Source: Natrinema ejinorense (GTDB lineage Archaea > Halobacteriota > Halobacteria > Halobacteriales > Natrialbaceae). From it: 64,000 nucleotides of DNA. Shown piece after piece: positions 1 through 64,000 of the stretch (positions are counted from its first letter, which is position 1; the number at the start of each line of letters is the position of its first letter). Both the position numbers and the translations under genes were made by a program. Where the stretch lies: assembly GCF_002494345.1 (NCBI RefSeq), contig NZ_NXNI01000001.1:3286001-3350000 (forward strand), in the 5' to 3' direction. The notes beneath the pieces are model-generated. The model did no database searches and had not been told where the DNA came from. It saw only the letters and a program-made list of their open reading frames with translations.

Positions 1-1453
1 CGCCGCCGACGCACTCGTCGTAGACCCGCTTTGCGAACTCGTCGTCGTCCCCCGCCAACAGGTAAGCGTAGAGTTCGTAGACGGGACACTCGTCGGCCTT
101 TCCACCCTTCTCGCGCTGTTCCTCGGCGGTCTCGCGGCCACCGGTCGTCGCCGCCTTGACCTTGTCGTAGCCGTCTTCGGGATCGTCGAGCAGCGAGATG
201 TGACTCGCCGGGATCGAGGAGGACATCTTGCCGCCGGTCAAACCGGTCATAAAGCGGTGATAGATCGACGACGGCGGCTGGAACCCGTAGCCGCCGTTGT
301 CGACCTCGACCTCGCGGGCGAGGTCCTCGGCCGCGGCGCGGTCGATCTCGAAGGCGTCGACGTGGCTCTCGTAGACCCGTTTCTCGCCCTCGATGGCGTC
401 GATCAGCGCGTCGAAGGCGTCGTCGGTCGCCCGCCGATCGAAAAAGCGGGTCCGGGGGCGGACCGGCTCCATGCCGGCTTCGTTCAACTTCGTCAGGGCC
501 GAACTCAGCGTGTCCGCGCTCACGTCCAGTTCCGACAGCGGCGTCTCCTCGAGCGCCTCGGCGACGTGGACGCACCGAAGGGTGTCGTCGTCGAAGTCGG
601 CGGGGTCGAGTCGCTCGTAGAACTCGGCGACCAGGGCGCGCTCGTCGTCCTCGAGTTCGAAGCTCGCGTAGGCCTTCGAGACCTTGAAAAAGCGCATTCG
701 CTCGGCGAGGTCCCGGGCCAGCCGGACGTGGGGATCCTGGTCCGGGCCGACCGGGATCACGGTCGGCTTTGGCTCCTCGAGTTGCGGGTAGAGGATGTCG
801 GCCATCTGCGTGACGACCGACTGCATGTGGGAGACGTCGGTCTCGCCGTCGAATCCGTAGATCGCCTGGAACTCCGAGAAATTGGCCTCCGCGCCCAGAT
901 CGAAGGCCAGATCCTGCACCTCGCGGTTGGTCGACTGCCGGTAGAGTTCCCCCTCCTCGGGGTCGAAACCGAGCGCGAGCAACGAGAGGAGGTAGTTACG
1001 CGCGTGCTCGTCGATCTCGTCCCAGCTCAGCCCGCGGGCCGAGTTGGCCTCGAGGTCGGCGATCAGGCCGTAGGCGTCGGCCCCCTGCTCCTGGTGCCAG
1101 ATGATCTCGTCGAAGACCAGTTTGTGCCCGATGTGGGGGTCGCCGGTGGGCATGAATCCGGACAGAACGGCGGCCGGCTCGTCGTTTTGCAGGGCCTTCG
1201 CGACCGGGCGGTAGTCCCGATGGCCGAAGATGACGCCCCGACGCATCAGGTAGTGGGGGTTTGGCACCTGCTCGAGTATTTCGTCGAACTCCTCGATGCC
1301 GAACTCCTCGAACAGCTTCCGGTAGTCGGAGACGCTCGAAGATCCCCAGGGGTCCAGTGCCACGTCGTCGGCACCAGCGGCACCTCCATCGGTCAGCGGT
1401 TCCCCGGTCGTCGGTTCCCCGGACTCCTCCTCGAGTGGGTCGTCTCCGGTCAT
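1..1453 (-). CDS. trpS: Tryptophanyl-tRNA synthetase (C-terminal end cut by window edge)
   Basis: Class I aminoacyl-tRNA synthetase that charges tRNA-Trp with tryptophan in the cytoplasm. The reading frame starts at the ATG ending at 1453 and runs off the left edge, so about 484 residues are visible without a stop. The class I signature PHIGHK lies near residue 107 and the KMSKS-type loop GKMSSS near residue 409, followed by PASHISLLDD, as in archaeal TrpRS. The first ~30 residues are acidic and Pro/Gly-rich, a typical haloarchaeal extension. A 14-bp GC palindrome lies just upstream. Identity is very secure; only the C-terminus is missing. Confidence 0.95.
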   Translation of the reverse strand, partial: MTGDDPLEEESGEPTTGEPLTDGGAAGADDVALDPWGSSSVSDYRKLFEEFGIEEFDEILEQVPNPHYLMRRGVIFGHRDYRPVAKALQNDEPAAVLSGFMPTGDPHIGHKLVFDEIIWHQEQGADAYGLIADLEANSARGLSWDEIDEHARNYLLSLLALGFDPEEGELYRQSTNREVQDLAFDLGAEANFSEFQAIYGFDGETDVSHMQSVVTQMADILYPQLEEPKPTVIPVGPDQDPHVRLARDLAERMRFFKVSKAYASFELEDDERALVAEFYERLDPADFDDDTLRCVHVAEALEETPLSELDVSADTLSSALTKLNEAGMEPVRPRTRFFDRRATDDAFDALIDAIEGEKRVYESHVDAFEIDRAAAEDLAREVEVDNGGYGFQPPSSIYHRFMTGLTGGKMSSSIPASHISLLDDPEDGYDKVKAATTGGRETAEEQREKGGKADECPVYELYAYLLAGDDDEFAKRVYDECVGG

Positions 1454-1466
1454 TAGGTGCGTTTTG

Positions 1467-1480
1467 GCGCGCCGGCGCGC
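1467..1480. promoter_or_regulatory. Perfect 14-bp GC palindrome upstream of trpS
   Basis: GCGCGCCGGCGCGC is a perfect palindrome bounded by TTTTG and AAAAG, placed 14-27 bases before the trpS start codon. This is where the core promoter of a leaderless haloarchaeal transcript would lie. It may be an operator or only a chance GC-rich motif. No binding protein is recognised. Confidence 0.3.
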
Positions 1481-1629
1481 AAAAGCCTTCGGCTTCGGTT
1501 GCGCCGTCAACGTCGGCCTCTGTCGGCTGGTATCACGGTTCGGGTGTGAAAACGTTATCCTCTCGACAATATTATATCTATGAATCTAGAAAATAAATTT
1601 AATACAATCAGCGTTGCGCGTGGCACTGT

Positions 1630-1989
1630 ATGTCGTCGAACGATGATCGGAAAACTCGGCGTAGCGTGCTGAAACTGAGCGCGACGACGCTCGCGACCGG
1701 TGCCGTCGGGATCGCGGCGACCGGGACGGCCTCGGCGTCGTACTTCGGTAAGGGCCAGCGCGTGCGACTCACCGACCCGGCACCGTGTTGGTACGGCGGC
1801 GTCAATAGCTGTGACGACCTGGAGGACTGGTATCAGATGCCCGAGGGAGCGAAGGGAGAGTGCATCGAGAACCAACAGGAGTGGGACTGCGGGACGTTCG
1901 TCAAACTCGACCACATCGATTTCAACCTGCCAGCGTACGTCAACACGGACCTCCTGGCCCACGACAACGACATCAACCCCGATCTGTAG
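1630..1989 (+). CDS. Small Tat-exported cysteine-containing protein, unknown function
   Basis: Encodes 119 residues. The N-terminus has a twin-arginine motif (RRSVLKLS, residues 10-17), a hydrophobic Ala/Thr/Gly-rich stretch and an ASA-type cleavage region near residue 36, so it is probably exported by the Tat pathway. The mature part of about 80 residues begins SYFGKGQRVRL and has four cysteines (in PCW, NSCDD, GEC and WDCG contexts), which could form two disulfides outside the cell. An AT-rich stretch (about 1576-1610) gives a plausible TATA region. It stands alone between the divergent trpS and the downstream cyclodeaminase. I do not recognise a family; function unknown. Confidence 0.7.
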   Translation: MSSNDDRKTRRSVLKLSATTLATGAVGIAATGTASASYFGKGQRVRLTDPAPCWYGGVNSCDDLEDWYQMPEGAKGECIENQQEWDCGTFVKLDHIDFNLPAYVNTDLLAHDNDINPDL

Positions 1990-2044
1990 GCCCGTCCGAC
2001 GGGGTTCGGACCGGCCGGTCGTCAGTTCGGTCGGTTCGTTACAT

Positions 2045-2051
2045 CATTAAG
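2045..2051 (+). promoter_or_regulatory. TATA-like box of the cyclodeaminase-family gene
   Basis: CATTAAG lies 24 bases before the GTG at 2076. This is the spacing expected when transcription begins at or next to the start codon (leaderless mRNA), and it supports that start over in-frame upstream alternatives. Confidence 0.5.
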
Positions 2052-2075
2052 TTCTTTCGACGCGACCGTCCGTCC

Positions 2076-3002
2076 GTGACCGCGTTCCCCATCTTCACCG
2101 ACGGCGACGTGTACTCGCAGTTCGACTACGACGGGGTCGTCGACGCCATGCGCGACGCCGTCGCCGAACGCGCGGCCGACACGCTCGAGGCCCCGCCGCG
2201 CTGGCACGTCGACGTCGGCGAGGGCGATCTCGTCTTCACTGCGGGGGCCGCAACCGGCCCGGCCAACGCGGCCGGCTTCCGGCTCTACGAGACCTACACG
2301 AACGGAGACGGCCACACACAACTGGTCGCGGTCCTCGATTCGACGACGGGCAGGTTCGAGGGGCTGTTCGTCGGGCACGCGATCGGCAGGCTCCGAACGG
2401 GCGGCATCGGCGGCGTGGCGATCGACGCTCTCGCCCGCGCTGACGGCGAGACACTCGGAATCCTCGGCTCGGGCCATCAGGCTCGAGCGCAGGTCGGCGC
2501 GGCGTGTGCCGCCCGCGACTTCCACGAGGTACTGGTCTACAGTCCGACGACCCAGAGCCGCGCGTCCTTCGCGGAGACGGTCGCCGCCGAGGTCGGGCCA
2601 CCGGTCCGTGCGATCGACGATCCCGAACCGGTCGTCCGCGAGGCCGACGCGCTCGTCTGTGCGACCGACAGCGAGGAGCCGGTCTTCGATCCCGACTGGC
2701 TCGCGGCCGGCACCCACGTCACGACGATCGGCCCGCGGTTCCGAGACGGCCACGAACTCCCGCTCGCGGTCGTCGACCGCGCCGACGTCGTCGCCACCGA
2801 TTCGATCCCACAGGTCGACGACTACGATCGGCCCCACATCGCGACCGGCGAGCATCGCGAACGGCTGGTCGAACTCGCCGACGTCCTCGAGGAGCCCCAC
2901 CTGGGTCGATCGAACGACGACGATCTCACGCTGTTTTGCTCGGTCGGGCTGGCGGGGACGGAAGTCGTGCTGGGAACGCGATTCCTCGAGGCGTTCGGGT
3001 AG
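2076..3002 (+). CDS. Ornithine cyclodeaminase / mu-crystallin family dehydrogenase
   Basis: Encodes 308 residues of the OCD/mu-crystallin family: NAD(P)-dependent enzymes that include ornithine cyclodeaminase, alanine dehydrogenase and imine reductases. The Rossmann nucleotide-binding loop GILGSGHQARAQ is near residue 129, followed by LVYSPTTQSR, and RLRTGGIGGVA matches the conserved family segment ahead of it. The C-terminus LFCSVGLAGTEVVLG resembles the usual SVGLAxxD motif, with Glu where Asp is common. The reading frame is open further upstream, but the GTG at 2076 follows a TATA-like box and gives the family's normal N-terminus. The true substrate cannot be told from sequence; archaeal members include alanine dehydrogenases. 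Confidence 0.85.
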   Translation: MTAFPIFTDGDVYSQFDYDGVVDAMRDAVAERAADTLEAPPRWHVDVGEGDLVFTAGAATGPANAAGFRLYETYTNGDGHTQLVAVLDSTTGRFEGLFVGHAIGRLRTGGIGGVAIDALARADGETLGILGSGHQARAQVGAACAARDFHEVLVYSPTTQSRASFAETVAAEVGPPVRAIDDPEPVVREADALVCATDSEEPVFDPDWLAAGTHVTTIGPRFRDGHELPLAVVDRADVVATDSIPQVDDYDRPHIATGEHRERLVELADVLEEPHLGRSNDDDLTLFCSVGLAGTEVVLGTRFLEAFG

Positions 3003-3035
3003 CGGTTTCGCGGCCGCCGGAGGCCGACGTCGAAA

Positions 3036-4178
3036 TCAGTCCGCCGCGACCCGTAATTCTTCGAGTCGATCCGATTTCACGCCCGCGAAGACGACCGCCG
3101 CGAAGACGCGATCGCCGTCCGGTCGGGGCGCGTCGCCGCCGAGGATTCCCGAGCCGCCGATAGCCGACTCGAGCGTTCGCCGCCCCTCGGCGATCGCCCG
3201 GCGGTTGAGCCACGCCGGCGGCCCACCGACGATCAACAGGCCGCGCTCGGCCGTCACGGGATCACACTCGAGGGTGTGCTTGCCGCGGATTCCCTTGCGG
3301 ACCACGGTCTCGATGGCACTGGCTGCCTCGCTCGTCTCGACGTCGGGCTCCGATGGCAGGAGGCCGAGGCCGAACCGTGAGCCGCTCGTTTCGACCGTCT
3401 GCTCGCCGTATCCGAGCGTGACGATGGCCGACTCGTCACCCAGAATGCGGCGGACGTCGCTCGTATCGATGACCGTCTGGGCGACCGCACCGTCCGAATC
3501 ACCACCGCTGGCGAAGACGGCCGCAACTCGCGTCGCCAGCTCGCGGTTACAGCGATCGCGACCGTCGACGAGCCCTTCGCCGGGGCGGAGCCACGCGTCG
3601 GTATCGAACGCGATGATCGCGCTCGCGAGCCCGTCGAGTCGCTCGAGACTCTCGATCGCGTTCGCTGCCGCGTCGGGCCGCGGTGGCCCGTCGTCGGCGT
3701 GATCGCTCGTTCGATGGCCAGCACTCGACGTATCGGCCTCCGCGTCGAACTCCCGGTCGGCAGGCAGCGTCGCGAGGACGTAGACCGGCGCGTCGTATCG
3801 ACGCTGCAGCGCCGCGACGAGTGCGGGAGCTGTGCCGCCGCCGGTCGCCCCGCCGAGACCGACCGTGAGGAGCACGGCGTCGGCCGCCAGCGAGGTCCCC
3901 CGACCTCCCTCGAGCGCCCCGAGCAGTTCGTCGACGGACTCCTGGCCGATCGCCAGCCCTCGCTCGAGGCCGGCGTCGGGATCGCCGTCACGATCGCTCG
4001 CGTCCTCGCCGTACTGAAACCGGTGTGACTCGGGAATGACGGTTCGCGCGAGGTCGTCCGCGTCGGTGTCGAACGCGAAGACGTCAGTGAGAAACGAGTG
4101 GTCCGCCGGCTCCGCCGCCCGGATCGCGTCGGCGATCCGACAGCCCGCGCCGCCGACGCCGATCACCTCGAGTTGCAT
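3036..4178 (-). CDS. FtsZ/tubulin superfamily GTPase, divergent
   Basis: Encodes 380 residues of the tubulin/FtsZ superfamily. GVGGAGCRIADAI near residue 7 is the first nucleotide loop. The tubulin signature appears as GLGGATGGGTAP, closer to FtsZ (GGGTGTGAAP) than to CetZ or tubulin. VIDTSDVRRIL matches the T7 synergy loop and keeps both aspartates needed for GTP hydrolysis in a polymer. A polar insertion (about residues 160-180) follows VLATLPAD. The start chosen gives MQLEVIGVGGAGC; an in-frame ATG 45 bases upstream is possible. It is not near division genes. It may act in cell shape or division, or be an uncharacterised paralogue; haloarchaea usually carry two FtsZs plus CetZs. Confidence 0.8.
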   Translation of the reverse strand: MQLEVIGVGGAGCRIADAIRAAEPADHSFLTDVFAFDTDADDLARTVIPESHRFQYGEDASDRDGDPDAGLERGLAIGQESVDELLGALEGGRGTSLAADAVLLTVGLGGATGGGTAPALVAALQRRYDAPVYVLATLPADREFDAEADTSSAGHRTSDHADDGPPRPDAAANAIESLERLDGLASAIIAFDTDAWLRPGEGLVDGRDRCNRELATRVAAVFASGGDSDGAVAQTVIDTSDVRRILGDESAIVTLGYGEQTVETSGSRFGLGLLPSEPDVETSEAASAIETVVRKGIRGKHTLECDPVTAERGLLIVGGPPAWLNRRAIAEGRRTLESAIGGSGILGGDAPRPDGDRVFAAVVFAGVKSDRLEELRVAAD

Positions 4179-4281
4179 GCTCCGATCCTCGGCCGTTGGG
4201 GTTTTCAGACTATCGGACACCACGATTCGCCCGTCGATCAGGATACCGCTCGCGGGAGTAGACGTCCGACTCGAGGACCGA

Positions 4282-5346
4282 TCAGGGGGTCAGTCGCTCG
4301 AGGGACCACCACTCGATTCCCGCCTCGGGATCGACCAGCGCGAACACCATCGTCTTCCGAACGCCGTGGGCGAGCCGGACGTCCAGCGCCAGATCGCGGG
4401 GTTCGAAGACGTATCCCGCCGGATGGACCCGAACGAGTAGTTCGGAGTGTCCGAGGTTCTCGACGGATTCCACGTCGGCGTAGGTCCGGAAATCCGCACC
4501 GAATTTGTAGCCCGTTTTCGGAACGACCCCGCGTTCCCGCAGGGCCGTGTAGACGGTCAGCCGCCGATCGAACCGTTCCCCCTCGACCTCGCGGCCCCGC
4601 TCGCGGACCGTTTCGGGCTCGAGATCGATCGCTCCCCGCTCGGCGAGATAGGTCGCCTCGAGCAGGGAACACTGCAGCGTCGGCTCGTCGTACTCCCGGC
4701 CCTCGAGGGGCTGGCCGTAGAACGTGTGCTCGTAAAGGGAGGTCGGCGGCTCCCAGACCACGACCCGATCGGCGAGGAGGTCGGCTTCGCAGGCCTCGGG
4801 GAGCGTGGCGTCGGAACCGGACGTTCCGGTCGGATCCCGGCGTCCGACCTCGAAGTACGTGATTTCGCTCTCCTCGTCGACGACCGCCAGGACGCCCGGC
4901 CGAAGTTCGGCGGCGGGGATGTCGGTTCGCTCGCCGACGATCCGCAGGGCGTAGGCGATCTCGCCGTCACGGGGACCCTTCCCACGGGGGAAGACCGCGA
5001 AGTCCGCCTCGCCGCCGGGCGGGTCCGGTACCCACGGCTCCGCGTTCGGCGAGAGGTAAAACCCCCGCGAGCGCAGATCCGCGTAGACGAGGAATCGAAC
5101 GCCGAAATCCTCGCCGGGTTCCCGGGCGACGAACTCCCGGAACCCCAGGCGCTGGCCGCGTTCCCCGTCGACCACCGCCTCGAGGTCACCCCGGTAGAGC
5201 AGGTGGGCCGCCTCGACCGGCGCGAGCGCGATCTCGTTGCCCTCGAGCGGATAGCCATACCCCCGCGAGTCGTGATACCGCTGGCGCGCATCGCCCCCCA
5301 CGTGGACGACGCCCTCGTCCGTCTCGAACCGCCCCTCGAGTGACAT
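4282..5346 (-). CDS. endA: tRNA-splicing endonuclease EndA (tandemly duplicated form)
   Basis: Cuts introns out of precursor tRNAs at bulge-helix-bulge sites. The protein has 354 residues, about twice the length of the single-domain archaeal enzyme. Two related halves are visible: LYRGDLEAVV...FLVYADLRSRGFYL in the N-terminal half and LAERGAIDLEP...LTVYTALRERGVVPKTGYKFG in the C-terminal half. The C-terminal half keeps the catalytic context: GYKFGADFRTYADV (Tyr), LGHSELLVRVHP (His) and AHGVRKTMVFALVD (Lys). The N-terminal half lacks this triad and is probably structural. The ATG ending at 5346 gives MSLEGRFETDEGVV. Confidence 0.92.
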   Translation of the reverse strand: MSLEGRFETDEGVVHVGGDARQRYHDSRGYGYPLEGNEIALAPVEAAHLLYRGDLEAVVDGERGQRLGFREFVAREPGEDFGVRFLVYADLRSRGFYLSPNAEPWVPDPPGGEADFAVFPRGKGPRDGEIAYALRIVGERTDIPAAELRPGVLAVVDEESEITYFEVGRRDPTGTSGSDATLPEACEADLLADRVVVWEPPTSLYEHTFYGQPLEGREYDEPTLQCSLLEATYLAERGAIDLEPETVRERGREVEGERFDRRLTVYTALRERGVVPKTGYKFGADFRTYADVESVENLGHSELLVRVHPAGYVFEPRDLALDVRLAHGVRKTMVFALVDPEAGIEWWSLERLTP

Positions 5347-5457
5347 AGCCGGGTTTTGACTGGCTGGCACTAAGTGGCTGCGGATCGATTCCTCGTCGGC
5401 CGGGTTCGTCTGCTGGCCGGACGACCGTCCCGCGAAAACTCACTTCCGCGAGGACGG

Positions 5458-6234
5458 TCAGTCGTCGGCCGCGGATTCCGTCTCGAGTGGGGCCTCGAGC
5501 GCACGGTCGCAGGTCGCGTCGAGACAGCGGATGCCGCTGGCGGTTTCGAACGTCGGGAGCCCGCAGCCGCATTCGCCGTCGACGACGCCGGCGGGAACGG
5601 CGAAGCCGGTATCGCAGTCGGGGTAGTGTTCGCAGCCGGCGATGAGCCCGCCGCGGCGGAGGATCCGCAGGTCGCCGTCACAGTCCGGGGCCGGACACGC
5701 CCACTCGCGGTCGAACGCCTGTTTGACCGCCGCGTCGAGGGACTCACAGCCGCGGTCGAGGCAGACGTTGAACGCGAGGCCGCGCTCGACGCGCATCTTC
5801 GGGAGTCCACAGTCGCAATCGCACTGTTCGTCCCGAACCGTCGCGTCCGCCGGCACGCCGTACCGATCGCCACAGCTGACGCAGTGGACGCCACTCGAGC
5901 GGACGAGCGCGCCTCCACAGTCGGGACACGTGCCCACGGGCGTGCCGGCCGCGGAGGAGGGGTAATGAGCGAACCCCTCCCGTTCGTGGGCGGCGATCCG
6001 CAGCGTCTGCGTGTCCTTTTTCGCCACGAGCGTGAAGCCGTCCCTGCGATCGCTCGAGACGCTGTCGGCCCGCGTCAGCCACGCGACGGGCTGGTAGCCG
6101 TCGATATCGTGGACGAGGACGGTGTTGTCCGGCTTGACGATCGTCGTGACTCGTCCGCGATACTCCTCCCGGTCGCTGTCTTCGGCGATGACGGTGCAGT
6201 CACCCGCGAGCACGCGGATCGCGTCGTCGATCAT
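5458..6234 (-). CDS. NucS/EndoMS-like N-terminal domain fused to topoisomerase-type zinc ribbons
   Basis: Encodes 258 residues. The first ~70 (IRVLAGDCTV, EYRGR, TTIVKPDNTVLVHDIDGYQP) match the DNA-binding N-terminal domain of the mismatch endonuclease NucS/EndoMS (DUF91). The nuclease half of NucS is not present. Instead, from about residue 105, four Cys-pair modules follow (CPDCGG...CVSCG; CDCDCG...CLDRGC; CPAPDCDG...CEHYPDC; CGCG...CLDATC), resembling the C4 zinc fingers at the C-terminus of type IA topoisomerases. It probably binds DNA or single-stranded DNA; enzymatic activity is not evident. The start MIDDAIRV sits 22 bases after a TTTAAATA box. Confidence 0.75.
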   Translation of the reverse strand: MIDDAIRVLAGDCTVIAEDSDREEYRGRVTTIVKPDNTVLVHDIDGYQPVAWLTRADSVSSDRRDGFTLVAKKDTQTLRIAAHEREGFAHYPSSAAGTPVGTCPDCGGALVRSSGVHCVSCGDRYGVPADATVRDEQCDCDCGLPKMRVERGLAFNVCLDRGCESLDAAVKQAFDREWACPAPDCDGDLRILRRGGLIAGCEHYPDCDTGFAVPAGVVDGECGCGLPTFETASGIRCLDATCDRALEAPLETESAADD

Positions 6235-6256
6235 GGGCGGTCTGGCCCCGCGTTCG

Positions 6257-6264
6257 TATTTAAA
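6257..6264 (-). promoter_or_regulatory. TATA-like box of the NucS-like/zinc-ribbon gene
   Basis: Read on the minus strand this is TTTAAATA, ending 22 bases before the ATG at 6234. That is the spacing of a leaderless haloarchaeal promoter, and it supports the chosen start codon. Confidence 0.5.
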
Positions 6265-6350
6265 CTCGAGGGCGATCGCACTCGACCCACCGAAAGCGAC
6301 GAGAGGCTCGTCGAGACGGAACTCGAGAAACGGATCAATCGCCGGTTCGA

Positions 6351-6656
6351 CTCGCGAAATCCCGCGCCGCAGATATGGGCCCACTCGGATTTGAACCGGC
6401 GGAAGACGGTCTCACTCGCTTCGCTCGCGAGCATGCGTCTTCCGTAGTTCAAATCCTCGCGGCAGCACGTACTCGGGGCTCACGGAATGGTTCGTCGCGA
6501 GAAGTGGGGCAACTCGGATTTGAACCAGAGGCAGACGATCTAGTTCACTACGTTCACCAGCTGCGACTGCCAGGGCTTCAAATCCGAGTTGGATTCAATA
6601 CTTACGGCTCGCGAAATTGCTCGCCGCAAAAGTATGGGCCAACTCGGATTTGAACC
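6351..6656. repeat. Three ~129-bp tandem units carrying the tRNA-Ile 3' end and its flank
   Basis: The segment ACTCGGATTTGAACC occurs at 6383-6397, 6512-6526 and 6642-6656 (spacing 129 and 130). The third copy is the real 3' part of tRNA-Ile on the minus strand. The bases beyond the tRNA end are repeated too: CTCGCGAAAT at 6351, CTCACGGAAT at 6479 and CTCGCGAAAT at 6608. Each of the two extra copies folds on itself. In unit 1, GGATTTGAAC (6387-6396) and CGGAAGACG (6400-6408) pair with 6447-6456 and 6436-6444. In unit 2, 6511-6524 pairs perfectly with 6577-6590 (14 bp). No intact second tRNA is present. They could be remnants of repeated integration at the tRNA end or tRNA-derived repeats. Confidence 0.8.
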
Positions 6657-6708
6657 GAGAGCCTCCACCTTATCAGAGTGGCGCTCAACCTAATTGAGCT
6701 ATTGGCCC
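6635..6708 (-). tRNA. tRNA-Ile (anticodon GAT)
   Basis: The minus strand reads as a complete 74-base tRNA including the discriminator A. The acceptor stem GGGCCAA pairs with TTGGCCC, the D stem is GCTC/GAGC, the anticodon stem CCACT/GGTGG encloses CTGATAA with anticodon GAT, and the T arm is CTCGG-TTCAAAT-CCGAG. CCA is not encoded. No intron is present. A TATA-like palindrome lies about 38 bases upstream of the mature 5' end. Confidence 0.97.
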
Positions 6709-6745
6709 GCCGCTCCCTCGTCGCACTCGGTAGTTGCCCGGTGGT

Positions 6746-6757
6746 ACGTTTAAACGT
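6746..6757 (-). promoter_or_regulatory. Promoter box of tRNA-Ile
   Basis: ACGTTTAAACGT is palindromic and contains TTTAAA, a good archaeal TATA box. It sits 38 bases before the 5' end of the tRNA-Ile gene and after the stop of the fxsA-like gene, so it most likely drives the tRNA. Confidence 0.55.
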
Positions 6758-6784
6758 TTCTTTCTCCTGGACCCGTGCGAACCG

Positions 6785-7381
6785 CTACCGACCGAGGGGA
6801 TCGTCGTCTCGCTCGTCGTCCGCATCGTCCGTCCGCTCGTCGCCGAAATCGATCGTGTAGGCGTCCTCGTCGTCGCCGGCGACGGAGTACGCGTCCTCAC
6901 CGAGGTCGTACGTTCCGCTATCGGCCGACTCGGTCCGTTCTCGGCCGGGTCCGCCTTCCGGGAACCCGAACGTCCAGACGCCGCCGCTGGCGAACCCGCC
7001 CGTCTTCTTGTCCACGTAGGGGACGATCACGAACCGCTTGAGCGCGGCACGGATCGGGATCCGGGTCAGCGGAACGGCGAGCAGGAACCCGATGCCGTCG
7101 GTCACCAGCCCGGGCGTCAACAGGAACGCGCCGGCGGCGATCAACAGCCCGCCGTCGAGCAGTTCGTTCGTCGGTGGGGTTCCCTCGGCCATCGACCGTT
7201 GCATCTTCCGGATCGTCCGTCGGCCTTCCGCACGGACGAGCAACATCCCGATCAAGCCCGTCAGGACGACGAGGAGGATCATCCCGACCCAGCTGAGGAA
7301 CCCGAACTGAGTAACGATCACCGCGAGCAACACGGCGTCGAGAAACGGGATGAGCAACAGCGCGAAGATCCACCGGAGCAT
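6785..7381 (-). CDS. FxsA family cytoplasmic membrane protein
   Basis: Encodes 198 residues. The N-terminal ~150 match the FxsA family: LLLIPFLDAVLLAVIVTQFG (first membrane span), VGMILLVVLTGLIGMLLVRAEG (second), then LLDGGLLIAAGAFLLTPGLVTDGIGFLL with the family's LLTPGxxTDxxG signature (third). E. coli FxsA affects phage F exclusion when overproduced; its normal role is unknown. The last ~50 residues are an acidic cytoplasmic tail (DDEDAYTIDFGDERTDD), typical of haloarchaeal versions. The start at 7381 (MLRWIFALLLIP) is the one that opens directly on the first membrane span. Confidence 0.88.
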   Translation of the reverse strand: MLRWIFALLLIPFLDAVLLAVIVTQFGFLSWVGMILLVVLTGLIGMLLVRAEGRRTIRKMQRSMAEGTPPTNELLDGGLLIAAGAFLLTPGLVTDGIGFLLAVPLTRIPIRAALKRFVIVPYVDKKTGGFASGGVWTFGFPEGGPGRERTESADSGTYDLGEDAYSVAGDDEDAYTIDFGDERTDDADDERDDDPLGR

Positions 7382-7519
7382 ACCTCGACTAGGCTCCGAA
7401 GAGTGAAAATCCTTTACTCTCCGTCCCGCCTGCATCGCTCCCTCGAGCGAGCCGGTCGCGAACGCGGGACGAGCACACGCGAACGAAGGGCTTACCCTCG
7501 CCACGTGCGTCGCTCCGAT

Positions 7520-9169
7520 ATGGACGATACGACCCGCGTCGAGTGGCGCGAGTGGGGAGAAGCGGCCTTCGACGAAGCGGCGTCGGCCGACCGTCCCGTC
7601 TTGCTCTCGCTGACCGCGACGTGGTGTGATCACTGCCACGAGATGGACGAGGAGACGTATTCGGAGCCCCGGATCGCGGCCAACGTCAACGACAGTTTCG
7701 TCCCCGTCCGCGTCGACGTGGATCGCTATCCGCGCGTTCGCGATCGCTACAACATGGGTGGGTTCCCCTCGACGGTCTTTCTCGCCCCCGACGGCTCGGT
7801 GCTGACCGGCGCGGGCTATCTCGGTCCCGACGGGATGCGACAGGTCCTCGACAGCGTCCGAACCATGTGGCAGACCAAAGGCAGCGGCGCGGCGCGCGTC
7901 CCCCGGCCGCTGCGGGAGGACAACCCACCAGCCGGCGAGCTGACCCCCGCTATCGAAACGGGCATGCTCGGACACCTCACCGACACCTACGACGAGACTG
8001 CCGGGGGCTGGGGGGAAAGCCCGAAGTTCCCGCTGCCCGACGCCCTCGAGTTCGCGTTGAAACGCGACCGGGAGATGGCGCTGCGATCGTACGATGCGGT
8101 CGGCGCGAACCTGTTAGACGAGTACGACGGCGGCTTTTATCGGTTCGCGACCGATCGCGACTGGTCGGGCCTCCAACGCGAGAAACTGCTGGATTCCAAC
8201 GGCGCGCTCGTCCGGGCCTTCGCCAACGCCTACCTGCTGACCGGCAAGGACGAGTACCGCGAGCCAGCCGATCGGACGATCGAGTTCCTGACGACGACGC
8301 TGTGGAACGACGAGGCCGACGCGTTCGCGAACAGCCAGGCCCCCGGAGAGGAAGACGCCCACAGTCTCGACGCGACGGACCGAGCGGCCGCCGCCGAGCC
8401 ACCGGTCGACGACGGGGTCTTCGCCGGCTCTAACGCCCTTGCGATCGAGGGGCTGCTCACCTACTACTCGTATACCGACGACGAACGTGCCCGTCGGTAC
8501 GCCGAACGGGCGCTCGCAACCGTCCGCGAGGACTTGCTCGTCGATGGCGTCGTCGCACACGCGCGCGAAGACGGCGTCGAACTCGGTCACGACGGCGACG
8601 CGGTGTGTCTCCTCACGAACCAGGCCCGTCTGCTGGCGGCGCTGACGACGGCCGCGAGCACCCTCGAGACGGAGACGCTCGCGGACGCGACGGCCGTCGC
8701 GGAGACGACGATCGACCGACTCCACGACGAGGATTCGTTCCTCGATGGCCCCGCCGAGGGCGTCGGCCTGTGCGATCGGCCGCTCCGGCCGCTCGATTCG
8801 AACGTCGCGTTCGCGGACGCGCTGATCGATCTGGCGGCCCTGACCGGCGAGGATCGCTATCGCGAGTTCGCACGGGAGACGCTCGAGGCCTTCGCCGGGG
8901 CCAGCGAGCGCTTCGGGGTCCAGATCGCCCGCTACGCGACGGCCGTCTCCCGACTGCTCGAGGGCCCGCTGGTGATCCAGGTCGCAACCGAACCCGGTTC
9001 GGACCTCCACCGGGCGGCGCTTCGCCTCGCGGACCACGAGAAAGTCGTCGTTCCCGACGCCGACGGCCTCGCGGCTGGAACGGCGCGGGCCGAGCGGGGC
9101 GATCACGTGTCAGCCCTTGCCGAAACTCCGGCCGAGTTGAGCGAACGCGTTCGGACCGTTCTCGACTGA
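7520..9169 (+). CDS. Thioredoxin-domain / DUF255 protein (YyaL / SPATA20 family)
   Basis: Encodes 549 residues. Residues ~1-130 form a thioredoxin-like DUF255 domain with SLTATWCDHCHEMDEETY, whose CDHC is the redox-type motif, and the cis-Pro region GGFPSTVFLAPDG. The rest is an alpha/alpha-toroid of the cellobiose-epimerase/N-acylglucosamine-epimerase type, seen in GGWGESPKFPLPDALEF, DEYDGGFYRFATD and VFAGSNALAIEGLL. The family is widespread but its reaction is unknown; a redox or thiol role linked to carbohydrate-like binding is only inferred. At 549 residues it is shorter than many bacterial members (~680). The frame is open further upstream, but the ATG at 7520 matches the family start. 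It is divergent from the FxsA gene. Confidence 0.88.
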   Translation: MDDTTRVEWREWGEAAFDEAASADRPVLLSLTATWCDHCHEMDEETYSEPRIAANVNDSFVPVRVDVDRYPRVRDRYNMGGFPSTVFLAPDGSVLTGAGYLGPDGMRQVLDSVRTMWQTKGSGAARVPRPLREDNPPAGELTPAIETGMLGHLTDTYDETAGGWGESPKFPLPDALEFALKRDREMALRSYDAVGANLLDEYDGGFYRFATDRDWSGLQREKLLDSNGALVRAFANAYLLTGKDEYREPADRTIEFLTTTLWNDEADAFANSQAPGEEDAHSLDATDRAAAAEPPVDDGVFAGSNALAIEGLLTYYSYTDDERARRYAERALATVREDLLVDGVVAHAREDGVELGHDGDAVCLLTNQARLLAALTTAASTLETETLADATAVAETTIDRLHDEDSFLDGPAEGVGLCDRPLRPLDSNVAFADALIDLAALTGEDRYREFARETLEAFAGASERFGVQIARYATAVSRLLEGPLVIQVATEPGSDLHRAALRLADHEKVVVPDADGLAAGTARAERGDHVSALAETPAELSERVRTVLD

Positions 9170-9251
9170 CGCTCGGCTCCCTACCGGCCGAACCCGCCGC
9201 ATCGCCAAACTACCACAGCGTTTATGTTTCTTCAGTGGATTGCGTTTCGAC

Positions 9252-10055
9252 ATGGCCAGTCTCAGGGATCTCGGGCTTTCCGAGTACGAAGCTCGAGCCT
9301 ACCGATCGTTGCTCACTACCGGCCCCACAACGGCCAAGGAGTTGTCCCGGGCGAGCGACGTCCCGATGGGGCGGATCTACGACGTGTTAAACAGTATCGA
9401 ACAGTACAACCTGGTCCGGAGCCAGACCGCGAGCCGCCCGAAGAAGTACGTCGCCGTCGAGCCCTCGACGGCGCTCGACCGGTTGCTCGAGGACAAGAAA
9501 CGCGAACTCGAGGAAAAGGCCGATCAGTACGAGTCGATCGTCGACGACCTCGCCGACGAACTCGACGCCGCCGAGCCGGTCGAAGAACAGTTCTGGACCG
9601 CCGCCGTCGGTCCCGAGGAGACGATCGATCTCCTCTTGGAGCGGCTGGCGGCCGCCGATCGGGACATCGTAATGGTGTCGTCACACCCTTCGCCCCAGTG
9701 GGACATGCAGGCGGTCAGCGAGGAGATCAACGCCCAACTCGAGGACGCGCTCGATCGTGGGGTTTCGGTCGATCTGTTGATGACTCGCGAGATGGTCGCT
9801 TCCATGTCGGAGGAGGTGGGGCGGCGCTATCGGGAGACCTTACAGCAACGCGACGACTTCGACGTCCGTACGCACGACGACGTCACGGGGTCGTTCAACC
9901 TCATCGACGGCGTCGAGGTGTGTATCCAGGTGCCCAACCCGCTGTCCTCGGGCGAGGCCTTCGGCATGATCGACCTGAAGGATCCGGAGTTCGCCGCGAA
10001 CGTCCACGAGGAGTTCGTTCCGCGCTGGGAACAGGCCGAGCCCCTCGAGTTTTAG
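9252..10055 (+). CDS. TrmB-family transcriptional regulator
   Basis: Encodes 267 residues. The N-terminal winged helix-turn-helix (LGLSEYEARAYRSLLTTGPTTAKELSRASDVPMGRIYDVLNSIE, abbreviated here as the segment from residue 6 to about 50) is characteristic of TrmB regulators. A charged coiled-coil linker follows (LLEDKKRELEEKADQYESIV), then a phospholipase D-like fold segment with FWTAAVGPEETIDLLLERL. The C-terminal ligand domain of sugar-binding TrmBs is not evident, so the effector cannot be named. It may control itself or distant operons. The ATG at 9252 was preferred over an earlier in-frame start four codons upstream because it gives MASLRDLGLSEYEARAY. Confidence 0.88.
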   Translation: MASLRDLGLSEYEARAYRSLLTTGPTTAKELSRASDVPMGRIYDVLNSIEQYNLVRSQTASRPKKYVAVEPSTALDRLLEDKKRELEEKADQYESIVDDLADELDAAEPVEEQFWTAAVGPEETIDLLLERLAAADRDIVMVSSHPSPQWDMQAVSEEINAQLEDALDRGVSVDLLMTREMVASMSEEVGRRYRETLQQRDDFDVRTHDDVTGSFNLIDGVEVCIQVPNPLSSGEAFGMIDLKDPEFAANVHEEFVPRWEQAEPLEF

Positions 10056-10135
10056 TGACGGTCCACGGCTGCACTGGGGGGTCGAATCCGGCGATCTGAT
10101 CCCCGCCGACCCTGCAGTCGACGGGTAGAAGGGGA

Positions 10136-11062
10136 CTAGTTGTCGATCTCGTCGCGGAGCGTCCCCATTTCGACGATCCGCTCGGCGTGGGCGTTGTGCT
10201 GGTGGATCGATTCGTCGTTGGACTGGCTCATCGTGATTACCGCGTCGTCGGCCAGGTGATCGAACTCGTCGACGACGCCTTCCGCCAGCGCACGGACGCA
10301 GTCCTCGACGAACTTCGCGTCGGCGTGGGCGTCGTACGTCATGTAGTCCTCGTCGGGCCGCTTCGCGAGGTTGTAGATCCGCGCGCTCATCGAGTCCCGA
10401 GCGATATCGATGATGTCGTTCAGATCGACCGACGGGTCGCCGTTGGCTTCGACGGTCAGCGTCGCGTGCCCCCGCTGGGAGTGGCCCGGCTGTGGCACTT
10501 CCTCGAGGAACGCCGTGATCGTCTCCTCCTCGACGCCCAGGTCCTCGAGCGTCTGCTTCGCGCGGGCCGTCGACATGCCCTGCGAGCAGGGGCAGACGGT
10601 CATGCCGGTGACCCGTGCACCGATCTCCTCGCGGGTGCCGTCCTCGGTCGCCGTCGCGGACGCGACGATGTCGACGGTATGTTGGGTCTCGCGATCGCTG
10701 GCAGGGGTCTGTTCGCGCCGCATGAACTCGGCCTCCATCGAGACCTCCGCCCGCGACGTGTAATCGTGGCGCTCGAGGAGCCGTTCGGCGGCCTCGCCAC
10801 AGACCTCCTCGACGCCGTAGGCCTCCTCGCGGGTGGCGTCCTCCAGGATCTCGTCGATGACTTCCATGTTGCGGCTCATGTCCGCGCCCTTGCGCCAGCC
10901 GGGAAGATCGACGAAGACCTCGAACTCGGCAGTGAGAACGATCGGCCGCTTCCCCTCGCGGGCGATCTTGACGAGCTTGTCGACGCCGGTGACGCCGACC
11001 TGGCTCAGGCCGACAGTGACGTCGGGTGACGTCGCCTGCACGTCCGGCAACTGATGACTCAT
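10136..11062 (-). CDS. mptA: GTP cyclohydrolase MptA (type IV)
   Basis: Encodes 308 residues of the FolE2/MptA family, which convert GTP to a 7,8-dihydroneopterin 2',3'-cyclic phosphate, the first step of archaeal pterin (methanopterin or folate-type) synthesis. Recognisable features are [20 protein letters not shown] at the N-terminus, [14 protein letters not shown] with the conserved cysteine that binds the catalytic metal, [17 protein letters not shown] with the metal-binding histidine, and [14 protein letters not shown] near the end. Haloarchaea lack FolE, and MptA supplies tetrahydrofolate. The gene stands alone. The start MSHQLPDV was chosen over an ATG three codons upstream. Confidence 0.95.
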
Positions 11063-11071
11063 TGCCCGCAT

Positions 11072-11503
11072 TCAGGGGAGCGATCGATTCAACCTTTCGG
11101 AACCAGTAGTTGTTGGCTCGACGGACCCGATAGTACCGCTGCCGTCTCGAGCGGGTCGTCGTTTCTTTAAGTGGTTCCCGTCACAAGGTGGAGCTATGAC
11201 GGGACGAGCGCCGTTCTCTAGTGCGCCAATTCGGTAGTTGCGACGCGTTCGTTCTCGAGAGTCGACTGTATCCCGCTCGCGAACGGTTCGAAGATCGGTT
11301 GAGGCCGGAATACAGTAGTCACTGAACATTCGATCGCACGACGGGATTGCACTTAGTGTAAATCGTTTCGGTGGCTACGATCCCTTTCTTGCGGGACAGC
11401 CGACCGCTCCGGCGGGACTGCGGTTTTCTCGCGCGAGTAAACTTACGGACCGTCGAAGAGTCGCTTTCAGGTCACCTAAGGCCCCGGGGTGCTAGCAGGA
11501 CGT
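11072..11503. other. Gene-free gap between mptA and the site-2 protease gene
   Basis: No credible gene is seen on either strand. The gap holds copy A of the 39-bp element (11166-11204). The sequence ACTTAGTGTAAATCG near 11350 and GTAAACTTACGG near 11437 are possible TATA regions, but none is at leaderless spacing from the downstream start. Confidence 0.5.
11166..11204 (+). repeat. 39-bp promoter-like element, copy A
   Basis: Begins with the TATA-like TTTAAGT and continues through a conserved block close to GTCACAAGGTGGAGCTA. It matches copies B, C and D at most positions and has the same orientation. Its downstream bases do not stay open in any shared frame, so the conservation is not coding. 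Confidence 0.7.
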
Positions 11504-12643
11504 GTGCGAAGCTACACTATCACGGAGATCTGGGATATCCCCATTCGGATCAACACCTCGTTGCTGATCTTCCTCCCGATCCTCGCGTGGCTCATCGGAA
11601 GCGGCCAGCAGATCGAACTGTACGCCGGGTTCATCGAAGGATTCACCGGCACGGGATTCGACCTCATCAGGCTCCGAGCCGGGGCGATGCCGTGGCTCAT
11701 CGGTATCACGGCGGCAGTCGGCTTGTTCGTGAGCGTTACCCTACACGAACTCGGCCACTCGTGGGCCGCACTGCGATATGGCATCGAAATCGATTCGATC
11801 ACCCTGTGGATCCTCGGTGGAATAGCATCGCTGAAGACGTTCCCGAAGGAGTGGGACCGGGAGTTCTGGATCGCCATCGCCGGCCCCATCACGAGCGTCC
11901 TCATCGCCGCCGTCTGCTATGCAGGCGTGCTCGTCGCGCCGACCTCCCTCCACGCGGTGCGGTTCGTCGTCGGCTATCTGGCGGTCACGAACCTGCTACT
12001 GGCAGGATTCAACCTCCTTCCCGCGTTCCCGATGGACGGCGGACGGATCTTCCGTGCCCTCCTGGCTCGTTCCCGTCCGTACGGCACCGCAACGCGAATC
12101 GCGGCGCGGGTCGGGGTCGCGTTTGCGTTCCTGTTCGCCCTCGTCGGCGTCTTCACCTTCCAGCTCATCCTCCTCCTGCTCGCCTTCTTCATCTACGGAG
12201 CCGCGACGACGGAATCGCGATCGGTGCTCCTCGACGAACTGCTCGAGGGAATCACGGTCGGAGACATCATGACCAGGGATCCCCCGACGGTCTCGGCCGA
12301 CACGACGGTCGAGGAGTTCGGCGACCAGCTGCTTCGCGACCGGCGGTCGATCCATCTGGTTACGGATGATACCGGGACCGGCATCGGCGTCGTCACGCTC
12401 GCGGACCTCCGCACGGCTCGCGGCAACGACCGCGGGACGACCCGCATCGAGGACGTAATGGAGGCTGTGTCCCGCATCGAGTCGACCGCCGACGCCTTCG
12501 AGACGCTGGCCGTTCTGAACCAGACGGGGAGCGCGAACGCACTGGTCGAGGAGAACGGCGAACTCGTCGGCGTGCTCTCGAAAGCCGATTACGCACATGC
12601 CATAACGGTTCGACGTGGCTTCGGGAGTGAGGTCGCGGGGTAG
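11504..12643 (+). CDS. Site-2 protease family (M50) membrane metalloprotease with CBS domains
   Basis: Encodes 379 residues from the GTG at 11504 (MRSYTITEIWDIPIRINTS). Membrane spans alternate through the first ~235 residues. The zinc site is VTLHELGHSWAALRYGIEI (HExxH near residue 84), and the third ligand is in NLLPAFPMDGGRIFRALLA. After the membrane part, two CBS domains follow: GITVGDIMTRDPPTVSADT and TRIEDVMEAVSRIES...ALVEENGELVGVLSKADY. Such proteases cut transmembrane substrates; CBS domains usually bind adenine nucleotides and may regulate activity. The substrate is unknown. A GTG five codons upstream is an alternative start. Confidence 0.9.
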   Translation: MRSYTITEIWDIPIRINTSLLIFLPILAWLIGSGQQIELYAGFIEGFTGTGFDLIRLRAGAMPWLIGITAAVGLFVSVTLHELGHSWAALRYGIEIDSITLWILGGIASLKTFPKEWDREFWIAIAGPITSVLIAAVCYAGVLVAPTSLHAVRFVVGYLAVTNLLLAGFNLLPAFPMDGGRIFRALLARSRPYGTATRIAARVGVAFAFLFALVGVFTFQLILLLLAFFIYGAATTESRSVLLDELLEGITVGDIMTRDPPTVSADTTVEEFGDQLLRDRRSIHLVTDDTGTGIGVVTLADLRTARGNDRGTTRIEDVMEAVSRIESTADAFETLAVLNQTGSANALVEENGELVGVLSKADYAHAITVRRGFGSEVAG

Positions 12644-12699
12644 CCCACTCGCAGGGGCGACAACTGTGAACTCACGTAACAGCGCCGTCCGGATCGTTC

Positions 12700-12738
12700 T
12701 TTAAGTGTCTCCCGTTACAAGGTGAAGCTACGAAGGGC
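12700..12738 (+). repeat. 39-bp promoter-like element, copy B
   Basis: TTTAAGT followed by the block ending GGTGAAGCTACGAAGGGC, 52 bases before the start of the RlaP-type gene. It lies where the promoter of that gene would be expected if the mRNA has a leader of about 60 bases. Confidence 0.7.
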
Positions 12739-12789
12739 ATTTGGCACGCCGGCGTTCTCTCGTCTCCGTTCCACACTCGAGCCACAGCC

Positions 12790-13710
12790 ATGGCCACTGT
12801 TCCCCCACGCATCCACGAAACGGTCGACGACCACCTGCGGGCGATCGAACGTACGTACGACGTCGCGGTCGCCGTCGCGGTCGCCCGCGGGAGCCACGCC
12901 TGGGGCGGGGCGAGCCCCGACAGCGACTACGACGTCGGCTTCGTCTACGCGCCGACCGATCTGCGCCGATACGCCCACCTCGAGGATCCCCCCGAAACGA
13001 TCGTCGAGGACCGAGGCGAGTTCGAATATCAGGGCTGGGACGGACGGACGTTCGTCCGCCTGCTTTCCGAGTCGAACGAGAGTGCGATCGACCTGCTGCG
13101 GAGCCCGATCCGGTATCGACTCGCGTACGACCCCACCGACCTCGCCGACTACCTCGAGCGGACCTACAACCCGATCGACCTGTATCACACGTGGCGGGGC
13201 ATCGCGACGAGCAACTACCGCAAGTACATCTCCCAGCATCTGGTCCGCACCGACGACGAACTCTTCCCGATCGTCGACGCCGACGACGAGGCGTTCGTCG
13301 TCGAAACCGACGACGGAACGATGACGGTCCCGGCCGACGACGAGCGCTTCACCGAGACGCAAACGAAACCCACGGTGAAGCGAAATCTGACGATCTGTCG
13401 AGCGGCGATGTCCGCGTACTACCTCGAAGAAACCGGCGAGCGTGGCGACCACGAGTTGCCGGCGCTCGAGTTCGAGCGGTTCCTGGACGAGCAGGCACCG
13501 ACAGTCTTCGATCCCGAGCGGATCGAACGCGCTCGCGAGTTGCTCGAGCGGAAACGAAGGGGTGAGGGCGGGGTCCCGATCGGCGACGCCGTCGGCCGCG
13601 AGTTCGCTCACCCACCGAACCCGATCGACCCCGAAATTCACGCGAGAGCCGGCCCCGAGACCGAACGGCTGGACGAGTATCTCGACGAGTTACTCGCGGC
13701 CGTCCAGTAG
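12790..13710 (+). CDS. RlaP-type nucleotidyltransferase (DNA polymerase beta superfamily)
   Basis: Encodes 306 residues. The active-site motif GSHAWGGASPDSDYDVG near residue 35 has the GS...DxD pattern of the polymerase-beta nucleotidyltransferases, in the form typical of the RlaP family (PF10127), which is linked with RNA repair ligases in many bacteria. Further conserved points are SAIDLLRSPIRYR and YISQHLVR. No RNA ligase or partner gene is nearby here, so its substrate is unknown; transfer of a nucleotide to RNA is inferred from the family. Copy B of the 39-bp element lies upstream and copies C and D lie downstream. Confidence 0.85.
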   Translation: MATVPPRIHETVDDHLRAIERTYDVAVAVAVARGSHAWGGASPDSDYDVGFVYAPTDLRRYAHLEDPPETIVEDRGEFEYQGWDGRTFVRLLSESNESAIDLLRSPIRYRLAYDPTDLADYLERTYNPIDLYHTWRGIATSNYRKYISQHLVRTDDELFPIVDADDEAFVVETDDGTMTVPADDERFTETQTKPTVKRNLTICRAAMSAYYLEETGERGDHELPALEFERFLDEQAPTVFDPERIERARELLERKRRGEGGVPIGDAVGREFAHPPNPIDPEIHARAGPETERLDEYLDELLAAVQ

Positions 13711-13738
13711 CGACTCCGATCGTCGATCCGCGCATCCG

Positions 13739-13777
13739 TTTAAGTGCCTCTCGTCACAAGATGAAGCTACGACGGGA
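13739..13777 (+). repeat. 39-bp promoter-like element, copy C
   Basis: TTTAAGT, then the block with GTCACAAGATGAAGCTACGA, 28 bases after the stop of the RlaP-type gene. It is 138 bases ahead of copy D in the same orientation. Confidence 0.7.
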
Positions 13778-13876
13778 GAGACGCCCCGATTCTGGCGGGA
13801 GATTCAGTTCATTACAGCTCGGGCTGTCGGCAGCTCGACGCTGCTCGCTGGCTGGTCGTCCCTCGAGCGACCGTCG

Positions 13877-13915
13877 TTTAAGTACCTCTGGTCACAAGGT
13901 GAAGCTACGAAGGGC
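13877..13915 (+). repeat. 39-bp promoter-like element, copy D
   Basis: TTTAAGT followed by the block with GTCACAAGGTGAAGCTACGA and AGGGC. It lies 178 bases ahead of the RNA polymerase epsilon gene, and most of the 383-bp gap between 13710 and 14094 is made of copies C and D and their spacers. Confidence 0.7.
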
Positions 13916-14093
13916 TTTTCGCGGACGGACGGTCCCGGTCACGAAGTCGAACGTCGCCGATACCGGAGCGACAGCGCCCGTCCCGTTCGAGGTCGCCGTG
14001 GCACTCGTTCCTGTTAGAAACGTTGTGTGTCCGGTTTCCAAGGGTATTGCGCGGAGCGAGCCTTTTTTACTCTCCCTCTCCGAGCGACAGACG

Positions 14094-14858
14094 ATGCAAG
14101 ACGACGGTGCCGACCCGAGTCCCGATCCCGAGCGACCCGTTGGGGCTGCAGACGGCGTCGCCCCCGACGACGAGCGCCGCCTCGAGACCCGTCCGGGGTC
14201 CGGGTCGCTCTCGCGGGCGGACGTCCAGCGCGATTCGACGGTCCGCCGGTGGGGCGTCGTCACGCCGAGCGCGACGGTCATCGGCCGCGCGGAGTCGCCC
14301 GAGGGAGACCTCTCCGAGAGCGTGCGCCGCCTCCACGACGAACAGCACGCGGCGACGCCGGGCTACAGCGAGCGCGCCCACCGTCTCGACCGGCTGCGAA
14401 CCACGCAGGCGCTGTGTAACGCCCTCGAAGTGACGCCCTGGCAGCGCGATCTCGCGCTCGGCGTCATGGACGAGATCGACCTCACCGAGTTCGGGAGCCA
14501 GCGGGCGATTCCCAAGGTCGCACTGGTCGTGATCCGCCACGTCGTCGACGTCGATCGACAGCAATACTTCGGGCTCGACGAGATCGACGCGCAGGAACTC
14601 TCCGCCGACCGGATGGAGGACCTGTTCGCACAGTACCGGGCCCACGATATCACCGACGAAGAGCCGTTCAAGCGGCTCGCGGCCGAATACGGGCTGGATA
14701 CGACCAGCCTGAATCGCTTGCGCCGAGTCCTCAAATCCCAACTCGACGACGAGCTGCCGGCGTACGGTCACAACCCCTACCGGGATCCGAACCTGCCGGA
14801 CGTGACGGAGTCGAACACCGACAGTGCGAGCCGGGTAGCGACCGGATCCGAGAGCTGA
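14094..14858 (+). CDS. rpoeps: DNA-directed RNA polymerase subunit epsilon (haloarchaeal)
   Basis: Encodes 254 residues. The conserved core VRRWGVVTPSATVIGRAESP, then VRRLHDEQHAATPGYSER and RRLHD-type repeats, LCNALEVTPWQRDLALGVMDEIDLTEFGSQ, and ALVVIRHVVDVDRQQYFGLD are those of the subunit described as epsilon in halobacterial RNA polymerase. It is found only in Halobacteria, and its effect on transcription is poorly known. The frame is open further upstream through the repeat copies, but the ATG at 14094 follows a natural promoter space and gives the family N-terminus (MQDDGADPSP). Confidence 0.9.
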   Translation: MQDDGADPSPDPERPVGAADGVAPDDERRLETRPGSGSLSRADVQRDSTVRRWGVVTPSATVIGRAESPEGDLSESVRRLHDEQHAATPGYSERAHRLDRLRTTQALCNALEVTPWQRDLALGVMDEIDLTEFGSQRAIPKVALVVIRHVVDVDRQQYFGLDEIDAQELSADRMEDLFAQYRAHDITDEEPFKRLAAEYGLDTTSLNRLRRVLKSQLDDELPAYGHNPYRDPNLPDVTESNTDSASRVATGSES

Positions 14859-14964
14859 CCGCCCGGGGAACGACTACTCGAGTTGCGTCCGTGCCTCGTC
14901 TCGGTGGCGGCCGCTCGACTGCCGGTGACCGGCGACTTTTCCGTAACGGACACCTACCGAATCC

Positions 14965-15618
14965 ATGGCTGACGCCGATACCGGATCGACGCCGGAGACC
15001 GGGGATCGACTAACGATCTACGCGGACTACGTCTGTCCGTTCTGTTATCTGGGGACGCGCTCGCTCGAGCAGTACCGCGACGGTCGCGACGAGCCCCTCA
15101 CCGTCGAGTGGCATCCCTTCGACCTGCGACGCGGGAAGCGAAACCCGGACGGCTCGATCGATCACGACGTCGACGACGGGAAAGACGAGGGCTACTACGA
15201 GCAGGCCAAACAGAACGTCCGTCGGCTACAGGAGGAGTACGACGTCGAGATGACGCTGGATATCGCGACCGACATCGATTCGTTCGACGCGCAGGTCGCC
15301 TCGTGGTACGTCAACGGAGCGTATCCCGACCGCTGGGAGGCGTTCGACGAGGCGATCTACACGGCGCTGTGGCAGGAGGGACGCGACATCGGCGACGTCG
15401 AGGTACTCGCCGACCTCGCCGACGACGTCGACCTACCGGCCGACGAGATTCGGGAGGCGATCGCAGACGAGAGCCTCCAGGCCGAACTCGAGGAGCGATT
15501 CGCCCAGGCCCAGCAGACGGGAATCACCGGCGTCCCGACGTTCCTCTCGGACGGGCACGTCGCCCGCGGTGCGGTACCGCCGGAACACCTCGAGCGACTC
15601 GTGGAAGGCGACCAGTAA
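14965..15618 (+). CDS. DsbA family (FrnE-like) thiol oxidoreductase
   Basis: Encodes 217 residues. After a short acidic lead, LTIYADYVCPFCYLGTRSLE contains the redox CPFC motif near residue 24, the start of a thioredoxin fold. VEWHPFDLRRGKRNPDG and the C-terminal GITGVPTFLSDGHVARGAVPPEHLERL (cis-Pro in GVPTF) match the FrnE-like 2-hydroxychromene-2-carboxylate isomerase/DsbA group. No signal peptide is seen, so it is cytoplasmic. It may act in thiol-disulfide exchange under stress. Its stop and the stop of the convergent NAD kinase gene are immediately adjacent. Confidence 0.9.
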   Translation: MADADTGSTPETGDRLTIYADYVCPFCYLGTRSLEQYRDGRDEPLTVEWHPFDLRRGKRNPDGSIDHDVDDGKDEGYYEQAKQNVRRLQEEYDVEMTLDIATDIDSFDAQVASWYVNGAYPDRWEAFDEAIYTALWQEGRDIGDVEVLADLADDVDLPADEIREAIADESLQAELEERFAQAQQTGITGVPTFLSDGHVARGAVPPEHLERLVEGDQ

Positions 15619-16455
15619 CTATTCCAGCTTGTCGAGCGCGTCGAAGAAATTCCCCCGTGGGCCGACGAGCGTGACGGATTCGGCGGCGAGGGAGACCGAT
15701 ACCGTCGCCGGGGGCTCGAGGCGCTGTCGGTTGCGACCGTCGCTGATCACGTACGCGGTGTCGGTGTCGGAGACGGTGAGGGTGAGTTCGGTGTCCGGTT
15801 CGACGACCAGCGGCGGCATCGACTCGGTCGCGGCCATTTGCGTGACCACGAGGGTCTCCGCAGCCGGGTGGAGAAGTGGTCCTCCCTCGCTCAAGTTGTA
15901 GGCGGTCGAGCCCGTCGGCGTGGCCACGAGCACGCCGTCGGCGTGACTCTCGGCGTACTGCTGGCCGTCGACGCGGATCCCGACGGTCGCGCCGCCGCCG
16001 TTCCCCCGGCGGGGCCCGTGGACGACCACCTCGTTGAGGGCGGGCTCGAGCGTCCAGTCCTCGCCGACCCCGGTTGCCCGAAGCCGCGTCAGTTCGCGGC
16101 CCGCGACGGTTCCCGTTTCCTCGAGTTCGGTCACGAGAGCAGTGACGACGTCGACCGCGTCCGCGGGCGCGACGGCATTGAGAAAGCCGACTTCGCCGAG
16201 GTTGATGCCGAGGATCGGCGTCGAACCCACCTCGCGGGCCGTGAACAACAGCGTTCCATCACCGCCGATGCTCACGACGAGGTCACGACCCGCCATCGCA
16301 GCGACCGGGACGGTCGTCGCCTCGAGTGCCTCGCCGGTCGCTTCGTCGACGACGACGGTTGCCCCCTCGCGCTCGAGGGTCTCCACGAGGCTCCCGGCGA
16401 GTGTCTGTGCACGCTCGTTGTCACGCTGGGCGACGATTCCGACGGCAACGTCCAT
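15619..16455 (-). CDS. nadK: NAD kinase
   Basis: Encodes 278 residues; phosphorylates NAD to NADP. The diagnostic VVSIGGDGTLLFTAREV lies near residue 60, with GINLGEVGFLN following, LNEVVVHG near the middle, and SHADGVLVATPTGSTAYNLSEGGPLLHP carrying the second conserved nucleotide-binding motif. The start MDVAVGIVAQRDNERA ends at 16455; the frame stays open upstream but without family similarity. The gene converges on the DsbA-like gene with no spacer and is divergent from the KaiC-like gene. Confidence 0.94.
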   Translation of the reverse strand: MDVAVGIVAQRDNERAQTLAGSLVETLEREGATVVVDEATGEALEATTVPVAAMAGRDLVVSIGGDGTLLFTAREVGSTPILGINLGEVGFLNAVAPADAVDVVTALVTELEETGTVAGRELTRLRATGVGEDWTLEPALNEVVVHGPRRGNGGGATVGIRVDGQQYAESHADGVLVATPTGSTAYNLSEGGPLLHPAAETLVVTQMAATESMPPLVVEPDTELTLTVSDTDTAYVISDGRNRQRLEPPATVSVSLAAESVTLVGPRGNFFDALDKLE

Positions 16456-16686
16456 CGTCGGCGGATACCCGCCCCGTGATGAAAAAGCCACGCTTGTCCC
16501 GCCGACGGCAACAAAGTTAATCCGGTTGGAACGACTTCGGACACGTGAACTCCCGCGACGATCCCGTCGCAGTGTCACGTATGGCCTCCGTCTACTCGAA
16601 TTACCCCCGTCACGTCGCTGTCGTCACCAGCAGTCGGATCCGCCAGCGACGCTCGCCCAGGACCGGACCCACGCCGGGTGGTCGCC

Positions 16687-17751
16687 GTGAGTGACGACAC
16701 CGACGACTGGTTCGAACGGGCGCTCGAAGACGGGGAGACGGACGAGGAGCGAACGCCGCCGACACCCGAAGCCGAACCCACCGCTGGCGACGGTTCGGCA
16801 GGCGACGATGCCGGCGAACACGACGCTGACCCCGAGTCGAACTCGACACGGGAGGGGGATGTGGCGGAGACGACCGACGACGATGACCCCCTGTTCGAGG
16901 AGGAGTTCGGCGACGCGCTCCAGGACGTCGACGCCCCGACGACCGACGCTGTGGCCGATGGGGCGGCTACCAGCGGTCCCGAGGGGTTCGACGATCTCGA
17001 TTTCGTGTTCGGGGGGAGCGACGAACCCGACTTCGACGAGGCGATCGACTCCGAACTCTCGCGACTCGAACTCGGCATCGAGGGGCTCGATCGGATGATC
17101 CAGGGTGGCGTTCCCGAGCGGTCGCTCATCGTTACGATGGGCAGCGCCGGAACCGGCAAGACCACGTTCGGCCTCCAGTTTCTCACCCACGGACTCCAGC
17201 AGGGCGAGCGAGCGGTCTTCATCACGCTCGAGGAAAGCCGCGAGCGGGTCATCAACAGCGCAACCGAAAAAGGATACGCGTTCGACGAGTACGTCGCCGA
17301 CGGCCAACTCGCCGTCGTCGACGTCGATCCGATCGAGATGGCCAACAGTCTGGCCTCGATCCGGAACGAACTCCCCACGCTCGTCGAGGAGTTCGACGCC
17401 TCGCGGCTCGTCCTCGACTCGGTTTCCTTGCTCGAGATGATGTACAAGGATCGAGCGAAACGTCGCAACGAAATATACGATTTTTCCCGGAGTTTGAAGG
17501 AGGCAGGCGTCACCGCGTTGTTGACGAGCGAGGCATCCGAGGAGACCCCCTACGCCTCCCGATACGGCATCGTCGAGTATCTCACGGACGCCGTCTTCGT
17601 CCTCCAGTACGTCCGGCCGGACGACTTCCGGGAAACCCGGATGGCGATCGAGATTCAGAAGATCCGCGACGCCAACCACTCTCGAGAAAAGAAACCGTAC
17701 GAGATTACGGCCGACGGGATCTCCGTATATCAGCAAGCCAACCTGTTCTAG
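16687..17751 (+). CDS. KaiC-like RecA-superfamily ATPase (HTR-like protein)
   Basis: Encodes 354 residues. The first ~115 are a highly acidic, low-complexity region (TDEERTPPTPEAEPTAGDG and similar). A single KaiC/RadA-type ATPase domain follows, starting LGIEGLDRMIQGGVPERSLIV, with Walker A GSAGTGKTTF near residue 155, ITLEESRE, and Walker B-like SRLVLDSVSLLEMM. The catalytic Glu-Glu of circadian KaiC is seen in LEES. Family members signal or remodel partners. The archaellum protein ArlH is a relative, but no archaellum gene is nearby. GTG at 16678 is an alternative start; the one chosen gives MSDDTDDWFERALE. Confidence 0.82.
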   Translation: MSDDTDDWFERALEDGETDEERTPPTPEAEPTAGDGSAGDDAGEHDADPESNSTREGDVAETTDDDDPLFEEEFGDALQDVDAPTTDAVADGAATSGPEGFDDLDFVFGGSDEPDFDEAIDSELSRLELGIEGLDRMIQGGVPERSLIVTMGSAGTGKTTFGLQFLTHGLQQGERAVFITLEESRERVINSATEKGYAFDEYVADGQLAVVDVDPIEMANSLASIRNELPTLVEEFDASRLVLDSVSLLEMMYKDRAKRRNEIYDFSRSLKEAGVTALLTSEASEETPYASRYGIVEYLTDAVFVLQYVRPDDFRETRMAIEIQKIRDANHSREKKPYEITADGISVYQQANLF

Positions 17752-17883
17752 CGACCGGTCCCGCGTGGCCGTGACTCAACTGGGGAATCAGTCGTCCGTT
17801 ACAACAGCGGTTTCGGCAGTAACAACGGGTTAGGAACACGTTTGCAGCCCATACTTTTGCAGGCAGCTGTTCGATGTCCCCGC

Positions 17884-18123
17884 ATGGCGCAACGGACGAC
17901 AGCCGACGAGACGCTCCCTCGAGACGAACTCGCCGCCTACCTCCAGGAACTCGCGACGGAGTTCGGGCAAAGCGAGGCGGCAGTCACCGTGCCGGTCGGG
18001 AACAAGAACGTGTCGCTCGACCCGCCCCAGAACGTCGACGTCTCCGTCGAGGTCGTCGAACGCTCGTCGATGCTCCGGGGGAACCGTGAGACAGTCGAGA
18101 TCGAACTGAGCTGGAAACCCTAA
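17884..18123 (+). CDS. Amphi-Trp domain protein
   Basis: Encodes 79 residues. The sequence TTADETLPRDELAAYLQELA, VTVPVGNKNVSLDPPQNVDVSVEVV and the ending VEIELSWKP fit the amphi-Trp domain, named after a conserved C-terminal tryptophan in an amphipathic strand. Its function is unknown. The ATG at 17884 gives the family start (MAQRTTADE); an upstream in-frame ATG is less likely. A membrane protein gene follows after one base, so the two are probably co-transcribed. Confidence 0.8.
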   Translation: MAQRTTADETLPRDELAAYLQELATEFGQSEAAVTVPVGNKNVSLDPPQNVDVSVEVVERSSMLRGNRETVEIELSWKP

Positions 18124-18124
18124 C

Positions 18125-18487
18125 ATGGCTGCCGCCGACTCCGTCCTTATCTTCGTCCTGAGCCTGCTCGTGGGAACGATCGGCATTCTCGCAGGCGCGC
18201 GGCTGGTGTTAGACAGGGATGCGAGCGTCGTGAACGCGGCGGTGACCGCGCTGATCGGCGCGGTCGCCTGGGCGATTACGAGTTTCTTCGTCGGGTGGGT
18301 TCCTATCCTGGGCGTGCTGTTGATGTTGATCATCTGGGTCGGAGTCATCAACTGGCGCTATCCCGGCGGCTGGGGATCGGCGGTCGCGATCGGCTTCATC
18401 GCCTGGATCGTCGCGGTCGCGATCGTCTACGCCTTCGCCGTCGTCGGGTTCGTGACGCCCGACGCCCTCGGGATCCCGGGCGTCTAG
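18125..18487 (+). CDS. Small haloarchaeal membrane protein
   Basis: Encodes 120 residues, almost all hydrophobic, with about four membrane spans: SVLIFVLSLLVGTIGILAGA, NAAVTALIGAVAWAITSFFV, ILGVLLMLIIWVGVINW and AVAIGFIAWIVAVAIVYAFA. No catalytic motif is seen. It starts one base after the stop of the amphi-Trp gene, which indicates an operon. Function unknown; haloarchaeal genomes often carry such a protein. Confidence 0.75.
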   Translation: MAAADSVLIFVLSLLVGTIGILAGARLVLDRDASVVNAAVTALIGAVAWAITSFFVGWVPILGVLLMLIIWVGVINWRYPGGWGSAVAIGFIAWIVAVAIVYAFAVVGFVTPDALGIPGV

Positions 18488-18688
18488 GTATCCCAGGCGT
18501 CTGGGGCCTGCACGGTGACGGCGGTCGGCTCGAACCGAGAGGACACCTCGAGGGCAGGGTGAACCGGACCACAGCCGCCGTGATGCGCCAGACGTGGACC
18601 CGAGACGCGGTTCGACGCGATGTTCCCAGCCAGGGGAACGGAAGGAAACCCCTTTTTCCGTCCGGGCGAGTGGTCTACGTAGACAGCG

Positions 18689-19117
18689 ATGTACGAGACG
18701 ATCCTCTTTCCGACGGACGGCAGTGAGCACGCGGCGACCGTCGCGGACCACGCGATCGACGTCGCGGCCACCAGAAACGCAACCCTGCACGTCCTTTCGG
18801 TCGTCGACGACCGCGCGTTTCTCGTGCTCGACGACGACCGCATCGAGCGCGTCCGCGAGGACCTCGAGACCACCGCTCGCGAGGCCGTCGACGAGGCGGC
18901 GACGCGCGCTGCCGATCACGGCGTCGAGACGGTGACTGCCGTCGAAACCGGCCACCCCGCCGAGTGTATCGTCGATTACGCCGCGACCAACGGGACGGAT
19001 CTGATCGTCATGGGAACCAGCGGTGACGAGTACGAACGGAACGTCGTTGGAAGCGTCTCCCAACGGGTCGTCCGCGAGGCCCCCGTTCCCGTCACTACCG
19101 TCGGGCCCGGCGTTTGA
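18689..19117 (+). CDS. Universal stress protein (UspA family)
   Basis: Encodes 142 residues. It starts YETILFPTDGSEHAATVADHA, the usual first strand and loop of UspA, and ends with IVMGTSGDEYERNVVGSVSQ and REAPVPVTTVG. The GTSG and GS residues form the nucleotide-binding loop of ATP-binding Usp proteins, although the spacer between them is one residue shorter than the usual pattern. It probably acts as a cytoplasmic dimer in stress response. It stands alone; a 200-bp gap without visible features lies upstream. Confidence 0.93.
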   Translation: MYETILFPTDGSEHAATVADHAIDVAATRNATLHVLSVVDDRAFLVLDDDRIERVREDLETTAREAVDEAATRAADHGVETVTAVETGHPAECIVDYAATNGTDLIVMGTSGDEYERNVVGSVSQRVVREAPVPVTTVGPGV

Positions 19118-19240
19118 ATCGCCGCCCCCTCGAGACCCAAGGGACGACGATGCGATCGGTCGAGACCGTCCCCTCCCGGAGGAACGCGTATCGTCTCGGG
19201 AAGGTAGTTTGATGTATTCCCTGCCGCTAGCTATGGATAG

Positions 19241-20776
19241 ATGCGCCGCTCGATCGTAATCACGGTCGTTTTGCTCGTTCTCGCGTTCTTGCTCGTCGGA
19301 GGGCCGTCGCTGCTGGTGTCGTTGTCGGCCGACCAGACCGCACCCGCCACGACGACCCAGACCGAGACGAAACCGACACCGAAGCTCGTCTCGCTCGAGG
19401 ATTCCGAAAGCCGCTTCTGGCAGTATCTCAGCGCACGGGAAGGGTTCAAGCGGACGAGTCCGATCAACGTCGTCGTCCGCGGCGACACCGACGACGTCGA
19501 GCGGGTCCTGACCGACGCCGACGACGGCGACTGGTCCGAGATCAACGAATCGGAGGAGGAAGCACTCCCGGATACCTACTCGCTTACCGGCGGGAACGAA
19601 TCAGACAACGAAACCGAGCCGACTAGCGGTACCGAATCCGATAACGAAACCGAGCCGACCGACGATAACGAATCCGACAGCGAAATCGAAGCGATCGACG
19701 AAGGCGGCACCGAACCAGTGCCGAACAACTCGTCGACGAACGCCACCGACGACGCGCCGCCGGACGAACCGCAGGGTCCCGCACCGAATCTCGACTGGGG
19801 GCAGGCCGACGGCGGCACTCGCTATGCGTACGTCGACCCTGGTCCGAACGAAAGCGGCTACTGGACGACCGAAACGCGCCAACTCGAGGACGGCGACTAC
19901 TACGGACAGCGATACCACATTCGGCTCTACGAGAGCCCCAACGAGGACGACGACTGGGTCATCATGCAGACGCACTCGGAACACTTCGACTGGTTTACGC
20001 TCCGTCACCGCGTCCACGGCTCACAGGACGCCCAGACGAAAGTCGAGAACGACTTCATGGAACACCCGCGAGTCGACGTCCAAGAGGACGTCCACCGCAT
20101 GTATCTCGACAACAGGAACTCCGCCGACGCCGACGGCTGGGCGACCGTCGTCGAACTCGCCGGGCTGGTGGTCGTTCCGACGATAGTCGGGGCCCGAACC
20201 CGCAGACGCCACACCAGCGGCCCCACCGAGACCGGAGAGTCCGCGAGCGAACGCGTCGCCCAGGGAACAGCCGCTGCGATCGACGACCACCTGACCGACG
20301 TCGATCGCCGCCGGCTGGCCGCCGCCTACGCCCGCCTCGAGGCCGGCCACGTCCTCCTCGTCTTTACGATCCTGGCGCTCTATCTCGGCGTTCGAATGGG
20401 TGGGCTCGCCCTCGAGCGCCAGGCCGGGTTTCTGACGCCACACCAGATCGCCGCGTTGTTGTACCCAGTGATCGGGATCGGAATTCCGGCCGCAACCTAC
20501 CTTCTCGCGCGCGGACTCACGCGACGCCTCGACGCCGCCGTCGTCGCCGCCGGCTCGCTCGCGGTCGCGATCTGGCTCGACTACAGCCTGCTCGGCGTCG
20601 ACACGCTTCCGGTGGATGTCGTCCTCCAACGGATGCTCGTCGTCGTTGCACTCGGCCTGATCGCCGCCGGCGCTGCCAAACGAGCCACCCGGCGGTCGAA
20701 ATTCAACGATATGCTGCTCGTCGGCACGGTCATGTGGGTGCTCGTACTGGTCGGAACGCTCTTCGGGTACGTTTGA
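19241..20776 (+). CDS. Large haloarchaeal membrane protein with 12-residue repeats
   Basis: Encodes 511 residues. An N-terminal membrane anchor (IVITVVLLVLAFLLVGGPSLL) is followed by an external region of about 300 residues. At residues ~119-155 three 12-residue repeats rich in Asn, Glu, Ser and Thr occur (patterns NESDNETEPT and TESDNETEPT), with N-glycosylation-like NET sites. A soluble domain follows (LDWGQADGGTRYAYVDPGPN, EDDDWVIMQTHSEHFDWFTL, HPRVDVQEDVHRMYLD). The C-terminal ~150 residues contain about four spans (VLLVFTILALYLGV, ALLYPVIGIGIPAATYLLA, VLQRMLVVVALGLIAAGAA, VGTVMWVLVLVGTLFG). I do not recognise a function. Confidence 0.75.
   Translation: MRRSIVITVVLLVLAFLLVGGPSLLVSLSADQTAPATTTQTETKPTPKLVSLEDSESRFWQYLSAREGFKRTSPINVVVRGDTDDVERVLTDADDGDWSEINESEEEALPDTYSLTGGNESDNETEPTSGTESDNETEPTDDNESDSEIEAIDEGGTEPVPNNSSTNATDDAPPDEPQGPAPNLDWGQADGGTRYAYVDPGPNESGYWTTETRQLEDGDYYGQRYHIRLYESPNEDDDWVIMQTHSEHFDWFTLRHRVHGSQDAQTKVENDFMEHPRVDVQEDVHRMYLDNRNSADADGWATVVELAGLVVVPTIVGARTRRRHTSGPTETGESASERVAQGTAAAIDDHLTDVDRRRLAAAYARLEAGHVLLVFTILALYLGVRMGGLALERQAGFLTPHQIAALLYPVIGIGIPAATYLLARGLTRRLDAAVVAAGSLAVAIWLDYSLLGVDTLPVDVVLQRMLVVVALGLIAAGAAKRATRRSKFNDMLLVGTVMWVLVLVGTLFGYV
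19597..19704 (+). repeat. Three 36-bp in-frame repeats inside the membrane protein gene
   Basis: Three consecutive 36-bp units begin AACGAATCAGACAACG, ACCGAATCCGATAACG and AACGAATCCGACAGCG. They keep the reading frame and encode the NESDNETEPT-type linker, so copy number could change without breaking the gene. Confidence 0.6.
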
Positions 20777-20877
20777 AATCGTCCGGTACGTTTGAAACCC
20801 GTCCACGAGGATTCGGTCCTCCTCGAGATCGTCGTTCTCCCTCGAAATCGTTGTTTCCCCTCGAGATCGTCTTTGTC
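20766..20877 (+). repeat. 19-bp-period direct repeats between the membrane gene and tfb
   Basis: GGTACGTTTGAAA occurs at 20766 and 20785 (period 19). Three further 19-bp units at 20821, 20840 and 20859 begin CCTCGAGATCG, CCTCGAAATCG and CCTCGAGATCG. The first unit overlaps the end of the upstream gene. The array lies about 100 bases ahead of the tfb start. Confidence 0.65.
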
Positions 20878-20941
20878 GGCCGGGAAGCCGGAATATGGGA
20901 TCGGAGCGATCGATTCGGGCGCGTGTCTTCGGTGGCGAGTC

Positions 20942-20947
20942 CTTAAG
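20942..20947 (+). promoter_or_regulatory. TATA-like box of tfb
   Basis: CTTAAG lies 27 bases before the ATG at 20975, consistent with a leaderless or very short-leader transcript, and supports that start codon. Confidence 0.5.
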
Positions 20948-20974
20948 TCCTTGGAACATCGTTATCAACATGAA

Positions 20975-21940
20975 ATGGCAAGCCCCACCCGTCAGCGCGA
21001 ACGCGATCCTGAAACGACAACCAAAACACAGGAGTCGGAGCGTGAACGGGTGTGTGACGAGTGTGAGAGCGGAACGCTCGTCAAAAGCGAAGACCAGGGC
21101 GAACTCGTTTGCGATCAGTGTGGACTCATCGTCGAACAGGCAAACATCGACCACGGGCCCGAGTGGCGTGCGTTCAACCACTCCGAACGCCAGAACAAGT
21201 CCCGCGTGGGCGCGCCGACGACCCAGACGATGCACGACAAGGGGCTGACGACATCGATCGACTGGAAGAACCAGGACGCCTACGGTCGGTCGATCTCCTC
21301 GGACAAACGCAATCAGATGCGCCGCCTGCGAAAGTGGCAAGAGCGCATCCGAACCAAAGACGCCGGCGAACGGAACCTCCAGTTCGCACTCTCCGAGACC
21401 GACCGGATGGCCTCCTCGCTGGCGATCCCACGATCCGTCCGCGAAGTCGCCTGCGTCATCTACCGGCGCGCACTCGACGAAGACCTCATCCGCGGCCGCT
21501 CGATCGAAGGCGTCGCGACCAGTACGCTCTACGCCGCCTGTCGCATGGAAGGCATCCCCCGATCGCTCGAGGAAGTCGCCGCGGTCTCACGGGTCGAACG
21601 CAAGGAGATCGGCCGCACCTATCGCTACGTCGCCCAGGAGCTCAACCTCGAGATGGAGCCGGTCAACCCGAAGAAGTACGTGCCCCGGTTTTGTTCGGAA
21701 CTCGAACTCTCCGAGGAAGTTCAGGTGAAAGCGAACGAGATCATCGATACGACGACCGAGAAAGGACTGCTCTCGGGGAAGTCGCCGACCGGCTACGCCG
21801 CCGCGGCGATCTACGCTGCCTCGTTGCTCTGTAACGAAAAGAAGACCCAGCGCGAGGTGTCTGATGTCGCACAGGTGACGGAAGTAACCATTCGGAACCG
21901 GTATCAGGAACAGATCGAAGCGATGGGCATTCACGATTGA
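20975..21940 (+). CDS. tfb: Transcription initiation factor TFB
   Basis: Archaeal TFIIB homologue that bridges TBP at the TATA box and RNA polymerase. It has 321 residues. The N-terminal zinc ribbon is [10 protein letters not shown]...[12 protein letters not shown] (CxxC...CxxC). The B-finger/reader region follows ([35 protein letters not shown]). Two cyclin-like repeats make up the rest ([22 protein letters not shown] and [18 protein letters not shown]; then [20 protein letters not shown] and [19 protein letters not shown]). Haloarchaea carry several TFBs with different target sets. It points towards the replication origin, occupying the side where an orc1/cdc6 gene is usual. Confidence 0.96.
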
Positions 21941-22340
21941 TCCCCACTGCAAGAGTGACGGAGAACTGCCGGACTGGAACGGAATGAGCGCAGTGGGAGC
22001 GTAGGCGCGCGGTTTTCGGCCTCGTTTTATTATCGATCCGCCACAGAATGTCACTCTGCTATAAACTCGGGATCGCGTAAGTTCCGTCGTCGGGAGAAGG
22101 TACAGTCAGTTCGGGTCACTACAGATCAGTCGGATCGTACGAGAACGCGGAAATCGCGATGAGGGGGAGTCACAGTATCACGTTATTGAATGACGTGTGG
22201 TATGAAATAGCGTGTGTCAGTGGCATAGCGTGTGTCAGTAGCGTGTGGTGAGATAGTGTGGTGAGACATCACATGGTGCGTGTTGTTCAATCTCGAGTGT
22301 GGGTGCGTTTGACGGATCGTGGGATATCGAGACTCTCCCC

Positions 22341-22366
22341 CCCCCCACCCCTTCGTTTCAAGTGGA
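22341..22366 (-). promoter_or_regulatory. Origin recognition box, left (minus orientation)
   Basis: On the minus strand this reads TCCACTTGAAACGAAGGGG followed by TGGGGGG. It matches the archaeal ORB core (TCCA...GAAAC...AAGGGG) plus the haloarchaeal G-tract. It is a perfect inverted copy of 22685-22710. Orc1/Cdc6 proteins would bind here. Confidence 0.8.
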
Positions 22367-22404
22367 ACGCGTCACAGAGGTGGGTGGGGGTTCGATGGCG
22401 TTTT

Positions 22405-22560
22405 CGGATGGGAAGTTTTATTTCTATGGCAAGGAAACAGTATCCGCAGAACTAGCAGACTGAATTACTTTACTAGGGTATTGTTTGTGTTTACTAGTTC
22501 CTACTAGAACTACTTCTCTTAGCTGTCTAGGTTGCTAGACTCGTATCTATATTGCTAGAA
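22405..22560. other. AT-rich core between origin boxes (probable unwinding element)
   Basis: This is one of the most AT-rich stretches of the window, with seven CTAG tetranucleotides between 22452 and 22558, often in TACTAG or GCTAG contexts. CTAG is normally scarce in archaeal genomes. Its position between inverted ORBs fits a DNA-unwinding element. Confidence 0.65.
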
Positions 22561-22607
22561 CGATCGCTATCGGTGAATTCGCCGCCGAAATCACCCTGAA
22601 ACCCGCC

Positions 22608-22629
22608 TCGAGTCGAAACGGAGGGCTGG
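22608..22629 (+). promoter_or_regulatory. Degenerate origin recognition box-like site
   Basis: TCGAGTCGAAACGGAGGGCTGG matches the two strong boxes at about 17 of 22 positions, including GAAACG, and has the same orientation as the right-hand box. It may be a weaker (mini-ORB) site. Confidence 0.4.
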
Positions 22630-22684
22630 ACTCCCCTCGATCGGGACCGTTCATTCCATTTCTTCACCCACTCCCTCGTGAGTC

Positions 22685-22710
22685 TCCACTTGAAACGAAG
22701 GGGTGGGGGG
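22685..22710 (+). promoter_or_regulatory. Origin recognition box, right (plus orientation)
   Basis: TCCACTTGAAACGAAGGGG followed by TGGGGGG. It is identical over 26 bases to the reverse complement of the left-hand box, and the G-tract points towards oapA. Confidence 0.8.
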
Positions 22711-22941
22711 TCTCGGAACACGCACAGCCGTTCTCTATCAATATGATATTATTTAACATGGCGTGTGGTCTTCTGATACGGTATAGCATACGATACATCG
22801 TATCCTGATACACGTTCTCGCCCAGCTATCGCAACCAGCTATCGTTTCGTCTCTGGTACTCCGATCCGTCTTACAGATTCGAGGACAGTAACCGCCGATA
22901 CTAATTCGTTGTCGTCGGATATTCTATACGTCTGACGTAGG

Positions 22942-22947
22942 CTTAAG
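22942..22947 (+). promoter_or_regulatory. TATA-like box of the oap operon
   Basis: CTTAAG lies 56 bases ahead of the oapA start, leaving room for a leader of about 30 bases. GGAGGG just before the start codon can serve as a ribosome binding site, and GCACC/GGTGC in the leader can form a small hairpin. Confidence 0.45.
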
Positions 22948-23003
22948 TGGGTACAGTTTGTAGTACGCGCAGATGCACCCCGCGGTGCTGGAGGGCCCAA
23001 TAG

Positions 23004-23642
23004 ATGGGACTGTTCACAGAACTCAAAGATAGTATCTCTCGGGCTACGGATCGCCTGTTTTCGGAACAGGAGCCCAAACGAATCGGTATCTACGGTCCGC
23101 CCAATGCTGGCAAAACGACGCTCGCAAACCGTATTGCTCGTGACTGGACCGGTGATGCAGTGGGTGCGGAGAGTCACGTCCCCCACGAAACGCGTCGTGC
23201 ACGGAGGAAGGAAAACGTCGAGATCGAACGGAACGGCAAGACGGTGACTATCGACATCGTCGACACGCCCGGCGTGACGACGAAAGTCGACTACGAAGAG
23301 TTCACCGACGAGATGGACAAAGAGGACGCCATCCGCCGTTCCCGCGAAGCGACCGAGGGGGTCGCCGAGGCGATGCACTGGCTCCGAGAAGACGTCGACG
23401 GCGTCATCTATGTTCTGGATAGCGCGGAGGATCCGATTACGCAGGTCAACACCATGTTGATCGGCATCATCGAGTCCCGCGAGCTCCCCGTTTTGATCTT
23501 CGCGAACAAGATCGACCTCGAGGAATCGAGCGTCAAGCGGATCGAGGACGCTTTCCCACAGCACAAGACCGTCCCTCTCTCGGCGAAGGAAGGCGAGAAC
23601 ATGGACGAAGTGTACGACAACATCGCGGAGTACTTCGGGTGA
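23004..23642 (+). CDS. oapA: Origin-associated Era-like GTPase OapA
   Basis: Encodes 212 residues. GTPase motifs are clear: G1 GIYGPPNAGKTTLANRIARD near residue 27, G3 DIVDTPGVTTKVDYEEF near residue 90, G4 IFANKIDLEESS near residue 163, and G5 PLSAKEGENMDEVYDNIAEY. The fold resembles Era-type GTPases without the KH RNA-binding domain. The gene stands next to the origin in many Halobacteria and is there called oapA; a link to replication comes from location and from work on the locus in Haloferax volcanii. It overlaps or abuts the next gene by a few bases, so the three oap genes are one operon. Confidence 0.88.
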   Translation: MGLFTELKDSISRATDRLFSEQEPKRIGIYGPPNAGKTTLANRIARDWTGDAVGAESHVPHETRRARRKENVEIERNGKTVTIDIVDTPGVTTKVDYEEFTDEMDKEDAIRRSREATEGVAEAMHWLREDVDGVIYVLDSAEDPITQVNTMLIGIIESRELPVLIFANKIDLEESSVKRIEDAFPQHKTVPLSAKEGENMDEVYDNIAEYFG

Positions 23643-23647
23643 CCACG

Positions 23648-24049
23648 ATGCCAAAAGCAACCAACGCGGACGACTCGGATGCACCCGACGGCGTACAGAT
23701 CGACCTGATCAGCGGCGAGCGCATGGACGGAATGGCGACGATGGAGAAGATCAGGATGATCCTCGACGGCGTCCACGACGGCAACATCGTCATCCTGGAG
23801 GAAGGTCTGACGCCCGACGAGGAGAGCCGGCTCATCGAGGTCACGATGGCCGAAATCAGCCCCGACGAGTTCAACGGCATCGAGATCGAGACCTATCCCA
23901 AGTCCGAGACCAGAGATTCGTCCCTCCTTGGCCGTATCATGGGGAGCGACGCCGGGGAGGCGAAGCTGACGGTGATCGGTCCTGCCAATCAGATCGAGAC
24001 GCTCCACAAGGACGAAACGCTCATCAGCGCGCTCGTGTCCCGTAACTAA
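23648..24049 (+). CDS. oapB: Origin-associated DUF2073 protein OapB
   Basis: Encodes 133 residues of the DUF2073 family (IDLISGERMDGMATMEKIRMILD, ILEEGLTPDEESRLIEVTM, FNGIEIETYPK, LTVIGPANQIETLHKDETLIS). The family is limited to Halobacteria and relatives, and its biochemical role is unknown. It lies between oapA and oapC with start/stop overlaps on both sides, which suggests translational coupling and a shared role at the origin. A GTG at 23639, overlapping the oapA stop, is an alternative start. Confidence 0.88.
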   Translation: MPKATNADDSDAPDGVQIDLISGERMDGMATMEKIRMILDGVHDGNIVILEEGLTPDEESRLIEVTMAEISPDEFNGIEIETYPKSETRDSSLLGRIMGSDAGEAKLTVIGPANQIETLHKDETLISALVSRN

Positions 24050-24909
24050 TGCCACATCAGTGTACGAACTGCGGCCGAACGTTCGCCGACGGCTCCAAGG
24101 AGATGCTGTCGGGGTGTCCCGACTGTGGCGGGAACAAGTTCCAGTTCGCGCCGCCGACGGCCGCAGCCGAATCGTCCACCGGATCCGCGGACTCGGGAGC
24201 GGTCGATACGGCGAATCCATCAGCGGAGGCTCCCGCTTCGGAGTCGGACAGCGTCACGACGCGCGCCGCGGAGACGGTTCGTGATTGGGTGTCCGCTGAA
24301 TCCTCTCCGGCTTCCGACGACTCGAGCGGGCCGGGCGACTCGAGCACGACGCCGGAGGGAGGGTTCGACGAGTGGCCCGAGACGGCACGCCGACCCGCCG
24401 ATCGAGCTGGCTCTTCGGACGAGACGGCCAGTGACTCCTCGAGTGGGACCGAGACCGACGACCGAGCGGAATTCGACGGAAGCGACGACCGAGCGGAAGC
24501 AGAGTGGTCGACACGGTCCGATCGTGAGACGACCGCGACGATGGCGACCGACGAGAACTCGGCCCAAGCGGACGCCCGCAGCGACGTCGTTCCCGCGGAC
24601 GATCTGCCATCTCACGCCGGCGATGCCGACGGGAGCGTCGACGATACCGACGGGAGTGACGATCCCGACCAGCCGCCGGAGCACGGCCGCGTCGTCAGCG
24701 AACCCAGCGGTCAGCGACCGTCGATCGAAGAACTGCGTGCGGAACTCAACGAACAGTTCGAGAGCATCAAGATCGTCAGGCCGGGACAGTACGAGCTCAA
24801 TTTAATGGAACTCTACAACCGCGACGAGTACATCATCTCGCTGCAAGAAGACGGCCGGTACGTCATCGACGTCCCGGATTCCTGGCACGGCGACGACGGC
24901 GACGAGTAA
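24049..24909 (+). CDS. oapC: Origin-associated zinc-ribbon protein OapC
   Basis: Encodes 286 residues in three parts. Residues 1-37 form a zinc ribbon (CTNCGRTFADGSKEMLSGCPDCGG). Residues ~38-225 are a disordered, Ser/Asp/Glu-rich linker. The conserved C-terminal ~65 residues read PSIEELRAELNEQFESIKIV, RPGQYELNLMELYNRDEYII and GRYVIDVPDSW. The start codon overlaps the oapB stop (TAATG). The conserved C-terminal segment and the zinc ribbon are typical of OapC. It probably binds nucleic acid or a partner protein; the exact function is unknown. Confidence 0.87.
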   Translation: MPHQCTNCGRTFADGSKEMLSGCPDCGGNKFQFAPPTAAAESSTGSADSGAVDTANPSAEAPASESDSVTTRAAETVRDWVSAESSPASDDSSGPGDSSTTPEGGFDEWPETARRPADRAGSSDETASDSSSGTETDDRAEFDGSDDRAEAEWSTRSDRETTATMATDENSAQADARSDVVPADDLPSHAGDADGSVDDTDGSDDPDQPPEHGRVVSEPSGQRPSIEELRAELNEQFESIKIVRPGQYELNLMELYNRDEYIISLQEDGRYVIDVPDSWHGDDGDE

Positions 24910-25244
24910 TCTCGACGATAGCCGGACGCGACCACGATCGGGACTCCCATCTCCGCTCTCCATCACACCGGATCGTTTCAACTGCACGGTCCGCTTTCCC
25001 TGGACTTCACGTTCTCCTCCATACGGTTTTCGTTCCACGCGAAATCATCGTTTGGTACCGGTAAGCCGGTTGATCGGGTATCGCGGTGTCGACGAGAAAC
25101 GATGGGGAACCGTCTCTCTCTCGAAGGTTGTCGTACTCCCCGCCCAGTCGGGAAACGCAGTTTCCACGTCGGAGAGCGAGTGGAACCGACCGAGAGCGAG
25201 CAGAGACAGGTGGATTTAAGCGACGCGGACACCACCCCACGAAT
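24910..25244. other. Gap after oapC
   Basis: No gene is recognised in this 335-base gap. It ends with the promoter of the next pair of genes. Reading frames here are short and have no protein-like composition. Confidence 0.4.
25215..25220 (+). promoter_or_regulatory. TATA-like box of the micro-membrane-protein operon
   Basis: TTTAAG lies 24 bases before the ATG at 25245, the leaderless spacing. It makes the small open frame that follows a credible first cistron. Confidence 0.55.
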
Positions 25245-25337
25245 ATGAGTACCGCAACCAAGGTCGTTCTCGCCACGGTCGCCGTATCGGCGTTGCTATC
25301 GATCCTGCTCGTCTTCCAGGGAGCCTTCGCCGCCTAA
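25245..25337 (+). CDS. 30-residue membrane micropeptide
   Basis: ATG...TAA encodes 30 residues: a short polar start (MSTATK) and a single hydrophobic span (VVLATVAVSALLSILLVFQG), ending AFAA. It could be a one-span membrane peptide or resemble a signal sequence without a mature part. Three points support it as a real gene: a TTTAAG box at leaderless distance, a hydrophobic composition unlike the surrounding frames, and a stop that overlaps the next start (TAATG), giving translational coupling to the DUF7089-type gene. Function unknown. Confidence 0.6.
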   Translation: MSTATKVVLATVAVSALLSILLVFQGAFAA

Positions 25338-26119
25338 TGTTTCAGGCTCGAGCGCTTTCGGATCGGGTCGAGGCCGTCCGCGAGACCCGCACGCCCGACG
25401 TGCAGGTTCTCGACTGCGAGCGGGATTTCGAGACGCTGGCCCCCGCACAGGCCGAGGACCTCGGCTTGCTCGTCGATGCACTCGAGCCCGCGAGCTACCC
25501 CGACGCCTGGCTGCCCGACGATGCGCCGACCCTCCTGGCCCGGTATGCGAGTTCGGATTTCACCATCGGGATGCCGGGGGACGGCAGCGTCGTCTGGACC
25601 CGCCAGACCGAGCCGCCGATCGTGCTCGTCAAACCGCGGGTCGAGGGCTCGCCCGAGTCGTTCGTCGACTTCCTGATCGCCGAAGCGCTCGTTCAGGTCG
25701 ACCTCGAGGTGCCCGAACAGTTCATCGGCTTTTTCGAGGAGACGTATCGTGACCTCGATCGCGCGGTCGCGCTCGACCCGAACGGGACGTACCAGGTCGC
25801 GGCGGCGCTGTACGACGGGTGGGTCGGACTCCAGACGCGCGAGGTCTTCGCGGACTGGCACGACGAGCATCCGGAACTCGCCGACGCCTGGCAGGACGCG
25901 GGGACGCGACTCGAGGACCGCGTGTCGGGGCTCCCGCGCGCGGTCGCGCGCGGCGAGACGGATTTCGCGGACGCGACGGAGCTGGCGTGTGCGGCGATCA
26001 AGCACGCGATCGAACTCCCGGCTCCCTTCGCGGCGCTCGATACCGAGGCGTATCTGGACCACGGACCGGAGTATGCGGTCCAGTGGGCCCAGAAGACGTT
26101 CGACTCGCTCGAGGAGTAG
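25337..26119 (+). CDS. Conserved haloarchaeal protein (DUF7089-like)
   Basis: Encodes 260 residues, acidic and soluble, with no signal or membrane span. Segments such as DVQVLDCERDFETLAPAQAEDLG, MPGDGSVVWTRQTEPPIVLVKP, EALVQVDLEVPEQFIGFFEE and YQVAAALYDGWVGLQTREVF look like a conserved haloarchaeal family that I associate with DUF7089. No catalytic motif is apparent. It is the second gene of the coupled pair with the 30-residue membrane peptide, so the two may act together, perhaps near the membrane. Confidence 0.7.
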   Translation: MFQARALSDRVEAVRETRTPDVQVLDCERDFETLAPAQAEDLGLLVDALEPASYPDAWLPDDAPTLLARYASSDFTIGMPGDGSVVWTRQTEPPIVLVKPRVEGSPESFVDFLIAEALVQVDLEVPEQFIGFFEETYRDLDRAVALDPNGTYQVAAALYDGWVGLQTREVFADWHDEHPELADAWQDAGTRLEDRVSGLPRAVARGETDFADATELACAAIKHAIELPAPFAALDTEAYLDHGPEYAVQWAQKTFDSLEE

Positions 26120-26715
26120 CGACGTCGCCCCATCGGTTCGACTCGAGTCCCCGCGGCTTCGAGTGTTCGTAGCCTCGAATCCCGTCTGTTGGGTCGATAT
26201 CCGTCTGTTGGGTCGATATCCGTCTGTTGGGTCGATATCCGTCTGTCGAGTCGGTGTCCGTCTATCGAATCGGTCCCTGTGTCGTGAATAGCAAGGAACA
26301 ACACGGTGAGCGTCCTGTTCTGGCTGGCAACGGGGACGTTCCACGTCCTCCCCAGCCGATTCGTTCGCGACTCGAGGGGTTCACGTCGTTCACCCCGCTC
26401 GTCGCTCACTCATCCCTCGCGTGCGTTCGACCGACAGTTCGCCATCCTCTCGCGGTTCCCTCCGGTCACCGCTCGCTTCCGTCGGCCCTCACTTCGTTCG
26501 GGCCTCCCTGTGGCTCACTGTCGGTCAGCACGCGCCACCGCAGACGGTCGTTCAGTATGCGCTTCTGTGAGTTTCCGGTAGGTGCTCCGGGTATCTGGGG
26601 AGGACCTGTAGCGGTGCTCCGGGCAGGTTCGTTACCGCTGTTTTGAGTAGTTCCGGTACCCTGTACGGTTCTCTCTTGGCGCTCTTCGTGGGTAACCCGA
26701 ACGTCGTGGTGGCGC
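26120..26715. other. Gap with tandem repeats, no gene
   Basis: The first part holds the 19-bp repeats (26181-26275). The rest has segments rich in short imperfect self-complementary words (for example CGCTCGTCGCTCAC and CACTTCGTTCGGGC) but no credible coding frame. It may be decayed mobile DNA, but nothing diagnostic was seen. Confidence 0.45.
26181..26275 (+). repeat. Five 19-bp tandem repeats
   Basis: Five consecutive units of 19 bases. The first three are nearly identical (CCGTCTGTTGGGTCGATA core), and the last two diverge (CCGTCTGTCGAGTCGGTG and CCGTCTATCGAATCGGTC). There are no spacers, so it is not a CRISPR array. It lies just downstream of the DUF7089-like gene. Confidence 0.85.
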
Positions 26716-27294
26716 TCAGAACTCGGCGTCGACGCTGCCGTCCTCGTCGAGGTCGATGATCCCGTCGAACAGGGCACGGAACTCGTCGACGAGCGCTTCG
26801 TCGTGGGGTTCCTCCGAGAGATGAAAGAGACCGACGGCGTCGTGTTCTACGAGCAACTCGAGGATCCGCTCGACGGCCTCGAGGGCCTGCTCGTCGCCGG
26901 CGTAGTAGGCGAGTTCGGTGACGGAGTCGAAGCTGATGCGGAGTTTGCCGTCGTGGTCGGCGAGGAAGCCATCGATGTGGTCGACGATGCCGTCGACGTC
27001 GTCGGGGGCGGCGACGTAGTGGACGGTATCCGAGGAGCGCCGGGAGTAGCCGCGTTCGATGCTCAGCGTATCCAGGATTTCGGCACGCTCTTCGTCGACG
27101 TCGTAGTACTCGAGTTTCTGTCTGACTTCGCGGGCGGTGGTTCGCGTCGAGACGACGAGGAAGTTGTCAGTGTCCGTTTTGAGGAAATCGGTATCGATAC
27201 GGTCGGTTTCGCCGGTGCTCGGATGTAAGAGGAGGACGCCGGTCCCACCCGGTACCGTCTCCGGTGTGCCGTCTATTTCAAGCGCATACTCCAT
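26716..27294 (-). CDS. Conserved haloarchaeal protein (DUF7090-like, RecA-fold related)
   Basis: Encodes 192 residues. GGTGVLLLHPSTGETDRIDTDFL near residue 15 occupies the place where RecA-like proteins have their P-loop, but the GxxGxGK(T/S) pattern is lost. LVVSTRTTAREVRQKLEYYDVD and KLRISFDSVTELAYYAGDEQ (Walker B-like SFDSV) resemble the KaiC-type core. This suits the haloarchaeal DUF7090 group, probably an inactive or divergent RecA-type protein. The start MEYALEIDG ends at 27294. It is divergent from the methyltransferase region. Confidence 0.7.
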   Translation of the reverse strand: MEYALEIDGTPETVPGGTGVLLLHPSTGETDRIDTDFLKTDTDNFLVVSTRTTAREVRQKLEYYDVDEERAEILDTLSIERGYSRRSSDTVHYVAAPDDVDGIVDHIDGFLADHDGKLRISFDSVTELAYYAGDEQALEAVERILELLVEHDAVGLFHLSEEPHDEALVDEFRALFDGIIDLDEDGSVDAEF

Positions 27295-27480
27295 AGTGGC
27301 GTGAACAACTTTCGGCACTCCCTTAAGCGTGCGGATGTCTCTCCTGTCGGGGAGTTAGTTCCGGAACGGAAGGAAGGGTCTGGCAAACTGGCGAGGGTGG
27401 GACAGTACGACTCACCGAGCGTCGAACGAAATCCGGATGCCCACGGATTTCGGTCACCGACGACCCTTCACTCTCAATTA

Positions 27481-27496
27481 TTTAGGCAAGCCTAAA
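27481..27496. promoter_or_regulatory. DtxR/IdeR-like iron-box palindrome
   Basis: TTTAGGCAAGCCTAAA is a perfect 16-base palindrome with TTAGGC half sites, the form bound by metal-dependent DtxR-family repressors (SirR/Idr in haloarchaea). An AT-rich ATTATT precedes it. It lies 187 bases from the divergent DUF7090-like start and 241 bases before the methyltransferase start, which is far for a direct promoter block, so the controlled gene is unclear. Confidence 0.55.
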
Positions 27497-27706
27497 GAAA
27501 CTGTCGGTGGTTCTCGGTCCCGTGAGAACGGTGAGCATCCCCCGACCAGCGTCCCCGAAACGAGGAGTTCGACTCGCGAGGTCGGCTCGTGATACGCGCG
27601 TTACGCTATCCGTGGGCCCTGTACACCAGCATGGGTCAGTGTGACGTGTCATCTCTGGACACTAATCTCGGGGATCGAACCCGACGACTGTGTGGATGCG
27701 AACGCG

Positions 27707-27712
27707 TTTAGG
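27707..27712 (+). promoter_or_regulatory. TATA-like box of the methyltransferase gene
   Basis: TTTAGG lies 24 bases before the ATG at 27737, the same spacing as the other leaderless promoters in this window, and supports that start over an upstream in-frame ATG. Confidence 0.45.
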
Positions 27713-27736
27713 CCCACGGAACCCACAATCCGTCAT

Positions 27737-28417
27737 ATGAGCGTACGCGAGGAGTTCGACGACTGGGCGACGAGCGGCCGCGATAAGGGTATGGAGGACC
27801 GCCACTGGCACACCGCGAAGCACGCCCTCGCGCGGATGCCGGTCGAAGCCGGCGACACCGTTCTCGATCTCGGTTGTGGCAGCGGTTACGCCGGGCGAGC
27901 GCTTCGTGACACGAAAGCCGCCGGCCGGGTGTATGGTCTCGATGGGTCACCCGAGATGGCCCGCAACGCGGCGGGGTATACCGACGACGAGGCCGTCGGC
28001 TACGTCGTCGGGGACTTCGACGACCTCCCCTTTGCCGACGACTCGATCGATCACGTCTGGTCGATGGAGGCGTTCTACTATGCGGCTGATCCCCACCACA
28101 CGCTCGAGGAGATCGCACGGATCCTCCGACCCGGCGGCACCGTCTACTGTGCGGTCAACTACTACGAGGAGAACGTCCACTCCCACGAGTGGCAGGAGTT
28201 CATCACCGTCGAGATGACACGCTGGGACCGCCAGCAGTATCGCGAGGCCTTCCGCGAAGCGGGGCTGTCCGTCGCCGAACAGGACACCATTCCCGACCGC
28301 GAGATCACGATTCCCAGCGAGGCGGAGTTCCCGACCGACGACTGGGACAGCCGCGAGGAGATGGTCGAGCGCTACCGCGAGTTCGGCACGCTGCTTACCG
28401 TCGGCGTTGCCCCCTGA
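27737..28417 (+). CDS. Class I SAM-dependent methyltransferase
   Basis: Encodes 226 residues. SAM-binding motif I is VLDLGCGSGYAGRALRDT near residue 43, followed by VYGLDGSPEMARNAAG (motif II acidic residue), VGDFDDLPFADDSIDHVWSM and IARILRPGGTVYCAVNYYEEN. This is the pattern of UbiE/BioC-like small-molecule methyltransferases (Methyltransf_11). No substrate domain or pathway neighbour is present, so the substrate is unknown. Confidence 0.9.
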   Translation: MSVREEFDDWATSGRDKGMEDRHWHTAKHALARMPVEAGDTVLDLGCGSGYAGRALRDTKAAGRVYGLDGSPEMARNAAGYTDDEAVGYVVGDFDDLPFADDSIDHVWSMEAFYYAADPHHTLEEIARILRPGGTVYCAVNYYEENVHSHEWQEFITVEMTRWDRQQYREAFREAGLSVAEQDTIPDREITIPSEAEFPTDDWDSREEMVERYREFGTLLTVGVAP

Positions 28418-28649
28418 CACCGCACGATCCCTTTCCCGTGGCGAATCGCCGATCGGAACCCCCTGGTTTCCACTCGAGGTGCGAGACCGATGGACACAGG
28501 CCGTCAGGCGCCAGCTGACTCGAGTCGAAACCAACCTCTCCCCCGGTTGGAAACGCGACGGACGTGATCGGTCACCGTTATCGAGGTGGAGGCTCCGTTC
28601 TCACGGAGCGCGGGGCCCGTTGCCCCCGAGCGAAGTCGGGTGGGGTCGC

Positions 28650-29225
28650 TTACTCGTCCCGTTCGCCGGCCGGAACCGTCACGTCGAGCCAGTTCTCCTC
28701 GGGCGGGAGCGGGCAGTCGAACGTCTCGCTGTAGGCACAGAACGGGGAGTACGCCAGATTGAAGTCCACGACGAGCTCGTCGCCGTCCTCGAGATCCCGC
28801 TCCGGCTCGAGTTCCATGTATCGACCGCCCTGGTAGCTCTGCTGGCCCGTCGTCTTGTCCCGGAACGGGACGAACAGCGGCTGTTCGTTCGGGCTCTCCT
28901 GTCGGTAGGCCGCGAGTTCGAAGGTGCCGTCTTCCAGGGCGTCGTCCTCGCGGTCGAGCTCGAACGCCAGCGTCGCGACGCGGAGATAGCGCATCTCTCG
29001 GCCTGCGGTGGTGTCCATCAGGACGACTTCGGGATCGTCGTGGACCGTCGCCGTCGCGGTCACGCGGTAGGTCGGATCCGGGTCGAAGTACTCGAGCCCC
29101 TCGAAGTCCTCGCGCTCTTCGGGCGGGATCGGCGACTGCGGGTGATCGGCGAAGAACTCGTCTTTCTCGGCGCGTTTCGACTCGAGTTCCTCGCGCCAGC
29201 GGTCGACGTCGATGGCATCGCTCAT
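28650..29225 (-). CDS. DUF1684 domain protein
   Basis: Encodes 191 residues. The family fingerprint is at the C-terminus: NLAYSPFCAYSETFDCPLPPEENWL, the conserved NPxCxY...CPxPPxxN segment of DUF1684. Earlier conserved segments are FVPFRDKTTGQQSYQGGRYM and EKDEFFADHPQSPIPPEER. No signal peptide is seen. DUF1684 proteins occur in bacteria and haloarchaea and their biochemical role is unknown. The gene converges on the methyltransferase gene across a 232-base gap that holds no recognised feature. Confidence 0.88.
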   Translation of the reverse strand: MSDAIDVDRWREELESKRAEKDEFFADHPQSPIPPEEREDFEGLEYFDPDPTYRVTATATVHDDPEVVLMDTTAGREMRYLRVATLAFELDREDDALEDGTFELAAYRQESPNEQPLFVPFRDKTTGQQSYQGGRYMELEPERDLEDGDELVVDFNLAYSPFCAYSETFDCPLPPEENWLDVTVPAGERDE

Positions 29226-29393
29226 AGTCGGAGTAGTCGACGGATCCGGGAAGGCGTTGCGTTTCCGTCCAGTCCGTCTCGGGAAACCGGTGTGTACACC
29301 GCAAAAACGCTTACCGGACGGTCAAACCACAGGACGATCGACTGAGAGTCGAATCGGTGGGTGGCAATCGTCGGTGCCGGGTCGAACGTGGCG

Positions 29394-29663
29394 TTACTCT
29401 TCGATCGTGAGCACGCCGTTTCGAGCGGAGACGTCGCTTGCCTCGGGCGGCAACTCGAACTCGAACTGATCGTCGTCTGCTACGATGATCGCAGTCGAGC
29501 CCACGACGTCGACCGAAATGTCGGCTGCCGTGTTACCGAAATCGACGACGATAACGCTGCCGGTGTCGTATTCGAACGTGCGAACGACGGCGTCTCGATC
29601 GACGTTCTCGAGTGAGCGAGGGACTTTCACACACGTCCGTAGGGACTCAGCTAAGTAAAGCAT
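29394..29663 (-). CDS. Small haloarchaeal protein, DUF7127-like (Hsp20-like fold)
   Basis: Encodes 89 residues from the ATG ending at 29663, or 100 from an in-frame ATG 33 bases upstream. VVRTFEYDTGSVIVVDFGNT, ISVDVVGSTAIIVADDDQFEFELP and a final NGVLTIEE give a beta-sandwich pattern like a reduced alpha-crystallin domain, and resemble haloarchaeal DUF7127 proteins. The N-terminal ~20 residues are less conserved. It may be a chaperone-like protein; this is inferred only from fold resemblance. Confidence 0.7.
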   Translation of the reverse strand: MLYLAESLRTCVKVPRSLENVDRDAVVRTFEYDTGSVIVVDFGNTAADISVDVVGSTAIIVADDDQFEFELPPEASDVSARNGVLTIEE

Positions 29664-29860
29664 CACGCCGGCAGCAATCGACGGGACGACAGTCATAAAC
29701 GGAGATTCGTTCGTCCCCGTTCCATCACCGTCTATCGGCTCGAGTCGTGACGAAGCGCGTCGCGGGTCTCTCCCGAGAGACTCGTCTCGACGCCCGAATC
29801 CCGACCTTTATGACTCGAGGCGGGGCCACTCCAGTCCGTCAACGCTATGACTGACCGACG

Positions 29861-32251
29861 ATGAGTACTGGCAGCATGACGGACTGGCGGACAGTGTTCG
29901 GCCACGAGCAGCCCTACGAGCCGCAGGTCGACGGCATCGAGACGGCCATCGACACCGGGCAGGAAGGCGGCTACACCGTCATCGAGGGTGCCTGTGGCAC
30001 CGGAAAGACGATGATCGCGCTTACGGCGGGGATCGACCTCGTGCGCGATCCCGACACTGACTACGAACGCGTGCTCGTGCTCACGAGCGTCAAACAGCAA
30101 CTGCGCCAGTTCGAAGCGGACCTCGAGACGATCAACGAGACCCTCCCCGCCGACTGGGACCCGGTTTCGGGACTCACGCTCGTCGGGAAGGCCGACGTCT
30201 GTCCGTACAACCGTGAGAACGCGGCGGGGATCGACGACGCCAACGTCTACGATCGCTGCGAGACCCTGCGGGATCGCACCCGCGACCTCACCGGCGAGGG
30301 CGGCGACACGACGGCCAAAAACCTGGCCGCTCGGGCCCGAAGCCAGCAGATCGGGCTGGCCGACAGCGGCAGCCAGTCGAAAAACACGTTCCTCGAGACC
30401 GCGGGCGAACCCACGCCCTACCCGCCCGAGCTTCCCGAGTACGGTGAGGGTGGTCCCGTCGGAGCCGAAACGGAGTACTGCCCGTTCTACGCGCAGTACC
30501 TCGAGGACTTGCCCGACGACGAGGAGAACGGATCGGCCGCAGAAGCAGTTCCCTACGATTTCACCGACGCCGGCATGGTCACGCCCGAGGACCTGGTCGC
30601 CCGGTCGGTCACACACGGCACCTGTCCCCACTCCGTGATGGGGGCCGCCCTCGGCGAGGTCGAGGTCGTGATCGGGAACTACTACCACGCCTTCGATCCG
30701 CGGACGGTCGGCTCCTTTACCGGCGCGCTACTCGACGAGTCGACCTTCGTCGTCTGCGACGAAGCCCACATGCTCGAGCCGCGCGTCCGCGATCTGGTCA
30801 GCGACGGGGTCGCCGACAGCACGCTCCGGGACGCCGAAACCGAACTTTCGCGGGTCATCCAGCCGATCAAGTTCGAACGCGAGGGGCGGCAGGCCGAAGG
30901 CGGTTCCAAGACCGCCGACGCCGACCTCGTCCGCGGAGAGCTGAACGATAGCGACGTCTCGTTCGAGGAACTCAATCGAACGCTCGAGTTCGTCCGGGAC
31001 CTCCGGGAGGAACTCGACCGCCGGGTCAGGACCCACCTCGACCGGAACTACCGGGGCTGGCAATCGAATCTGAACGACCTTCACGACGAGGAGATCCCGC
31101 TCCGCGACCCGGGTGAGCCCGCCGAGGACGAACTCTCGGAGTGGGCCAGGGAGGCGGGCTACGGCGACGCCGACTGGGTCCGCGCCGAGGCCGTCGGCGC
31201 GATCGTCGAACGAGTCCTGAACGAGGCCGAAGACGAGGACCGAACCCGCGCCGCACCCGCCGTCGGGCGCGTGCTCGGGGAGTGGTATCGCCGCGGCCAC
31301 ACCGACTACTTCCGGGAGATCGAACTCGAGCGCACCTGGGATGACACTGAACCAGCGGACTCGTGGCGGCGGGCCTACAACGCCCGACTCGCCTTGCACA
31401 ACTGCGTCCCGAGCGACGCGATCGGCGACCGCCTCGGGCACTTCGGCGGCGGAATACTCATGAGCGCGACCCTCGAGCCGATGGACGCGTTCACGGAAGT
31501 CACGGGGCTCCAGTACCTCGCACGCGAGGAGGACCGACCGGTCGTCGAGCGCCGGTACGGCCTGCACTTCCCCGCGGAGAACCGCGAGAGCTTCGCGGTC
31601 GCCGCGCCGAAGTATACCTACGACAATCGCGGCAGCCCGGGAGAAGACAATCCGACGCGCCGATCCTACGCCGACGCGATCGGGAAGGTCGCCCGCCTCC
31701 CCGGCAACGTCCTCGTCGGGATGCCCAGTTACGCCGAAGCCGAGTGGACCGCCGGCGTCCTCGAGGACCGAGTCGAGAAGCCGGTTCTGCTCGATGCCGC
31801 GAGCGACGACGAGACGACCCAGTCGCTCAAAGACGAGTTCTTCGCGGGCGAGGGGAAGGTACTCGTCACGAGCCTCCGGGGTACGCTGACCGAGGGCGTC
31901 GACTACAGCGGCGACCGCCTCGCCGCGGCGGTCGTCTGTGGCGTCCCGATCGTCAACACGTCGAGCCCGCGGACGAAAGCCGTCCGCCGGGCCTACGACG
32001 ACGAGTTCGGCGACGGCTTCACGTACGCGCTGACGATTCCCGCAGTCCGGAAGGCCCGGCAGGCGATCGGCCGCGTCATCCGCAGCCCCGAGGACGTCGG
32101 CGTTCGCGTCCTGCTCGACGAGCGCTACGCCCGCGACAGTTGGGACTCCGTTCGGCCCTACCTCCCCGACGACGGCGAGTTCCAGACGGTGAGCCCGGAC
32201 ATGCTCGACGTGGGCCTCGAGCGGTTCAGGGGGCGGCTCAGTTCACGGTAA
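29861..32251 (+). CDS. XPD/DinG-type superfamily 2 DNA helicase
   Basis: Encodes 796 residues. Motif I is VIEGACGTGKTMIALTAG near residue 44, and motif II is VVCDEAHMLEPRVRDLV (DEAH). Between them lie cysteines in VCPYNREN, YDRCETL, EYCPFYAQ and GTCPHSVM, placed as in XPD-family iron-sulfur clusters. The C-terminal half has LMSATLEPMDAF, VTSLRGTLTEGVDYSGDRL and the motif VI region QAIGRVIRSPEDVGVRVLLDERY. It should unwind DNA 5' to 3' with ATP, in repair or recombination. It is longer than single-copy archaeal XPD and may be a haloarchaeal paralogue. MTDWRTVFGH five codons in is an alternative start. Confidence 0.92.
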   Translation: MSTGSMTDWRTVFGHEQPYEPQVDGIETAIDTGQEGGYTVIEGACGTGKTMIALTAGIDLVRDPDTDYERVLVLTSVKQQLRQFEADLETINETLPADWDPVSGLTLVGKADVCPYNRENAAGIDDANVYDRCETLRDRTRDLTGEGGDTTAKNLAARARSQQIGLADSGSQSKNTFLETAGEPTPYPPELPEYGEGGPVGAETEYCPFYAQYLEDLPDDEENGSAAEAVPYDFTDAGMVTPEDLVARSVTHGTCPHSVMGAALGEVEVVIGNYYHAFDPRTVGSFTGALLDESTFVVCDEAHMLEPRVRDLVSDGVADSTLRDAETELSRVIQPIKFEREGRQAEGGSKTADADLVRGELNDSDVSFEELNRTLEFVRDLREELDRRVRTHLDRNYRGWQSNLNDLHDEEIPLRDPGEPAEDELSEWAREAGYGDADWVRAEAVGAIVERVLNEAEDEDRTRAAPAVGRVLGEWYRRGHTDYFREIELERTWDDTEPADSWRRAYNARLALHNCVPSDAIGDRLGHFGGGILMSATLEPMDAFTEVTGLQYLAREEDRPVVERRYGLHFPAENRESFAVAAPKYTYDNRGSPGEDNPTRRSYADAIGKVARLPGNVLVGMPSYAEAEWTAGVLEDRVEKPVLLDAASDDETTQSLKDEFFAGEGKVLVTSLRGTLTEGVDYSGDRLAAAVVCGVPIVNTSSPRTKAVRRAYDDEFGDGFTYALTIPAVRKARQAIGRVIRSPEDVGVRVLLDERYARDSWDSVRPYLPDDGEFQTVSPDMLDVGLERFRGRLSSR

Positions 32252-32306
32252 CGGCGAGCGCCCTCGACGTTCGATCTGCAGATCCGGACTCGAGTGGCGT
32301 TCAGTT

Positions 32307-32804
32307 TCAATCGTCGGACCCGGACTCGAGTGGCACGCGGTTCCCGTTCGGATCTCGCTTTCGTTCCGCGAGCACCCGTTCGACGATGTCGCTGCTCGAG
32401 TACACCTCGGTTCCGTCGGGCTCGAGTCCGTTCGCGCGTTCGACGCGGCAGTCGATCCCCCACTCGGCGAGCAGCCGTTCGATTTCGTCGTCGTCGTGGT
32501 GTTGGTCGTGCCCGAGGACGAGCACGTCGGGATCGATCTCGCGGATCGGAACCGAGAAATCCTCCGGGTGGCCGAGTCGGGCGTGATCGACCGCCTCGAG
32601 CCCCGCGACGACGGTGCGTCGCTGTTCGCCCGACAGGACGGGTGCCGGTTTGTGCGTGACGCTCTCCGCACGGGCAACGACGACGTGGAGTTCCTCGCCC
32701 ATCGCGGCGGCCGCCTCGAGGTAGTGGATGTGCCCGGGATGGAGAAGGTCGAAGGTGCCCTGTGCGACGACGCGGGTGGCCTGTGGTGGTGCGCTCTCAG
32801 TCAT
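32307..32804 (-). CDS. ribL: FAD synthetase RibL (cytidylyltransferase family)
   Basis: Encodes 165 residues. The nucleotidyltransferase signature [20 protein letters not shown] (HxGH type) starts near residue 14, and [20 protein letters not shown] closes the active site near the end. [19 protein letters not shown] also fits. Archaeal RibL joins AMP to FMN to give FAD; this group is air-sensitive in methanogens. The start ATG overlaps the TGA of the upstream membrane protein gene (ATGA), so the two are co-transcribed and translationally coupled. It converges on the helicase gene. Confidence 0.88.
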
Positions 32805-33127
32805 AGCGATAGTTCGTGACGAACGGTCATGTTCGCCGTTTCTGCGTACAGCGAGTACAACAGGATCCCGAATCCGAGTGCGGTGGCCCCACTCTGGATG
32901 GCGACCCCGAGCCCGACCGGATTGCCGACGCCGAGGCTCCCGCCGAACAGGTGGACGCCCCCGCCGAGGAGCGACCCGGCGACGATGACACCGAAGCCGA
33001 CGGCGACCGCTCGCAGTGCGGTGGCACCGGTTCGTCGGAACGCCCGATAGGCCAGCAGTGCGACTGCACCACCTGTCAGTACCGTCGCCGTGTTCGCGGT
33101 CGCGATGAAGAGCGTGTAGTCGTTCAT
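32801..33127 (-). CDS. Small membrane protein (DUF7521-like)
   Basis: Encodes 108 residues with about three membrane spans: [41 protein letters not shown] and [23 protein letters not shown]. It resembles the haloarchaeal DUF7521 family, of unknown function. It is first in a two-gene unit with ribL, with stop and start overlapping by four bases. A role in flavin supply is possible only by association. Confidence 0.72.
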
Positions 33128-33514
33128 GGCTCGTCTTCGAGTCGATATCCACCGCTCGGTTCGGTGCCCGGAACTCGACGCCGGCCCTCGAGACTCGACC
33201 GCAGTCCCGATCGGGGACGAACTCGAGCGATGGCCGCCTCCGTATGCGTTCGTCCTCGAAGAGCGCACTTGAGTACCGCGTCCAGTTCCCATTGGAAAGG
33301 AATTCTCACGAAGATGTTCACGAAACGGTCGTGCGACTGCCGTCTCGAGGTCTCCCCGAGGACTCGGCCTGCGCTCTCCGTCGATCCCCCGGCTTCAGGT
33401 GGAGACCGGTGCGACGCGTGGGAGCACCGGCACCGCGGCTCTCGATTCCACGGCGGCTGTGGTCCCGAATCGGGGGCTTCAAGCGGGGGGAGTAACGAAC
33501 CCGTACTATCAACC
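33128..33514. other. Divergent intergenic gap before the SLC13-type gene
   Basis: About 390 bases without a convincing gene. Long open frames cross it on the plus strand but have random-looking composition. It must hold the promoters of both the ribL unit and the transporter gene; no clear TATA box at leaderless distance was identified. Confidence 0.4.
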
Positions 33515-35479
33515 GTGATCGGCGTTCTCTCCTCGGCTCTCGGGATCGCTCCGCTGGTTGTGGACTCCGGTGGTCTCACTGTGACCCCACAGATGCTGGT
33601 CGTGTTCGGGATCATCGCCCTCGCGCTGGTACTGTTCGTGACCGAGTGGCTGCCGATCGACGTGACCGCCATCCTGATCATGGTGTTGTTGATGGTCCTG
33701 GGTGCCGATGGCGTCGTGAACTTCACCGAAATCTCGACGGCCGAAGGGACCTCCGGGTTCTCCAACTCGGCGACGATCACCGTGCTGGCGATGCTCATTC
33801 TGAGTTCGGGGATCAGCCAGACGGGCGTCGTCCAGATCATCGGCCGCAAGATGTCCGCGTTCGCGGGCGACGACCTCGACAAACAGCTGCTCGCCACGAT
33901 CGGCGTCAGCGGACCCATCTCCGGCTTCATCAACAACACGCCGGTCGTCGCCATCCTCGTGCCCGTCGTCTCCGACATCGCCCACAAGGGCAAGACCTCG
34001 CCGTCGAAACTGCTGATTCCGCTCTCGTATGCCTCGATGTTCGGCGGCATGCTCACGCTGATCGGGACCTCGACGAATATCCTCGCGAGCGACGTCTCGG
34101 CCCGCCTCAGCGTGGAGTACCCCGAACTCCACGCCTTCTCGATGTTCGAGTTCACAAAGCTCGGCGTCATCGTCCTCCTCGTCGGCAGCCTCTATCTCAT
34201 GACCGTCGGCCACCGGCTGCTCCCCGAGCGGGTCCCCGTCGACGAGGACTACGTCACTGAGTATGCCATCGGTGAGTACCTGACCGAAGCGATCGTCGAC
34301 GAGGGCTCCCCGATCGTCGGCTCGACCGTCGCCGACGCCATCGACCGCGTCGAGTTCGACGCCGACATCCTGCAGGTCGTCCGCGACGGCGAGGAGTTCA
34401 TCGAACCCATCGGCCAGAAGACGATCCGCGCCGGCGACACGCTCCGGCTGCGGGCCGACCGGCCGACCGTCCAGCAACTCGTCGAACGCGAGACGCTCAC
34501 GATCGACGGCGGCCCCGAGACCGACGCCGAACTCGAGCCCGAGGACATCTCCGACCGCACGCTGGTCGAGGTCGTCGTCCCTCGGGGCTCCTTCCTCGTG
34601 GGCGAGTCGCTCGAGACGTCGACGTTCCGCCAGCGATACGACGCGACCGTGTTGGCCTTCCGCAGTCGAGGGGAGACGGTCCGCAGCGATATGGACGAAC
34701 GCCGCATTCGGGTCGGCGACACGCTGTTGGTCCAGGCGGCACCCGACAGCATCGATCGACTCTCGCAAAACGACGACTTCATCGTCGCCCACGAACCCGA
34801 GGAACCCGACTACCGCACGGAGAAGATCCCCCACGCGGCGGTGATCATGGCCGGCGTCGTCGGCTTCGTCGCCGTGCCGTGGGGAACGGTCGGGACCACC
34901 GTCGCCGGACTGACAGGTCTCGGCGCGTTCGAGGCGATGTCGGCGCTCTCCCTGCCGATCCTCGTCACCGCGCTCGCGGGCGTCGTCGCGATGGTCGCGA
35001 CGGGCGTGCTCAAGCCGACGGAAATCTACGACGCCGTCGAGTGGGACGTGATCTTCCTGCTGGCCGGCATCATCCCGCTGGGGATCGCCCTCGAGCAGAC
35101 CGGCGGCGCGGACCTTCTGGGTACGCTCGTCGCCACGACGGGTACCTATCTGCCGGCGCTGGGGGTGCTCTGGGTGTTCTACCTCGCGACTGGGCTCATC
35201 ACGGGCGTCATCTCCAACAACGCGAGCGTCGTGTTGATGCTCCCGGTCGCCGTCCAGACCGCCGACCAGATCGGCGCGAACCCCTTCGCGTTCGTGCTGG
35301 CGGTGACGTTCGCGGCCTCGACGGCGTTTCTCACGCCCGTCGGCTACCAGACGAACCTGTTCGTCTACGGGCCGGGCGGCTACAAGTTCATGGACTTCGT
35401 CCGCGTCGGCGCGCCGCTCCAGTTGCTCCTCTCCGTCGTGACCGTCCTCGGGATCGAGTTCTTCTGGGGCCTGTCGTAA
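33515..35479 (+). CDS. SLC13/DASS-type anion transporter with two RCK-C domains
   Basis: Encodes about 654 residues. Membrane halves flank a central soluble part. The first half has MLVVFGIIALALVLFVTEWLP and GFINNTPVVAILVPVVSDIA, the latter the conserved hairpin signature with the sodium- and substrate-binding SNT-like asparagines. The centre holds two TrkA C-terminal (RCK-C) domains (LTEAIVDEGSPIVGSTVADA...TIRAGDTLRLRAD and LVEVVVPRGSFLVGESLET...IRVGDTLLVQA). The second half has GVISNNASVVLMLPVAVQTA and FLTPVGYQTNLFVYGPGGYKF. Members carry sulfate, dicarboxylates or phosphate with sodium; the substrate is not certain. The GTG at 33515 was chosen as start; an ATG at 33592 is also possible. 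Confidence 0.87.
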   Translation: MIGVLSSALGIAPLVVDSGGLTVTPQMLVVFGIIALALVLFVTEWLPIDVTAILIMVLLMVLGADGVVNFTEISTAEGTSGFSNSATITVLAMLILSSGISQTGVVQIIGRKMSAFAGDDLDKQLLATIGVSGPISGFINNTPVVAILVPVVSDIAHKGKTSPSKLLIPLSYASMFGGMLTLIGTSTNILASDVSARLSVEYPELHAFSMFEFTKLGVIVLLVGSLYLMTVGHRLLPERVPVDEDYVTEYAIGEYLTEAIVDEGSPIVGSTVADAIDRVEFDADILQVVRDGEEFIEPIGQKTIRAGDTLRLRADRPTVQQLVERETLTIDGGPETDAELEPEDISDRTLVEVVVPRGSFLVGESLETSTFRQRYDATVLAFRSRGETVRSDMDERRIRVGDTLLVQAAPDSIDRLSQNDDFIVAHEPEEPDYRTEKIPHAAVIMAGVVGFVAVPWGTVGTTVAGLTGLGAFEAMSALSLPILVTALAGVVAMVATGVLKPTEIYDAVEWDVIFLLAGIIPLGIALEQTGGADLLGTLVATTGTYLPALGVLWVFYLATGLITGVISNNASVVLMLPVAVQTADQIGANPFAFVLAVTFAASTAFLTPVGYQTNLFVYGPGGYKFMDFVRVGAPLQLLLSVVTVLGIEFFWGLS

Positions 35480-35485
35480 CGACTC

Positions 35486-35674
35486 CTACTCGCCCGCCCC
35501 GTCGCTGCCCTCGCTCCGCTCGTCTTCGTTCGCCGCCTCGTCGACCTCTCCCTCCTCCTCGAGTGTCGGTTCGTCCTCGTCGTCCCGCTCGAGGGCCTCG
35601 TCGAGTTCACGCTCGCGCTGGCGCTTTTCGGCGTCGTCGGCCTGCTCGTCTCGACTCTCTTTGGTGTCTGCCAT
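35486..35674 (-). CDS. Small acidic, charged protein
   Basis: Encodes 62 residues, nearly all charged (ADTKESRDEQADDAEKRQRE, DEALERDDEDEPTLEEEGEV). It has no hydrophobic core and is probably disordered or a helix. It follows the SLC13-type gene in convergent orientation with a 6-base gap. Low-complexity acidic short proteins are common in haloarchaea; no function can be given. The evidence for coding is the sustained bias over the whole frame and a sensible ATG. Confidence 0.5.
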   Translation of the reverse strand: MADTKESRDEQADDAEKRQRERELDEALERDDEDEPTLEEEGEVDEAANEDERSEGSDGAGE

Positions 35675-35727
35675 GGTACTCACACGGCCGCGACCGGGAT
35701 AACCCTGTGCCATGCCATCACGCGGCG

Positions 35728-36039
35728 TTACCGGGAGCCGATCGGGCGATACGGCCGGAGCGCGGCCGCGTTCGGGACGACCCGAACGAGCGTCGACGCC
35801 GGCTTGTACGCCACGCGGTCGGTCGGGGACTTCGCGGCGGTGAGTTTCCAGAACCCCGGCGAACCGAACTGCAGTTTACAGAGCCCGCGTCCGTCGGTTC
35901 GCGTCGATTTCGTCTCCGTCGAGACGATGGCTCCCTCGACGGGCTGTCGCCGGTCGTCGCGGACCCGGACGGTCATTTCGGTACCGACGTCGACCTCCCG
36001 CCGCCCGACGTCGATCCGGAGTTGCCGAGTGATCTGCAT
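35728..36039 (-). CDS. Small beta-sandwich-like protein, unknown function
   Basis: Encodes 103 residues. The pattern RREVDVGTEMTVRVRDDRRQ, PVEGAIVSTETKSTRTDGRG, and CKLQFGSPGFWKLTAAK resembles a carboxypeptidase-regulatory or Ig-like beta sandwich (V..V..DG.G.......PG...). The C-terminus (PNAAALRPYRPIG) is not conserved-looking. No signal peptide is seen. It lies between the acidic small gene and the thiamine transporter operon, on the same strand as both. I cannot assign a function. Confidence 0.6.
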   Translation of the reverse strand: MQITRQLRIDVGRREVDVGTEMTVRVRDDRRQPVEGAIVSTETKSTRTDGRGLCKLQFGSPGFWKLTAAKSPTDRVAYKPASTLVRVVPNAAALRPYRPIGSR

Positions 36040-36122
36040 GCGGAATGCTACCGGTGCGATCCGGAAAAGAGATCACCTGCGTGTGCCGGCACGCCGAGTG
36101 GCTCCGGCAGGCGGGGTCCGAA

Positions 36123-37181
36123 TCAGTCCCGGGCGATGACGTGTGCGTCGTCGGGTGCGAACCCGACGGTGAGTTCGGCGCTCTCGGGGACGTCCGGAAG
36201 CTGCAGGACGATCCTGCGACCGTTCCATCGGCCGTTGACCCGGACGGTTTCCCCGAGGAACTCGCTGGTTTCGACGGTCACCGGCAGCCGGTTGTGATCG
36301 GCAGCCTGCGAGAGCGCTCCCGGCCGCACGCAGAACGTGGCGCGATCGGTCCCGTCGGGGATCGCCGGCAGCGAGAACGTCTCGCCGTCGATAGCTACCT
36401 GCGAGTACTCGCCGTTCCGGCCCCCGACGTCGCCCTCGAAGACGTTGTTGTCGCCGACGAACTCGGCGACGAACCGCGTTGCGGGTTCGCGATAGATCTC
36501 CTGGGGACGACCGACCTGCTCGACCCGGCCGTCGTGCATGACCGCAACGCGATCGGAGATCGCCAGCGCCTCCGCCTGGTCGTGGGTGACGTAGACGGTC
36601 GTGATCCCGAGTTCCGACTGGATCCGCGTTACCTGCCGGCGTAGCGATTCCCGAAGCTGGGCGTCGAGTGCACTCATCGGCTCGTCGAGCAAGAGGAGAT
36701 CCGGTGCCGGCGCGAGTGCACGAGCGAGCGCAACTCGCTGTTGCTGGCCGCCCGACAGCGACTCGGGATCGCGCTCGCCCATCCCCTCGAGATCGACCAG
36801 CTCGAGCAGGTCGGCGACGCGTTCGTCGACCCCCATTCCGGCGGGAGGGTCTCGAAATCGAAGGCCGTAGCCGACGTTTTCGGCGACGCTCATGTGGGGA
36901 AACAGTGCGTAGCTCTGGAAGACGACGCCGACGTCGCGCTCCTCGGGCGGGACGCCGGTCATCTCCCGATCGTCGAAGCAGACGGCCCCGTCGGTCGGTC
37001 CCTCGAAGCCGGCGATCGTTCGAAGGGTGGTCGTTTTCCCGCAGCCGGACGGGCCCACGAGGGTGAAAAACTCCCCGTCCCGGACCGACAGATCGACGTC
37101 CTCGAGCGCGACGGTACCGCCGTCCGTCGCGTCCGTCCCGCCGTAAACCTTCGAGACGCCCTCGAGAGCGAGCTCGGTCAT
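36123..37181 (-). CDS. thiQ: Thiamine-type ABC transporter ATP-binding protein
   Basis: Encodes 352 residues. Walker A GPSGCGKTTTLRTIAGFEG near residue 42, Q-loop VVFQSYALFPHMSVAENVGY, signature LSGGQQQRVALARALA, Walker B LLLLDEPMSALDA and switch TVYVTHDQAEAL are complete. The C-terminal ~115 residues form a TOBE-like regulatory domain (RFVAEFVGDNNVFEGDVGG). It is of the iron/spermidine/thiamine class. The start overlaps the permease stop by four bases (ATGA). Its partners (39096-40241 thiamine binding, 37178-39091 permease) give the thiamine assignment; the ATPase alone could serve iron or spermidine. Confidence 0.87.
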   Translation of the reverse strand: MTELALEGVSKVYGGTDATDGGTVALEDVDLSVRDGEFFTLVGPSGCGKTTTLRTIAGFEGPTDGAVCFDDREMTGVPPEERDVGVVFQSYALFPHMSVAENVGYGLRFRDPPAGMGVDERVADLLELVDLEGMGERDPESLSGGQQQRVALARALAPAPDLLLLDEPMSALDAQLRESLRRQVTRIQSELGITTVYVTHDQAEALAISDRVAVMHDGRVEQVGRPQEIYREPATRFVAEFVGDNNVFEGDVGGRNGEYSQVAIDGETFSLPAIPDGTDRATFCVRPGALSQAADHNRLPVTVETSEFLGETVRVNGRWNGRRIVLQLPDVPESAELTVGFAPDDAHVIARD

Positions 37182-39091
37182 CGCTCGAACCTCCCGCCGA
37201 CGCGGTCGACGACGACGAAGCTCGCGGCCGTGACGAACAACAACACCGTCCCCATGGCGATCGCGGGGCCGGAGCGGCGGCCGAGATACCGCTCGACGGC
37301 GACGGGCATGGTGTACGTGTCGCCGCCGCTGGCTAAAATCACCGTCGAAGAGAACTCACCGATCGAGATGGCGAAGGCGAAGGCGGCTCCGGCGACGATC
37401 CCGCTGGCGACCAGCGGCAGCTCCACGTCTCTGAGCGCACGATACCGGGAGGCCCCGAGCGCCCGCGCGGATTCGACGAGGGCCGGATCGAGGGTCGTGA
37501 GCAGCGGCGAGACGTTCCGCGTGACGAAGGGGTAGGCCGCGACGGCGTGGGCGGCGACGATCGCGATCGCGCCCGTCACCTGAAAGCGCCAGCCGCCGGG
37601 CAGCGGAATTCCGAAGACCAGGCCCTGCAGGAGCCCGATCCCGAAGACGACCCCGCTGACCGCCAGCGGCAACATCGCGAGCGTGTCGATAACCGCCCCG
37701 CTGCGACCGGCGCGGGTCGTCACCACCGAGACGACCACGCCCATCGGTACCGCCACGGCCAGCGTCGCGACCCCGAACAGCAGCGAGTTCCGAATCGCGA
37801 TCCACGGCAGGGTCTGGTACGATGCCCCCTCGAGCTGGCGCTCGAGCAGGAACGCGTAGTGGCGACCCGTGAGCCCGCTGCCGTCCGTGACGCTCCCGAC
37901 GACGAGACTCGCCATCGGGCCGACGAAGACCACGACGGCGACCAGTCCGTAGCCGACGATCGCCAGCCGGCGGGGCGACAGTGCCGTCCGCAGGTCGGGA
38001 AAGAGCGGCGTCCGGGAGGGCGCGGTGGCCCCTCGAGCGAGCCCCGACTGTGCGGATTCGTACCGGAGGTAGGCGTAGGTCAGGGCCAGCGAGAGGATCG
38101 TCTCGAGGACGGCCAGCGTGGCGGCCTCGGCGTAGGCCAGCTGGCGCACCCGGTCGTAGATCCAGACTTCGACGGTCGCGAGCTGGAGCCCGCCCAGCGC
38201 GAGGACGATGGGGAACGTCATGAACGTGAAGATGAAGGTCAGGAGCGCGCCGGTCAGGAGCGCGGGCAGCAGTTGCGGGACGACCACGTCGCGGAACGCA
38301 CGCCGCGGACTGGCCCCGAGACTGCGGGCGGTTTCGACGGTCCGAACGTCGACGGACTCCCAGGCGGCGACGGTGACGCGAGCGACGAGGGGCGCGTTGT
38401 AGAACGCGTGGGCGACGATCACGATCGCTAACGGATTCCACTCGATGAACGGATACGGACCGAGTCCGACGATTCCGAGCAGCTGGTTGAGCGTTCCCGC
38501 CTGCCCGAACATCGCGTAGAAGCCGACGGCGACCATGATCCCCGGCAGGACGAACGGGAGGATCGTCAGCGAGCGCAGCGTCCGTCGACCCCGGAACTCG
38601 TAGTTCGCGAGGACGTAGGCGGCGGGCAGCCCCAGCGCGACGCTCGCGATCGTCGACAGCACCGCCTGATAGGCCGTAAAGCCGAACAGTCCCGTTCGAA
38701 CGCCCGGCGTCTCGAGGACGGGCCACGGTATCGGAACCGCGATGCCGGGGATCGGATACTCGAGCGAGACCGAGATCGAGACGGCTGCGAGCCAGCCGAC
38801 GAGCGACTCGAGGTGCGTTCCCACGGCCAGGGGGTCCGCGAAGACCTCGGCGAGCACCCCGACGTAGAACGGATCGGTGAGGACCGCCCGAAAGAACGTG
38901 AGCGTCACCGCCCCGTCGTCGACCACGGCGTTGACGAAGACGACCCCGACCGGAACGTAGAGCATGACGGCGAGGACGGCGGCCGTCACGAGCCCCGTCA
39001 GCGAGAGCGCGTGGCGCTCGAACCAGCGATATGCGGCCACGAATCCCCCTCGGGGCCGCGCTCTACGTCCGGATCCTCCCGCTCGAGACAC
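37178..39091 (-). CDS. thiP: Thiamine-type ABC transporter fused permease
   Basis: Encodes 637 residues, with two permease halves in one chain, as in ThiP and FbpB. Each half has a BPD-type EAA loop: ETARSLGASPRRAFRDVVVP in the first half and ESARALGASRYRALRDVELP in the second. Many membrane spans are visible (LVTAAVLAVMLYVPVGVVFV, LTGALLTFIFTFMTFPIVLA, AIVGYGLVAVVVFVGPMASL, GIVAGAAFAFAISIGEFSST). It starts with GTG four bases after the substrate-binding gene stop, and its stop overlaps the ATPase start. It imports the ligand brought by the 39096-40241 protein. Confidence 0.9.
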   Translation of the reverse strand: MSRAGGSGRRARPRGGFVAAYRWFERHALSLTGLVTAAVLAVMLYVPVGVVFVNAVVDDGAVTLTFFRAVLTDPFYVGVLAEVFADPLAVGTHLESLVGWLAAVSISVSLEYPIPGIAVPIPWPVLETPGVRTGLFGFTAYQAVLSTIASVALGLPAAYVLANYEFRGRRTLRSLTILPFVLPGIMVAVGFYAMFGQAGTLNQLLGIVGLGPYPFIEWNPLAIVIVAHAFYNAPLVARVTVAAWESVDVRTVETARSLGASPRRAFRDVVVPQLLPALLTGALLTFIFTFMTFPIVLALGGLQLATVEVWIYDRVRQLAYAEAATLAVLETILSLALTYAYLRYESAQSGLARGATAPSRTPLFPDLRTALSPRRLAIVGYGLVAVVVFVGPMASLVVGSVTDGSGLTGRHYAFLLERQLEGASYQTLPWIAIRNSLLFGVATLAVAVPMGVVVSVVTTRAGRSGAVIDTLAMLPLAVSGVVFGIGLLQGLVFGIPLPGGWRFQVTGAIAIVAAHAVAAYPFVTRNVSPLLTTLDPALVESARALGASRYRALRDVELPLVASGIVAGAAFAFAISIGEFSSTVILASGGDTYTMPVAVERYLGRRSGPAIAMGTVLLFVTAASFVVVDRVGGRFER

Positions 39092-39095
39092 GGTG

Positions 39096-40241
39096 TTAGC
39101 GGCCGGCGAACTCGCGTGCCCACTCTTCGACCCAACCGTCGAGGTTGCCCCGAAGCTCGTCGTAGCCGACCGTTACCGCCTCCGACGGCTCGTGTGCGTA
39201 CTGGTCGAACTCCTCGTCGAGTTCGACGTGCTGGGATTCGACGGCCGGGAACTGGACGTTCCGCTGGGCGATCTCGGCCTGTGCATCGCTCGAGAGGGCG
39301 AAATCGAGGAACTCGTAGGCGAGGTCGACTTCGTTCGCTCCCTCGAAGATCCCCATTCCCTCGGGGTTGGCGTATCCTTGCCCGTCCGGGAACGCGATCT
39401 GATGCCGGCTCATGTCGTAGCCTTCCGCGCTGGCGAACACCTGGTCGGTCGAATACGAGACCACCATCGGTCGCTCCTCGTTCATGTACGAGCCGTAGTA
39501 GGATTCGGACCAGTCGTCGAGCACGCGAACCCCGTTGTCGTCGAGCGCGCGCCAGTACTCGAGGTAGCCGTCCTCGCCGTAGGCGTCGATCGTCCACAGG
39601 AGAAACGCTCGACCCGGATCCGAGCTCTGGGCGTTCTGGGCCAGCAGTGCGTCCTCGTAGGCGGGTTCCGTCAGGTCGTCGAGCGTCTCGGGCGCGTCGA
39701 CGACGGTTTCGTCGTAGACGAGGCTGATGTAGCCCGTATCGTAGGCGAGCACGCGGCCGTGTGGATCGCCCATGTCGAGGCCGTCGCGGATCCGCTCGGC
39801 GCGATCGATGCGATCGACGTTCAACTGCCGGAAGAGACCGCCGTCGTCGAGGGTGTCGTCGACCCGGACGAGGTCGTCGACGTTGAGTCCGAGATACACG
39901 TCGGCTTCGATCCCGGCGTTTTGTTGTGCCCGAGTGATGTACTGATTGAGCCCCTCGCTCGGGACCATCCATTTCAGTTCGGCGTCGGGATACGCCGCCT
40001 CGAAGGCCTCTTTGAGCCACGGGCCGGCGGGGTTGTCGCCGTCGACCATCGACTCGTAGGTCGCGATCCGTAACTCCCCCTCGAGATCCGGGTTCTCCGG
40101 CTCGGGATCCGGCGTCTCCGAATCGGTCCCCCCGTCTTCGGTCCCGTTGCCCTGCTCGTCCCCCCCATCGCGAGTCAAGCAGCCAGCGACGCCGGCGAGC
40201 GTACTTCCACCGACCGCGCCGACGAACGTTCGACGTTTCAT
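39096..40241 (-). CDS. thiB: Thiamine-type ABC transporter substrate-binding lipoprotein
   Basis: Encodes 381 residues. The N-terminus has a twin-arginine-like start (KRRTFVGAVGGS) and a lipobox GVAGC, so it is exported and anchored outside by a lipid. An acidic linker follows (EQGNGTEDGGTDSETP). The binding domain matches TbpA/ThiB: ELRIATYESMVDGDNPAGPW, ADVYLGLNVDDLV, VLAYDTGYISLVYDE, RAFLLWTIDAYGEDGYLEYW, DDWSESYYGSYMNEERPMVV and RNVQFPAV. It probably binds thiamine or its phosphates. First gene of the thiB-thiP-thiQ operon. A TATA-like box and palindrome lie directly ahead. Confidence 0.88.
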   Translation of the reverse strand: MKRRTFVGAVGGSTLAGVAGCLTRDGGDEQGNGTEDGGTDSETPDPEPENPDLEGELRIATYESMVDGDNPAGPWLKEAFEAAYPDAELKWMVPSEGLNQYITRAQQNAGIEADVYLGLNVDDLVRVDDTLDDGGLFRQLNVDRIDRAERIRDGLDMGDPHGRVLAYDTGYISLVYDETVVDAPETLDDLTEPAYEDALLAQNAQSSDPGRAFLLWTIDAYGEDGYLEYWRALDDNGVRVLDDWSESYYGSYMNEERPMVVSYSTDQVFASAEGYDMSRHQIAFPDGQGYANPEGMGIFEGANEVDLAYEFLDFALSSDAQAEIAQRNVQFPAVESQHVELDEEFDQYAHEPSEAVTVGYDELRGNLDGWVEEWAREFAGR

Positions 40242-40243
40242 TA

Positions 40244-40261
40244 CCCAGTGGTTGTACTGGG
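40244..40261. promoter_or_regulatory. Palindrome at the thiB operon promoter
   Basis: CCCAGT, a 6-base spacer and ACTGGG form an inverted repeat between the TATA-like box and the thiB start codon. A repressor bound here would block initiation. A thiamine-responsive regulator would be the natural candidate, but I cannot match the site to a known motif. Confidence 0.45.
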
Positions 40262-40265
40262 TGGT

Positions 40266-40271
40266 CTTAAG
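40266..40271 (-). promoter_or_regulatory. TATA-like box of the thiamine transporter operon
   Basis: CTTAAG on the minus strand, 24 bases before the ATG at 40241, which fits a leaderless operon transcript. Confidence 0.5.
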
Positions 40272-40349
40272 CCCCGTGATCGCCGCCGTTCCGTTCCGAC
40301 GCCCTTCTCAGAGCCGAAAGACTTTGTCGCTCGGCTGAGACTCACCGCT

Positions 40350-41468
40350 GTGTCAGAGACCACGGGGGACTCGCGCTCGCGCAGGCGTCGCCGCTACGTC
40401 CTCGCAGGTATCGTCGTCGCACTCGGCGTCCTCACCGGCGGGATCCTGCTCGAGGTCCTCGGGACGATCCTGTTCGCGCTCACCGTCGCCTACGTCCTGT
40501 TGCCCGTCCAGGGGTGGCTCGTCAGACGCGGTCTCACGGAGTGGACGGGCGCGCTCGCGGCGACGCTGATCGGTTTCCTGACCGCGGTCGCGGTCTTCGC
40601 ACCGATCGTCGTGGCGCTGTACTTCCGCATCGAGCCGATACTTGAGGCCGTCGAGAGCCTCCCGCGGGAGCTGTCGATCACGGTCCTCGAGTCGACGCAC
40701 ACGCTCGAGGCCGGCGAGGTGCAGGCGCTCGCGGTCGACTATCTCAGCGGCGCTGCGACGTCGCTCGCGCTCGAACTGCCGGTGCTCGCGATCAAGTTCG
40801 CGCTGTTCGTCGTCCTCCTGTTCGGGCTGCTACTCAAAGGCGAGGAGGCGGGTCGAGCCGCCGTCGCACCCGTCCCATACGGCTATCGCGACGTGGTCTA
40901 CGCGCTGGCCAAGCGAGCCCGCGAGACGCTGTACGCGATCTACGTCCTGCAGGTCGCGACCTCGGTCGCGACGCTGGCGATCGCCTATCCGCTCTTCTGG
41001 GTGCTCGGATACGACGCCGCGCTGACGCTGTCGATCGCCGCTGCGGTGTTGCAGTTCGTTCCGATCATCGGTCCGAGCATGCTCATCGCGCCGATCACCC
41101 TCTATCACGTCGCCGCCGGCGATCTCTTCGCGGCGACCCTGATCGGGGTGTTGGGTCTCGTGCTCATCGCCTGGCTCCCCGACATCGCCGTCCGACCGCG
41201 GCTGTCCCGTCGTTCGGCCGGGTTGCCCGGGAGCCTCTACTTCGTCGGCTTCACCGGCGGTCTCTTCACGCTGGGGCCGATCGGGATCGTCGTCGGCCCG
41301 CTGATCGTCGCGGTCTTCGTCGAAGCCGTCGACCTCCTCGCCGACGAGGTCAACCCCGACGTCACGTTCACGGACCTCGTCGAGGCGGACCTCGAGACGC
41401 AGTCGGTGGACACCGCCGACACGGAAACGACGTTCGAGGAGACGGAGTCCCGCACTGTCGACGACTGA
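40350..41468 (+). CDS. AI-2E family (PerM-like) transporter
   Basis: Encodes 372 residues from the GTG at 40350 (SETTGDSRSRRRRRYVL). About eight membrane spans are arranged as in AI-2E/PerM proteins: YVLAGIVVALGVLTGGILLE, WTGALAATLIGFLTAVAVFA, LFVVLLFGLLLKG, then a loop, FWVLGYDAALTLSIAAAVLQ with VPIIGPSMLIAPITLYHVAA, and LGPIGIVVGPLIVAVFVEAV. The C-terminus is acidic. Bacterial members export autoinducer-2 or ions; the archaeal substrate is not known. It is divergent from the thiamine operon. Confidence 0.88.
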   Translation: MSETTGDSRSRRRRRYVLAGIVVALGVLTGGILLEVLGTILFALTVAYVLLPVQGWLVRRGLTEWTGALAATLIGFLTAVAVFAPIVVALYFRIEPILEAVESLPRELSITVLESTHTLEAGEVQALAVDYLSGAATSLALELPVLAIKFALFVVLLFGLLLKGEEAGRAAVAPVPYGYRDVVYALAKRARETLYAIYVLQVATSVATLAIAYPLFWVLGYDAALTLSIAAAVLQFVPIIGPSMLIAPITLYHVAAGDLFAATLIGVLGLVLIAWLPDIAVRPRLSRRSAGLPGSLYFVGFTGGLFTLGPIGIVVGPLIVAVFVEAVDLLADEVNPDVTFTDLVEADLETQSVDTADTETTFEETESRTVDD

Positions 41469-41564
41469 TCGGACCTCCGTTTTGTCCCTTCCCCGGCGTC
41501 GGCCGCCGGCGACGCGATCCCATCGACCACCGACACTTTTCTCGCTGCCGGTCGTTCGTTCCGT

Positions 41565-42209
41565 ATGGTCCGCAGCCGAACCATCATCAACGCGATCGTC
41601 GGAGCCGTCGTCGGCGTCGTTCTCTCGTTCATCCCCTTCTCCACCGTTCTCGGCGGCCTCGTCGCCGGTTTCCTCGAGGGGCCGGACGAACGGGCCGGCG
41701 CGATCGTCGGCGCGCTCGCTGGCGCGATCACCTTCCTCCCGATCGCGGCGGGTGCGTTCCTCGTCTTCGGGTTCCTCGGGATCGGCATCGGCTTTGGCTT
41801 CCCCGCCGAAGGGGTCGCGGTCCTCTTCGTTCTGTTCGTCATCGCGTTGCTCTTCCTCCTCGTCTACACCGTCGGCCCGTCGCTACTCGGGGGCTACCTC
41901 GGGGCGTACCTCGCGCGGGAATACCCCGAGCGACGGCGGCGGACTCGGGAGACGATCGGGTTCGAGGCGGAGCGGGCGCCGGATCGCGCCCCGTCTCGCG
42001 TTCAGGGGCCGGACTCGGACCGCGAACGGTCGGGCCAGGAACCGATGACGGATTACGAACGGGATTCGAGCCAGGATCCGATGACGGACCACGAACGGGA
42101 TCCGGATCGGTATTCTGATCCGGAGTACGAACCGAACTCGGACCGGCAATCGGGTCCGGATCGCGAACGGGACCCGAACCGCGATCGTGACCGAGACCTG
42201 GACCGCTGA
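41565..42209 (+). CDS. DUF5518 family membrane protein with repetitive charged tail
   Basis: Encodes 214 residues. The first ~125 are membrane spans rich in Gly (IINAIVGAVVGVVLSFIPFS, VLGGLVAGFLEGPDERAGAI, VGALAGAITFLPIAAGAFLV, VLFVIALLFLLVYTVG), as in the haloarchaeal DUF5518 family. The last ~80 residues form a hydrophilic tail with near-repeats (QEPMTDYERDSS and QDPMTDHERDPD, then DRERDPNRDRDRD). The tail is encoded by direct DNA repeats of about 36 bases and may vary between strains. Function unknown. Confidence 0.8.
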   Translation: MVRSRTIINAIVGAVVGVVLSFIPFSTVLGGLVAGFLEGPDERAGAIVGALAGAITFLPIAAGAFLVFGFLGIGIGFGFPAEGVAVLFVLFVIALLFLLVYTVGPSLLGGYLGAYLAREYPERRRRTRETIGFEAERAPDRAPSRVQGPDSDRERSGQEPMTDYERDSSQDPMTDHERDPDRYSDPEYEPNSDRQSGPDRERDPNRDRDRDLDR

Positions 42210-42275
42210 TCCGACCGCATACGGTCTGCTGTCAACACCCACAGCCGGTCGCGACTGGGCCGGCACTGCTGCCAG

Positions 42276-43556
42276 TCACTCGTATCTGAGTGCGTCGATC
42301 GGATCCGTTCGTGCAGCCCGCCAGGCCGGATACAGCCCTGCGAGGATGCCAACGACCATCCCGACGACGATGGCGAGTGCGACGTACTCGAGGGGGTAGA
42401 CCAGCGGCAGATCGACGTACTGCGCGCCGAGATACCCCCCGACCAGGCCGAGGGCGGTCCCCAGGATCGAGCCGATGACGCCGAGGATCACCGCTTCGGT
42501 CAGGAACAGACCGAGGACATCGCGGTTCTGCGCGCCGACGGCTTTCATGATGCCGATCTCGCGGGTTCGCTCGGTGACGCTGACGAGCATGATGTTTGCG
42601 ATCCCGATCGATCCGACCAGCAGGGAGATGGCCGCGATCCCCACGATGAAGTTCCGTAGGAGATCCAGCACGTCCTGCAGCTGGCTGAGCAGCTCCGTAC
42701 TCGTCCGGAACTGGACCTCGAGGTCGTCTCCCAGGAGTTCGCTCGCGTCGGAGGCGTCGCTTTCGAGATAGGCGGTCGCGCTCTCGCGGGCCGCGTCGAT
42801 GTCGGACTCGTCGGTCGACGGGGCCTCGATGATGATCGCGAGGAAGCGGGCGTCGTCGCTGTTCGTCTCCGTCTCGCCGCCGTCCCCGCCGAGTCCGATC
42901 CCCGACGCCTGTTCGGTGTAATAGGGATCCGTCGGGACGTAGACCCGCGGGGAGGACTCGAATCCCTCGAAGGGGCTCTGGCCCTCGCTCGTATCGGTGA
43001 TGCCGACCACCTCGAGCGTCGTCCGCTCGCCGCCAAGGAGCGTCACGGTGAGTTCGTCGCCGACGGTGACGTTCTCCGCGAACTGATTCGCCGCCGCGGG
43101 GTTGAGTACTGCCTCGCGTTCGCCCATCTCGAACTGTCTCCCCTCGGCCAACCGTTCCTCGCGGATGTACGACGGTCCCGAGGCGATCAACCCGTTCCCC
43201 TGGGCGACCCTCTCCTCGCCGTTGGAGATCGCCTGCGTCTGGAGCGTCGCGTAGCCGTAGGCCGCCTCCACGTCCTCGAGGTCCTCGACGGTCTCGAGGT
43301 CGTCGCCGGTGAAAACGGGCTGTGCGCCCGCCAGCGGGCCGCCCTCGGTGTCGGGTTCGGCGGCCCAGCCGTAGACGTTGCGCTGGTCGTCGGGACTGAT
43401 GTCTCCGATGATGCCGGCCTGCAGGCTCGCACCCAGCGTGACGAACGCGATCACCGCCGCGATGCCGATCACGATCCCCAGCGTCGTCAGCGCCGACCGG
43501 AGTTTGTGCCCGCGGATCGACCGCCAGGAGAGGCGCAGACTCTCGAGGGGGTTCAT
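42276..43556 (-). CDS. MacB-like ABC transporter permease
   Basis: Encodes 426 residues. The MacB/FtsX topology is clear: an N-terminal span (LRSALTTLGIVIGIAAVIAFV), a large external domain of about 240 residues (MacB_PCD), and three C-terminal spans with IGIANIMLVSVTERTREIGIMKAVG, the diagnostic FtsX loop, then AVILGVIGSILGTALGLVGG and YVALAIVVGMVVGILAGLYP. Its start overlaps the ATPase stop by four bases (ATGA). Such systems move lipoproteins, peptides or drugs or transmit mechanical force; the substrate is not known. Together with the 43553-44311 ATPase it makes a two-gene transporter. Confidence 0.9.
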   Translation of the reverse strand: MNPLESLRLSWRSIRGHKLRSALTTLGIVIGIAAVIAFVTLGASLQAGIIGDISPDDQRNVYGWAAEPDTEGGPLAGAQPVFTGDDLETVEDLEDVEAAYGYATLQTQAISNGEERVAQGNGLIASGPSYIREERLAEGRQFEMGEREAVLNPAAANQFAENVTVGDELTVTLLGGERTTLEVVGITDTSEGQSPFEGFESSPRVYVPTDPYYTEQASGIGLGGDGGETETNSDDARFLAIIIEAPSTDESDIDAARESATAYLESDASDASELLGDDLEVQFRTSTELLSQLQDVLDLLRNFIVGIAAISLLVGSIGIANIMLVSVTERTREIGIMKAVGAQNRDVLGLFLTEAVILGVIGSILGTALGLVGGYLGAQYVDLPLVYPLEYVALAIVVGMVVGILAGLYPAWRAARTDPIDALRYE

Positions 43557-44311
43557 TCGGGATCGACCCCCGAGTCCCTGCTGGAACCCGAATTCCGGCT
43601 CGGGACGCCGCTCGTGGCCCCCTCGTCGAGTTCTTCGATTCGCTCGATCTTTCCGTCGAGCAGGTGGACGATCCGGTCGGCCCGCTCGGCGACGTGGCGC
43701 TCGTGCGTGACGACGAGCATGGTCGTCCCACCTTCGTGAAACTCGTCGAAGAGATCCAAAATATCGGCCTCGGTATCGGTGTCGAGGTTCCCGGAGGGCT
43801 CGTCGGCCAGCACGATCGCCGGATCGTTGACCAGCGCCCGCGCGAGCGCGACCCGCTGGCGTTGCCCCCCCGACAGTTCGTTGGGGAGGTGGTCCGCGCG
43901 GTCCCCGAGGCCGACGCGCTCGAGCAGGTCCCGCGCCCGATCTCGGCGTTCGGGCCGATCGATCCCCTGAAACAACTGCGGCAGTGCGACGTTCTCGAGG
44001 GCGTTCAGCCGGGGCATCAGGTTGAACGTCTGGAAGACGAAGCCGACCTCGGTGCCCCGCAGTCGCGTCCGTTCGCGGTCCCTGAGTGCCCCGATCTCCT
44101 GCCCGCCGACTGCTACCGTCCCCTCGGTGGGCGTATCGAGACAGCCCACGAGGTTCATCAGCGTCGACTTCCCGGAGCCGCTTGGCCCCATGATCGCGGT
44201 GTAGGAACCACGGGAGACCTCGAGCGAGATGCCATCGAGCGCGTGGACGGGTTCGCCGACGCGGTAGGTCTTGCGGACGTTCGAGAGGGCGACCGCCGTC
44301 TCCTGTGCCAT
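43553..44311 (-). CDS. LolD/MacB-like ABC transporter ATP-binding protein
   Basis: Encodes 252 residues. Walker A GPSGSGKSTLMNLVGCLDTP near residue 43, Q-loop FVFQTFNLMPRLNALENVAL, signature LSGGQRQRVALARALVNDP, Walker B VLADEPSGNLDTDTEADI and TMLVVTHERHVAERADRIV are complete, in the order and spacing of the MacB/LolD class. First gene of the unit with the permease. The C-terminal ~25 residues are a haloarchaeal extension. The partner permease starts inside its stop codon. Confidence 0.92.
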   Translation of the reverse strand: MAQETAVALSNVRKTYRVGEPVHALDGISLEVSRGSYTAIMGPSGSGKSTLMNLVGCLDTPTEGTVAVGGQEIGALRDRERTRLRGTEVGFVFQTFNLMPRLNALENVALPQLFQGIDRPERRDRARDLLERVGLGDRADHLPNELSGGQRQRVALARALVNDPAIVLADEPSGNLDTDTEADILDLFDEFHEGGTTMLVVTHERHVAERADRIVHLLDGKIERIEELDEGATSGVPSRNSGSSRDSGVDPE

Positions 44312-44503
44312 GTCGGGTCGTCCACGGACGGCTCAAAAAAAGTTCGGCGCACCGATGTGTGTCGTGTGCGTGACAACGGACCCGTGGCTGGGGGGCTTGA
44401 GTATCGATGCTCGGGTGATCCGGCAGTTATACTACTGGATAGAAGTCGATACGAAGTCGGTCGCGAATTTGCGATCGGCTTCACGTCGTTCTGTTCAGCA
44501 GTA

Positions 44504-44806
44504 TTACCACTCGCCGCCAGCGGTTCCCCCTTGCATCGGTTCCGACGTCGTCTCGTCACCACGGATGACGACGTACAGAATCAGCGCGATGATTCCCAGC
44601 GGAAACACGAACAACAGCAACGCGCCGATACCGACCGCCCACGCGAGTTCGTTGTTCTCGCGCTTCGACGCGTCCTTGTACACCCAGTAGGCAGCGCCGA
44701 TCGTAATGACCAGTGCGAGGAGCGTCCCGATCGCCATGGCGATGAGGGCGTTCGTTCCGATCTCCTCGGCACCCGCCTGTAACGGGAGGGTCGCGAGCAG
44801 TCTCAT
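44504..44806 (-). CDS. Small membrane protein
   Basis: Encodes 100 residues with two clear spans, GTNALIAMAIGTLLALVITIGA and ELAWAVGIGALLLFVFPLGIIA continuing to ILYVVIRG. The loop YWVYKDASKRENN is the type seen in phospholipase D nuclease-anchor (PLDc_N) or similar small proteins, including the central YxxxDAxxR pattern common in haloarchaeal short membrane proteins. The C-terminus is polar (DETTSEPMQGGTAGGEW). No function is evident. Gaps of about 190 and 270 bases on either side hold no gene. Confidence 0.72.
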   Translation of the reverse strand: MRLLATLPLQAGAEEIGTNALIAMAIGTLLALVITIGAAYWVYKDASKRENNELAWAVGIGALLLFVFPLGIIALILYVVIRGDETTSEPMQGGTAGGEW

Positions 44807-45056
44807 TCGTCCACCTCACGTGCAGGGCCGACCGACCGACCGCTGAGACAGCCAGTCGGTCGAGCGCCACGTCGTCGGTCCCGATCGGTATCGCTTCGGT
44901 CGCTGGACCCTGGATCGAGTTCGGTCATCTGTTCGATCACATTTGATATAGAAGTAACACGTTATATACGCCTGTTGCCCGTTTTCTGTCGCTGAAATCA
45001 CGGAGACGTTCGAGCGCAACTACCGATGTTGAAGACCGAAGCAAGCTATTTGTATG
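44807..45056. other. Divergent intergenic region with AT-rich promoter sequences
   Basis: About 250 bases. TATATAAC (minus strand of GTTATATA near 44960) is a strong TATA-like element. No gene is recognised. The stretch lies between the small membrane protein gene and the ABC-2 operon, which are divergent. Confidence 0.4.
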
Positions 45057-45082
45057 ATACAATTGTATGACAGTTAAACTGT
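45057..45082. promoter_or_regulatory. Two adjoining palindromes over the ABC-2 operon start
   Basis: ATACAATTGTAT (45057-45068) is a perfect 12-base palindrome, and ACAGTTAAACTGT (45070-45082) is a 13-base palindrome whose last two bases are the first two of the GTG start codon. Together they cover the region where a leaderless transcript would begin. They look like operators for a dimeric regulator. Confidence 0.5.
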
Positions 45083-46019
45083 GTCCGCTATCGACATTTC
45101 CTCCGTGACGAAACAGTACGCGACCGAACGGGCGCTCGACGATCTGACGCTCACCGTCGAGCGCGGCGAAATATACGGCTTCCTCGGGCCCAACGGGGCG
45201 GGGAAATCCACGACGATCAACCTCCTGCTCGATTTCATCCGGCCCACCGCGGGCGAGGTACGGGTCTTCGATCTCGACGTGCGAGCCGATAGCCTCGAGA
45301 TCCGCAATCGAACCGGGATCCTCCCGGAAGGCGTCGACCTCTACGACCGACTCACCGGCCGCCAGCACGTCGAGTTCGCCATCGAGTCGAAAGGGGCCGA
45401 CGACGACGCCGACGCCCTCCTCGAGCGGGTCGGCATCGGCGACGCGGCCGAGCAGAAAGCCGGCGGCTACTCGAAGGGGATGGCCCAGCGGCTCACCCTC
45501 GCGACGGCGCTGGTGGGCGATCCTGATCTCCTGATCCTCGACGAACCCTCGACGGGACTCGACCCGAACGGTGCCCGCCGGATGCGCGAGATCATCCGCG
45601 AGGAGAACGCCCGCGGCGCGACGGTCTTTTTCTCCTCGCACGTCCTCGGCCAGGTCGAGGCGGTCTGCGATCGGGTCGGCATCCTCCGGGACGGCTCCCT
45701 GATCGCTGAAGACACCGTCGAGGGGCTCCGCGAGGCCATGCCCACCCAGACCCGACTTCGCGTGACGCTCGATCGGATTCCCGACGACTCCGCGGCCGCG
45801 CTCGAGGCGCTCGAGTCGATCGACGGCGTCTCGTCGGTGACGCCGGAGGACCGGACCCTCGTCGTCGCCTGCGAGGATCGGGCGAAAACCACCGTCTTGC
45901 ACACCGTCGAGGAGTACGGCGTGACCGTCGAGGACTTCGAAACCGACGAATCGAGCCTCGAGGACCTGTTCGTGGCGTACACGTCCGACGATTCCAACGG
46001 AGCGCAGGTGGTTCGATGA
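45081..46019 (+). CDS. ABC-2 type transporter ATP-binding protein
   Basis: Encodes 312 residues from the GTG at 45081. Walker A GPNGAGKSTTINLLLDFIRP near residue 38, signature YSKGMAQRLTLATALVGDP, Walker B LLILDEPSTGLDPNGARRM and the switch SSHVLGQVEAVCDRV are present. It is of the CcmA/NatA group. The C-terminal ~95 residues (RLRVTLDRIPDDS, EYGVTVEDFETDES) are the usual DUF4162-like domain. The start overlaps a palindrome. Partner permease follows with a four-base overlap (ATGA). The exported substrate is unknown; such pairs are often drug or antimicrobial exporters. Confidence 0.92.
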   Translation: MSAIDISSVTKQYATERALDDLTLTVERGEIYGFLGPNGAGKSTTINLLLDFIRPTAGEVRVFDLDVRADSLEIRNRTGILPEGVDLYDRLTGRQHVEFAIESKGADDDADALLERVGIGDAAEQKAGGYSKGMAQRLTLATALVGDPDLLILDEPSTGLDPNGARRMREIIREENARGATVFFSSHVLGQVEAVCDRVGILRDGSLIAEDTVEGLREAMPTQTRLRVTLDRIPDDSAAALEALESIDGVSSVTPEDRTLVVACEDRAKTTVLHTVEEYGVTVEDFETDESSLEDLFVAYTSDDSNGAQVVR

Positions 46020-46858
46020 GCGCGATCGCCGTCGCGAAGAAGGACTTCCGCGATGCCGTCCGATCGCGCGTGCTGATCGGGCTGACAGCGTTGTTCGCCC
46101 TGTTCACCGCCGGCGGCGCGTTCGTCGCGTCGTGGGCCTCGGAGCTCTTCGAGGAAGGCGGTGCCCAGTCGACGCTCGATCTGATCCTCGCGTTACAGAC
46201 GCCCGCGGGGTTTCTCGTCCCCATTATCGCCCTGATCGTCGGCTACGGGGCGATCGCACGGGAGCGAGAGAACGGCAGTCTGAAGTTCCTGCTGGGACTC
46301 CCCCACCGCCGTCGGGACGTCGTTCTCGGGAAGGTGCTCGGCCGGACGGGCGTGGTGGCCGTGTCGATCCTGGTCGGCTTTACCGTCGGCCTGGCGGGAC
46401 TCTTCGCGTTCGTCGGCTCGGTTTCGCTCGTCGACTACGTCGCCTTTACGCTGGTGACGGTGTTGTTCGGGTTCGTCTACGTCTGTATCGGGGTCGGGAT
46501 TTCCTCGCTGACGCGGTCGACGACACGGGCGGCAGTCGGCGTGATCGTCGTCGTCGTCCTGTTTTGGTTCCTCTGGGGACTCATCGGTCAGGTGCTGCTC
46601 TACGCGACCGAGGGGACGCTGCTCGTCGAGTCGCTTCCGGACTGGTATCTCGTCTACAGTTCGCTCCCGCCGGGCACTGCCTACGGCTCCGCCATCAGCG
46701 CCGTCCTCGGTGAAACCCAGCTGTCGCTGACGACGATGTACGACATCGAAACCGTCCCCCTCGTCGCTCGGCCGTGGTTCGGCTTCGTCCTGCTCGCGAT
46801 CTGGGCGCTCCTCCCGCTCGGGGTGGGGCTCTCGTGGTTCGACCGCGTCGATCTGTGA
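46016..46858 (+). CDS. ABC-2 type transporter permease
   Basis: Encodes 280 residues. The N-terminus AIAVAKKDFRDAVRSRVLIG leads into a span, followed by spans LVPIIALIVGYGAIARERENG, TGVVAVSILVGFTVGLAGLF, YVAFTLVTVLFGFVYVCIGV, AVGVIVVVVLFWFLWGLIGQ and a final WFGFVLLAIWALLPLGVGL, giving six. The EREN-G-SLKFLL segment after the second span is typical of ABC-2 permeases of the NatB/NosY kind. It starts within the stop of the ATPase gene, so the pair is co-expressed. Confidence 0.9.
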   Translation: MSAIAVAKKDFRDAVRSRVLIGLTALFALFTAGGAFVASWASELFEEGGAQSTLDLILALQTPAGFLVPIIALIVGYGAIARERENGSLKFLLGLPHRRRDVVLGKVLGRTGVVAVSILVGFTVGLAGLFAFVGSVSLVDYVAFTLVTVLFGFVYVCIGVGISSLTRSTTRAAVGVIVVVVLFWFLWGLIGQVLLYATEGTLLVESLPDWYLVYSSLPPGTAYGSAISAVLGETQLSLTTMYDIETVPLVARPWFGFVLLAIWALLPLGVGLSWFDRVDL

Positions 46859-46904
46859 GCGCGAAGCTACAACGCTTTTGCCGTCGCCGCTCGGTTGGAC
46901 AGTC

Positions 46905-47612
46905 ATGAAGACGGATGGCGGTTCCAGCGCAGCGAAACGTCGCGCCGGCGAACGGGCGGCCGAGGCGGTCGAGGACGGATTCGTCGTCGGACTCGGTACC
47001 GGCTCGACGGCCGCCCACGCGATCCGGGCGATCGGTCGGGCCGTCGACGACGGGCTCGACGTCCGCGGGATTCCGACCTCGTTCCAGTCCCGGCAGCTCG
47101 CGCTCGAGGCCGGAATCCCCCTGACGGAGCTCGACGCGGTCGACGGCGTCGATCTCGCGATCGACGGCGCGGATCAGGTCGTCGACGATCCCGAGTCGAC
47201 CGCCTACGGCGCGCTCATCAAGGGCGGGGGGGCGGCCCACGCACGCGAGAAGCTCGTCGACACGGCCGCGGATCGGTTCGTCGTCGTCGCCGATCCCTCG
47301 AAGCTGACCGATCGACTGAACCGTTCGGTGCCACTCGAGGTCCGTCCCGACGCCCACACCGTCACGGCCGATCGGGTGCAGGCCCTGGGCGGCGAACCCA
47401 CGCTCCGGGACGCCGAGCGAAAGGACGGCCCTGTCGTGACCGACAACGGCAACCTGGTCGTCGACTGTGCGTTCGATCCGATCGACGACCCCGACGAGCT
47501 GGCGACGCGACTCTCGAGGAGCCCGGGGGTCGTCGAACACGGTCTGTTCGTCGGGGTCGCCGACGCGACCTACGTCGGCACCGACGACGGCGTCGAGGTC
47601 CGTCGGTACTAA
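46905..47612 (+). CDS. rpiA: Ribose-5-phosphate isomerase A
   Basis: Interconverts ribose 5-phosphate and ribulose 5-phosphate. Encodes 235 residues. Diagnostic segments are VVGLGTGSTAAHAIRAIGRA near residue 24, GIPTSFQSRQLALEAGIPL, VDLAIDGADQVVD with the catalytic DGAD, ALIKGGGAAHAREKLVD with the catalytic Lys/Glu region, FVVVADPSKLTDRL, and VTDNGNLVVDCAF near the end. The ATG at 46905 gives MKTDGGSSAAKRRAGE. Haloarchaea use it to supply ribose for nucleotides. Confidence 0.95.
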   Translation: MKTDGGSSAAKRRAGERAAEAVEDGFVVGLGTGSTAAHAIRAIGRAVDDGLDVRGIPTSFQSRQLALEAGIPLTELDAVDGVDLAIDGADQVVDDPESTAYGALIKGGGAAHAREKLVDTAADRFVVVADPSKLTDRLNRSVPLEVRPDAHTVTADRVQALGGEPTLRDAERKDGPVVTDNGNLVVDCAFDPIDDPDELATRLSRSPGVVEHGLFVGVADATYVGTDDGVEVRRY

Positions 47613-47728
47613 TTCGGGCCGCTGTCAGTCAGTGCCGGCGACCCCACGACCCGGCTGTGGAGTCGCCGATCGGGACCGCAGACCGTATACCGCGATGTCG
47701 CCGACTACGGCCGGCCGGTTTACCGCCG

Positions 47729-48145
47729 TCAGTCGCGGTGTGCCACGTCCGCGTCCGTCGGCGCGTCGACTCGCCGTGCGAACAGCCCGGCGATCAGGTA
47801 CACGACGCCGAGCAGCCGCGTCGCGGGCACGACCCACCGTTTCACCTCGAGTTCGTCGGCGTTCTCGTAGGCCAGCTCGAGGTTCAGTTCGACGACCGTT
47901 CGCGGGAGGAGTGCCAGCACGAGCCCGTAGACAGCGAGCGCCGTCTCGAGGGCCGTCGGGAGCCCCGCTTCGCGAGCGACCACCCAGCAGAACGCGATCC
48001 CCTCGAGTCGAGCCATGGGGAGCGTCCAGGGGCGGAGTCGGCCGGCGTTGGGATTCTCGAACGCGAGTCGTTCGCCGTAGTCGACGATCACTCCGGGGGC
48101 GACGATCTCGAGTAGCCCGAACGCGATTACGAGTGTTCGTCTCAT
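47729..48145 (-). CDS. Membrane protein, tandem paralogue 2
   Basis: Encodes 138 residues. LVIAFGLLEIVAPGVIVDYGE at the start, ARLEGIAFCWVVAREAG, ALAVYGLVLALLPRTVVELN and WVVPATRLLGVVYLIAGLFA give about three membrane spans. The protein next upstream (48159-48614) has the same pattern in the same order, so the two arose by tandem duplication. They are 13 bases apart on the same strand. The family is unknown to me. Confidence 0.75.
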   Translation of the reverse strand: MRRTLVIAFGLLEIVAPGVIVDYGERLAFENPNAGRLRPWTLPMARLEGIAFCWVVAREAGLPTALETALAVYGLVLALLPRTVVELNLELAYENADELEVKRWVVPATRLLGVVYLIAGLFARRVDAPTDADVAHRD

Positions 48146-48158
48146 CGGGAGGCCCTCA

Positions 48159-48614
48159 TCAGCTCGAGCGGATCCCGAACCGACGCGACGAGCAATTCGA
48201 GTCGCCGGCTCCCCCGTCGGGTGTCGGCTCCTCGCCTGTGCTCCGCGAAAGCAGCGTAACGGTCAGGTAGAGCACCCCCAGCAGGCGCGCTGCGGGAACC
48301 ACCCACGGCTGGAGTTCGAGCGCGTCGGTATCGGCGTAGACCAGGTGCTGGCTGAGCGCGATGATCGGTCGGGGGAGCAAGACGAGCACCAGGCCGGCGA
48401 GCCCGAGCATCGCAGTGACGAGCGTCGATCCCTGGCGGCCGCGGACGAGCAGCCAGACGAAGACGAGCCCCTCGAGTCGTGCGCCCGTCAGCGCCAGCGG
48501 CCGTCGCTGAGCCGCCGCGGGATTTCGCAGGCCGATCCGCTCGCAGGCCTCGATGACCGGCTCCGGCCTGACGATCTCGAGGAGCCCGAAACCGATCAGG
48601 AGCGTGCGTAACAT
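48159..48614 (-). CDS. Membrane protein, tandem paralogue 1
   Basis: Encodes 151 residues. [59 protein letters not shown] and [20 protein letters not shown] line up with the neighbour at 47729-48145. The C-terminus (about 25 residues, [18 protein letters not shown]) is not shared. First of the two-gene unit, with a 13-base gap to the second. Divergent from the isopentenyl-diphosphate isomerase gene; no functional link can be shown. Confidence 0.75.
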
Positions 48615-48735
48615 GTGTTGGGCTACCACGGGGAGGGGCAAAAAACTCGAGTCGGAGCCGTGTTCGGAGCGACCGAACCGACGTATGGACACCTTTTCTA
48701 GCGTTGTCCCATTCGTCTCCAGAAGAGAGGAATCA

Positions 48736-49797
48736 ATGCCCGAGACATCCAACAGGAAAGACGATCACATCCGTATCATCGAGACCGAAGACGTCGAGAC
48801 GACCGGTGCAGGGTTCGCGGATATCGAACTCGTTCACGAGGCGCTGCCGGAGAGTCACCGCGACGAAATCGAGACCACGACGACGCTGTTCGGACACGAA
48901 CTCGCGGCCCCGATCGTCATCGAGAGCATGACCGGCGGCCACCCGAACACGACGAAGCTAAACCGGGCGCTCGCGGCGGCAGCCCAGCGAACCAACGTCG
49001 CGATGGGCGTCGGCAGCCAGCGTGCGGGCCTCGAACTCGACGACGGGGACGTCCTCGAATCCTACACGGTCGTTCGGGACGCCGCACCCGACGCCTTCCT
49101 CTACGGTAACGTCGGCGCGGCGCAGTTGCTCGAGTACGATGTGGACGACGTCGAGACGGCCGTCGAGATGATCGATGCCGACGCGATGGCGATCCACCTG
49201 AACTTCCTGCAGGAGGCCGTCCAGCCGGAGGGTGATATCGACGCCCGTGGCTGTCTCGCAGCGATCGAGCGGGTCGCCGACGAGCTTTCGGTTCCGGTGA
49301 TCGTCAAGGAGACGGGCAACGGGGTTTCGCGGGAGACGGCGACTCGACTCGCGGACGCTGGCGTCGATGCCGTCGACGTCGCCGGGCAGGGTGGCACGAC
49401 CTGGTCGGGAATCGAGGCCCATCGGGCGGCTGCGGTCGACGCCGACCGACAGGAGCGACTCGGTCACCTGTTTCGCGACTGGGGTATCCCGACCGCGGTG
49501 AGCACGCTCGAGGCCACGGCGGTCCACGACTGCGTGATCGCAAGCGGCGGCGTCCGCTCCGGGCTGGACATCGCTACGGCGATCGCGCTCGGTGCTCGCG
49601 CCGGCGGGCTCGCGAAGCCGTTTCTCGCGCCGGCCGGGCAGGGGACCGACGCGGTCGTCGAGTTGATCGAGACGCTCGTCCTCGAACTCCGGACGGCGAT
49701 GTTCGTCACCGGCTCGGCGTCGATTTCGGAGTTACGAGAGGCCGAATACGCCGTGTTCGGTCGAACGAAGGAGTACCTCGAGCAGCGACAGGACTGA
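48736..49797 (+). CDS. idi2: Type 2 isopentenyl-diphosphate isomerase
   Basis: FMN- and NAD(P)H-dependent enzyme that converts isopentenyl diphosphate to dimethylallyl diphosphate for archaeal lipid and carotenoid synthesis. Encodes 353 residues. It begins [19 protein letters not shown] (RKDDH is the usual start), followed by [88 protein letters not shown], and [20 protein letters not shown] near the phosphate site. The start was set at the ATG at 48736, although the frame is open upstream. Confidence 0.95.
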
Positions 49798-49856
49798 CTG
49801 GTTTTGCTCGCCGCTATTCGGCGTAGCGTCCGAAAAAATCGCGCGCGGGTCGGCCC

Positions 49857-50024
49857 TTACAGGTCGCGGGGCTGGACCGTTTTCCGGTCGTTGGCCTCTG
49901 CTCGGCGGGCGGCGTCTTCGAGAAGCTCGTCGACTTCCTCGTCGAGTGCGTCGTAGAAGTCCGAGGCGACGTTTTTGTCATCGAGCGCTTCCTTTACGGC
50001 GGCTTTGACGATAAGATCTGCCAT
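49857..50024 (-). CDS. DUF1931 histone-fold protein
   Basis: Encodes 55 residues. ADLIVKAAVKEALDDKNVAS, DFYDALDEEVDELLEDAARR and AEANDRKTVQPRDL give a histone fold of the archaeal CBF/NF-Y type (IVKAAVKE at the start, alpha-2 with VDELLEDAARRAEANDRKTV, and the RD(L) clamp). It is strongly acidic, unlike methanogen histones, as in other haloarchaea. It probably acts in DNA binding or transcription regulation as a dimer or with partners. Confidence 0.9.
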   Translation of the reverse strand: MADLIVKAAVKEALDDKNVASDFYDALDEEVDELLEDAARRAEANDRKTVQPRDL

Positions 50025-50302
50025 ACGATGTACCCGTTTCCCGTTACTACATATATGTCTTATGGTTAATCCTGGAAATACGGGGGTTGCAGGTGTTGAC
50101 CCGCCCGTTTCGACACCCAGATCCACCGGAAAGTATTTGTTTGATGAGCGGCCGACCGGACTTTCGGAGCGAGCAGCCACCGGCATTCGGCTCGCGCGCG
50201 GGGCTCCGGGGCTCGAACGCACGTTCAGTGATCCCGTGGCCCTCGCTCCGGGGGGCCAATTCGGGTCGACGGATTCGAGTGTGTCGACCGCCGAGGATCG
50301 GT
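50025..50302. other. Divergent gap upstream of larB
   Basis: 278 bases between divergent genes. CATATATG near 50050 and TATTTGTTTG near 50135 are AT-rich promoter-like elements. No gene is recognised. Confidence 0.4.
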
Positions 50303-51061
50303 ATGCGTGAACTCCTCGAGGCCGTCGCCGACGGTTCGCTGTCGCCGGCACAGGCCGAAGCCGAACTCAGGGGATACGTCACCGGCGAGGCGGGCCGATT
50401 CGATGCGGCTCGCGACCAGCGCCGCGGCATCCCGGAAGCGATCTTCGCGGCGGGGAAGTCGGCGGAACAGGTCGTCGCACTCGCCGAAACCGCCCTTGAG
50501 ACGACGGATCGAGCCCTGCTCACCAGGGTCTCGGAGTCGCAGTTCGACGCGCTCGAGACCCACCTCGGAGAGCGGGCTCCCGACGCGACGATCGACCGCC
50601 GGGGGACATCGGTCCGCGTGACGACGCCCCACCACGAGCCACCGTCACTCGACGCGACGGTGGGGATCGTCACCGGCGGGACGGTCGACGAGCCGGTCGC
50701 CGACGAAGCGGCGGTCGTCTGTCTGGATGCGGGCGCGACGGTCGACCGGGTCGACGATATCGGTGTCGCAGCGCTTTCCCGGACGCTCGATCAACTCGAT
50801 CGGCTCCGCGAGGCGGACGTACTGATCGTCGCTGCCGGCCGGGAGGGTGCGTTACCCACCGTCGTCGCGGGACTCGTCGACACGCCGGTCATCGGCGTCC
50901 CGGTCTCGAGTGGGTACGGTCACGGCGGTGACGGCGAAGCGGCACTCGACGGCATGCTCCAGTCGTGTACCGTCCTGTCGGTCGTCAACATCGATGCGGG
51001 GTTCGTCGCCGGCGGGCAGGCGACGCTGATCGCCCGCGCGATTGACGCTGCGCGGGACTGA
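50303..51061 (+). CDS. larB: Nickel-pincer cofactor biosynthesis carboxylase LarB
   Basis: LarB carboxylates and hydrolyses nicotinic acid adenine dinucleotide, the first step toward the nickel-pincer nucleotide of lactate racemase and related enzymes. Encodes 252 residues. The N-terminal LLEAVADGSLSPAQAEAELRG is followed by the PurE-like core: DATVGIVTGGTVDEPVADEA, LRGYVT..., CLDAGATVDRVDDIGVAAL and PVIGVPVSSGYGHGGDGEAAL, the last being the PurE-type CO2/nucleotide site. LarC, LarE and LarA-type genes are not in this window, so any partner genes lie elsewhere. Confidence 0.9.
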   Translation: MRELLEAVADGSLSPAQAEAELRGYVTGEAGRFDAARDQRRGIPEAIFAAGKSAEQVVALAETALETTDRALLTRVSESQFDALETHLGERAPDATIDRRGTSVRVTTPHHEPPSLDATVGIVTGGTVDEPVADEAAVVCLDAGATVDRVDDIGVAALSRTLDQLDRLREADVLIVAAGREGALPTVVAGLVDTPVIGVPVSSGYGHGGDGEAALDGMLQSCTVLSVVNIDAGFVAGGQATLIARAIDAARD

Positions 51062-51180
51062 CACGCGTGCCACCTACGGAAAAAATATTTACCGAAGACG
51101 AAAAGCCAAACAGTGTATGGAGAAGGCTATTTATTCGTTCACCCGATAGTTCGTAGTACCGGCTCCGGCCGGTGTGACCA

Positions 51181-51330
51181 ATGCCCAAGTGTGACCACTG
51201 CGGCGCGCACGTCTCCGAACGGTTCGCACGAGTCTTCGCCGACGAACACGGCGAAATCCACGCGTGTGTCAGCTGTTCGGCCAACGCGGGAATCGCGGAA
51301 GCCGCGAAAGAGCGCGCTCGCGGTACCTGA
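51181..51330 (+). CDS. 49-residue zinc-binding microprotein (DUF7563-like)
   Basis: Encodes 49 residues: a rubredoxin-like two-pair zinc finger, [15 protein letters not shown] near the start and [16 protein letters not shown] near the end (CxxC...CxxC). It resembles short haloarchaeal zinc proteins of DUF7563 type. Such proteins are known to matter in swarming, biofilm and stress in Haloferax, but no role can be given for this one. AAATATTTA near 51090 upstream is a possible TATA element. The GIY-YIG gene follows after 82 bases. Confidence 0.78.
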
Positions 51331-51412
51331 ACGCATCGCGACCGATAGCGACCAACAACCACGCGCCCCCACGGACGAGACCTTTTTATGCTCACGGACC
51401 CGTCCACCGTCG

Positions 51413-51661
51413 ATGGCCGACCACGTCGTCTACGTCCTCGAGTGTGCCGATAATACCCTCTACACCGGCTATACGACCGACCTCGAGCGTCGCGTCGCCG
51501 AACACGACGCGGGTGAGGGCGCGAAGTACACGCGGGGCCGAACGCCGGTCGAACTCCGCTATCACGAGCGATTCGACTCGAAATCCGCGGCGATGTCCCG
51601 CGAGTACGAGATCAAACAACTGAGCCGTGGGGAAAAAGCGCGGCTCGTCGGCCTCGAGTGA
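51413..51661 (+). CDS. GIY-YIG domain nuclease (UPF0213 type)
   Basis: Encodes 82 residues: a single GIY-YIG domain with [20 protein letters not shown] (the YVL...YTG motif pair near residues 7-18), [18 protein letters not shown] with the catalytic Arg/His region, and [20 protein letters not shown] with the catalytic Glu. This is the UPF0213/YhbQ group of stand-alone small proteins, thought to be DNA-structure nucleases. No partner domain is present. The ATG at 51413 gives [11 protein letters not shown]. Confidence 0.9.
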
Positions 51662-51764
51662 CGTCGCCGGCCGCACGGGGTGCCGTGGTTCGACGCCGTG
51701 TCTATTGTATTCGACGCCCGTGTCCGAAAAATAGATGATAGACGGCGATGATAGTTATTGTACG

Positions 51765-52757
51765 ATGGAACTCGACGTCGTCGACGACTTCAAACAACCC
51801 GAGTACACCGGCGAGAACCGGTGTGAACCGTGTACCGTGCTGAACCTGAGTATCGCAGCGGTGATCGGCTCCGTCATCGCACGGAAATCCCGACTCGGCG
51901 GTGCACTCGCCGTCGGGGTGTCGATCGGGCTGATCTATCTTCGCGGCTATCTCGTCCCCGGGACACCGACGTTGACCAAGCGATACCTCCCGCCCGAAGT
52001 TCTGCGCTGGTTCGGCAAGGACCCAGCGCCCGACGTGGCAGGTGGGCTCGGCGGCGTCGACGCTTCGGCGACGGCCGACGCCACTGGCTCCGGTTCCGAT
52101 CGCGCCGGCGATTCGACCTCCCATTCGGGCGGGTCCGGTACCGTTGCGACGTTCGACGAAGACACTGTTCCCCGGCCCGACGATCCCGCGACCGACGCCG
52201 TCGACGAACCGACCGCGACGAACGACGAGCACGCGATCGTCGACCTCGAGACGTTCTTCCTCGACCACGAGGTCCTCGAGCCCTGCGACGAGCGGGACGA
52301 TCTCTGCCTCACTGACGAGTTCGAGGCCGCCTGGTTCGACGAAATCGAGCCCCTCGACGAGTCGGGCGTCGATGCCGGGGCGGCCGTCGACGCCTTCGGG
52401 TTCGAGGCCGACGTCGACGAGTTCGACCTCGTGACCCGCGAGGAGACCCGCGCCCTGCTGTTCCGGTCGACGTCGGCCGGTCGCTGGCCCTCTCGGAGCG
52501 CCCTGATCGCGGACGTCGCCGCAAGTCGTGCCCTCGAGACGTGGATCGACGGCTGGGACGCGTTCGATCCCGAGACGAAAGGGGAAGTGCTCAACAGCCT
52601 CCGGATGTTCCTCGAGCGGTGTCCCTCCGGCGGCGACGTCCGGATGGGCGAGGAGGTCGTCGAATCCTGCTGTACGTCCCATCAGGTCGTCGCGGTCACC
52701 TGTGAGGAGACGGGCGAACGACTCTTCGAACAGTACCTCACCGATACCGACGCCTGA
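51765..52757 (+). CDS. Membrane-anchored acidic protein with N-terminal CxxC, unknown function
   Basis: Encodes 330 residues from the ATG at 51765 (MELDVVDDFKQPEYTGENRC), or 340 from an ATG further upstream. NRCEPCTVLNL holds a CxxC pair just ahead of a membrane stretch (SIAAVIGSVIARKSRLGG, ALAVGVSIGLIYLRGYLV). A disordered acidic linker follows (residues ~90-160). The C-terminal ~170 residues look folded and contain EVLEPCDERDDLCLTDEFEA, LIADVAASRALETWIDGWDA and GEEVVESCCTSHQVVAVTCE, with several cysteines. The Cys pairs may bind metal or form disulfides. I do not recognise a family, though the layout is typical of haloarchaeal conserved proteins. Confidence 0.7.
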   Translation: MELDVVDDFKQPEYTGENRCEPCTVLNLSIAAVIGSVIARKSRLGGALAVGVSIGLIYLRGYLVPGTPTLTKRYLPPEVLRWFGKDPAPDVAGGLGGVDASATADATGSGSDRAGDSTSHSGGSGTVATFDEDTVPRPDDPATDAVDEPTATNDEHAIVDLETFFLDHEVLEPCDERDDLCLTDEFEAAWFDEIEPLDESGVDAGAAVDAFGFEADVDEFDLVTREETRALLFRSTSAGRWPSRSALIADVAASRALETWIDGWDAFDPETKGEVLNSLRMFLERCPSGGDVRMGEEVVESCCTSHQVVAVTCEETGERLFEQYLTDTDA

Positions 52758-52946
52758 TACGGTCTCCTGTACCGATTCCCGTGTAACCGCGACCTGTCGT
52801 GGGTTACACCGTCGTGGCTGACGGCGAACCGTCTGCGTGTGCGGGACCGGACCGCCGGGCGGGATGTCGCGGTCGATCCGTTCGATCCCCATCGCGGCGG
52901 CTCTCGGCCCATCGCTTTTTTCGCGGCGGCTCTCGACCACTCGAGC

Positions 52947-54341
52947 ATGGAGACGATCAGTTTCGGTACCGACGGCTGGCGGGCGACGCTCGAGGAATTT
53001 ACGGCCCCCCGCGTTCGGATGGTCGGACAGGCGGTCGCGACGTATCTCGCCGACGAGGGACTCGAGGGGCCGGTCGCCGTCGGCTACGACGCCCGCGAGA
53101 GTTCACGCGGGTTCGCCGAGGAACTGACGCGAGTGCTGTGTTCGAACGGCTTCGACGTCCTGCTTTCCGAGCGAGACCGACCGACGCCGCTCGTCGCCCA
53201 CGCGATCCTCGAGCGGGACCTCGCGGGCGGACTCGTGATCACGGCCTCGCATAACCCCCCGGAGTACAACGGGGTCAAGTTCATCCCTGCGGATGGCGCA
53301 CCGGCTCTGCCCCCCGTCACCGACGCGATCGCGGATCGGCTGGCCGACCCCGATCCGCTCCCCGAGAGCGAACACGGGAGTGCCCGCGAGGTCGACTTCG
53401 CAGACCCTCACGCCGACGCCGCGCTGGAACTGGTCGAGTCGATCACCGGCAGCGCCGACCTGTCCGAACTCGGCGTCGCCTACGACGCCATGCACGGCAG
53501 CGGCCGCGACACGACCGATGCCCTGCTCGAGCGTGCCGGAGCCACCCTCGAGCGCTATCGCTGCGAGCGCGATCCCGAGTTCGGCGGCGGCTCCCCCGAA
53601 CCCGCCGCCGAGAACCTCGAGGACCTGATCGCGGCCGTGACGGCCGACGAGACCGGCATCGATCTCGGGATCGCGAACGACGGCGACGCCGACCGACTCG
53701 CCGTCGTTACGCCCGACCGGGGCTACCTCGACGAGAACCTGTTTTTCGCCGCGCTGTACGACTACCTGCTCGAGAACGCCTCGGGCCCGGCGATCCGGAC
53801 GGTCTCGACGACCTATCTGATCGACCGAGTCGCCGAGGCCCACGGCGAAACCGTCCACGAGGTCCCGGTCGGCTTCAAGTGGGTCGCCGAGGCGATGGCC
53901 GACCACGACGCACTGGTCGGCGGCGAGGAGTCCGGCGGGTTCACCGTCCGGGGGCACGTCCGCGAGAAAGACGGCGTCTTGCTGGCGTTGCTCGCGGCCA
54001 CGATGCACGCCGACGAGCCGATCGACGCTCGGGTCGACCGGCTGCTTTCCGAACACGGCAGCGTCGTCCAGGACAAGATCAGCGTCGACTGTCCCGACAG
54101 CGAGAAATCGCGGGTGGTGGCCGAACTCGAGGACGTGATCCCGGAGACCGTCTCGGGAACGGCGGTGGAGGACGTCAACACTGCCGACGGCTTCAAACTG
54201 CTGCTGGCCGACGGCTCGTGGCTGTTGGTCCGTCCCAGCGGGACCGAACCCGTGTTACGGGTCTACGCCGAGGCTGCGGACGAAGAGCGGGTACGGGAAC
54301 TGCTCGAGGCGGGGGAGGACCTGGTCGAACCGTTGGTGTGA
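52947..54341 (+). CDS. Phosphohexomutase (phosphoglucomutase/phosphomannomutase family)
   Basis: Encodes 464 residues with the four family loops: the phosphoserine loop VITASHNPPEYNG near residue 98, the Mg-binding DGDADRLAVVTPD near residue 248, the sugar-binding GGEESGGFTVRG near residue 326, and the phosphate-binding LLVRPSGTEPVLRVY near residue 430. The N-terminus METISFGTDGWRA is typical. It moves phosphate between C1 and C6 of a hexose phosphate, for glycosylation precursors or glycogen-like use; whether glucose, mannose or glucosamine cannot be decided. It converges on cysE with a 10-base gap. Confidence 0.93.
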   Translation: METISFGTDGWRATLEEFTAPRVRMVGQAVATYLADEGLEGPVAVGYDARESSRGFAEELTRVLCSNGFDVLLSERDRPTPLVAHAILERDLAGGLVITASHNPPEYNGVKFIPADGAPALPPVTDAIADRLADPDPLPESEHGSAREVDFADPHADAALELVESITGSADLSELGVAYDAMHGSGRDTTDALLERAGATLERYRCERDPEFGGGSPEPAAENLEDLIAAVTADETGIDLGIANDGDADRLAVVTPDRGYLDENLFFAALYDYLLENASGPAIRTVSTTYLIDRVAEAHGETVHEVPVGFKWVAEAMADHDALVGGEESGGFTVRGHVREKDGVLLALLAATMHADEPIDARVDRLLSEHGSVVQDKISVDCPDSEKSRVVAELEDVIPETVSGTAVEDVNTADGFKLLLADGSWLLVRPSGTEPVLRVYAEAADEERVRELLEAGEDLVEPLV

Positions 54342-54351
54342 CCGGCCCCGA

Positions 54352-54867
54352 TCAGTCGACCCGTTCCGCAGGAACGCCGACGACGGTCGCCTCCGCCGGG
54401 ACGTCCTGTGTGACGACCGAGCCGGCACCGACGGCCGCGTCTTCACCGATCGTGATGTCGCCGAGCAGCGTCGCGTTCGCGCCCAACTGTGCACCGGCAT
54501 CGACCGTCGGATGGCGCTTGACCGGTTCGTTCGTATCGCCGCCGAGCGTGACCCCGTGGTACATGTGCACGTCGTCGCCGATCTCGGCCGTCTCGCCGAT
54601 GACCACGCCCATTCCGTGATCGATCGTCACCCGCCGGCCGATGTCGGCGGCCGGATGGATCTCGACGCCCGTCAGCAGACGGACGACGTGGGAAAACAGC
54701 CGCGCGAACAGCCGGCCGGCGGGGCCGCCGTTCCAGCATCGATTGGCGAGCCGGTGTGCCCAGACCGCGTGGAGCCCCGGATAACACAGGAGGACCTCGA
54801 GCCACCCCTTCGCGGCGGGGTCGCGCTCGCGCATTGCCCGCACGTCCTCACGCACGCGTTCGAACAT
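54352..54867 (-). CDS. cysE: Serine O-acetyltransferase CysE
   Basis: Acetylates serine in cysteine biosynthesis, giving O-acetylserine. Encodes 171 residues. The N-terminal part is helical (VREDVRAMRERDPAAKGWLE, YPGLHAVWAHRLANRCW), and the left-handed beta-helix carries IHPAADIGRRVTIDHGMGVV, IGETAEIGDDVHMYHGVTLG (with the catalytic His) and NATLLGDITIGEDAAVGAGS. The gene is the short, N-terminally truncated form seen in many Gram-positives and haloarchaea. It converges on the phosphohexomutase gene. Confidence 0.93.
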   Translation of the reverse strand: MFERVREDVRAMRERDPAAKGWLEVLLCYPGLHAVWAHRLANRCWNGGPAGRLFARLFSHVVRLLTGVEIHPAADIGRRVTIDHGMGVVIGETAEIGDDVHMYHGVTLGGDTNEPVKRHPTVDAGAQLGANATLLGDITIGEDAAVGAGSVVTQDVPAEATVVGVPAERVD

Positions 54868-55110
54868 CGCCCCCCGTCGCAGTTGGTGATACGATTTCGA
54901 CGCGACGCCGGCCTCGAGGCGACGTGTGAGTCGTCGACCGGCAACACCGGCCTGGGGCGTGTGGCGGCTCGTTCCGGACGATACACGCAGCGTGGCCGGT
55001 GGAAACCATATCGGAACGTAGCAGCGGGCCCAGTGTAAAAAGATTCGTTTCCGTTCCTCGCGGCTCCAGGACCCGAGAGCGGATCGGCTCCGTGGATCTC
55101 CCCCGTTCGC

Positions 55111-55779
55111 TCACTCCCCTCTGGCGAGTCGCGTCCCGATTCGCGTCGGCAACCCCGCGTCGTCGACGGCCTCCTGTACCGCGTCGATGTCGTACTCGAC
55201 GCGGTGGGTGTCGACCGTCAGGCCGTCGAGATCAACGACTGCGTATCCCGCTCGCGGATCCCCGTCGCGAGGTTGGCCGACGCTCCCCGGGTTGACGACG
55301 ATTCCCTCGGCGAACCGTCTCACGCCCTGGACGTGGGTGTGGCCCAACACCAGAACGTCTTCGTCTCCCAATAGTCGGGGAGAGAACTCTTCTGGGTACG
55401 TATACCGGGTGTAGCGGTCGGGATCGTCCGGGTGTCCGTGAACGAGTTTTACCCGGCCATCGCAGGCGAAACGCTCGGTCGGGAGCGAGGACAGCCACTC
55501 GAGTTCCTCGTCGGAGAGTTGGGTTTTCGCGTGGTCGACGCCCGCCTTGGCCATGCCGTTGAATCGGAAGGGAGTGTCGCCAGCGACTGCCGCATCGTGG
55601 TTTCCCATCACCGTCGGCACGTCCCGCTCGCGCATCTCGTCGACGCAGTCGGCGGGCCAGGGGTTGTAGCCGACGACGTCGCCGGCACAGAGCAACCCGT
55701 CGACCGGCGGCATGTCCTCGAGGACGGCCTCGAGGGCGACTCGATTGCTGTGAATATCCGAAACGAGTCCGACCTTCAT
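55111..55779 (-). CDS. Metallophosphoesterase of the YfcE/MJ0936 type
   Basis: Encodes 222 residues. Metal-binding motifs of calcineurin-like phosphoesterases: VGLVSDIHSNRVALEAVLED (D-x-H) near residue 4, LLCAGDVVGYNPWPADCVDE (GD) near residue 30, TVMGNHDAAVAG (GNHD) near residue 56, KLVHGHPDDPDRYTRYTYPE (GH) and LVLGHTHVQGVRRFAEGIVV (GHxH) further on, followed by NPGSVGQPRDGDPRAGYAVV. Likely a cytoplasmic phosphodiesterase or phosphatase; substrate unknown. A 243-base gap to cysE holds nothing recognised. Confidence 0.9.
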   Translation of the reverse strand: MKVGLVSDIHSNRVALEAVLEDMPPVDGLLCAGDVVGYNPWPADCVDEMRERDVPTVMGNHDAAVAGDTPFRFNGMAKAGVDHAKTQLSDEELEWLSSLPTERFACDGRVKLVHGHPDDPDRYTRYTYPEEFSPRLLGDEDVLVLGHTHVQGVRRFAEGIVVNPGSVGQPRDGDPRAGYAVVDLDGLTVDTHRVEYDIDAVQEAVDDAGLPTRIGTRLARGE

Positions 55780-55938
55780 GCCCGGAGGTAACAGCCCCGA
55801 GGCGTTTGTAGGTTTTCCGGCGGTCGTTTCGATTGCTGGCGAAGCCAGGATCTCTTCGGGAGGGGACGACGGTGGAACCACCGGTCACGACCCTCCCGTG
55901 ATGGTCGGCGGCTGAAAGAGCCGGAACGCAGTCGCTGA

Positions 55939-56529
55939 TCAGTCGCCGTTCTCGATGGCCGTCTCGAACCCGTCGTCGGTCCGGGCGACCCCGGCCGCAC
56001 AGACCGCGTGTTCGAACGCGAGGTCGTAGGCCTCGCTTGCGGCCGCGTCGGCGCTGTCGGCCTCGAACTCGAACGACTCGGGGGCGTTCTTCTCGTAGGT
56101 CGCGACCAGCGTCGGCTCGTCGACGGTTTCGACGACCAGCGCGTCCTTGCGAACGGTGCCGATCAGCGCCTCACCGTCGCCGCCGATCGTCGCCGCGATG
56201 CGTGGCGTGTCGTAGTCGTCTTTCTCGTAATCCAGCGCCAGCAGGCTCTCCGCCAGCGCGTCGCGAGCCGGATAGCCGAGCTCGAGTTTCTCCGCGATCG
56301 GATCGACGTGCGAGCCGTTGCCGAACGCAGCCGTTTCGCCCGTCGGCGTCTCGACGACCCGCAGACAGTTGTAGGACACGTAGGGGTTGTCCGTCTCCGG
56401 GGCGTCCGCCGTGGGACCGACGGTGAGCGCCTCGTCTCGAGCGGTGATCTCGCGGTTCGGGAACGACCGTGAGGAGACGCGATACGCGCCACCCTCGGGG
56501 CCGACGACGACGAATCGTCCGACGTACAT
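55939..56529 (-). CDS. purO: Archaeal IMP cyclohydrolase PurO
   Basis: Closes the ring of FAICAR to make IMP, the last step of purine synthesis in archaea that lack the PurH domain. Encodes 196 residues. The first strand [27 protein letters not shown] holds the family signature (YxGRxxxxG...[11 protein letters not shown]), followed by [37 protein letters not shown] and [20 protein letters not shown]. Start at the ATG ending at 56529. Gene stands alone. Confidence 0.93.
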
Positions 56530-57624
56530 ACTCGGGGGTGCGCGGGTGAGGGGAAAAGGAATGTCGGTTCGCACTCGAGGGGCGCGGCTCGCTGTTCTCG
56601 CCTGGCCGTCATACGATCCGCCGTCGACCGACGACGTCGTGATGGCCATGTGAGTTATGATAATTGGTAAGTTGAAGCCCAGGCAGTATTGCTAAATTTG
56701 TGCAATAAACTTCGGACCACGACTGAGTCGTGATGCTACAGCCGTCGGATGGACGTACCGATCTAATCGCTGTAGTATTCGGCCACTCGGCCGACGAGGA
56801 CGATCATTCCGATATCGGGCGCACGGTTCGACTACACTCATCGAATCCTGATCGAACGTGAGTGCGTCCCTCGAAGTCCGTATTGGATACTCATACCGTG
56901 CCGGAGTGGCAGTCGGAGGAGAGACGCAGTCTATATTGGGGGAATTTTGCACTACTATCCGAGATACTGGTCGGAATGGTGAATCTAGTTACAGTCACTA
57001 GCGGCGGTGTGACGGCAGCTCGTGCGCGAACTCCAGCCAGCACTCCGAGATACTGTACAACCGCGACGCGATCGCAGCGGGCCACCGGCGACGGACGTTA
57101 GGCGTCGATTCCGTCTACCTACATAACACTCCTGTGCCACTTTGGCAGAAGTATAGAATTTAAGTCACCCAGTAGCACCCCGAGAGCCGCGTTCGCTTCT
57201 CGAGGTCGGAGTCCGCATCTTCGACGGTATCGTTTGAATCGGTCGTCCGCTTTCGGCGGCATCCGCGGCAATTCGACGTCGTCCCTCTCGAGTGGCGCTC
57301 GGCGGCCAGGACTCCGTGAACGGTCGAAAACCGACGCAACACGTACGAAATACAGTTGTCGAGCCGGATCGCAGCCTCCAGCTACGACCGGTATTTCCCC
57401 ATCCGAACCGCGCGTTCCGAGCGCCACGTGTTTCGGAGGGCCGTCGCCGATCGACTGACGAGCGCGTTCGTGAGGGCGGTGCTGGGCTCCGTTGCGTTCT
57501 CGTCCGGCATATCTATTTGAATTCCGACAGTCATTGGAGTTCGACACTTGGTCGAATCGGCTACCGAGTCTCATCGGACGACGTAGCCGACCCTCCTGCA
57601 AACTGGACCGGACCGATCCGGCTC
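56530..57624. other. 1.1-kb gap without recognised genes
   Basis: Reading frames here are short or have random-looking protein composition on both strands. Small palindromes exist: CACGACTGAGTCGTG near 56717 and CTAGT...ACTAG near 56986-57002. ATTTAAG near 57159 could be a promoter box. The base composition is less GC-biased than in the neighbouring genes. It may be decayed coding DNA, but nothing could be matched. Confidence 0.45.
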
Positions 57625-59277
57625 TCAGTTCGCAACCCGGTTCGTGAGTTCGATCGTCTCGACGAGTTCGGTGTTGCGCTCGATGTCGAGGTCCTGTCTG
57701 AGTTCGACGTGGCACGTCTCGACCATCGTGTCGACGAGGCGCTGCCGTTCGTCGTCGCCCTGATGGCGTCCGGCCAGGTTATCACCGGTGCGGACCTCGA
57801 GCGACCAGTACTGGCCGGGGTAGGCCGTCCGGAACATGTACGGCGAGTCGTGGAACGCCAACCGGATAGCGAACGCCGAGAGATCGACGTCCTCACCCTC
57901 GTACCGCTCGGGCATGTGCTCGTCGCCGAGCACGACTTCGATGATGTCACGCTGTGGGTGACCGACGCCGGGTTCCGGGCGCTGTTCGTTGTTGTAGTGA
58001 CCTGCGGACATCGTCTTGCCGTACTTCGACGGGCCGACCCACCAGATGACCGCCCCGTCGAGGTGGTAGGGTACCGAGCTGGTGTTCTCGAAGACGAGAA
58101 CCTGATGCCCGCTCCAGCCGTCGGCGTGAACTTCCGCTGTGACTTCCATGGGCGCGTTCGCAGTGAACCCGTCGCCGCCCAGCGGGTCGCCGGTCACGGG
58201 ATGGACGTCGTTCGCGATGGTATCGAGCAACTGATTGTCGTGGTTGTACAGGATCTCGTCCGGGAGGGAGAAGTGGGAGTCCCAGTCGTCCCGGTGTTGT
58301 GGCTGGTTGTGGACGGCGTCCCGTTCGGCGACCTCCTCGTCTGCCTCGCCGATCGCGTCCGTGGGCCACTGTGGCTGGACGAACGTGGACGGATCGTTGG
58401 TCGCTGCAGTCGGGCCGGCCGTTTGATCCCACGCCACGCTGCGGCCGCTTCCCTGGAACGTCGGCGTCTCCGTCTCCTCGGGCAGCACCGAAAGCCACGG
58501 CAGAAGCTGTGAACTGGCGTGTCGGGGAAGGCCGGCGTCGTCGAACTGCTGGACCCACGGGAGCGCCTGCGTGCCCAGCGATCCGAACTCGAGGGAGCCG
58601 TCGTCGACGTTGTTTCGAATCGCGTCCGTGTCCGCACCGTAGTCCGATGCGTCGTCCGGCATCCAGTTGTCGAACAGTTCGGGGACGTACCGCTCGTCGT
58701 AGTCCCCGTAGAACTCGGCGATCGTGGTATCGGCCGTGATATCGTCGGGATCGGTGTCTCGCTCTTCGACGTTGACCGTGGTACTCGCGGCGTCCGTGCG
58801 CCCGTCGGTGTCGGTGACGACGAGTTCGACCCCGTACTCGCCGGCATCGTCGTAGGCGTGCTCGACCACGTCGCCGGCAGCTTCGGTGCCGTCGCCGAAG
58901 TCCCACTCGTAGGCGTCGATCTCGCCAGCCGAGTCGGTGGCGTCGAACACGACCGGCTCGGTCGGTGGGACCGGCGTCTCGCTGACAGCGATCGACGCCG
59001 TCGGCCCCTCGGGCGGTTCCGGGTCCGGGTCCGGGTCGTCGGGTGCGTCCTCGATGCGTTCCCAGGGACCCCACTCCCGCGAACCGGGTTCGTTGCCGCG
59101 GGTCCACCACTGGGCTTCCCAGACGGCCCCGTCGTAGACGACCCGATCACCATCCGTGTAGACGGTATCGGGGTCCCACTGGGGCGGCGATTCGGTCGCA
59201 CTCACCGTCGTTGCGCCGGCTAGTCCGGCGGTGAGCGTTGATACTGTGCGAAGCAGAGTGCGGCGTGTCGGTTTCAT
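57625..59277 (-). CDS. Secreted protein: chitin-binding module, PKD domain and novel C-terminal domain
   Basis: Encodes 550 residues. A Tat signal (TRRTLLRTVSTLTAGLAGAT) is followed at about residues 33-75 by a CBM5/12-type chitin-binding module (YTDGDRVVYDGAVWEAQWWT, RGNEPGSREWGPWE). A PKD domain lies at about 95-170 (VVFDATDSAGEIDAYEWDFG, DDAGEYGVELVVTDTDG). The remaining ~365 residues form a domain I do not recognise: TIAEFYGDYDERYVPELFDN, LLPWLSVLPEETETPTFQGS, HFSLPDEILYNHDNQLLD, WSGHQVLVFENTSSVPYHLD, GAVIWWVGPSKYGKTMSAGH. It is rich in His, Trp and acidic residues, so it could be an enzyme acting on chitin or on cuticle components. It lies in a row with two chitinase genes and a protease gene. 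Confidence 0.8.
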   Translation of the reverse strand: MKPTRRTLLRTVSTLTAGLAGATTVSATESPPQWDPDTVYTDGDRVVYDGAVWEAQWWTRGNEPGSREWGPWERIEDAPDDPDPDPEPPEGPTASIAVSETPVPPTEPVVFDATDSAGEIDAYEWDFGDGTEAAGDVVEHAYDDAGEYGVELVVTDTDGRTDAASTTVNVEERDTDPDDITADTTIAEFYGDYDERYVPELFDNWMPDDASDYGADTDAIRNNVDDGSLEFGSLGTQALPWVQQFDDAGLPRHASSQLLPWLSVLPEETETPTFQGSGRSVAWDQTAGPTAATNDPSTFVQPQWPTDAIGEADEEVAERDAVHNQPQHRDDWDSHFSLPDEILYNHDNQLLDTIANDVHPVTGDPLGGDGFTANAPMEVTAEVHADGWSGHQVLVFENTSSVPYHLDGAVIWWVGPSKYGKTMSAGHYNNEQRPEPGVGHPQRDIIEVVLGDEHMPERYEGEDVDLSAFAIRLAFHDSPYMFRTAYPGQYWSLEVRTGDNLAGRHQGDDERQRLVDTMVETCHVELRQDLDIERNTELVETIELTNRVAN

Positions 59278-59454
59278 TGTCTGTTGGTTGCGACTGTATC
59301 TTTCGACCGTCCCTCGAGCGACGCGAACGGTAGTACCCCGCGAAAGCGTACGACTCGAGGTCCGGCATAATATTTAGTACAGGGTTATATAATACTTAGT
59401 ATAAATATTAGAAAACATATCGATACTCTAGTCCGTGCACCGACCGCGAGCGGA
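59278..59454. promoter_or_regulatory. AT-rich promoter region of the 57625-59277 gene
   Basis: TATATAATACTTAGTATAAA near 59383-59403 and other A+T-rich words form an AT island ahead of the start at 59277. It has a strong TATA character on the minus strand, but no single box could be fixed. Its composition contrasts sharply with the flanking genes. Confidence 0.45.
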
Positions 59455-61131
59455 TCAGCAGTCCGTGACGTGTGACCACCGCCAACTCTCGTGACTCGGC
59501 GGAACCGTCATCACACTTATCGTAGCCTCCCAGACGGCACCGTCGTAGGCGACACGGTCCCCGGTTTCGTAGACCGTCGCGTTGTCGTACGCCGGATAGT
59601 CGCCGCAGTCGCCCGGTTGCCCACCGGTGCCGTCGGCGGTGACGGTAACCGAGTCGCTGTCGCTCCCGCCGCCGCCAGTCACCGTCACCGTCGCGGTGTA
59701 CTCGCCTTCGTCGTCGTAGCTGTGAGTCACCGTCTGGCCGGTCGCCGAGGCACCGTCACCGAACTCCCACTCGTAGGCGTCGATCGGTCCGGACGAGTCT
59801 CCCCCGTCGAACGTGACGGTCTCTCCCAGTTCGACGATCGTCGGCGACGCGTCCGCAACGGCCGTTACTTCCGTCGGTGGGTCGCCGCCCTCGCCGACGA
59901 GGTTGGCGGCGTCGACCCGGCCAGCACCCTGTTCGCTGGCGGGAAGTCCGATGTCGACGGCCGATTCCTCGAGTGCGGAACGCAGGTCGCTTGGCCCCCA
60001 TTCGGGATTGGCTGCCAGCCCGAGTGCGGCGACGCCCGCCGTTGCGGGCGATGCCATCGACGTTCCCGACAGGCTCTCGTAGCCGCCGTTTGGGACGGTC
60101 GAAAGGACGTCGACGCCCGGCGCAGCGACGTCGATCTCCGGGCCGGTGTTGCTGAAGCGCGCGAGGTTCTCCGAAGGGTCGAGTGCCGACACCGCGACGC
60201 AGTTCGGGTACGCCGCCGGATAGGAGACACAATCGGTACACGGGCCGTCGTTCCCCGCTGCGGCGATCGGCAGCGTCCCGTTGTCGTACGCGTAATTGAT
60301 CGCGCTTTCGACCACACCGCTTTGCCGTGGCGCGCCGAGGCTCAGGTTGATGACGTCTGCACCGTTGTCCACAGCCCACTGGATACCGTCGGCGATGTCG
60401 CTCCAGGAACCGCCGCCACCCCCACCGAGGACCCGCACCGCATAGAGGTGCGAGTTCGAGATCCCGGCGACTCCGTCGCCGTTGTCCGTGGTCGCAGACG
60501 CGATGCCGGAGACGTGGGTCCCGTGTTTCGCCCCTCGTGCGGCCGGATCGTCGGTGTCGCCTGCGGGGTCGGTTCCCGGATTCGAACCGAACTGGTCCCG
60601 AAGATCGGGATGGTCGTAATCGGTGCCCGTGTCGATGACGGCGACCGTCACGTTCTCCGATCCGACCGTCGTTTCCCATGCCTCCGGTGCGTTCACTTGC
60701 TGTGGGGCGTACTGCTGGGAGAACTGGGGGTCGTCCGGTTGTCGCTGTTCCGTCTCCACCTCGTCGAACGCATAGTAGGTCCCGTTCTCCTCGACGAACT
60801 CCACGCCGTCGGTTCGCTCGAGGCTCCGGGCGACGTTCGAATCCGCCTGTGCGCTCGCCTCGTCGGGAACCTCGACCGCGAAGTAGCCGAGCGTCTCGTT
60901 TCGGTGGACGACGCTTGCGTCCGAGGGGAGTTGGTTCTCTACGGTGCGCTGTACGGATACCGTGCTCGTCGTCGGGGCCGTACTGACCAGCAATTCGTTC
61001 GGTTTCGGACCCGGATCGCGTCCGGGCTGTGCGGCCGTCAGACCGCCGAGCGCTGTGATACTGCCGATCGCTCCGAGACTCCGAAGGACGTCCCGTCTCC
61101 CGGGACGGTCTCGGTCGTTGTTATTTCTCAT
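59455..61131 (-). CDS. Subtilisin-like serine protease with PKD and chitin-binding modules
   Basis: Encodes 558 residues. Tat signal near residues 10-34 (RRDVLRSLGAIGSITALGGL). An inhibitor_I9-like propeptide spans about 47-125. The S8 protease domain has the catalytic triad: Asp in VAVIDTGTDYDHPDLRDQFG (near 166), His in GAKHGTHVSGIASATTDNGD (near 203) and Ser in SLSGTSMASPATAGVAALGL (near 359), with AAAGNDGPC supplying the oxyanion Asn. A PKD domain follows (about 410-485, IDAYEWEFGDGASATGQTVT), then a C-terminal chitin-binding module (YETGDRVAYDGAVWEATISV). It resembles halolysins, but the chitin-binding end is uncommon and would hold the enzyme on chitin-protein material. Confidence 0.92.
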   Translation of the reverse strand: MRNNNDRDRPGRRDVLRSLGAIGSITALGGLTAAQPGRDPGPKPNELLVSTAPTTSTVSVQRTVENQLPSDASVVHRNETLGYFAVEVPDEASAQADSNVARSLERTDGVEFVEENGTYYAFDEVETEQRQPDDPQFSQQYAPQQVNAPEAWETTVGSENVTVAVIDTGTDYDHPDLRDQFGSNPGTDPAGDTDDPAARGAKHGTHVSGIASATTDNGDGVAGISNSHLYAVRVLGGGGGGSWSDIADGIQWAVDNGADVINLSLGAPRQSGVVESAINYAYDNGTLPIAAAGNDGPCTDCVSYPAAYPNCVAVSALDPSENLARFSNTGPEIDVAAPGVDVLSTVPNGGYESLSGTSMASPATAGVAALGLAANPEWGPSDLRSALEESAVDIGLPASEQGAGRVDAANLVGEGGDPPTEVTAVADASPTIVELGETVTFDGGDSSGPIDAYEWEFGDGASATGQTVTHSYDDEGEYTATVTVTGGGGSDSDSVTVTADGTGGQPGDCGDYPAYDNATVYETGDRVAYDGAVWEATISVMTVPPSHESWRWSHVTDC

Positions 61132-61405
61132 TCTACAATACTATACATCTATCTACTATATTTATAATTTACTAATGTCCAAGGTATTAATATTAGTTTA
61201 TACAAGGGGGCAAATCTCGGACGTCGGCCCGGGTCAACGAACGGCAACCGCTCGAGGACGGCGCTCCGTTCTATCGGCTGCTCGACCGGCGACACTGACG
61301 GCCACGATGGCCTCTCCGGTCGCGACTCGAGCAGGGCGACGGGAGCCACTGCCTGTCACTGCACACCCGACCGCCGGCTGCTGTGCGATCAGTGTGTGAA
61401 TCGGT
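61132..61405. promoter_or_regulatory. AT-rich promoter region of the protease gene
   Basis: The part next to the protease start (about 61132-61200) is very AT-rich, with TATATTTATAATTTACTAAT near 61157-61176. The remainder (to 61405) is GC-rich and holds no recognised gene or terminator. The gap separates the protease from the chitinase operon. Confidence 0.45.
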
Positions 61406-62776
61406 TCAGGCGGGATGATCGGTCGATCCACCCTCGAAGTCGCTGTAGATCTCCGAGAACGTTCCGTCGGGGTCGTTGTGCAGCGCCCAGTAGGACACCA
61501 GTCCCATTCCGCGGTCCGCCGCGAAATCGACGATATCTCGGGCGACATCGGGCGTGATCGACTCCTCGCTGACGTCCGGAGTGTTCCCGAGCATCGCCCA
61601 GCACTCCGCCGTCGACTTGTCGGGATACGTCTCGTCGAGGAACGCGACGGTGCCCTCACACGCTGACACGATCTTGTCGTACGTCGTCGGGCTCATCACC
61701 ATCGTCATGATGTTGACGTACGCGAGGTCGACGCCTTTCTCGGCCGCGTCGCGGACCCACGTTCTGGCCTGCGCGTGGCTCGAGTTCGCGATCCCGTTCT
61801 CGTCCGCCGGAACGGTGTAGCCTACCGTGACCTGGGGGCGCTCGTCCTGTAACAGCGCGAGGGCCTCGTTGCGCAGTTCGTAGATGGGTTGATCGCGCCG
61901 ATGGGCGTTCTCGTCGTCGATGTCGATGTGCGTGACGCCGAACGTGTCGAGGATCTCCGCGTAGGCGTCTTTCAGCTCCGTGGCGGAGTCCGCATCGCGG
62001 GCGACGGTTCGGCCTTCCCAGCCGCCGATCGAGAGCCACACCTCGATTCCCTCGTCCTGCAGCGTCTGAATCTCGGATTCGTACGTCGAGAGGGGCTGTT
62101 GATCGCACGAGCCCTGATTACAGCCGGTCAGCCACCCGGAATTGATGTCGCCGTCGGCGGTCGCATCGCCGAGGAACGAGACGACGACGCGATCGGTGTC
62201 GGCCGAGAGTGTCCCGTCGACGAGATCGCCCCAGGTGCCCTGGTAGGGCGCGAACGCGCCGTCGACGGTGATCCCGTCCCGGCCGCCGACGTGGATCGTC
62301 GTCGCGGTCGAATCCGAGTCGCCGTCGTCGGTCTCGACGGTCAGCGTCACCTCGTACTCGCCGTCGTCGTCGTAGGCGTGTGTCACGACGCCGCCCTCGG
62401 CGGTCGTTCCGTCGCCGAGGGCCCAGGCGTAGGCGACGATCTCGCCGTCCGAGTCGGTGCCGTCGAACCGAACGTCCGTCCCCGGATCGGGGGTGGCGTC
62501 GCTGACGGCGATCGATGCGGTCGGGCCGGGATCGGACGCTTCGATCTCGTCCCAGGGCCCCCATTCGCCGCCCTCGCCCGGTTCGTTGCCGCGGGTCCAC
62601 CACTGGGCTTCCCAGACGGCCCCGTCGTGGACGACGCGGTCGCCGCTCGTGTACACCGCGTCGGGCTCCCACTCGGGGTACTCCTGTGCGGCCGCAGCGG
62701 TGCCGACCCCGACGCCCGCGACGATGGCGGACAGTGTCGATGCAGTACGCAGTACGTTTCGTCGTGATCGTTTCAT
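61406..62776 (-). CDS. Secreted GH18 chitinase with chitin-binding module and PKD domain
   Basis: Encodes 456 residues. Tat signal (RRNVLRTASTLSAIVAGVGV), CBM5/12 chitin-binding module at about 35-75 (YTSGDRVVHDGAVWEAQWWT), PKD domain at about 86-160 (IVAYAWALGDGTTAEGGVVT), then a GH18 barrel from about 170: VDGAFAPYQGTWGDLVDGTL, VVVSFLGDATADGDINSGWL, VWLSIGGWEGRT (third strand SxGG), GVTHIDIDDENAH near residue 286, and MGLVSYWALHNDPDGTFSEI at the end. The motif DxxDxDxE is DIDDE here, with Thr at the first acidic position; the catalytic Glu is kept. It hydrolyses chitin outside the cell. It lies nine bases after the second GH18 gene. Confidence 0.9.
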   Translation of the reverse strand: MKRSRRNVLRTASTLSAIVAGVGVGTAAAAQEYPEWEPDAVYTSGDRVVHDGAVWEAQWWTRGNEPGEGGEWGPWDEIEASDPGPTASIAVSDATPDPGTDVRFDGTDSDGEIVAYAWALGDGTTAEGGVVTHAYDDDGEYEVTLTVETDDGDSDSTATTIHVGGRDGITVDGAFAPYQGTWGDLVDGTLSADTDRVVVSFLGDATADGDINSGWLTGCNQGSCDQQPLSTYESEIQTLQDEGIEVWLSIGGWEGRTVARDADSATELKDAYAEILDTFGVTHIDIDDENAHRRDQPIYELRNEALALLQDERPQVTVGYTVPADENGIANSSHAQARTWVRDAAEKGVDLAYVNIMTMVMSPTTYDKIVSACEGTVAFLDETYPDKSTAECWAMLGNTPDVSEESITPDVARDIVDFAADRGMGLVSYWALHNDPDGTFSEIYSDFEGGSTDHPA

Positions 62777-62785
62777 TGTCGTCGG

Positions 62786-64000
62786 TTAGATCGTCTCGAG
62801 GATCGTCTCCAGGAGCGTCCCGTTCCAGTCCTGGGAGAGTTCCCAGAACATCACGCCACCCATGCCGCGCTCCTTGGCGAACTCGACTTTCGCCTCGATG
62901 GCCTGCTCGTCGTCGTAACTGATGAAGACCCCCTCGTCGTCGTTGACGAGGTATGGGACTTCCCCCATGTCGTGACGGTCGACCTCCCACCCGGGTTCGT
63001 CCCGCAGGTTCTCCTCGATGTCGCCGAAGTCGAACGAGCCGGTCGGGTCCGCACCGTCCTCGAGGAGGTGGTGCCAGGTTCCCTCGGGGAGTCCCGAGTA
63101 CCGCGAGCCGAGTTCGGGCGACTGCCACTCGCCGACGGTAAAGCCGCGGCCGTAGAACGGCATCCCGAGCACGAGTTCGCCGTACTCGGCGGGGTCAGCG
63201 GGCGGATACTGCCACTGATTGGGCCAGTAGCCCTCCTCGCCGTGATCGCCGGCCCACAACTCGTCGACGGAGTACTCCGCCCAGTACTGTTCGCCGTCGG
63301 GGTAGACGTCGCGGTCGTTCGTCGGATGCGTGTCGGGACCGTACAGCGGCGCGTTCAGTCCGATCGTGGTCATCCACTCGCCGGTGAAGTCGTAGGCCAT
63401 GACGTACACCGAGTCACAGATCTCGCCGATCCGATCGTGGCGAAGCCCGCCGGCGTTCCAGTCGGAACCGCCGTTGGCGACCGACAGGTAGTAGTGCTGG
63501 CCGTCCTCCTCGCCCGCCTGATCGAGGTGGTCGCGCAGTTCCTCGAGTAACAGGACGTGGTTCTCGTAGTCGTCGTCGTTGCCACACTGGCACTGCCCCT
63601 GCTGTGGGCCGGGATGCTCCCAGTCGATGTCGATCCCGTCGAAGTTGTACTGCCGCATCAACTCGACGCAGTTCTCGGCGACGGTCGTCCGCAGGTCCGG
63701 ATCGGCCGCAACGATGTGGAAATTATCCGAGAGCGTCCAGCCCCCGATCGAGAGGTGGAACCGACAGTCGGCCTCGTCCGCCAGGTCGGCGAACTGCTCG
63801 AGGTTTTCCTCGTGTGTCTGGCGCGGGATGTCGAACTCCGTCTCGTCGTTTTCCGGCGGGAAGACGTTCCCGTTCTCGTCGACCGCGATGAACGCGTACA
63901 GCACGTCGGTCACCTTGTCGAAGGGAACGTCGCTCGGGTAGTAGTCCTGCTCGGCGTTTGCCTTCCAGCCGGGGTAGTAGCCGACGACTTTGAACTCGTC
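62786..64000 (-). CDS. GH18 chitinase (N-terminal end cut by window edge)
   Basis: The frame is open from the right edge for 404 residues to a stop at 62786. The visible part begins DEFKVVGYYPGWKANAEQDY, the first strand of a GH18 barrel, so the signal and any N-terminal binding modules lie beyond the window. CRFHLSIGGWTLSDNF (SxGG strand), MRQYNFDGIDIDWEHPGPQQ (full DxxDxDxE motif with catalytic Glu), YLSVANGGSDWNAGG, SVYVMAYDFTGEWMTTIGLN, LVLGMPFYGRGFTVGEWQS and GMGGVMFWELSQDWNG are all typical of ChiA-like processive chitinases. First gene of a likely operon with the 61406-62776 chitinase. Confidence 0.93.
   Translation of the reverse strand, partial: DEFKVVGYYPGWKANAEQDYYPSDVPFDKVTDVLYAFIAVDENGNVFPPENDETEFDIPRQTHEENLEQFADLADEADCRFHLSIGGWTLSDNFHIVAADPDLRTTVAENCVELMRQYNFDGIDIDWEHPGPQQGQCQCGNDDDYENHVLLLEELRDHLDQAGEEDGQHYYLSVANGGSDWNAGGLRHDRIGEICDSVYVMAYDFTGEWMTTIGLNAPLYGPDTHPTNDRDVYPDGEQYWAEYSVDELWAGDHGEEGYWPNQWQYPPADPAEYGELVLGMPFYGRGFTVGEWQSPELGSRYSGLPEGTWHHLLEDGADPTGSFDFGDIEENLRDEPGWEVDRHDMGEVPYLVNDDEGVFISYDDEQAIEAKVEFAKERGMGGVMFWELSQDWNGTLLETILETI

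Follow-up and report, generated by a model that had tools for sequence, protein, structure and literature searches.

In Natrinema ejinorense, the locus between tfb and oapA is best explained as the haloarchaeal oriC1, the core of which (the ORBs and the AT-rich interior) has been kept while its initiator gene, orc1, lies at a distance. That oriC1 and its initiator gene lie apart is real and holds at the level of the species. Comparison of sequence and gene order makes it quite likely, moreover, that oriC1 was cut from orc1 by a local rearrangement and is now an active origin served in trans by the distant Orc1. The DNA analysed here, called the window, is a stretch of 64,000 nucleotides (C1:3286001-3350000) of a chromosome of 3,988,345 bp in a genome of 4.48 Mb; positions given without a contig are those of the window.

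The origin core between tfb and oapA

The gap from the tfb stop (21940) to the oapA start (23004) measures 1063 bp, exactly positions 21941-23003. Its features and those of its surroundings are given below, where G061 is another genome of the species, assembled independently, and G010 is the genome used as the ancestral-layout reference for synteny.

6617-21936, +: transplanted block, equal to G010:C1:3449076-3463869, its end coinciding with the tfb stop; in most Natrinema it lies ~350-475 kb from oriC1
20975-21940, +: tfb, TFIIB-family transcription factor (Pfam TFIIB/zinc ribbon), reading towards the origin; 3' end of the moved 15-kb block
21941-22340, no strand: junction spacer between tfb and the left ORB, not conserved; 178-bp indel relative to G061
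22341-22366, -: left ORB with extended G-string, G tract outward; counterpart in relatives' intergenes
22379-22392, +: G-rich element directly inside the left ORB (GGTGGGTGGGGGTT), half of an imperfect inner inverted repeat
22391-22590, no strand: AT-rich interior, probable unwinding element, from its AT content
22665-22677, -: G-rich element directly inside the right ORB (CACCCACTCCCTC), the other half of the imperfect repeat
22685-22710, +: right ORB with extended G-string, from the inverted-repeat search and the comparison with G061
22911-23003, +: conserved oapA 5' region, 92/93 identical in G061 and ~85-93% identical over ~70-100 bp in most Natrinema
22912-56584, +: right chromosome arm from oapA onwards, its order ancestral, collinear with G010:C1:3076477-3106077
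23004-23642, +: oapA (= arvA, vesiculation GTPase), a small GTPase by domain search (PMC10927574)
23648-24049, +: oapB (= arvB), Pfam OapB, 2.4e-42
24049-24909, +: oapC (= arvC), Pfam OapC, 2.5e-29

The two ORBs form a 26-nt inverted repeat whose arms (CCCCCCACCCCTTCGTTTCAAGTGGA / TCCACTTGAAACGAAGGGGTGGGGGG) stand 318 nt apart and are 100% complementary, and the perfect inverted pair of ORB-like sites with outward G-tracts described in the first-pass annotation is thereby confirmed. The AT-rich core and the oapA-oapB-oapC cluster on one side, also described there, were recovered as well, with an AT content of 0.54-0.62 per 50-bp bin over ~22391-22590 against ~0.36 around it, and with Pfam matches for OapB and OapC. 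In 100 dinucleotide-shuffled versions of the window there was no match at all to the 25-nt arm at <=3 mismatches, and a search of the whole 4.48-Mb genome with the ORB 20-mer, likewise at <=3 mismatches, returned the two origin arms and no third match.

The hallmarks of oriC1 that are present include two inverted oriC1-type ORBs with extended G-strings, an AT-rich region between them, syntenic oapABC, and a gene for the cognate oriC1-type Orc1 elsewhere in the genome. An adjacent orc1/cdc6 gene of the oriC1 family, which also belongs to the definition (Wu et al. 2012, PMC3528665), is missing. Because the cognate orc1 is 160 kb away, the locus is termed an orthologous oriC1 variant rather than a typical cdc6-adjacent member. 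With the oriC1-cdc6A of Haloarcula hispanica and the oriC1-orc1 of Haloferax it shares the inverted ORBs with halophile G-strings, the AT-rich interior, oapABC on one side and a cognate Orc1 on the same chromosome, and possibly the inner G-rich repeat, of which two imperfect candidate halves (22379-22392 and 22665-22677) were picked by eye; it differs from them in that tfb occupies the place of the initiator gene. In H. hispanica oriC1 the inner G-rich inverted repeat is an enhancer and not essential, and some species have only half of it (PMC3936714). The presence of oapA itself is no evidence for a replication function, because OapA is ArvA, a vesiculation GTPase (PMC10927574).

The distant initiator gene and the rearrangement

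An intact oriC1-type orc1 encoding 589 aa was located at C1:3467671-3469440 (-), ~160 kb to the right of oapA and convergent to it. Its product carries Cdc6_C and AAA domains (domain search) and is 77-88% identical to the oriC1-adjacent Orc1 of relatives in the same family, while its own paralogues reach only ~36-44% identity to it. The genome holds ~12 Orc/Cdc6 homologues by the TIGR02928 profile; none of them lies within the window, and the nearest to oapA in the genome is this one. The earlier observation that an adjacent orc1/cdc6 is lacking and that tfb stands there, reading towards the origin, is therefore correct. Of the two explanations it offered, that orc1 had moved or that a rearrangement had joined tfb to the origin, both turned out to be true, with a separate rearrangement bringing tfb.

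In relatives, the orc1-oapA intergene consists, in order, of a conserved orc1 5' region (the first 165-193 bp), an unconserved spacer, an ORB, the interior, the second ORB and the oapA promoter. In N. ejinorense the first part of this intergene lies beside orc1, which took along ~170-190 bp of its own 5' region (~76-83% identical to that of most Natrinema), and everything from the left ORB onwards lies beside oapA; the break thus lies within the spacer, and the core is undivided. The rearrangement separated the orc1 promoter from the left ORB: the core, comprising both ORBs, the AT-rich interior and the oapA promoter, stayed with oapABC, and the block ending in tfb now occupies the place of orc1.

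Comparison with G010 shows a mosaic of moved pieces. The stretch at 3308.9-3447.2 kb corresponds to the right arm with its order kept, bar one 23-kb stretch (window 56584-64000 and on to C1:3365809) that lacks a counterpart in the portion of G010 compared and is a possible insertion. The stretch at 3292.6-3307.9 kb is the block ending at the tfb stop, which in G010 is ~385 kb from oapA, and that at 3463.7-3469.6 kb (~6 kb) is a polD1-sec11-sec11-orc1 block, now placed in what is the nmd3-htpX intergene of relatives. Around this last block lie an htpX block in inverted orientation, an ABC-transporter block that in G010 is at 3309 kb, 150 bp of the nmd3-htpX intergene, and sufS. To judge from gene order, several nested inversions or transpositions are needed to lead from the G010 arrangement to the present one. 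A single simple inversion is ruled out, as oapA(+) ... orc1(-) keeps both strands. Excision and reintegration of a 160-kb circle was dropped, since G010 shows the right arm in place and only the ~6-kb orc1 block and other small blocks moved. Crossing-over within an ORB is ruled out by the nmd3-type flanks on both sides of the ORB near orc1. The second genome, G061, is a single contig ~95% identical to the present one; it is collinear across both new junctions, shares the order tfb-origin-oapA and has orc1 at 1725491-1727257 (97% identical).

The first-pass annotation had called a separation of origin and initiator unusual for this lineage, and the survey agrees. The orc1 gene lies beside oriC1/oapA in all 27 other Natrinema species, two of them counted via a join across circular contig ends. 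Eighty named haloarchaeal oapA loci were surveyed, and among the 76 with enough upstream DNA to be assessed, orc1 is beside oapA in 73. Nor is tfb a customary neighbour of the origin, which would have spoken against a rearrangement: in Natrinema with both genes on one contig it is ~150-570 kb from oapA and never adjoins it.

The exceptions take other forms. Saliphagus has kept the inverted ORB pair next to orc1, with oapABC in another place; in Salinarchaeum there are weaker ORB-like sites on the flanks of orc1, and by oapA none was found. Halovivax asiaticus (L254:3893-10001) resembles N. ejinorense in having the origin by oapA with orc1 not immediately adjacent, but there orc1-sec11-polD1 has been flipped in place, so that polD1 rather than orc1 faces oriC1 and orc1 is ~4-5 kb from the origin. 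Among genomes in which orc1 is not near oapA, three (G034, G039 and G040) keep the ORB pair with orc1, and in a fourth (G032) a recognisable ORB pair was found on neither side. In relatives with a split, orc1 and the ORB pair thus appear mostly to travel together. An intact ORB pair with oapABC and a distant orc1 is found only in this species among those surveyed, and no description of an oriC1 without an adjacent orc1 was found in the open-access literature.

Proposed service of the origin from a distance

The two genomes that carry the split, the present one (G000) and G061, allow conservation after the separation to be compared across the locus. The ORBs are 25/26 and 25/25 identical (50/51 in all), one G of the G-run being absent from G061, and the 318-bp interior (22367-22684) is identical at 294 of 318 positions (92%) with no gaps. 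The left spacer is identical at 189/222 positions (85%) and bears the 178-bp indel, and the stretch from the right ORB to the oapA 5' region at 156/200 (78%). Because the core is more conserved than its flanks, selection on the core is likely to have continued after the split, and the core is probably in use to this day, served by Orc1 in trans. Orc1 made at the new site would diffuse to the inverted ORBs, open the AT-rich core and load MCM as usual, and the origin would in this way work in trans and still fire.

Published experiments bear on this proposal in both directions. The H. hispanica origins oriC2, oriC6 and oriC7, which were tested on plasmids lacking cdc6, support replication with Cdc6 from elsewhere, which was reported to be consistent with H. 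volcanii, but the chromosomal origins of H. hispanica depend on co-located cdc6 genes (PMC3936714). As trans supply works on plasmids, while on the chromosome each origin needs its own cdc6, a functioning orphan origin is plausible, not guaranteed. In Natrinema sp. J7, a predicted origin without adjacent cdc6 (oriC10/pFJ6), in this respect like the present locus, replicates as an episome; it is a different predicted origin, however, as the J7 counterpart of the present locus is the insert of pFJ2 (PMC5350488). The forward primer of pFJ2 lies in oapA, with 0-3 mismatches in Natrinema members, and this homologous fragment carrying oriC1 and orc1 gave no transformants (PMC5350488). The pFJ2 result, the dependence on cdc6 and the confinement of the published trans tests to plasmids weaken the case for service in trans. 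As for local GC skew, no clear inflection was seen at the origin over the 344 kb read, and the ordinary oriC1 of G010 shows none either, so that this measure is uninformative.

It is also possible, if improbable, that oriC1 is dormant or decaying, other cdc6-adjacent origins having taken over after orc1 left and the ORBs surviving as relics or as ballast that binds Orc1. Haloferax mediterranei is known to have dormant origins (PMC4595724), and on the N. ejinorense chromosome ORB-like repeats stand beside other orc/cdc6 genes at 2.25 and 3.98 Mb, with an inverted pair at 1.26 Mb as well. Yet between the two genomes sharing the split the ORBs, G-strings and AT core show no interior indels, while the flanks have diverged. 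If oriC1 is served in trans, the same orc/cdc6 genes could have buffered a transient loss.

Far less probable is a new origin at the present site of orc1, with the old core reduced to an accessory role. Two ORB cores 98 bp apart (L093:7927 and 8025) do lie 0.5-0.6 kb 5' of orc1 and are shared by G061; they are a pre-existing pair of the nmd3 type, found upstream of nmd3 in relatives. However, both point in the same direction, no AT-rich stretch surrounds them (AT ~0.28-0.42), and they lack the extended G-string; ORBs and G-strings are essential for H. hispanica oriC1 (PMC3936714). That there is no origin at all, and that the inverted repeat serves solely to regulate tfb or oapA, is scarcely credible: the same core motif does occur single or paired upstream of other genes, but the gap is the orthologue of an orc1-oapA intergene that is found throughout the genus and has the same interior and the same pair of ORBs with G-strings. 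Finally, an assembly misjoin beside tfb has next to no chance of being the cause, even though the region is pieced together from moved blocks, as misassemblies can be; G061, a genome assembled separately into one contig, is collinear through both junctions, and misassembly is therefore rejected.

ORBs outside the origin

ORB cores are not confined to oriC1. The 13-mer GAAACGAAGGGGT occurs 3-7 times per genome in 29 Natrinema genomes, and a reversed-pattern control gave 0 occurrences in all of them. The recurrent extra-origin sites match the origin ORB over up to 20 bp and lack the extended G-string. A single core precedes the start of a gene for a rhodanese-domain lipoprotein by 71-74 bp in all nine Natrinema genomes checked, at the following sites.

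C1:3366016: rhodanese-promoter ORB of the present genome
L379:1503, L201:6901, L370:1561, L377:1533: rhodanese-promoter ORBs of relatives
L380:1491, L382:1536, L375:1565, L381:1504: further rhodanese-promoter ORBs of relatives

This site is ~25-38 kb from oriC1 in most genomes and 57 kb in the present one, where the 23-kb stretch without counterpart lies between. Upstream of nmd3, ~105-125 kb from oriC1 in most, there are one or two cores at ~125-140 and 225-240 bp, in the same orientation; the spacing of the pair, ~97 bp (G010, L205:9204 and 9302), is kept in most Natrinema. An exact or one-mismatch site, single or paired, was found upstream of nmd3 in 4/9 scanned genomes of other genera of the family, representing four genera, and in 0/16 scanned beyond these.

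Further ORB-like sequences were noted in and around the orc1 block. A degenerate site lies ~14 bp upstream of the orc1 start (L093:7454), at the same fixed place in most Natrinema scanned, and is possibly autoregulatory. An inverted pair 64 bp apart lies inside the coding sequence of polD1 (PolD small subunit; L184:14951/15015, L199:10666/10730, L369:5425/5489), and one more ORB-like word is inside the linker coding sequence of orc1. A core at window position 13551, inside a coding frame, was taken as chance.

H. hispanica oriC2D likewise has ORBs outside the origin proper, and its cluster has been read as Cdc6 titration (PMC3936714); there, 11 ORBs lie by cdc6E, whereas here they are single or paired in promoters tens of kb away. 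In addition, a non-initiator Orc1-2 is reported to be a global regulator of expression (PMC9738581). It is conceivable, though doubtful, that the boxes on the oapA-side arm, in the rhodanese and nmd3 promoters, titrate Orc1 or place these genes under Orc1 control, and that the relocated orc1 is autoregulated by its adjoining box while oriC1 fires in trans.

Few features of archaeal (and bacterial) chromosome layout are as conserved as an initiator gene beside its origin. N. ejinorense offers a natural case in which the binding sites of the primary origin are kept and the initiator is far away, and, set against its close relatives, it makes it possible to test whether adjacency matters for dosage, timing or specificity. 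Conserved ORBs outside the origin would add an archaeal parallel to the initiator-titrating or initiator-regulated sites of bacteria.
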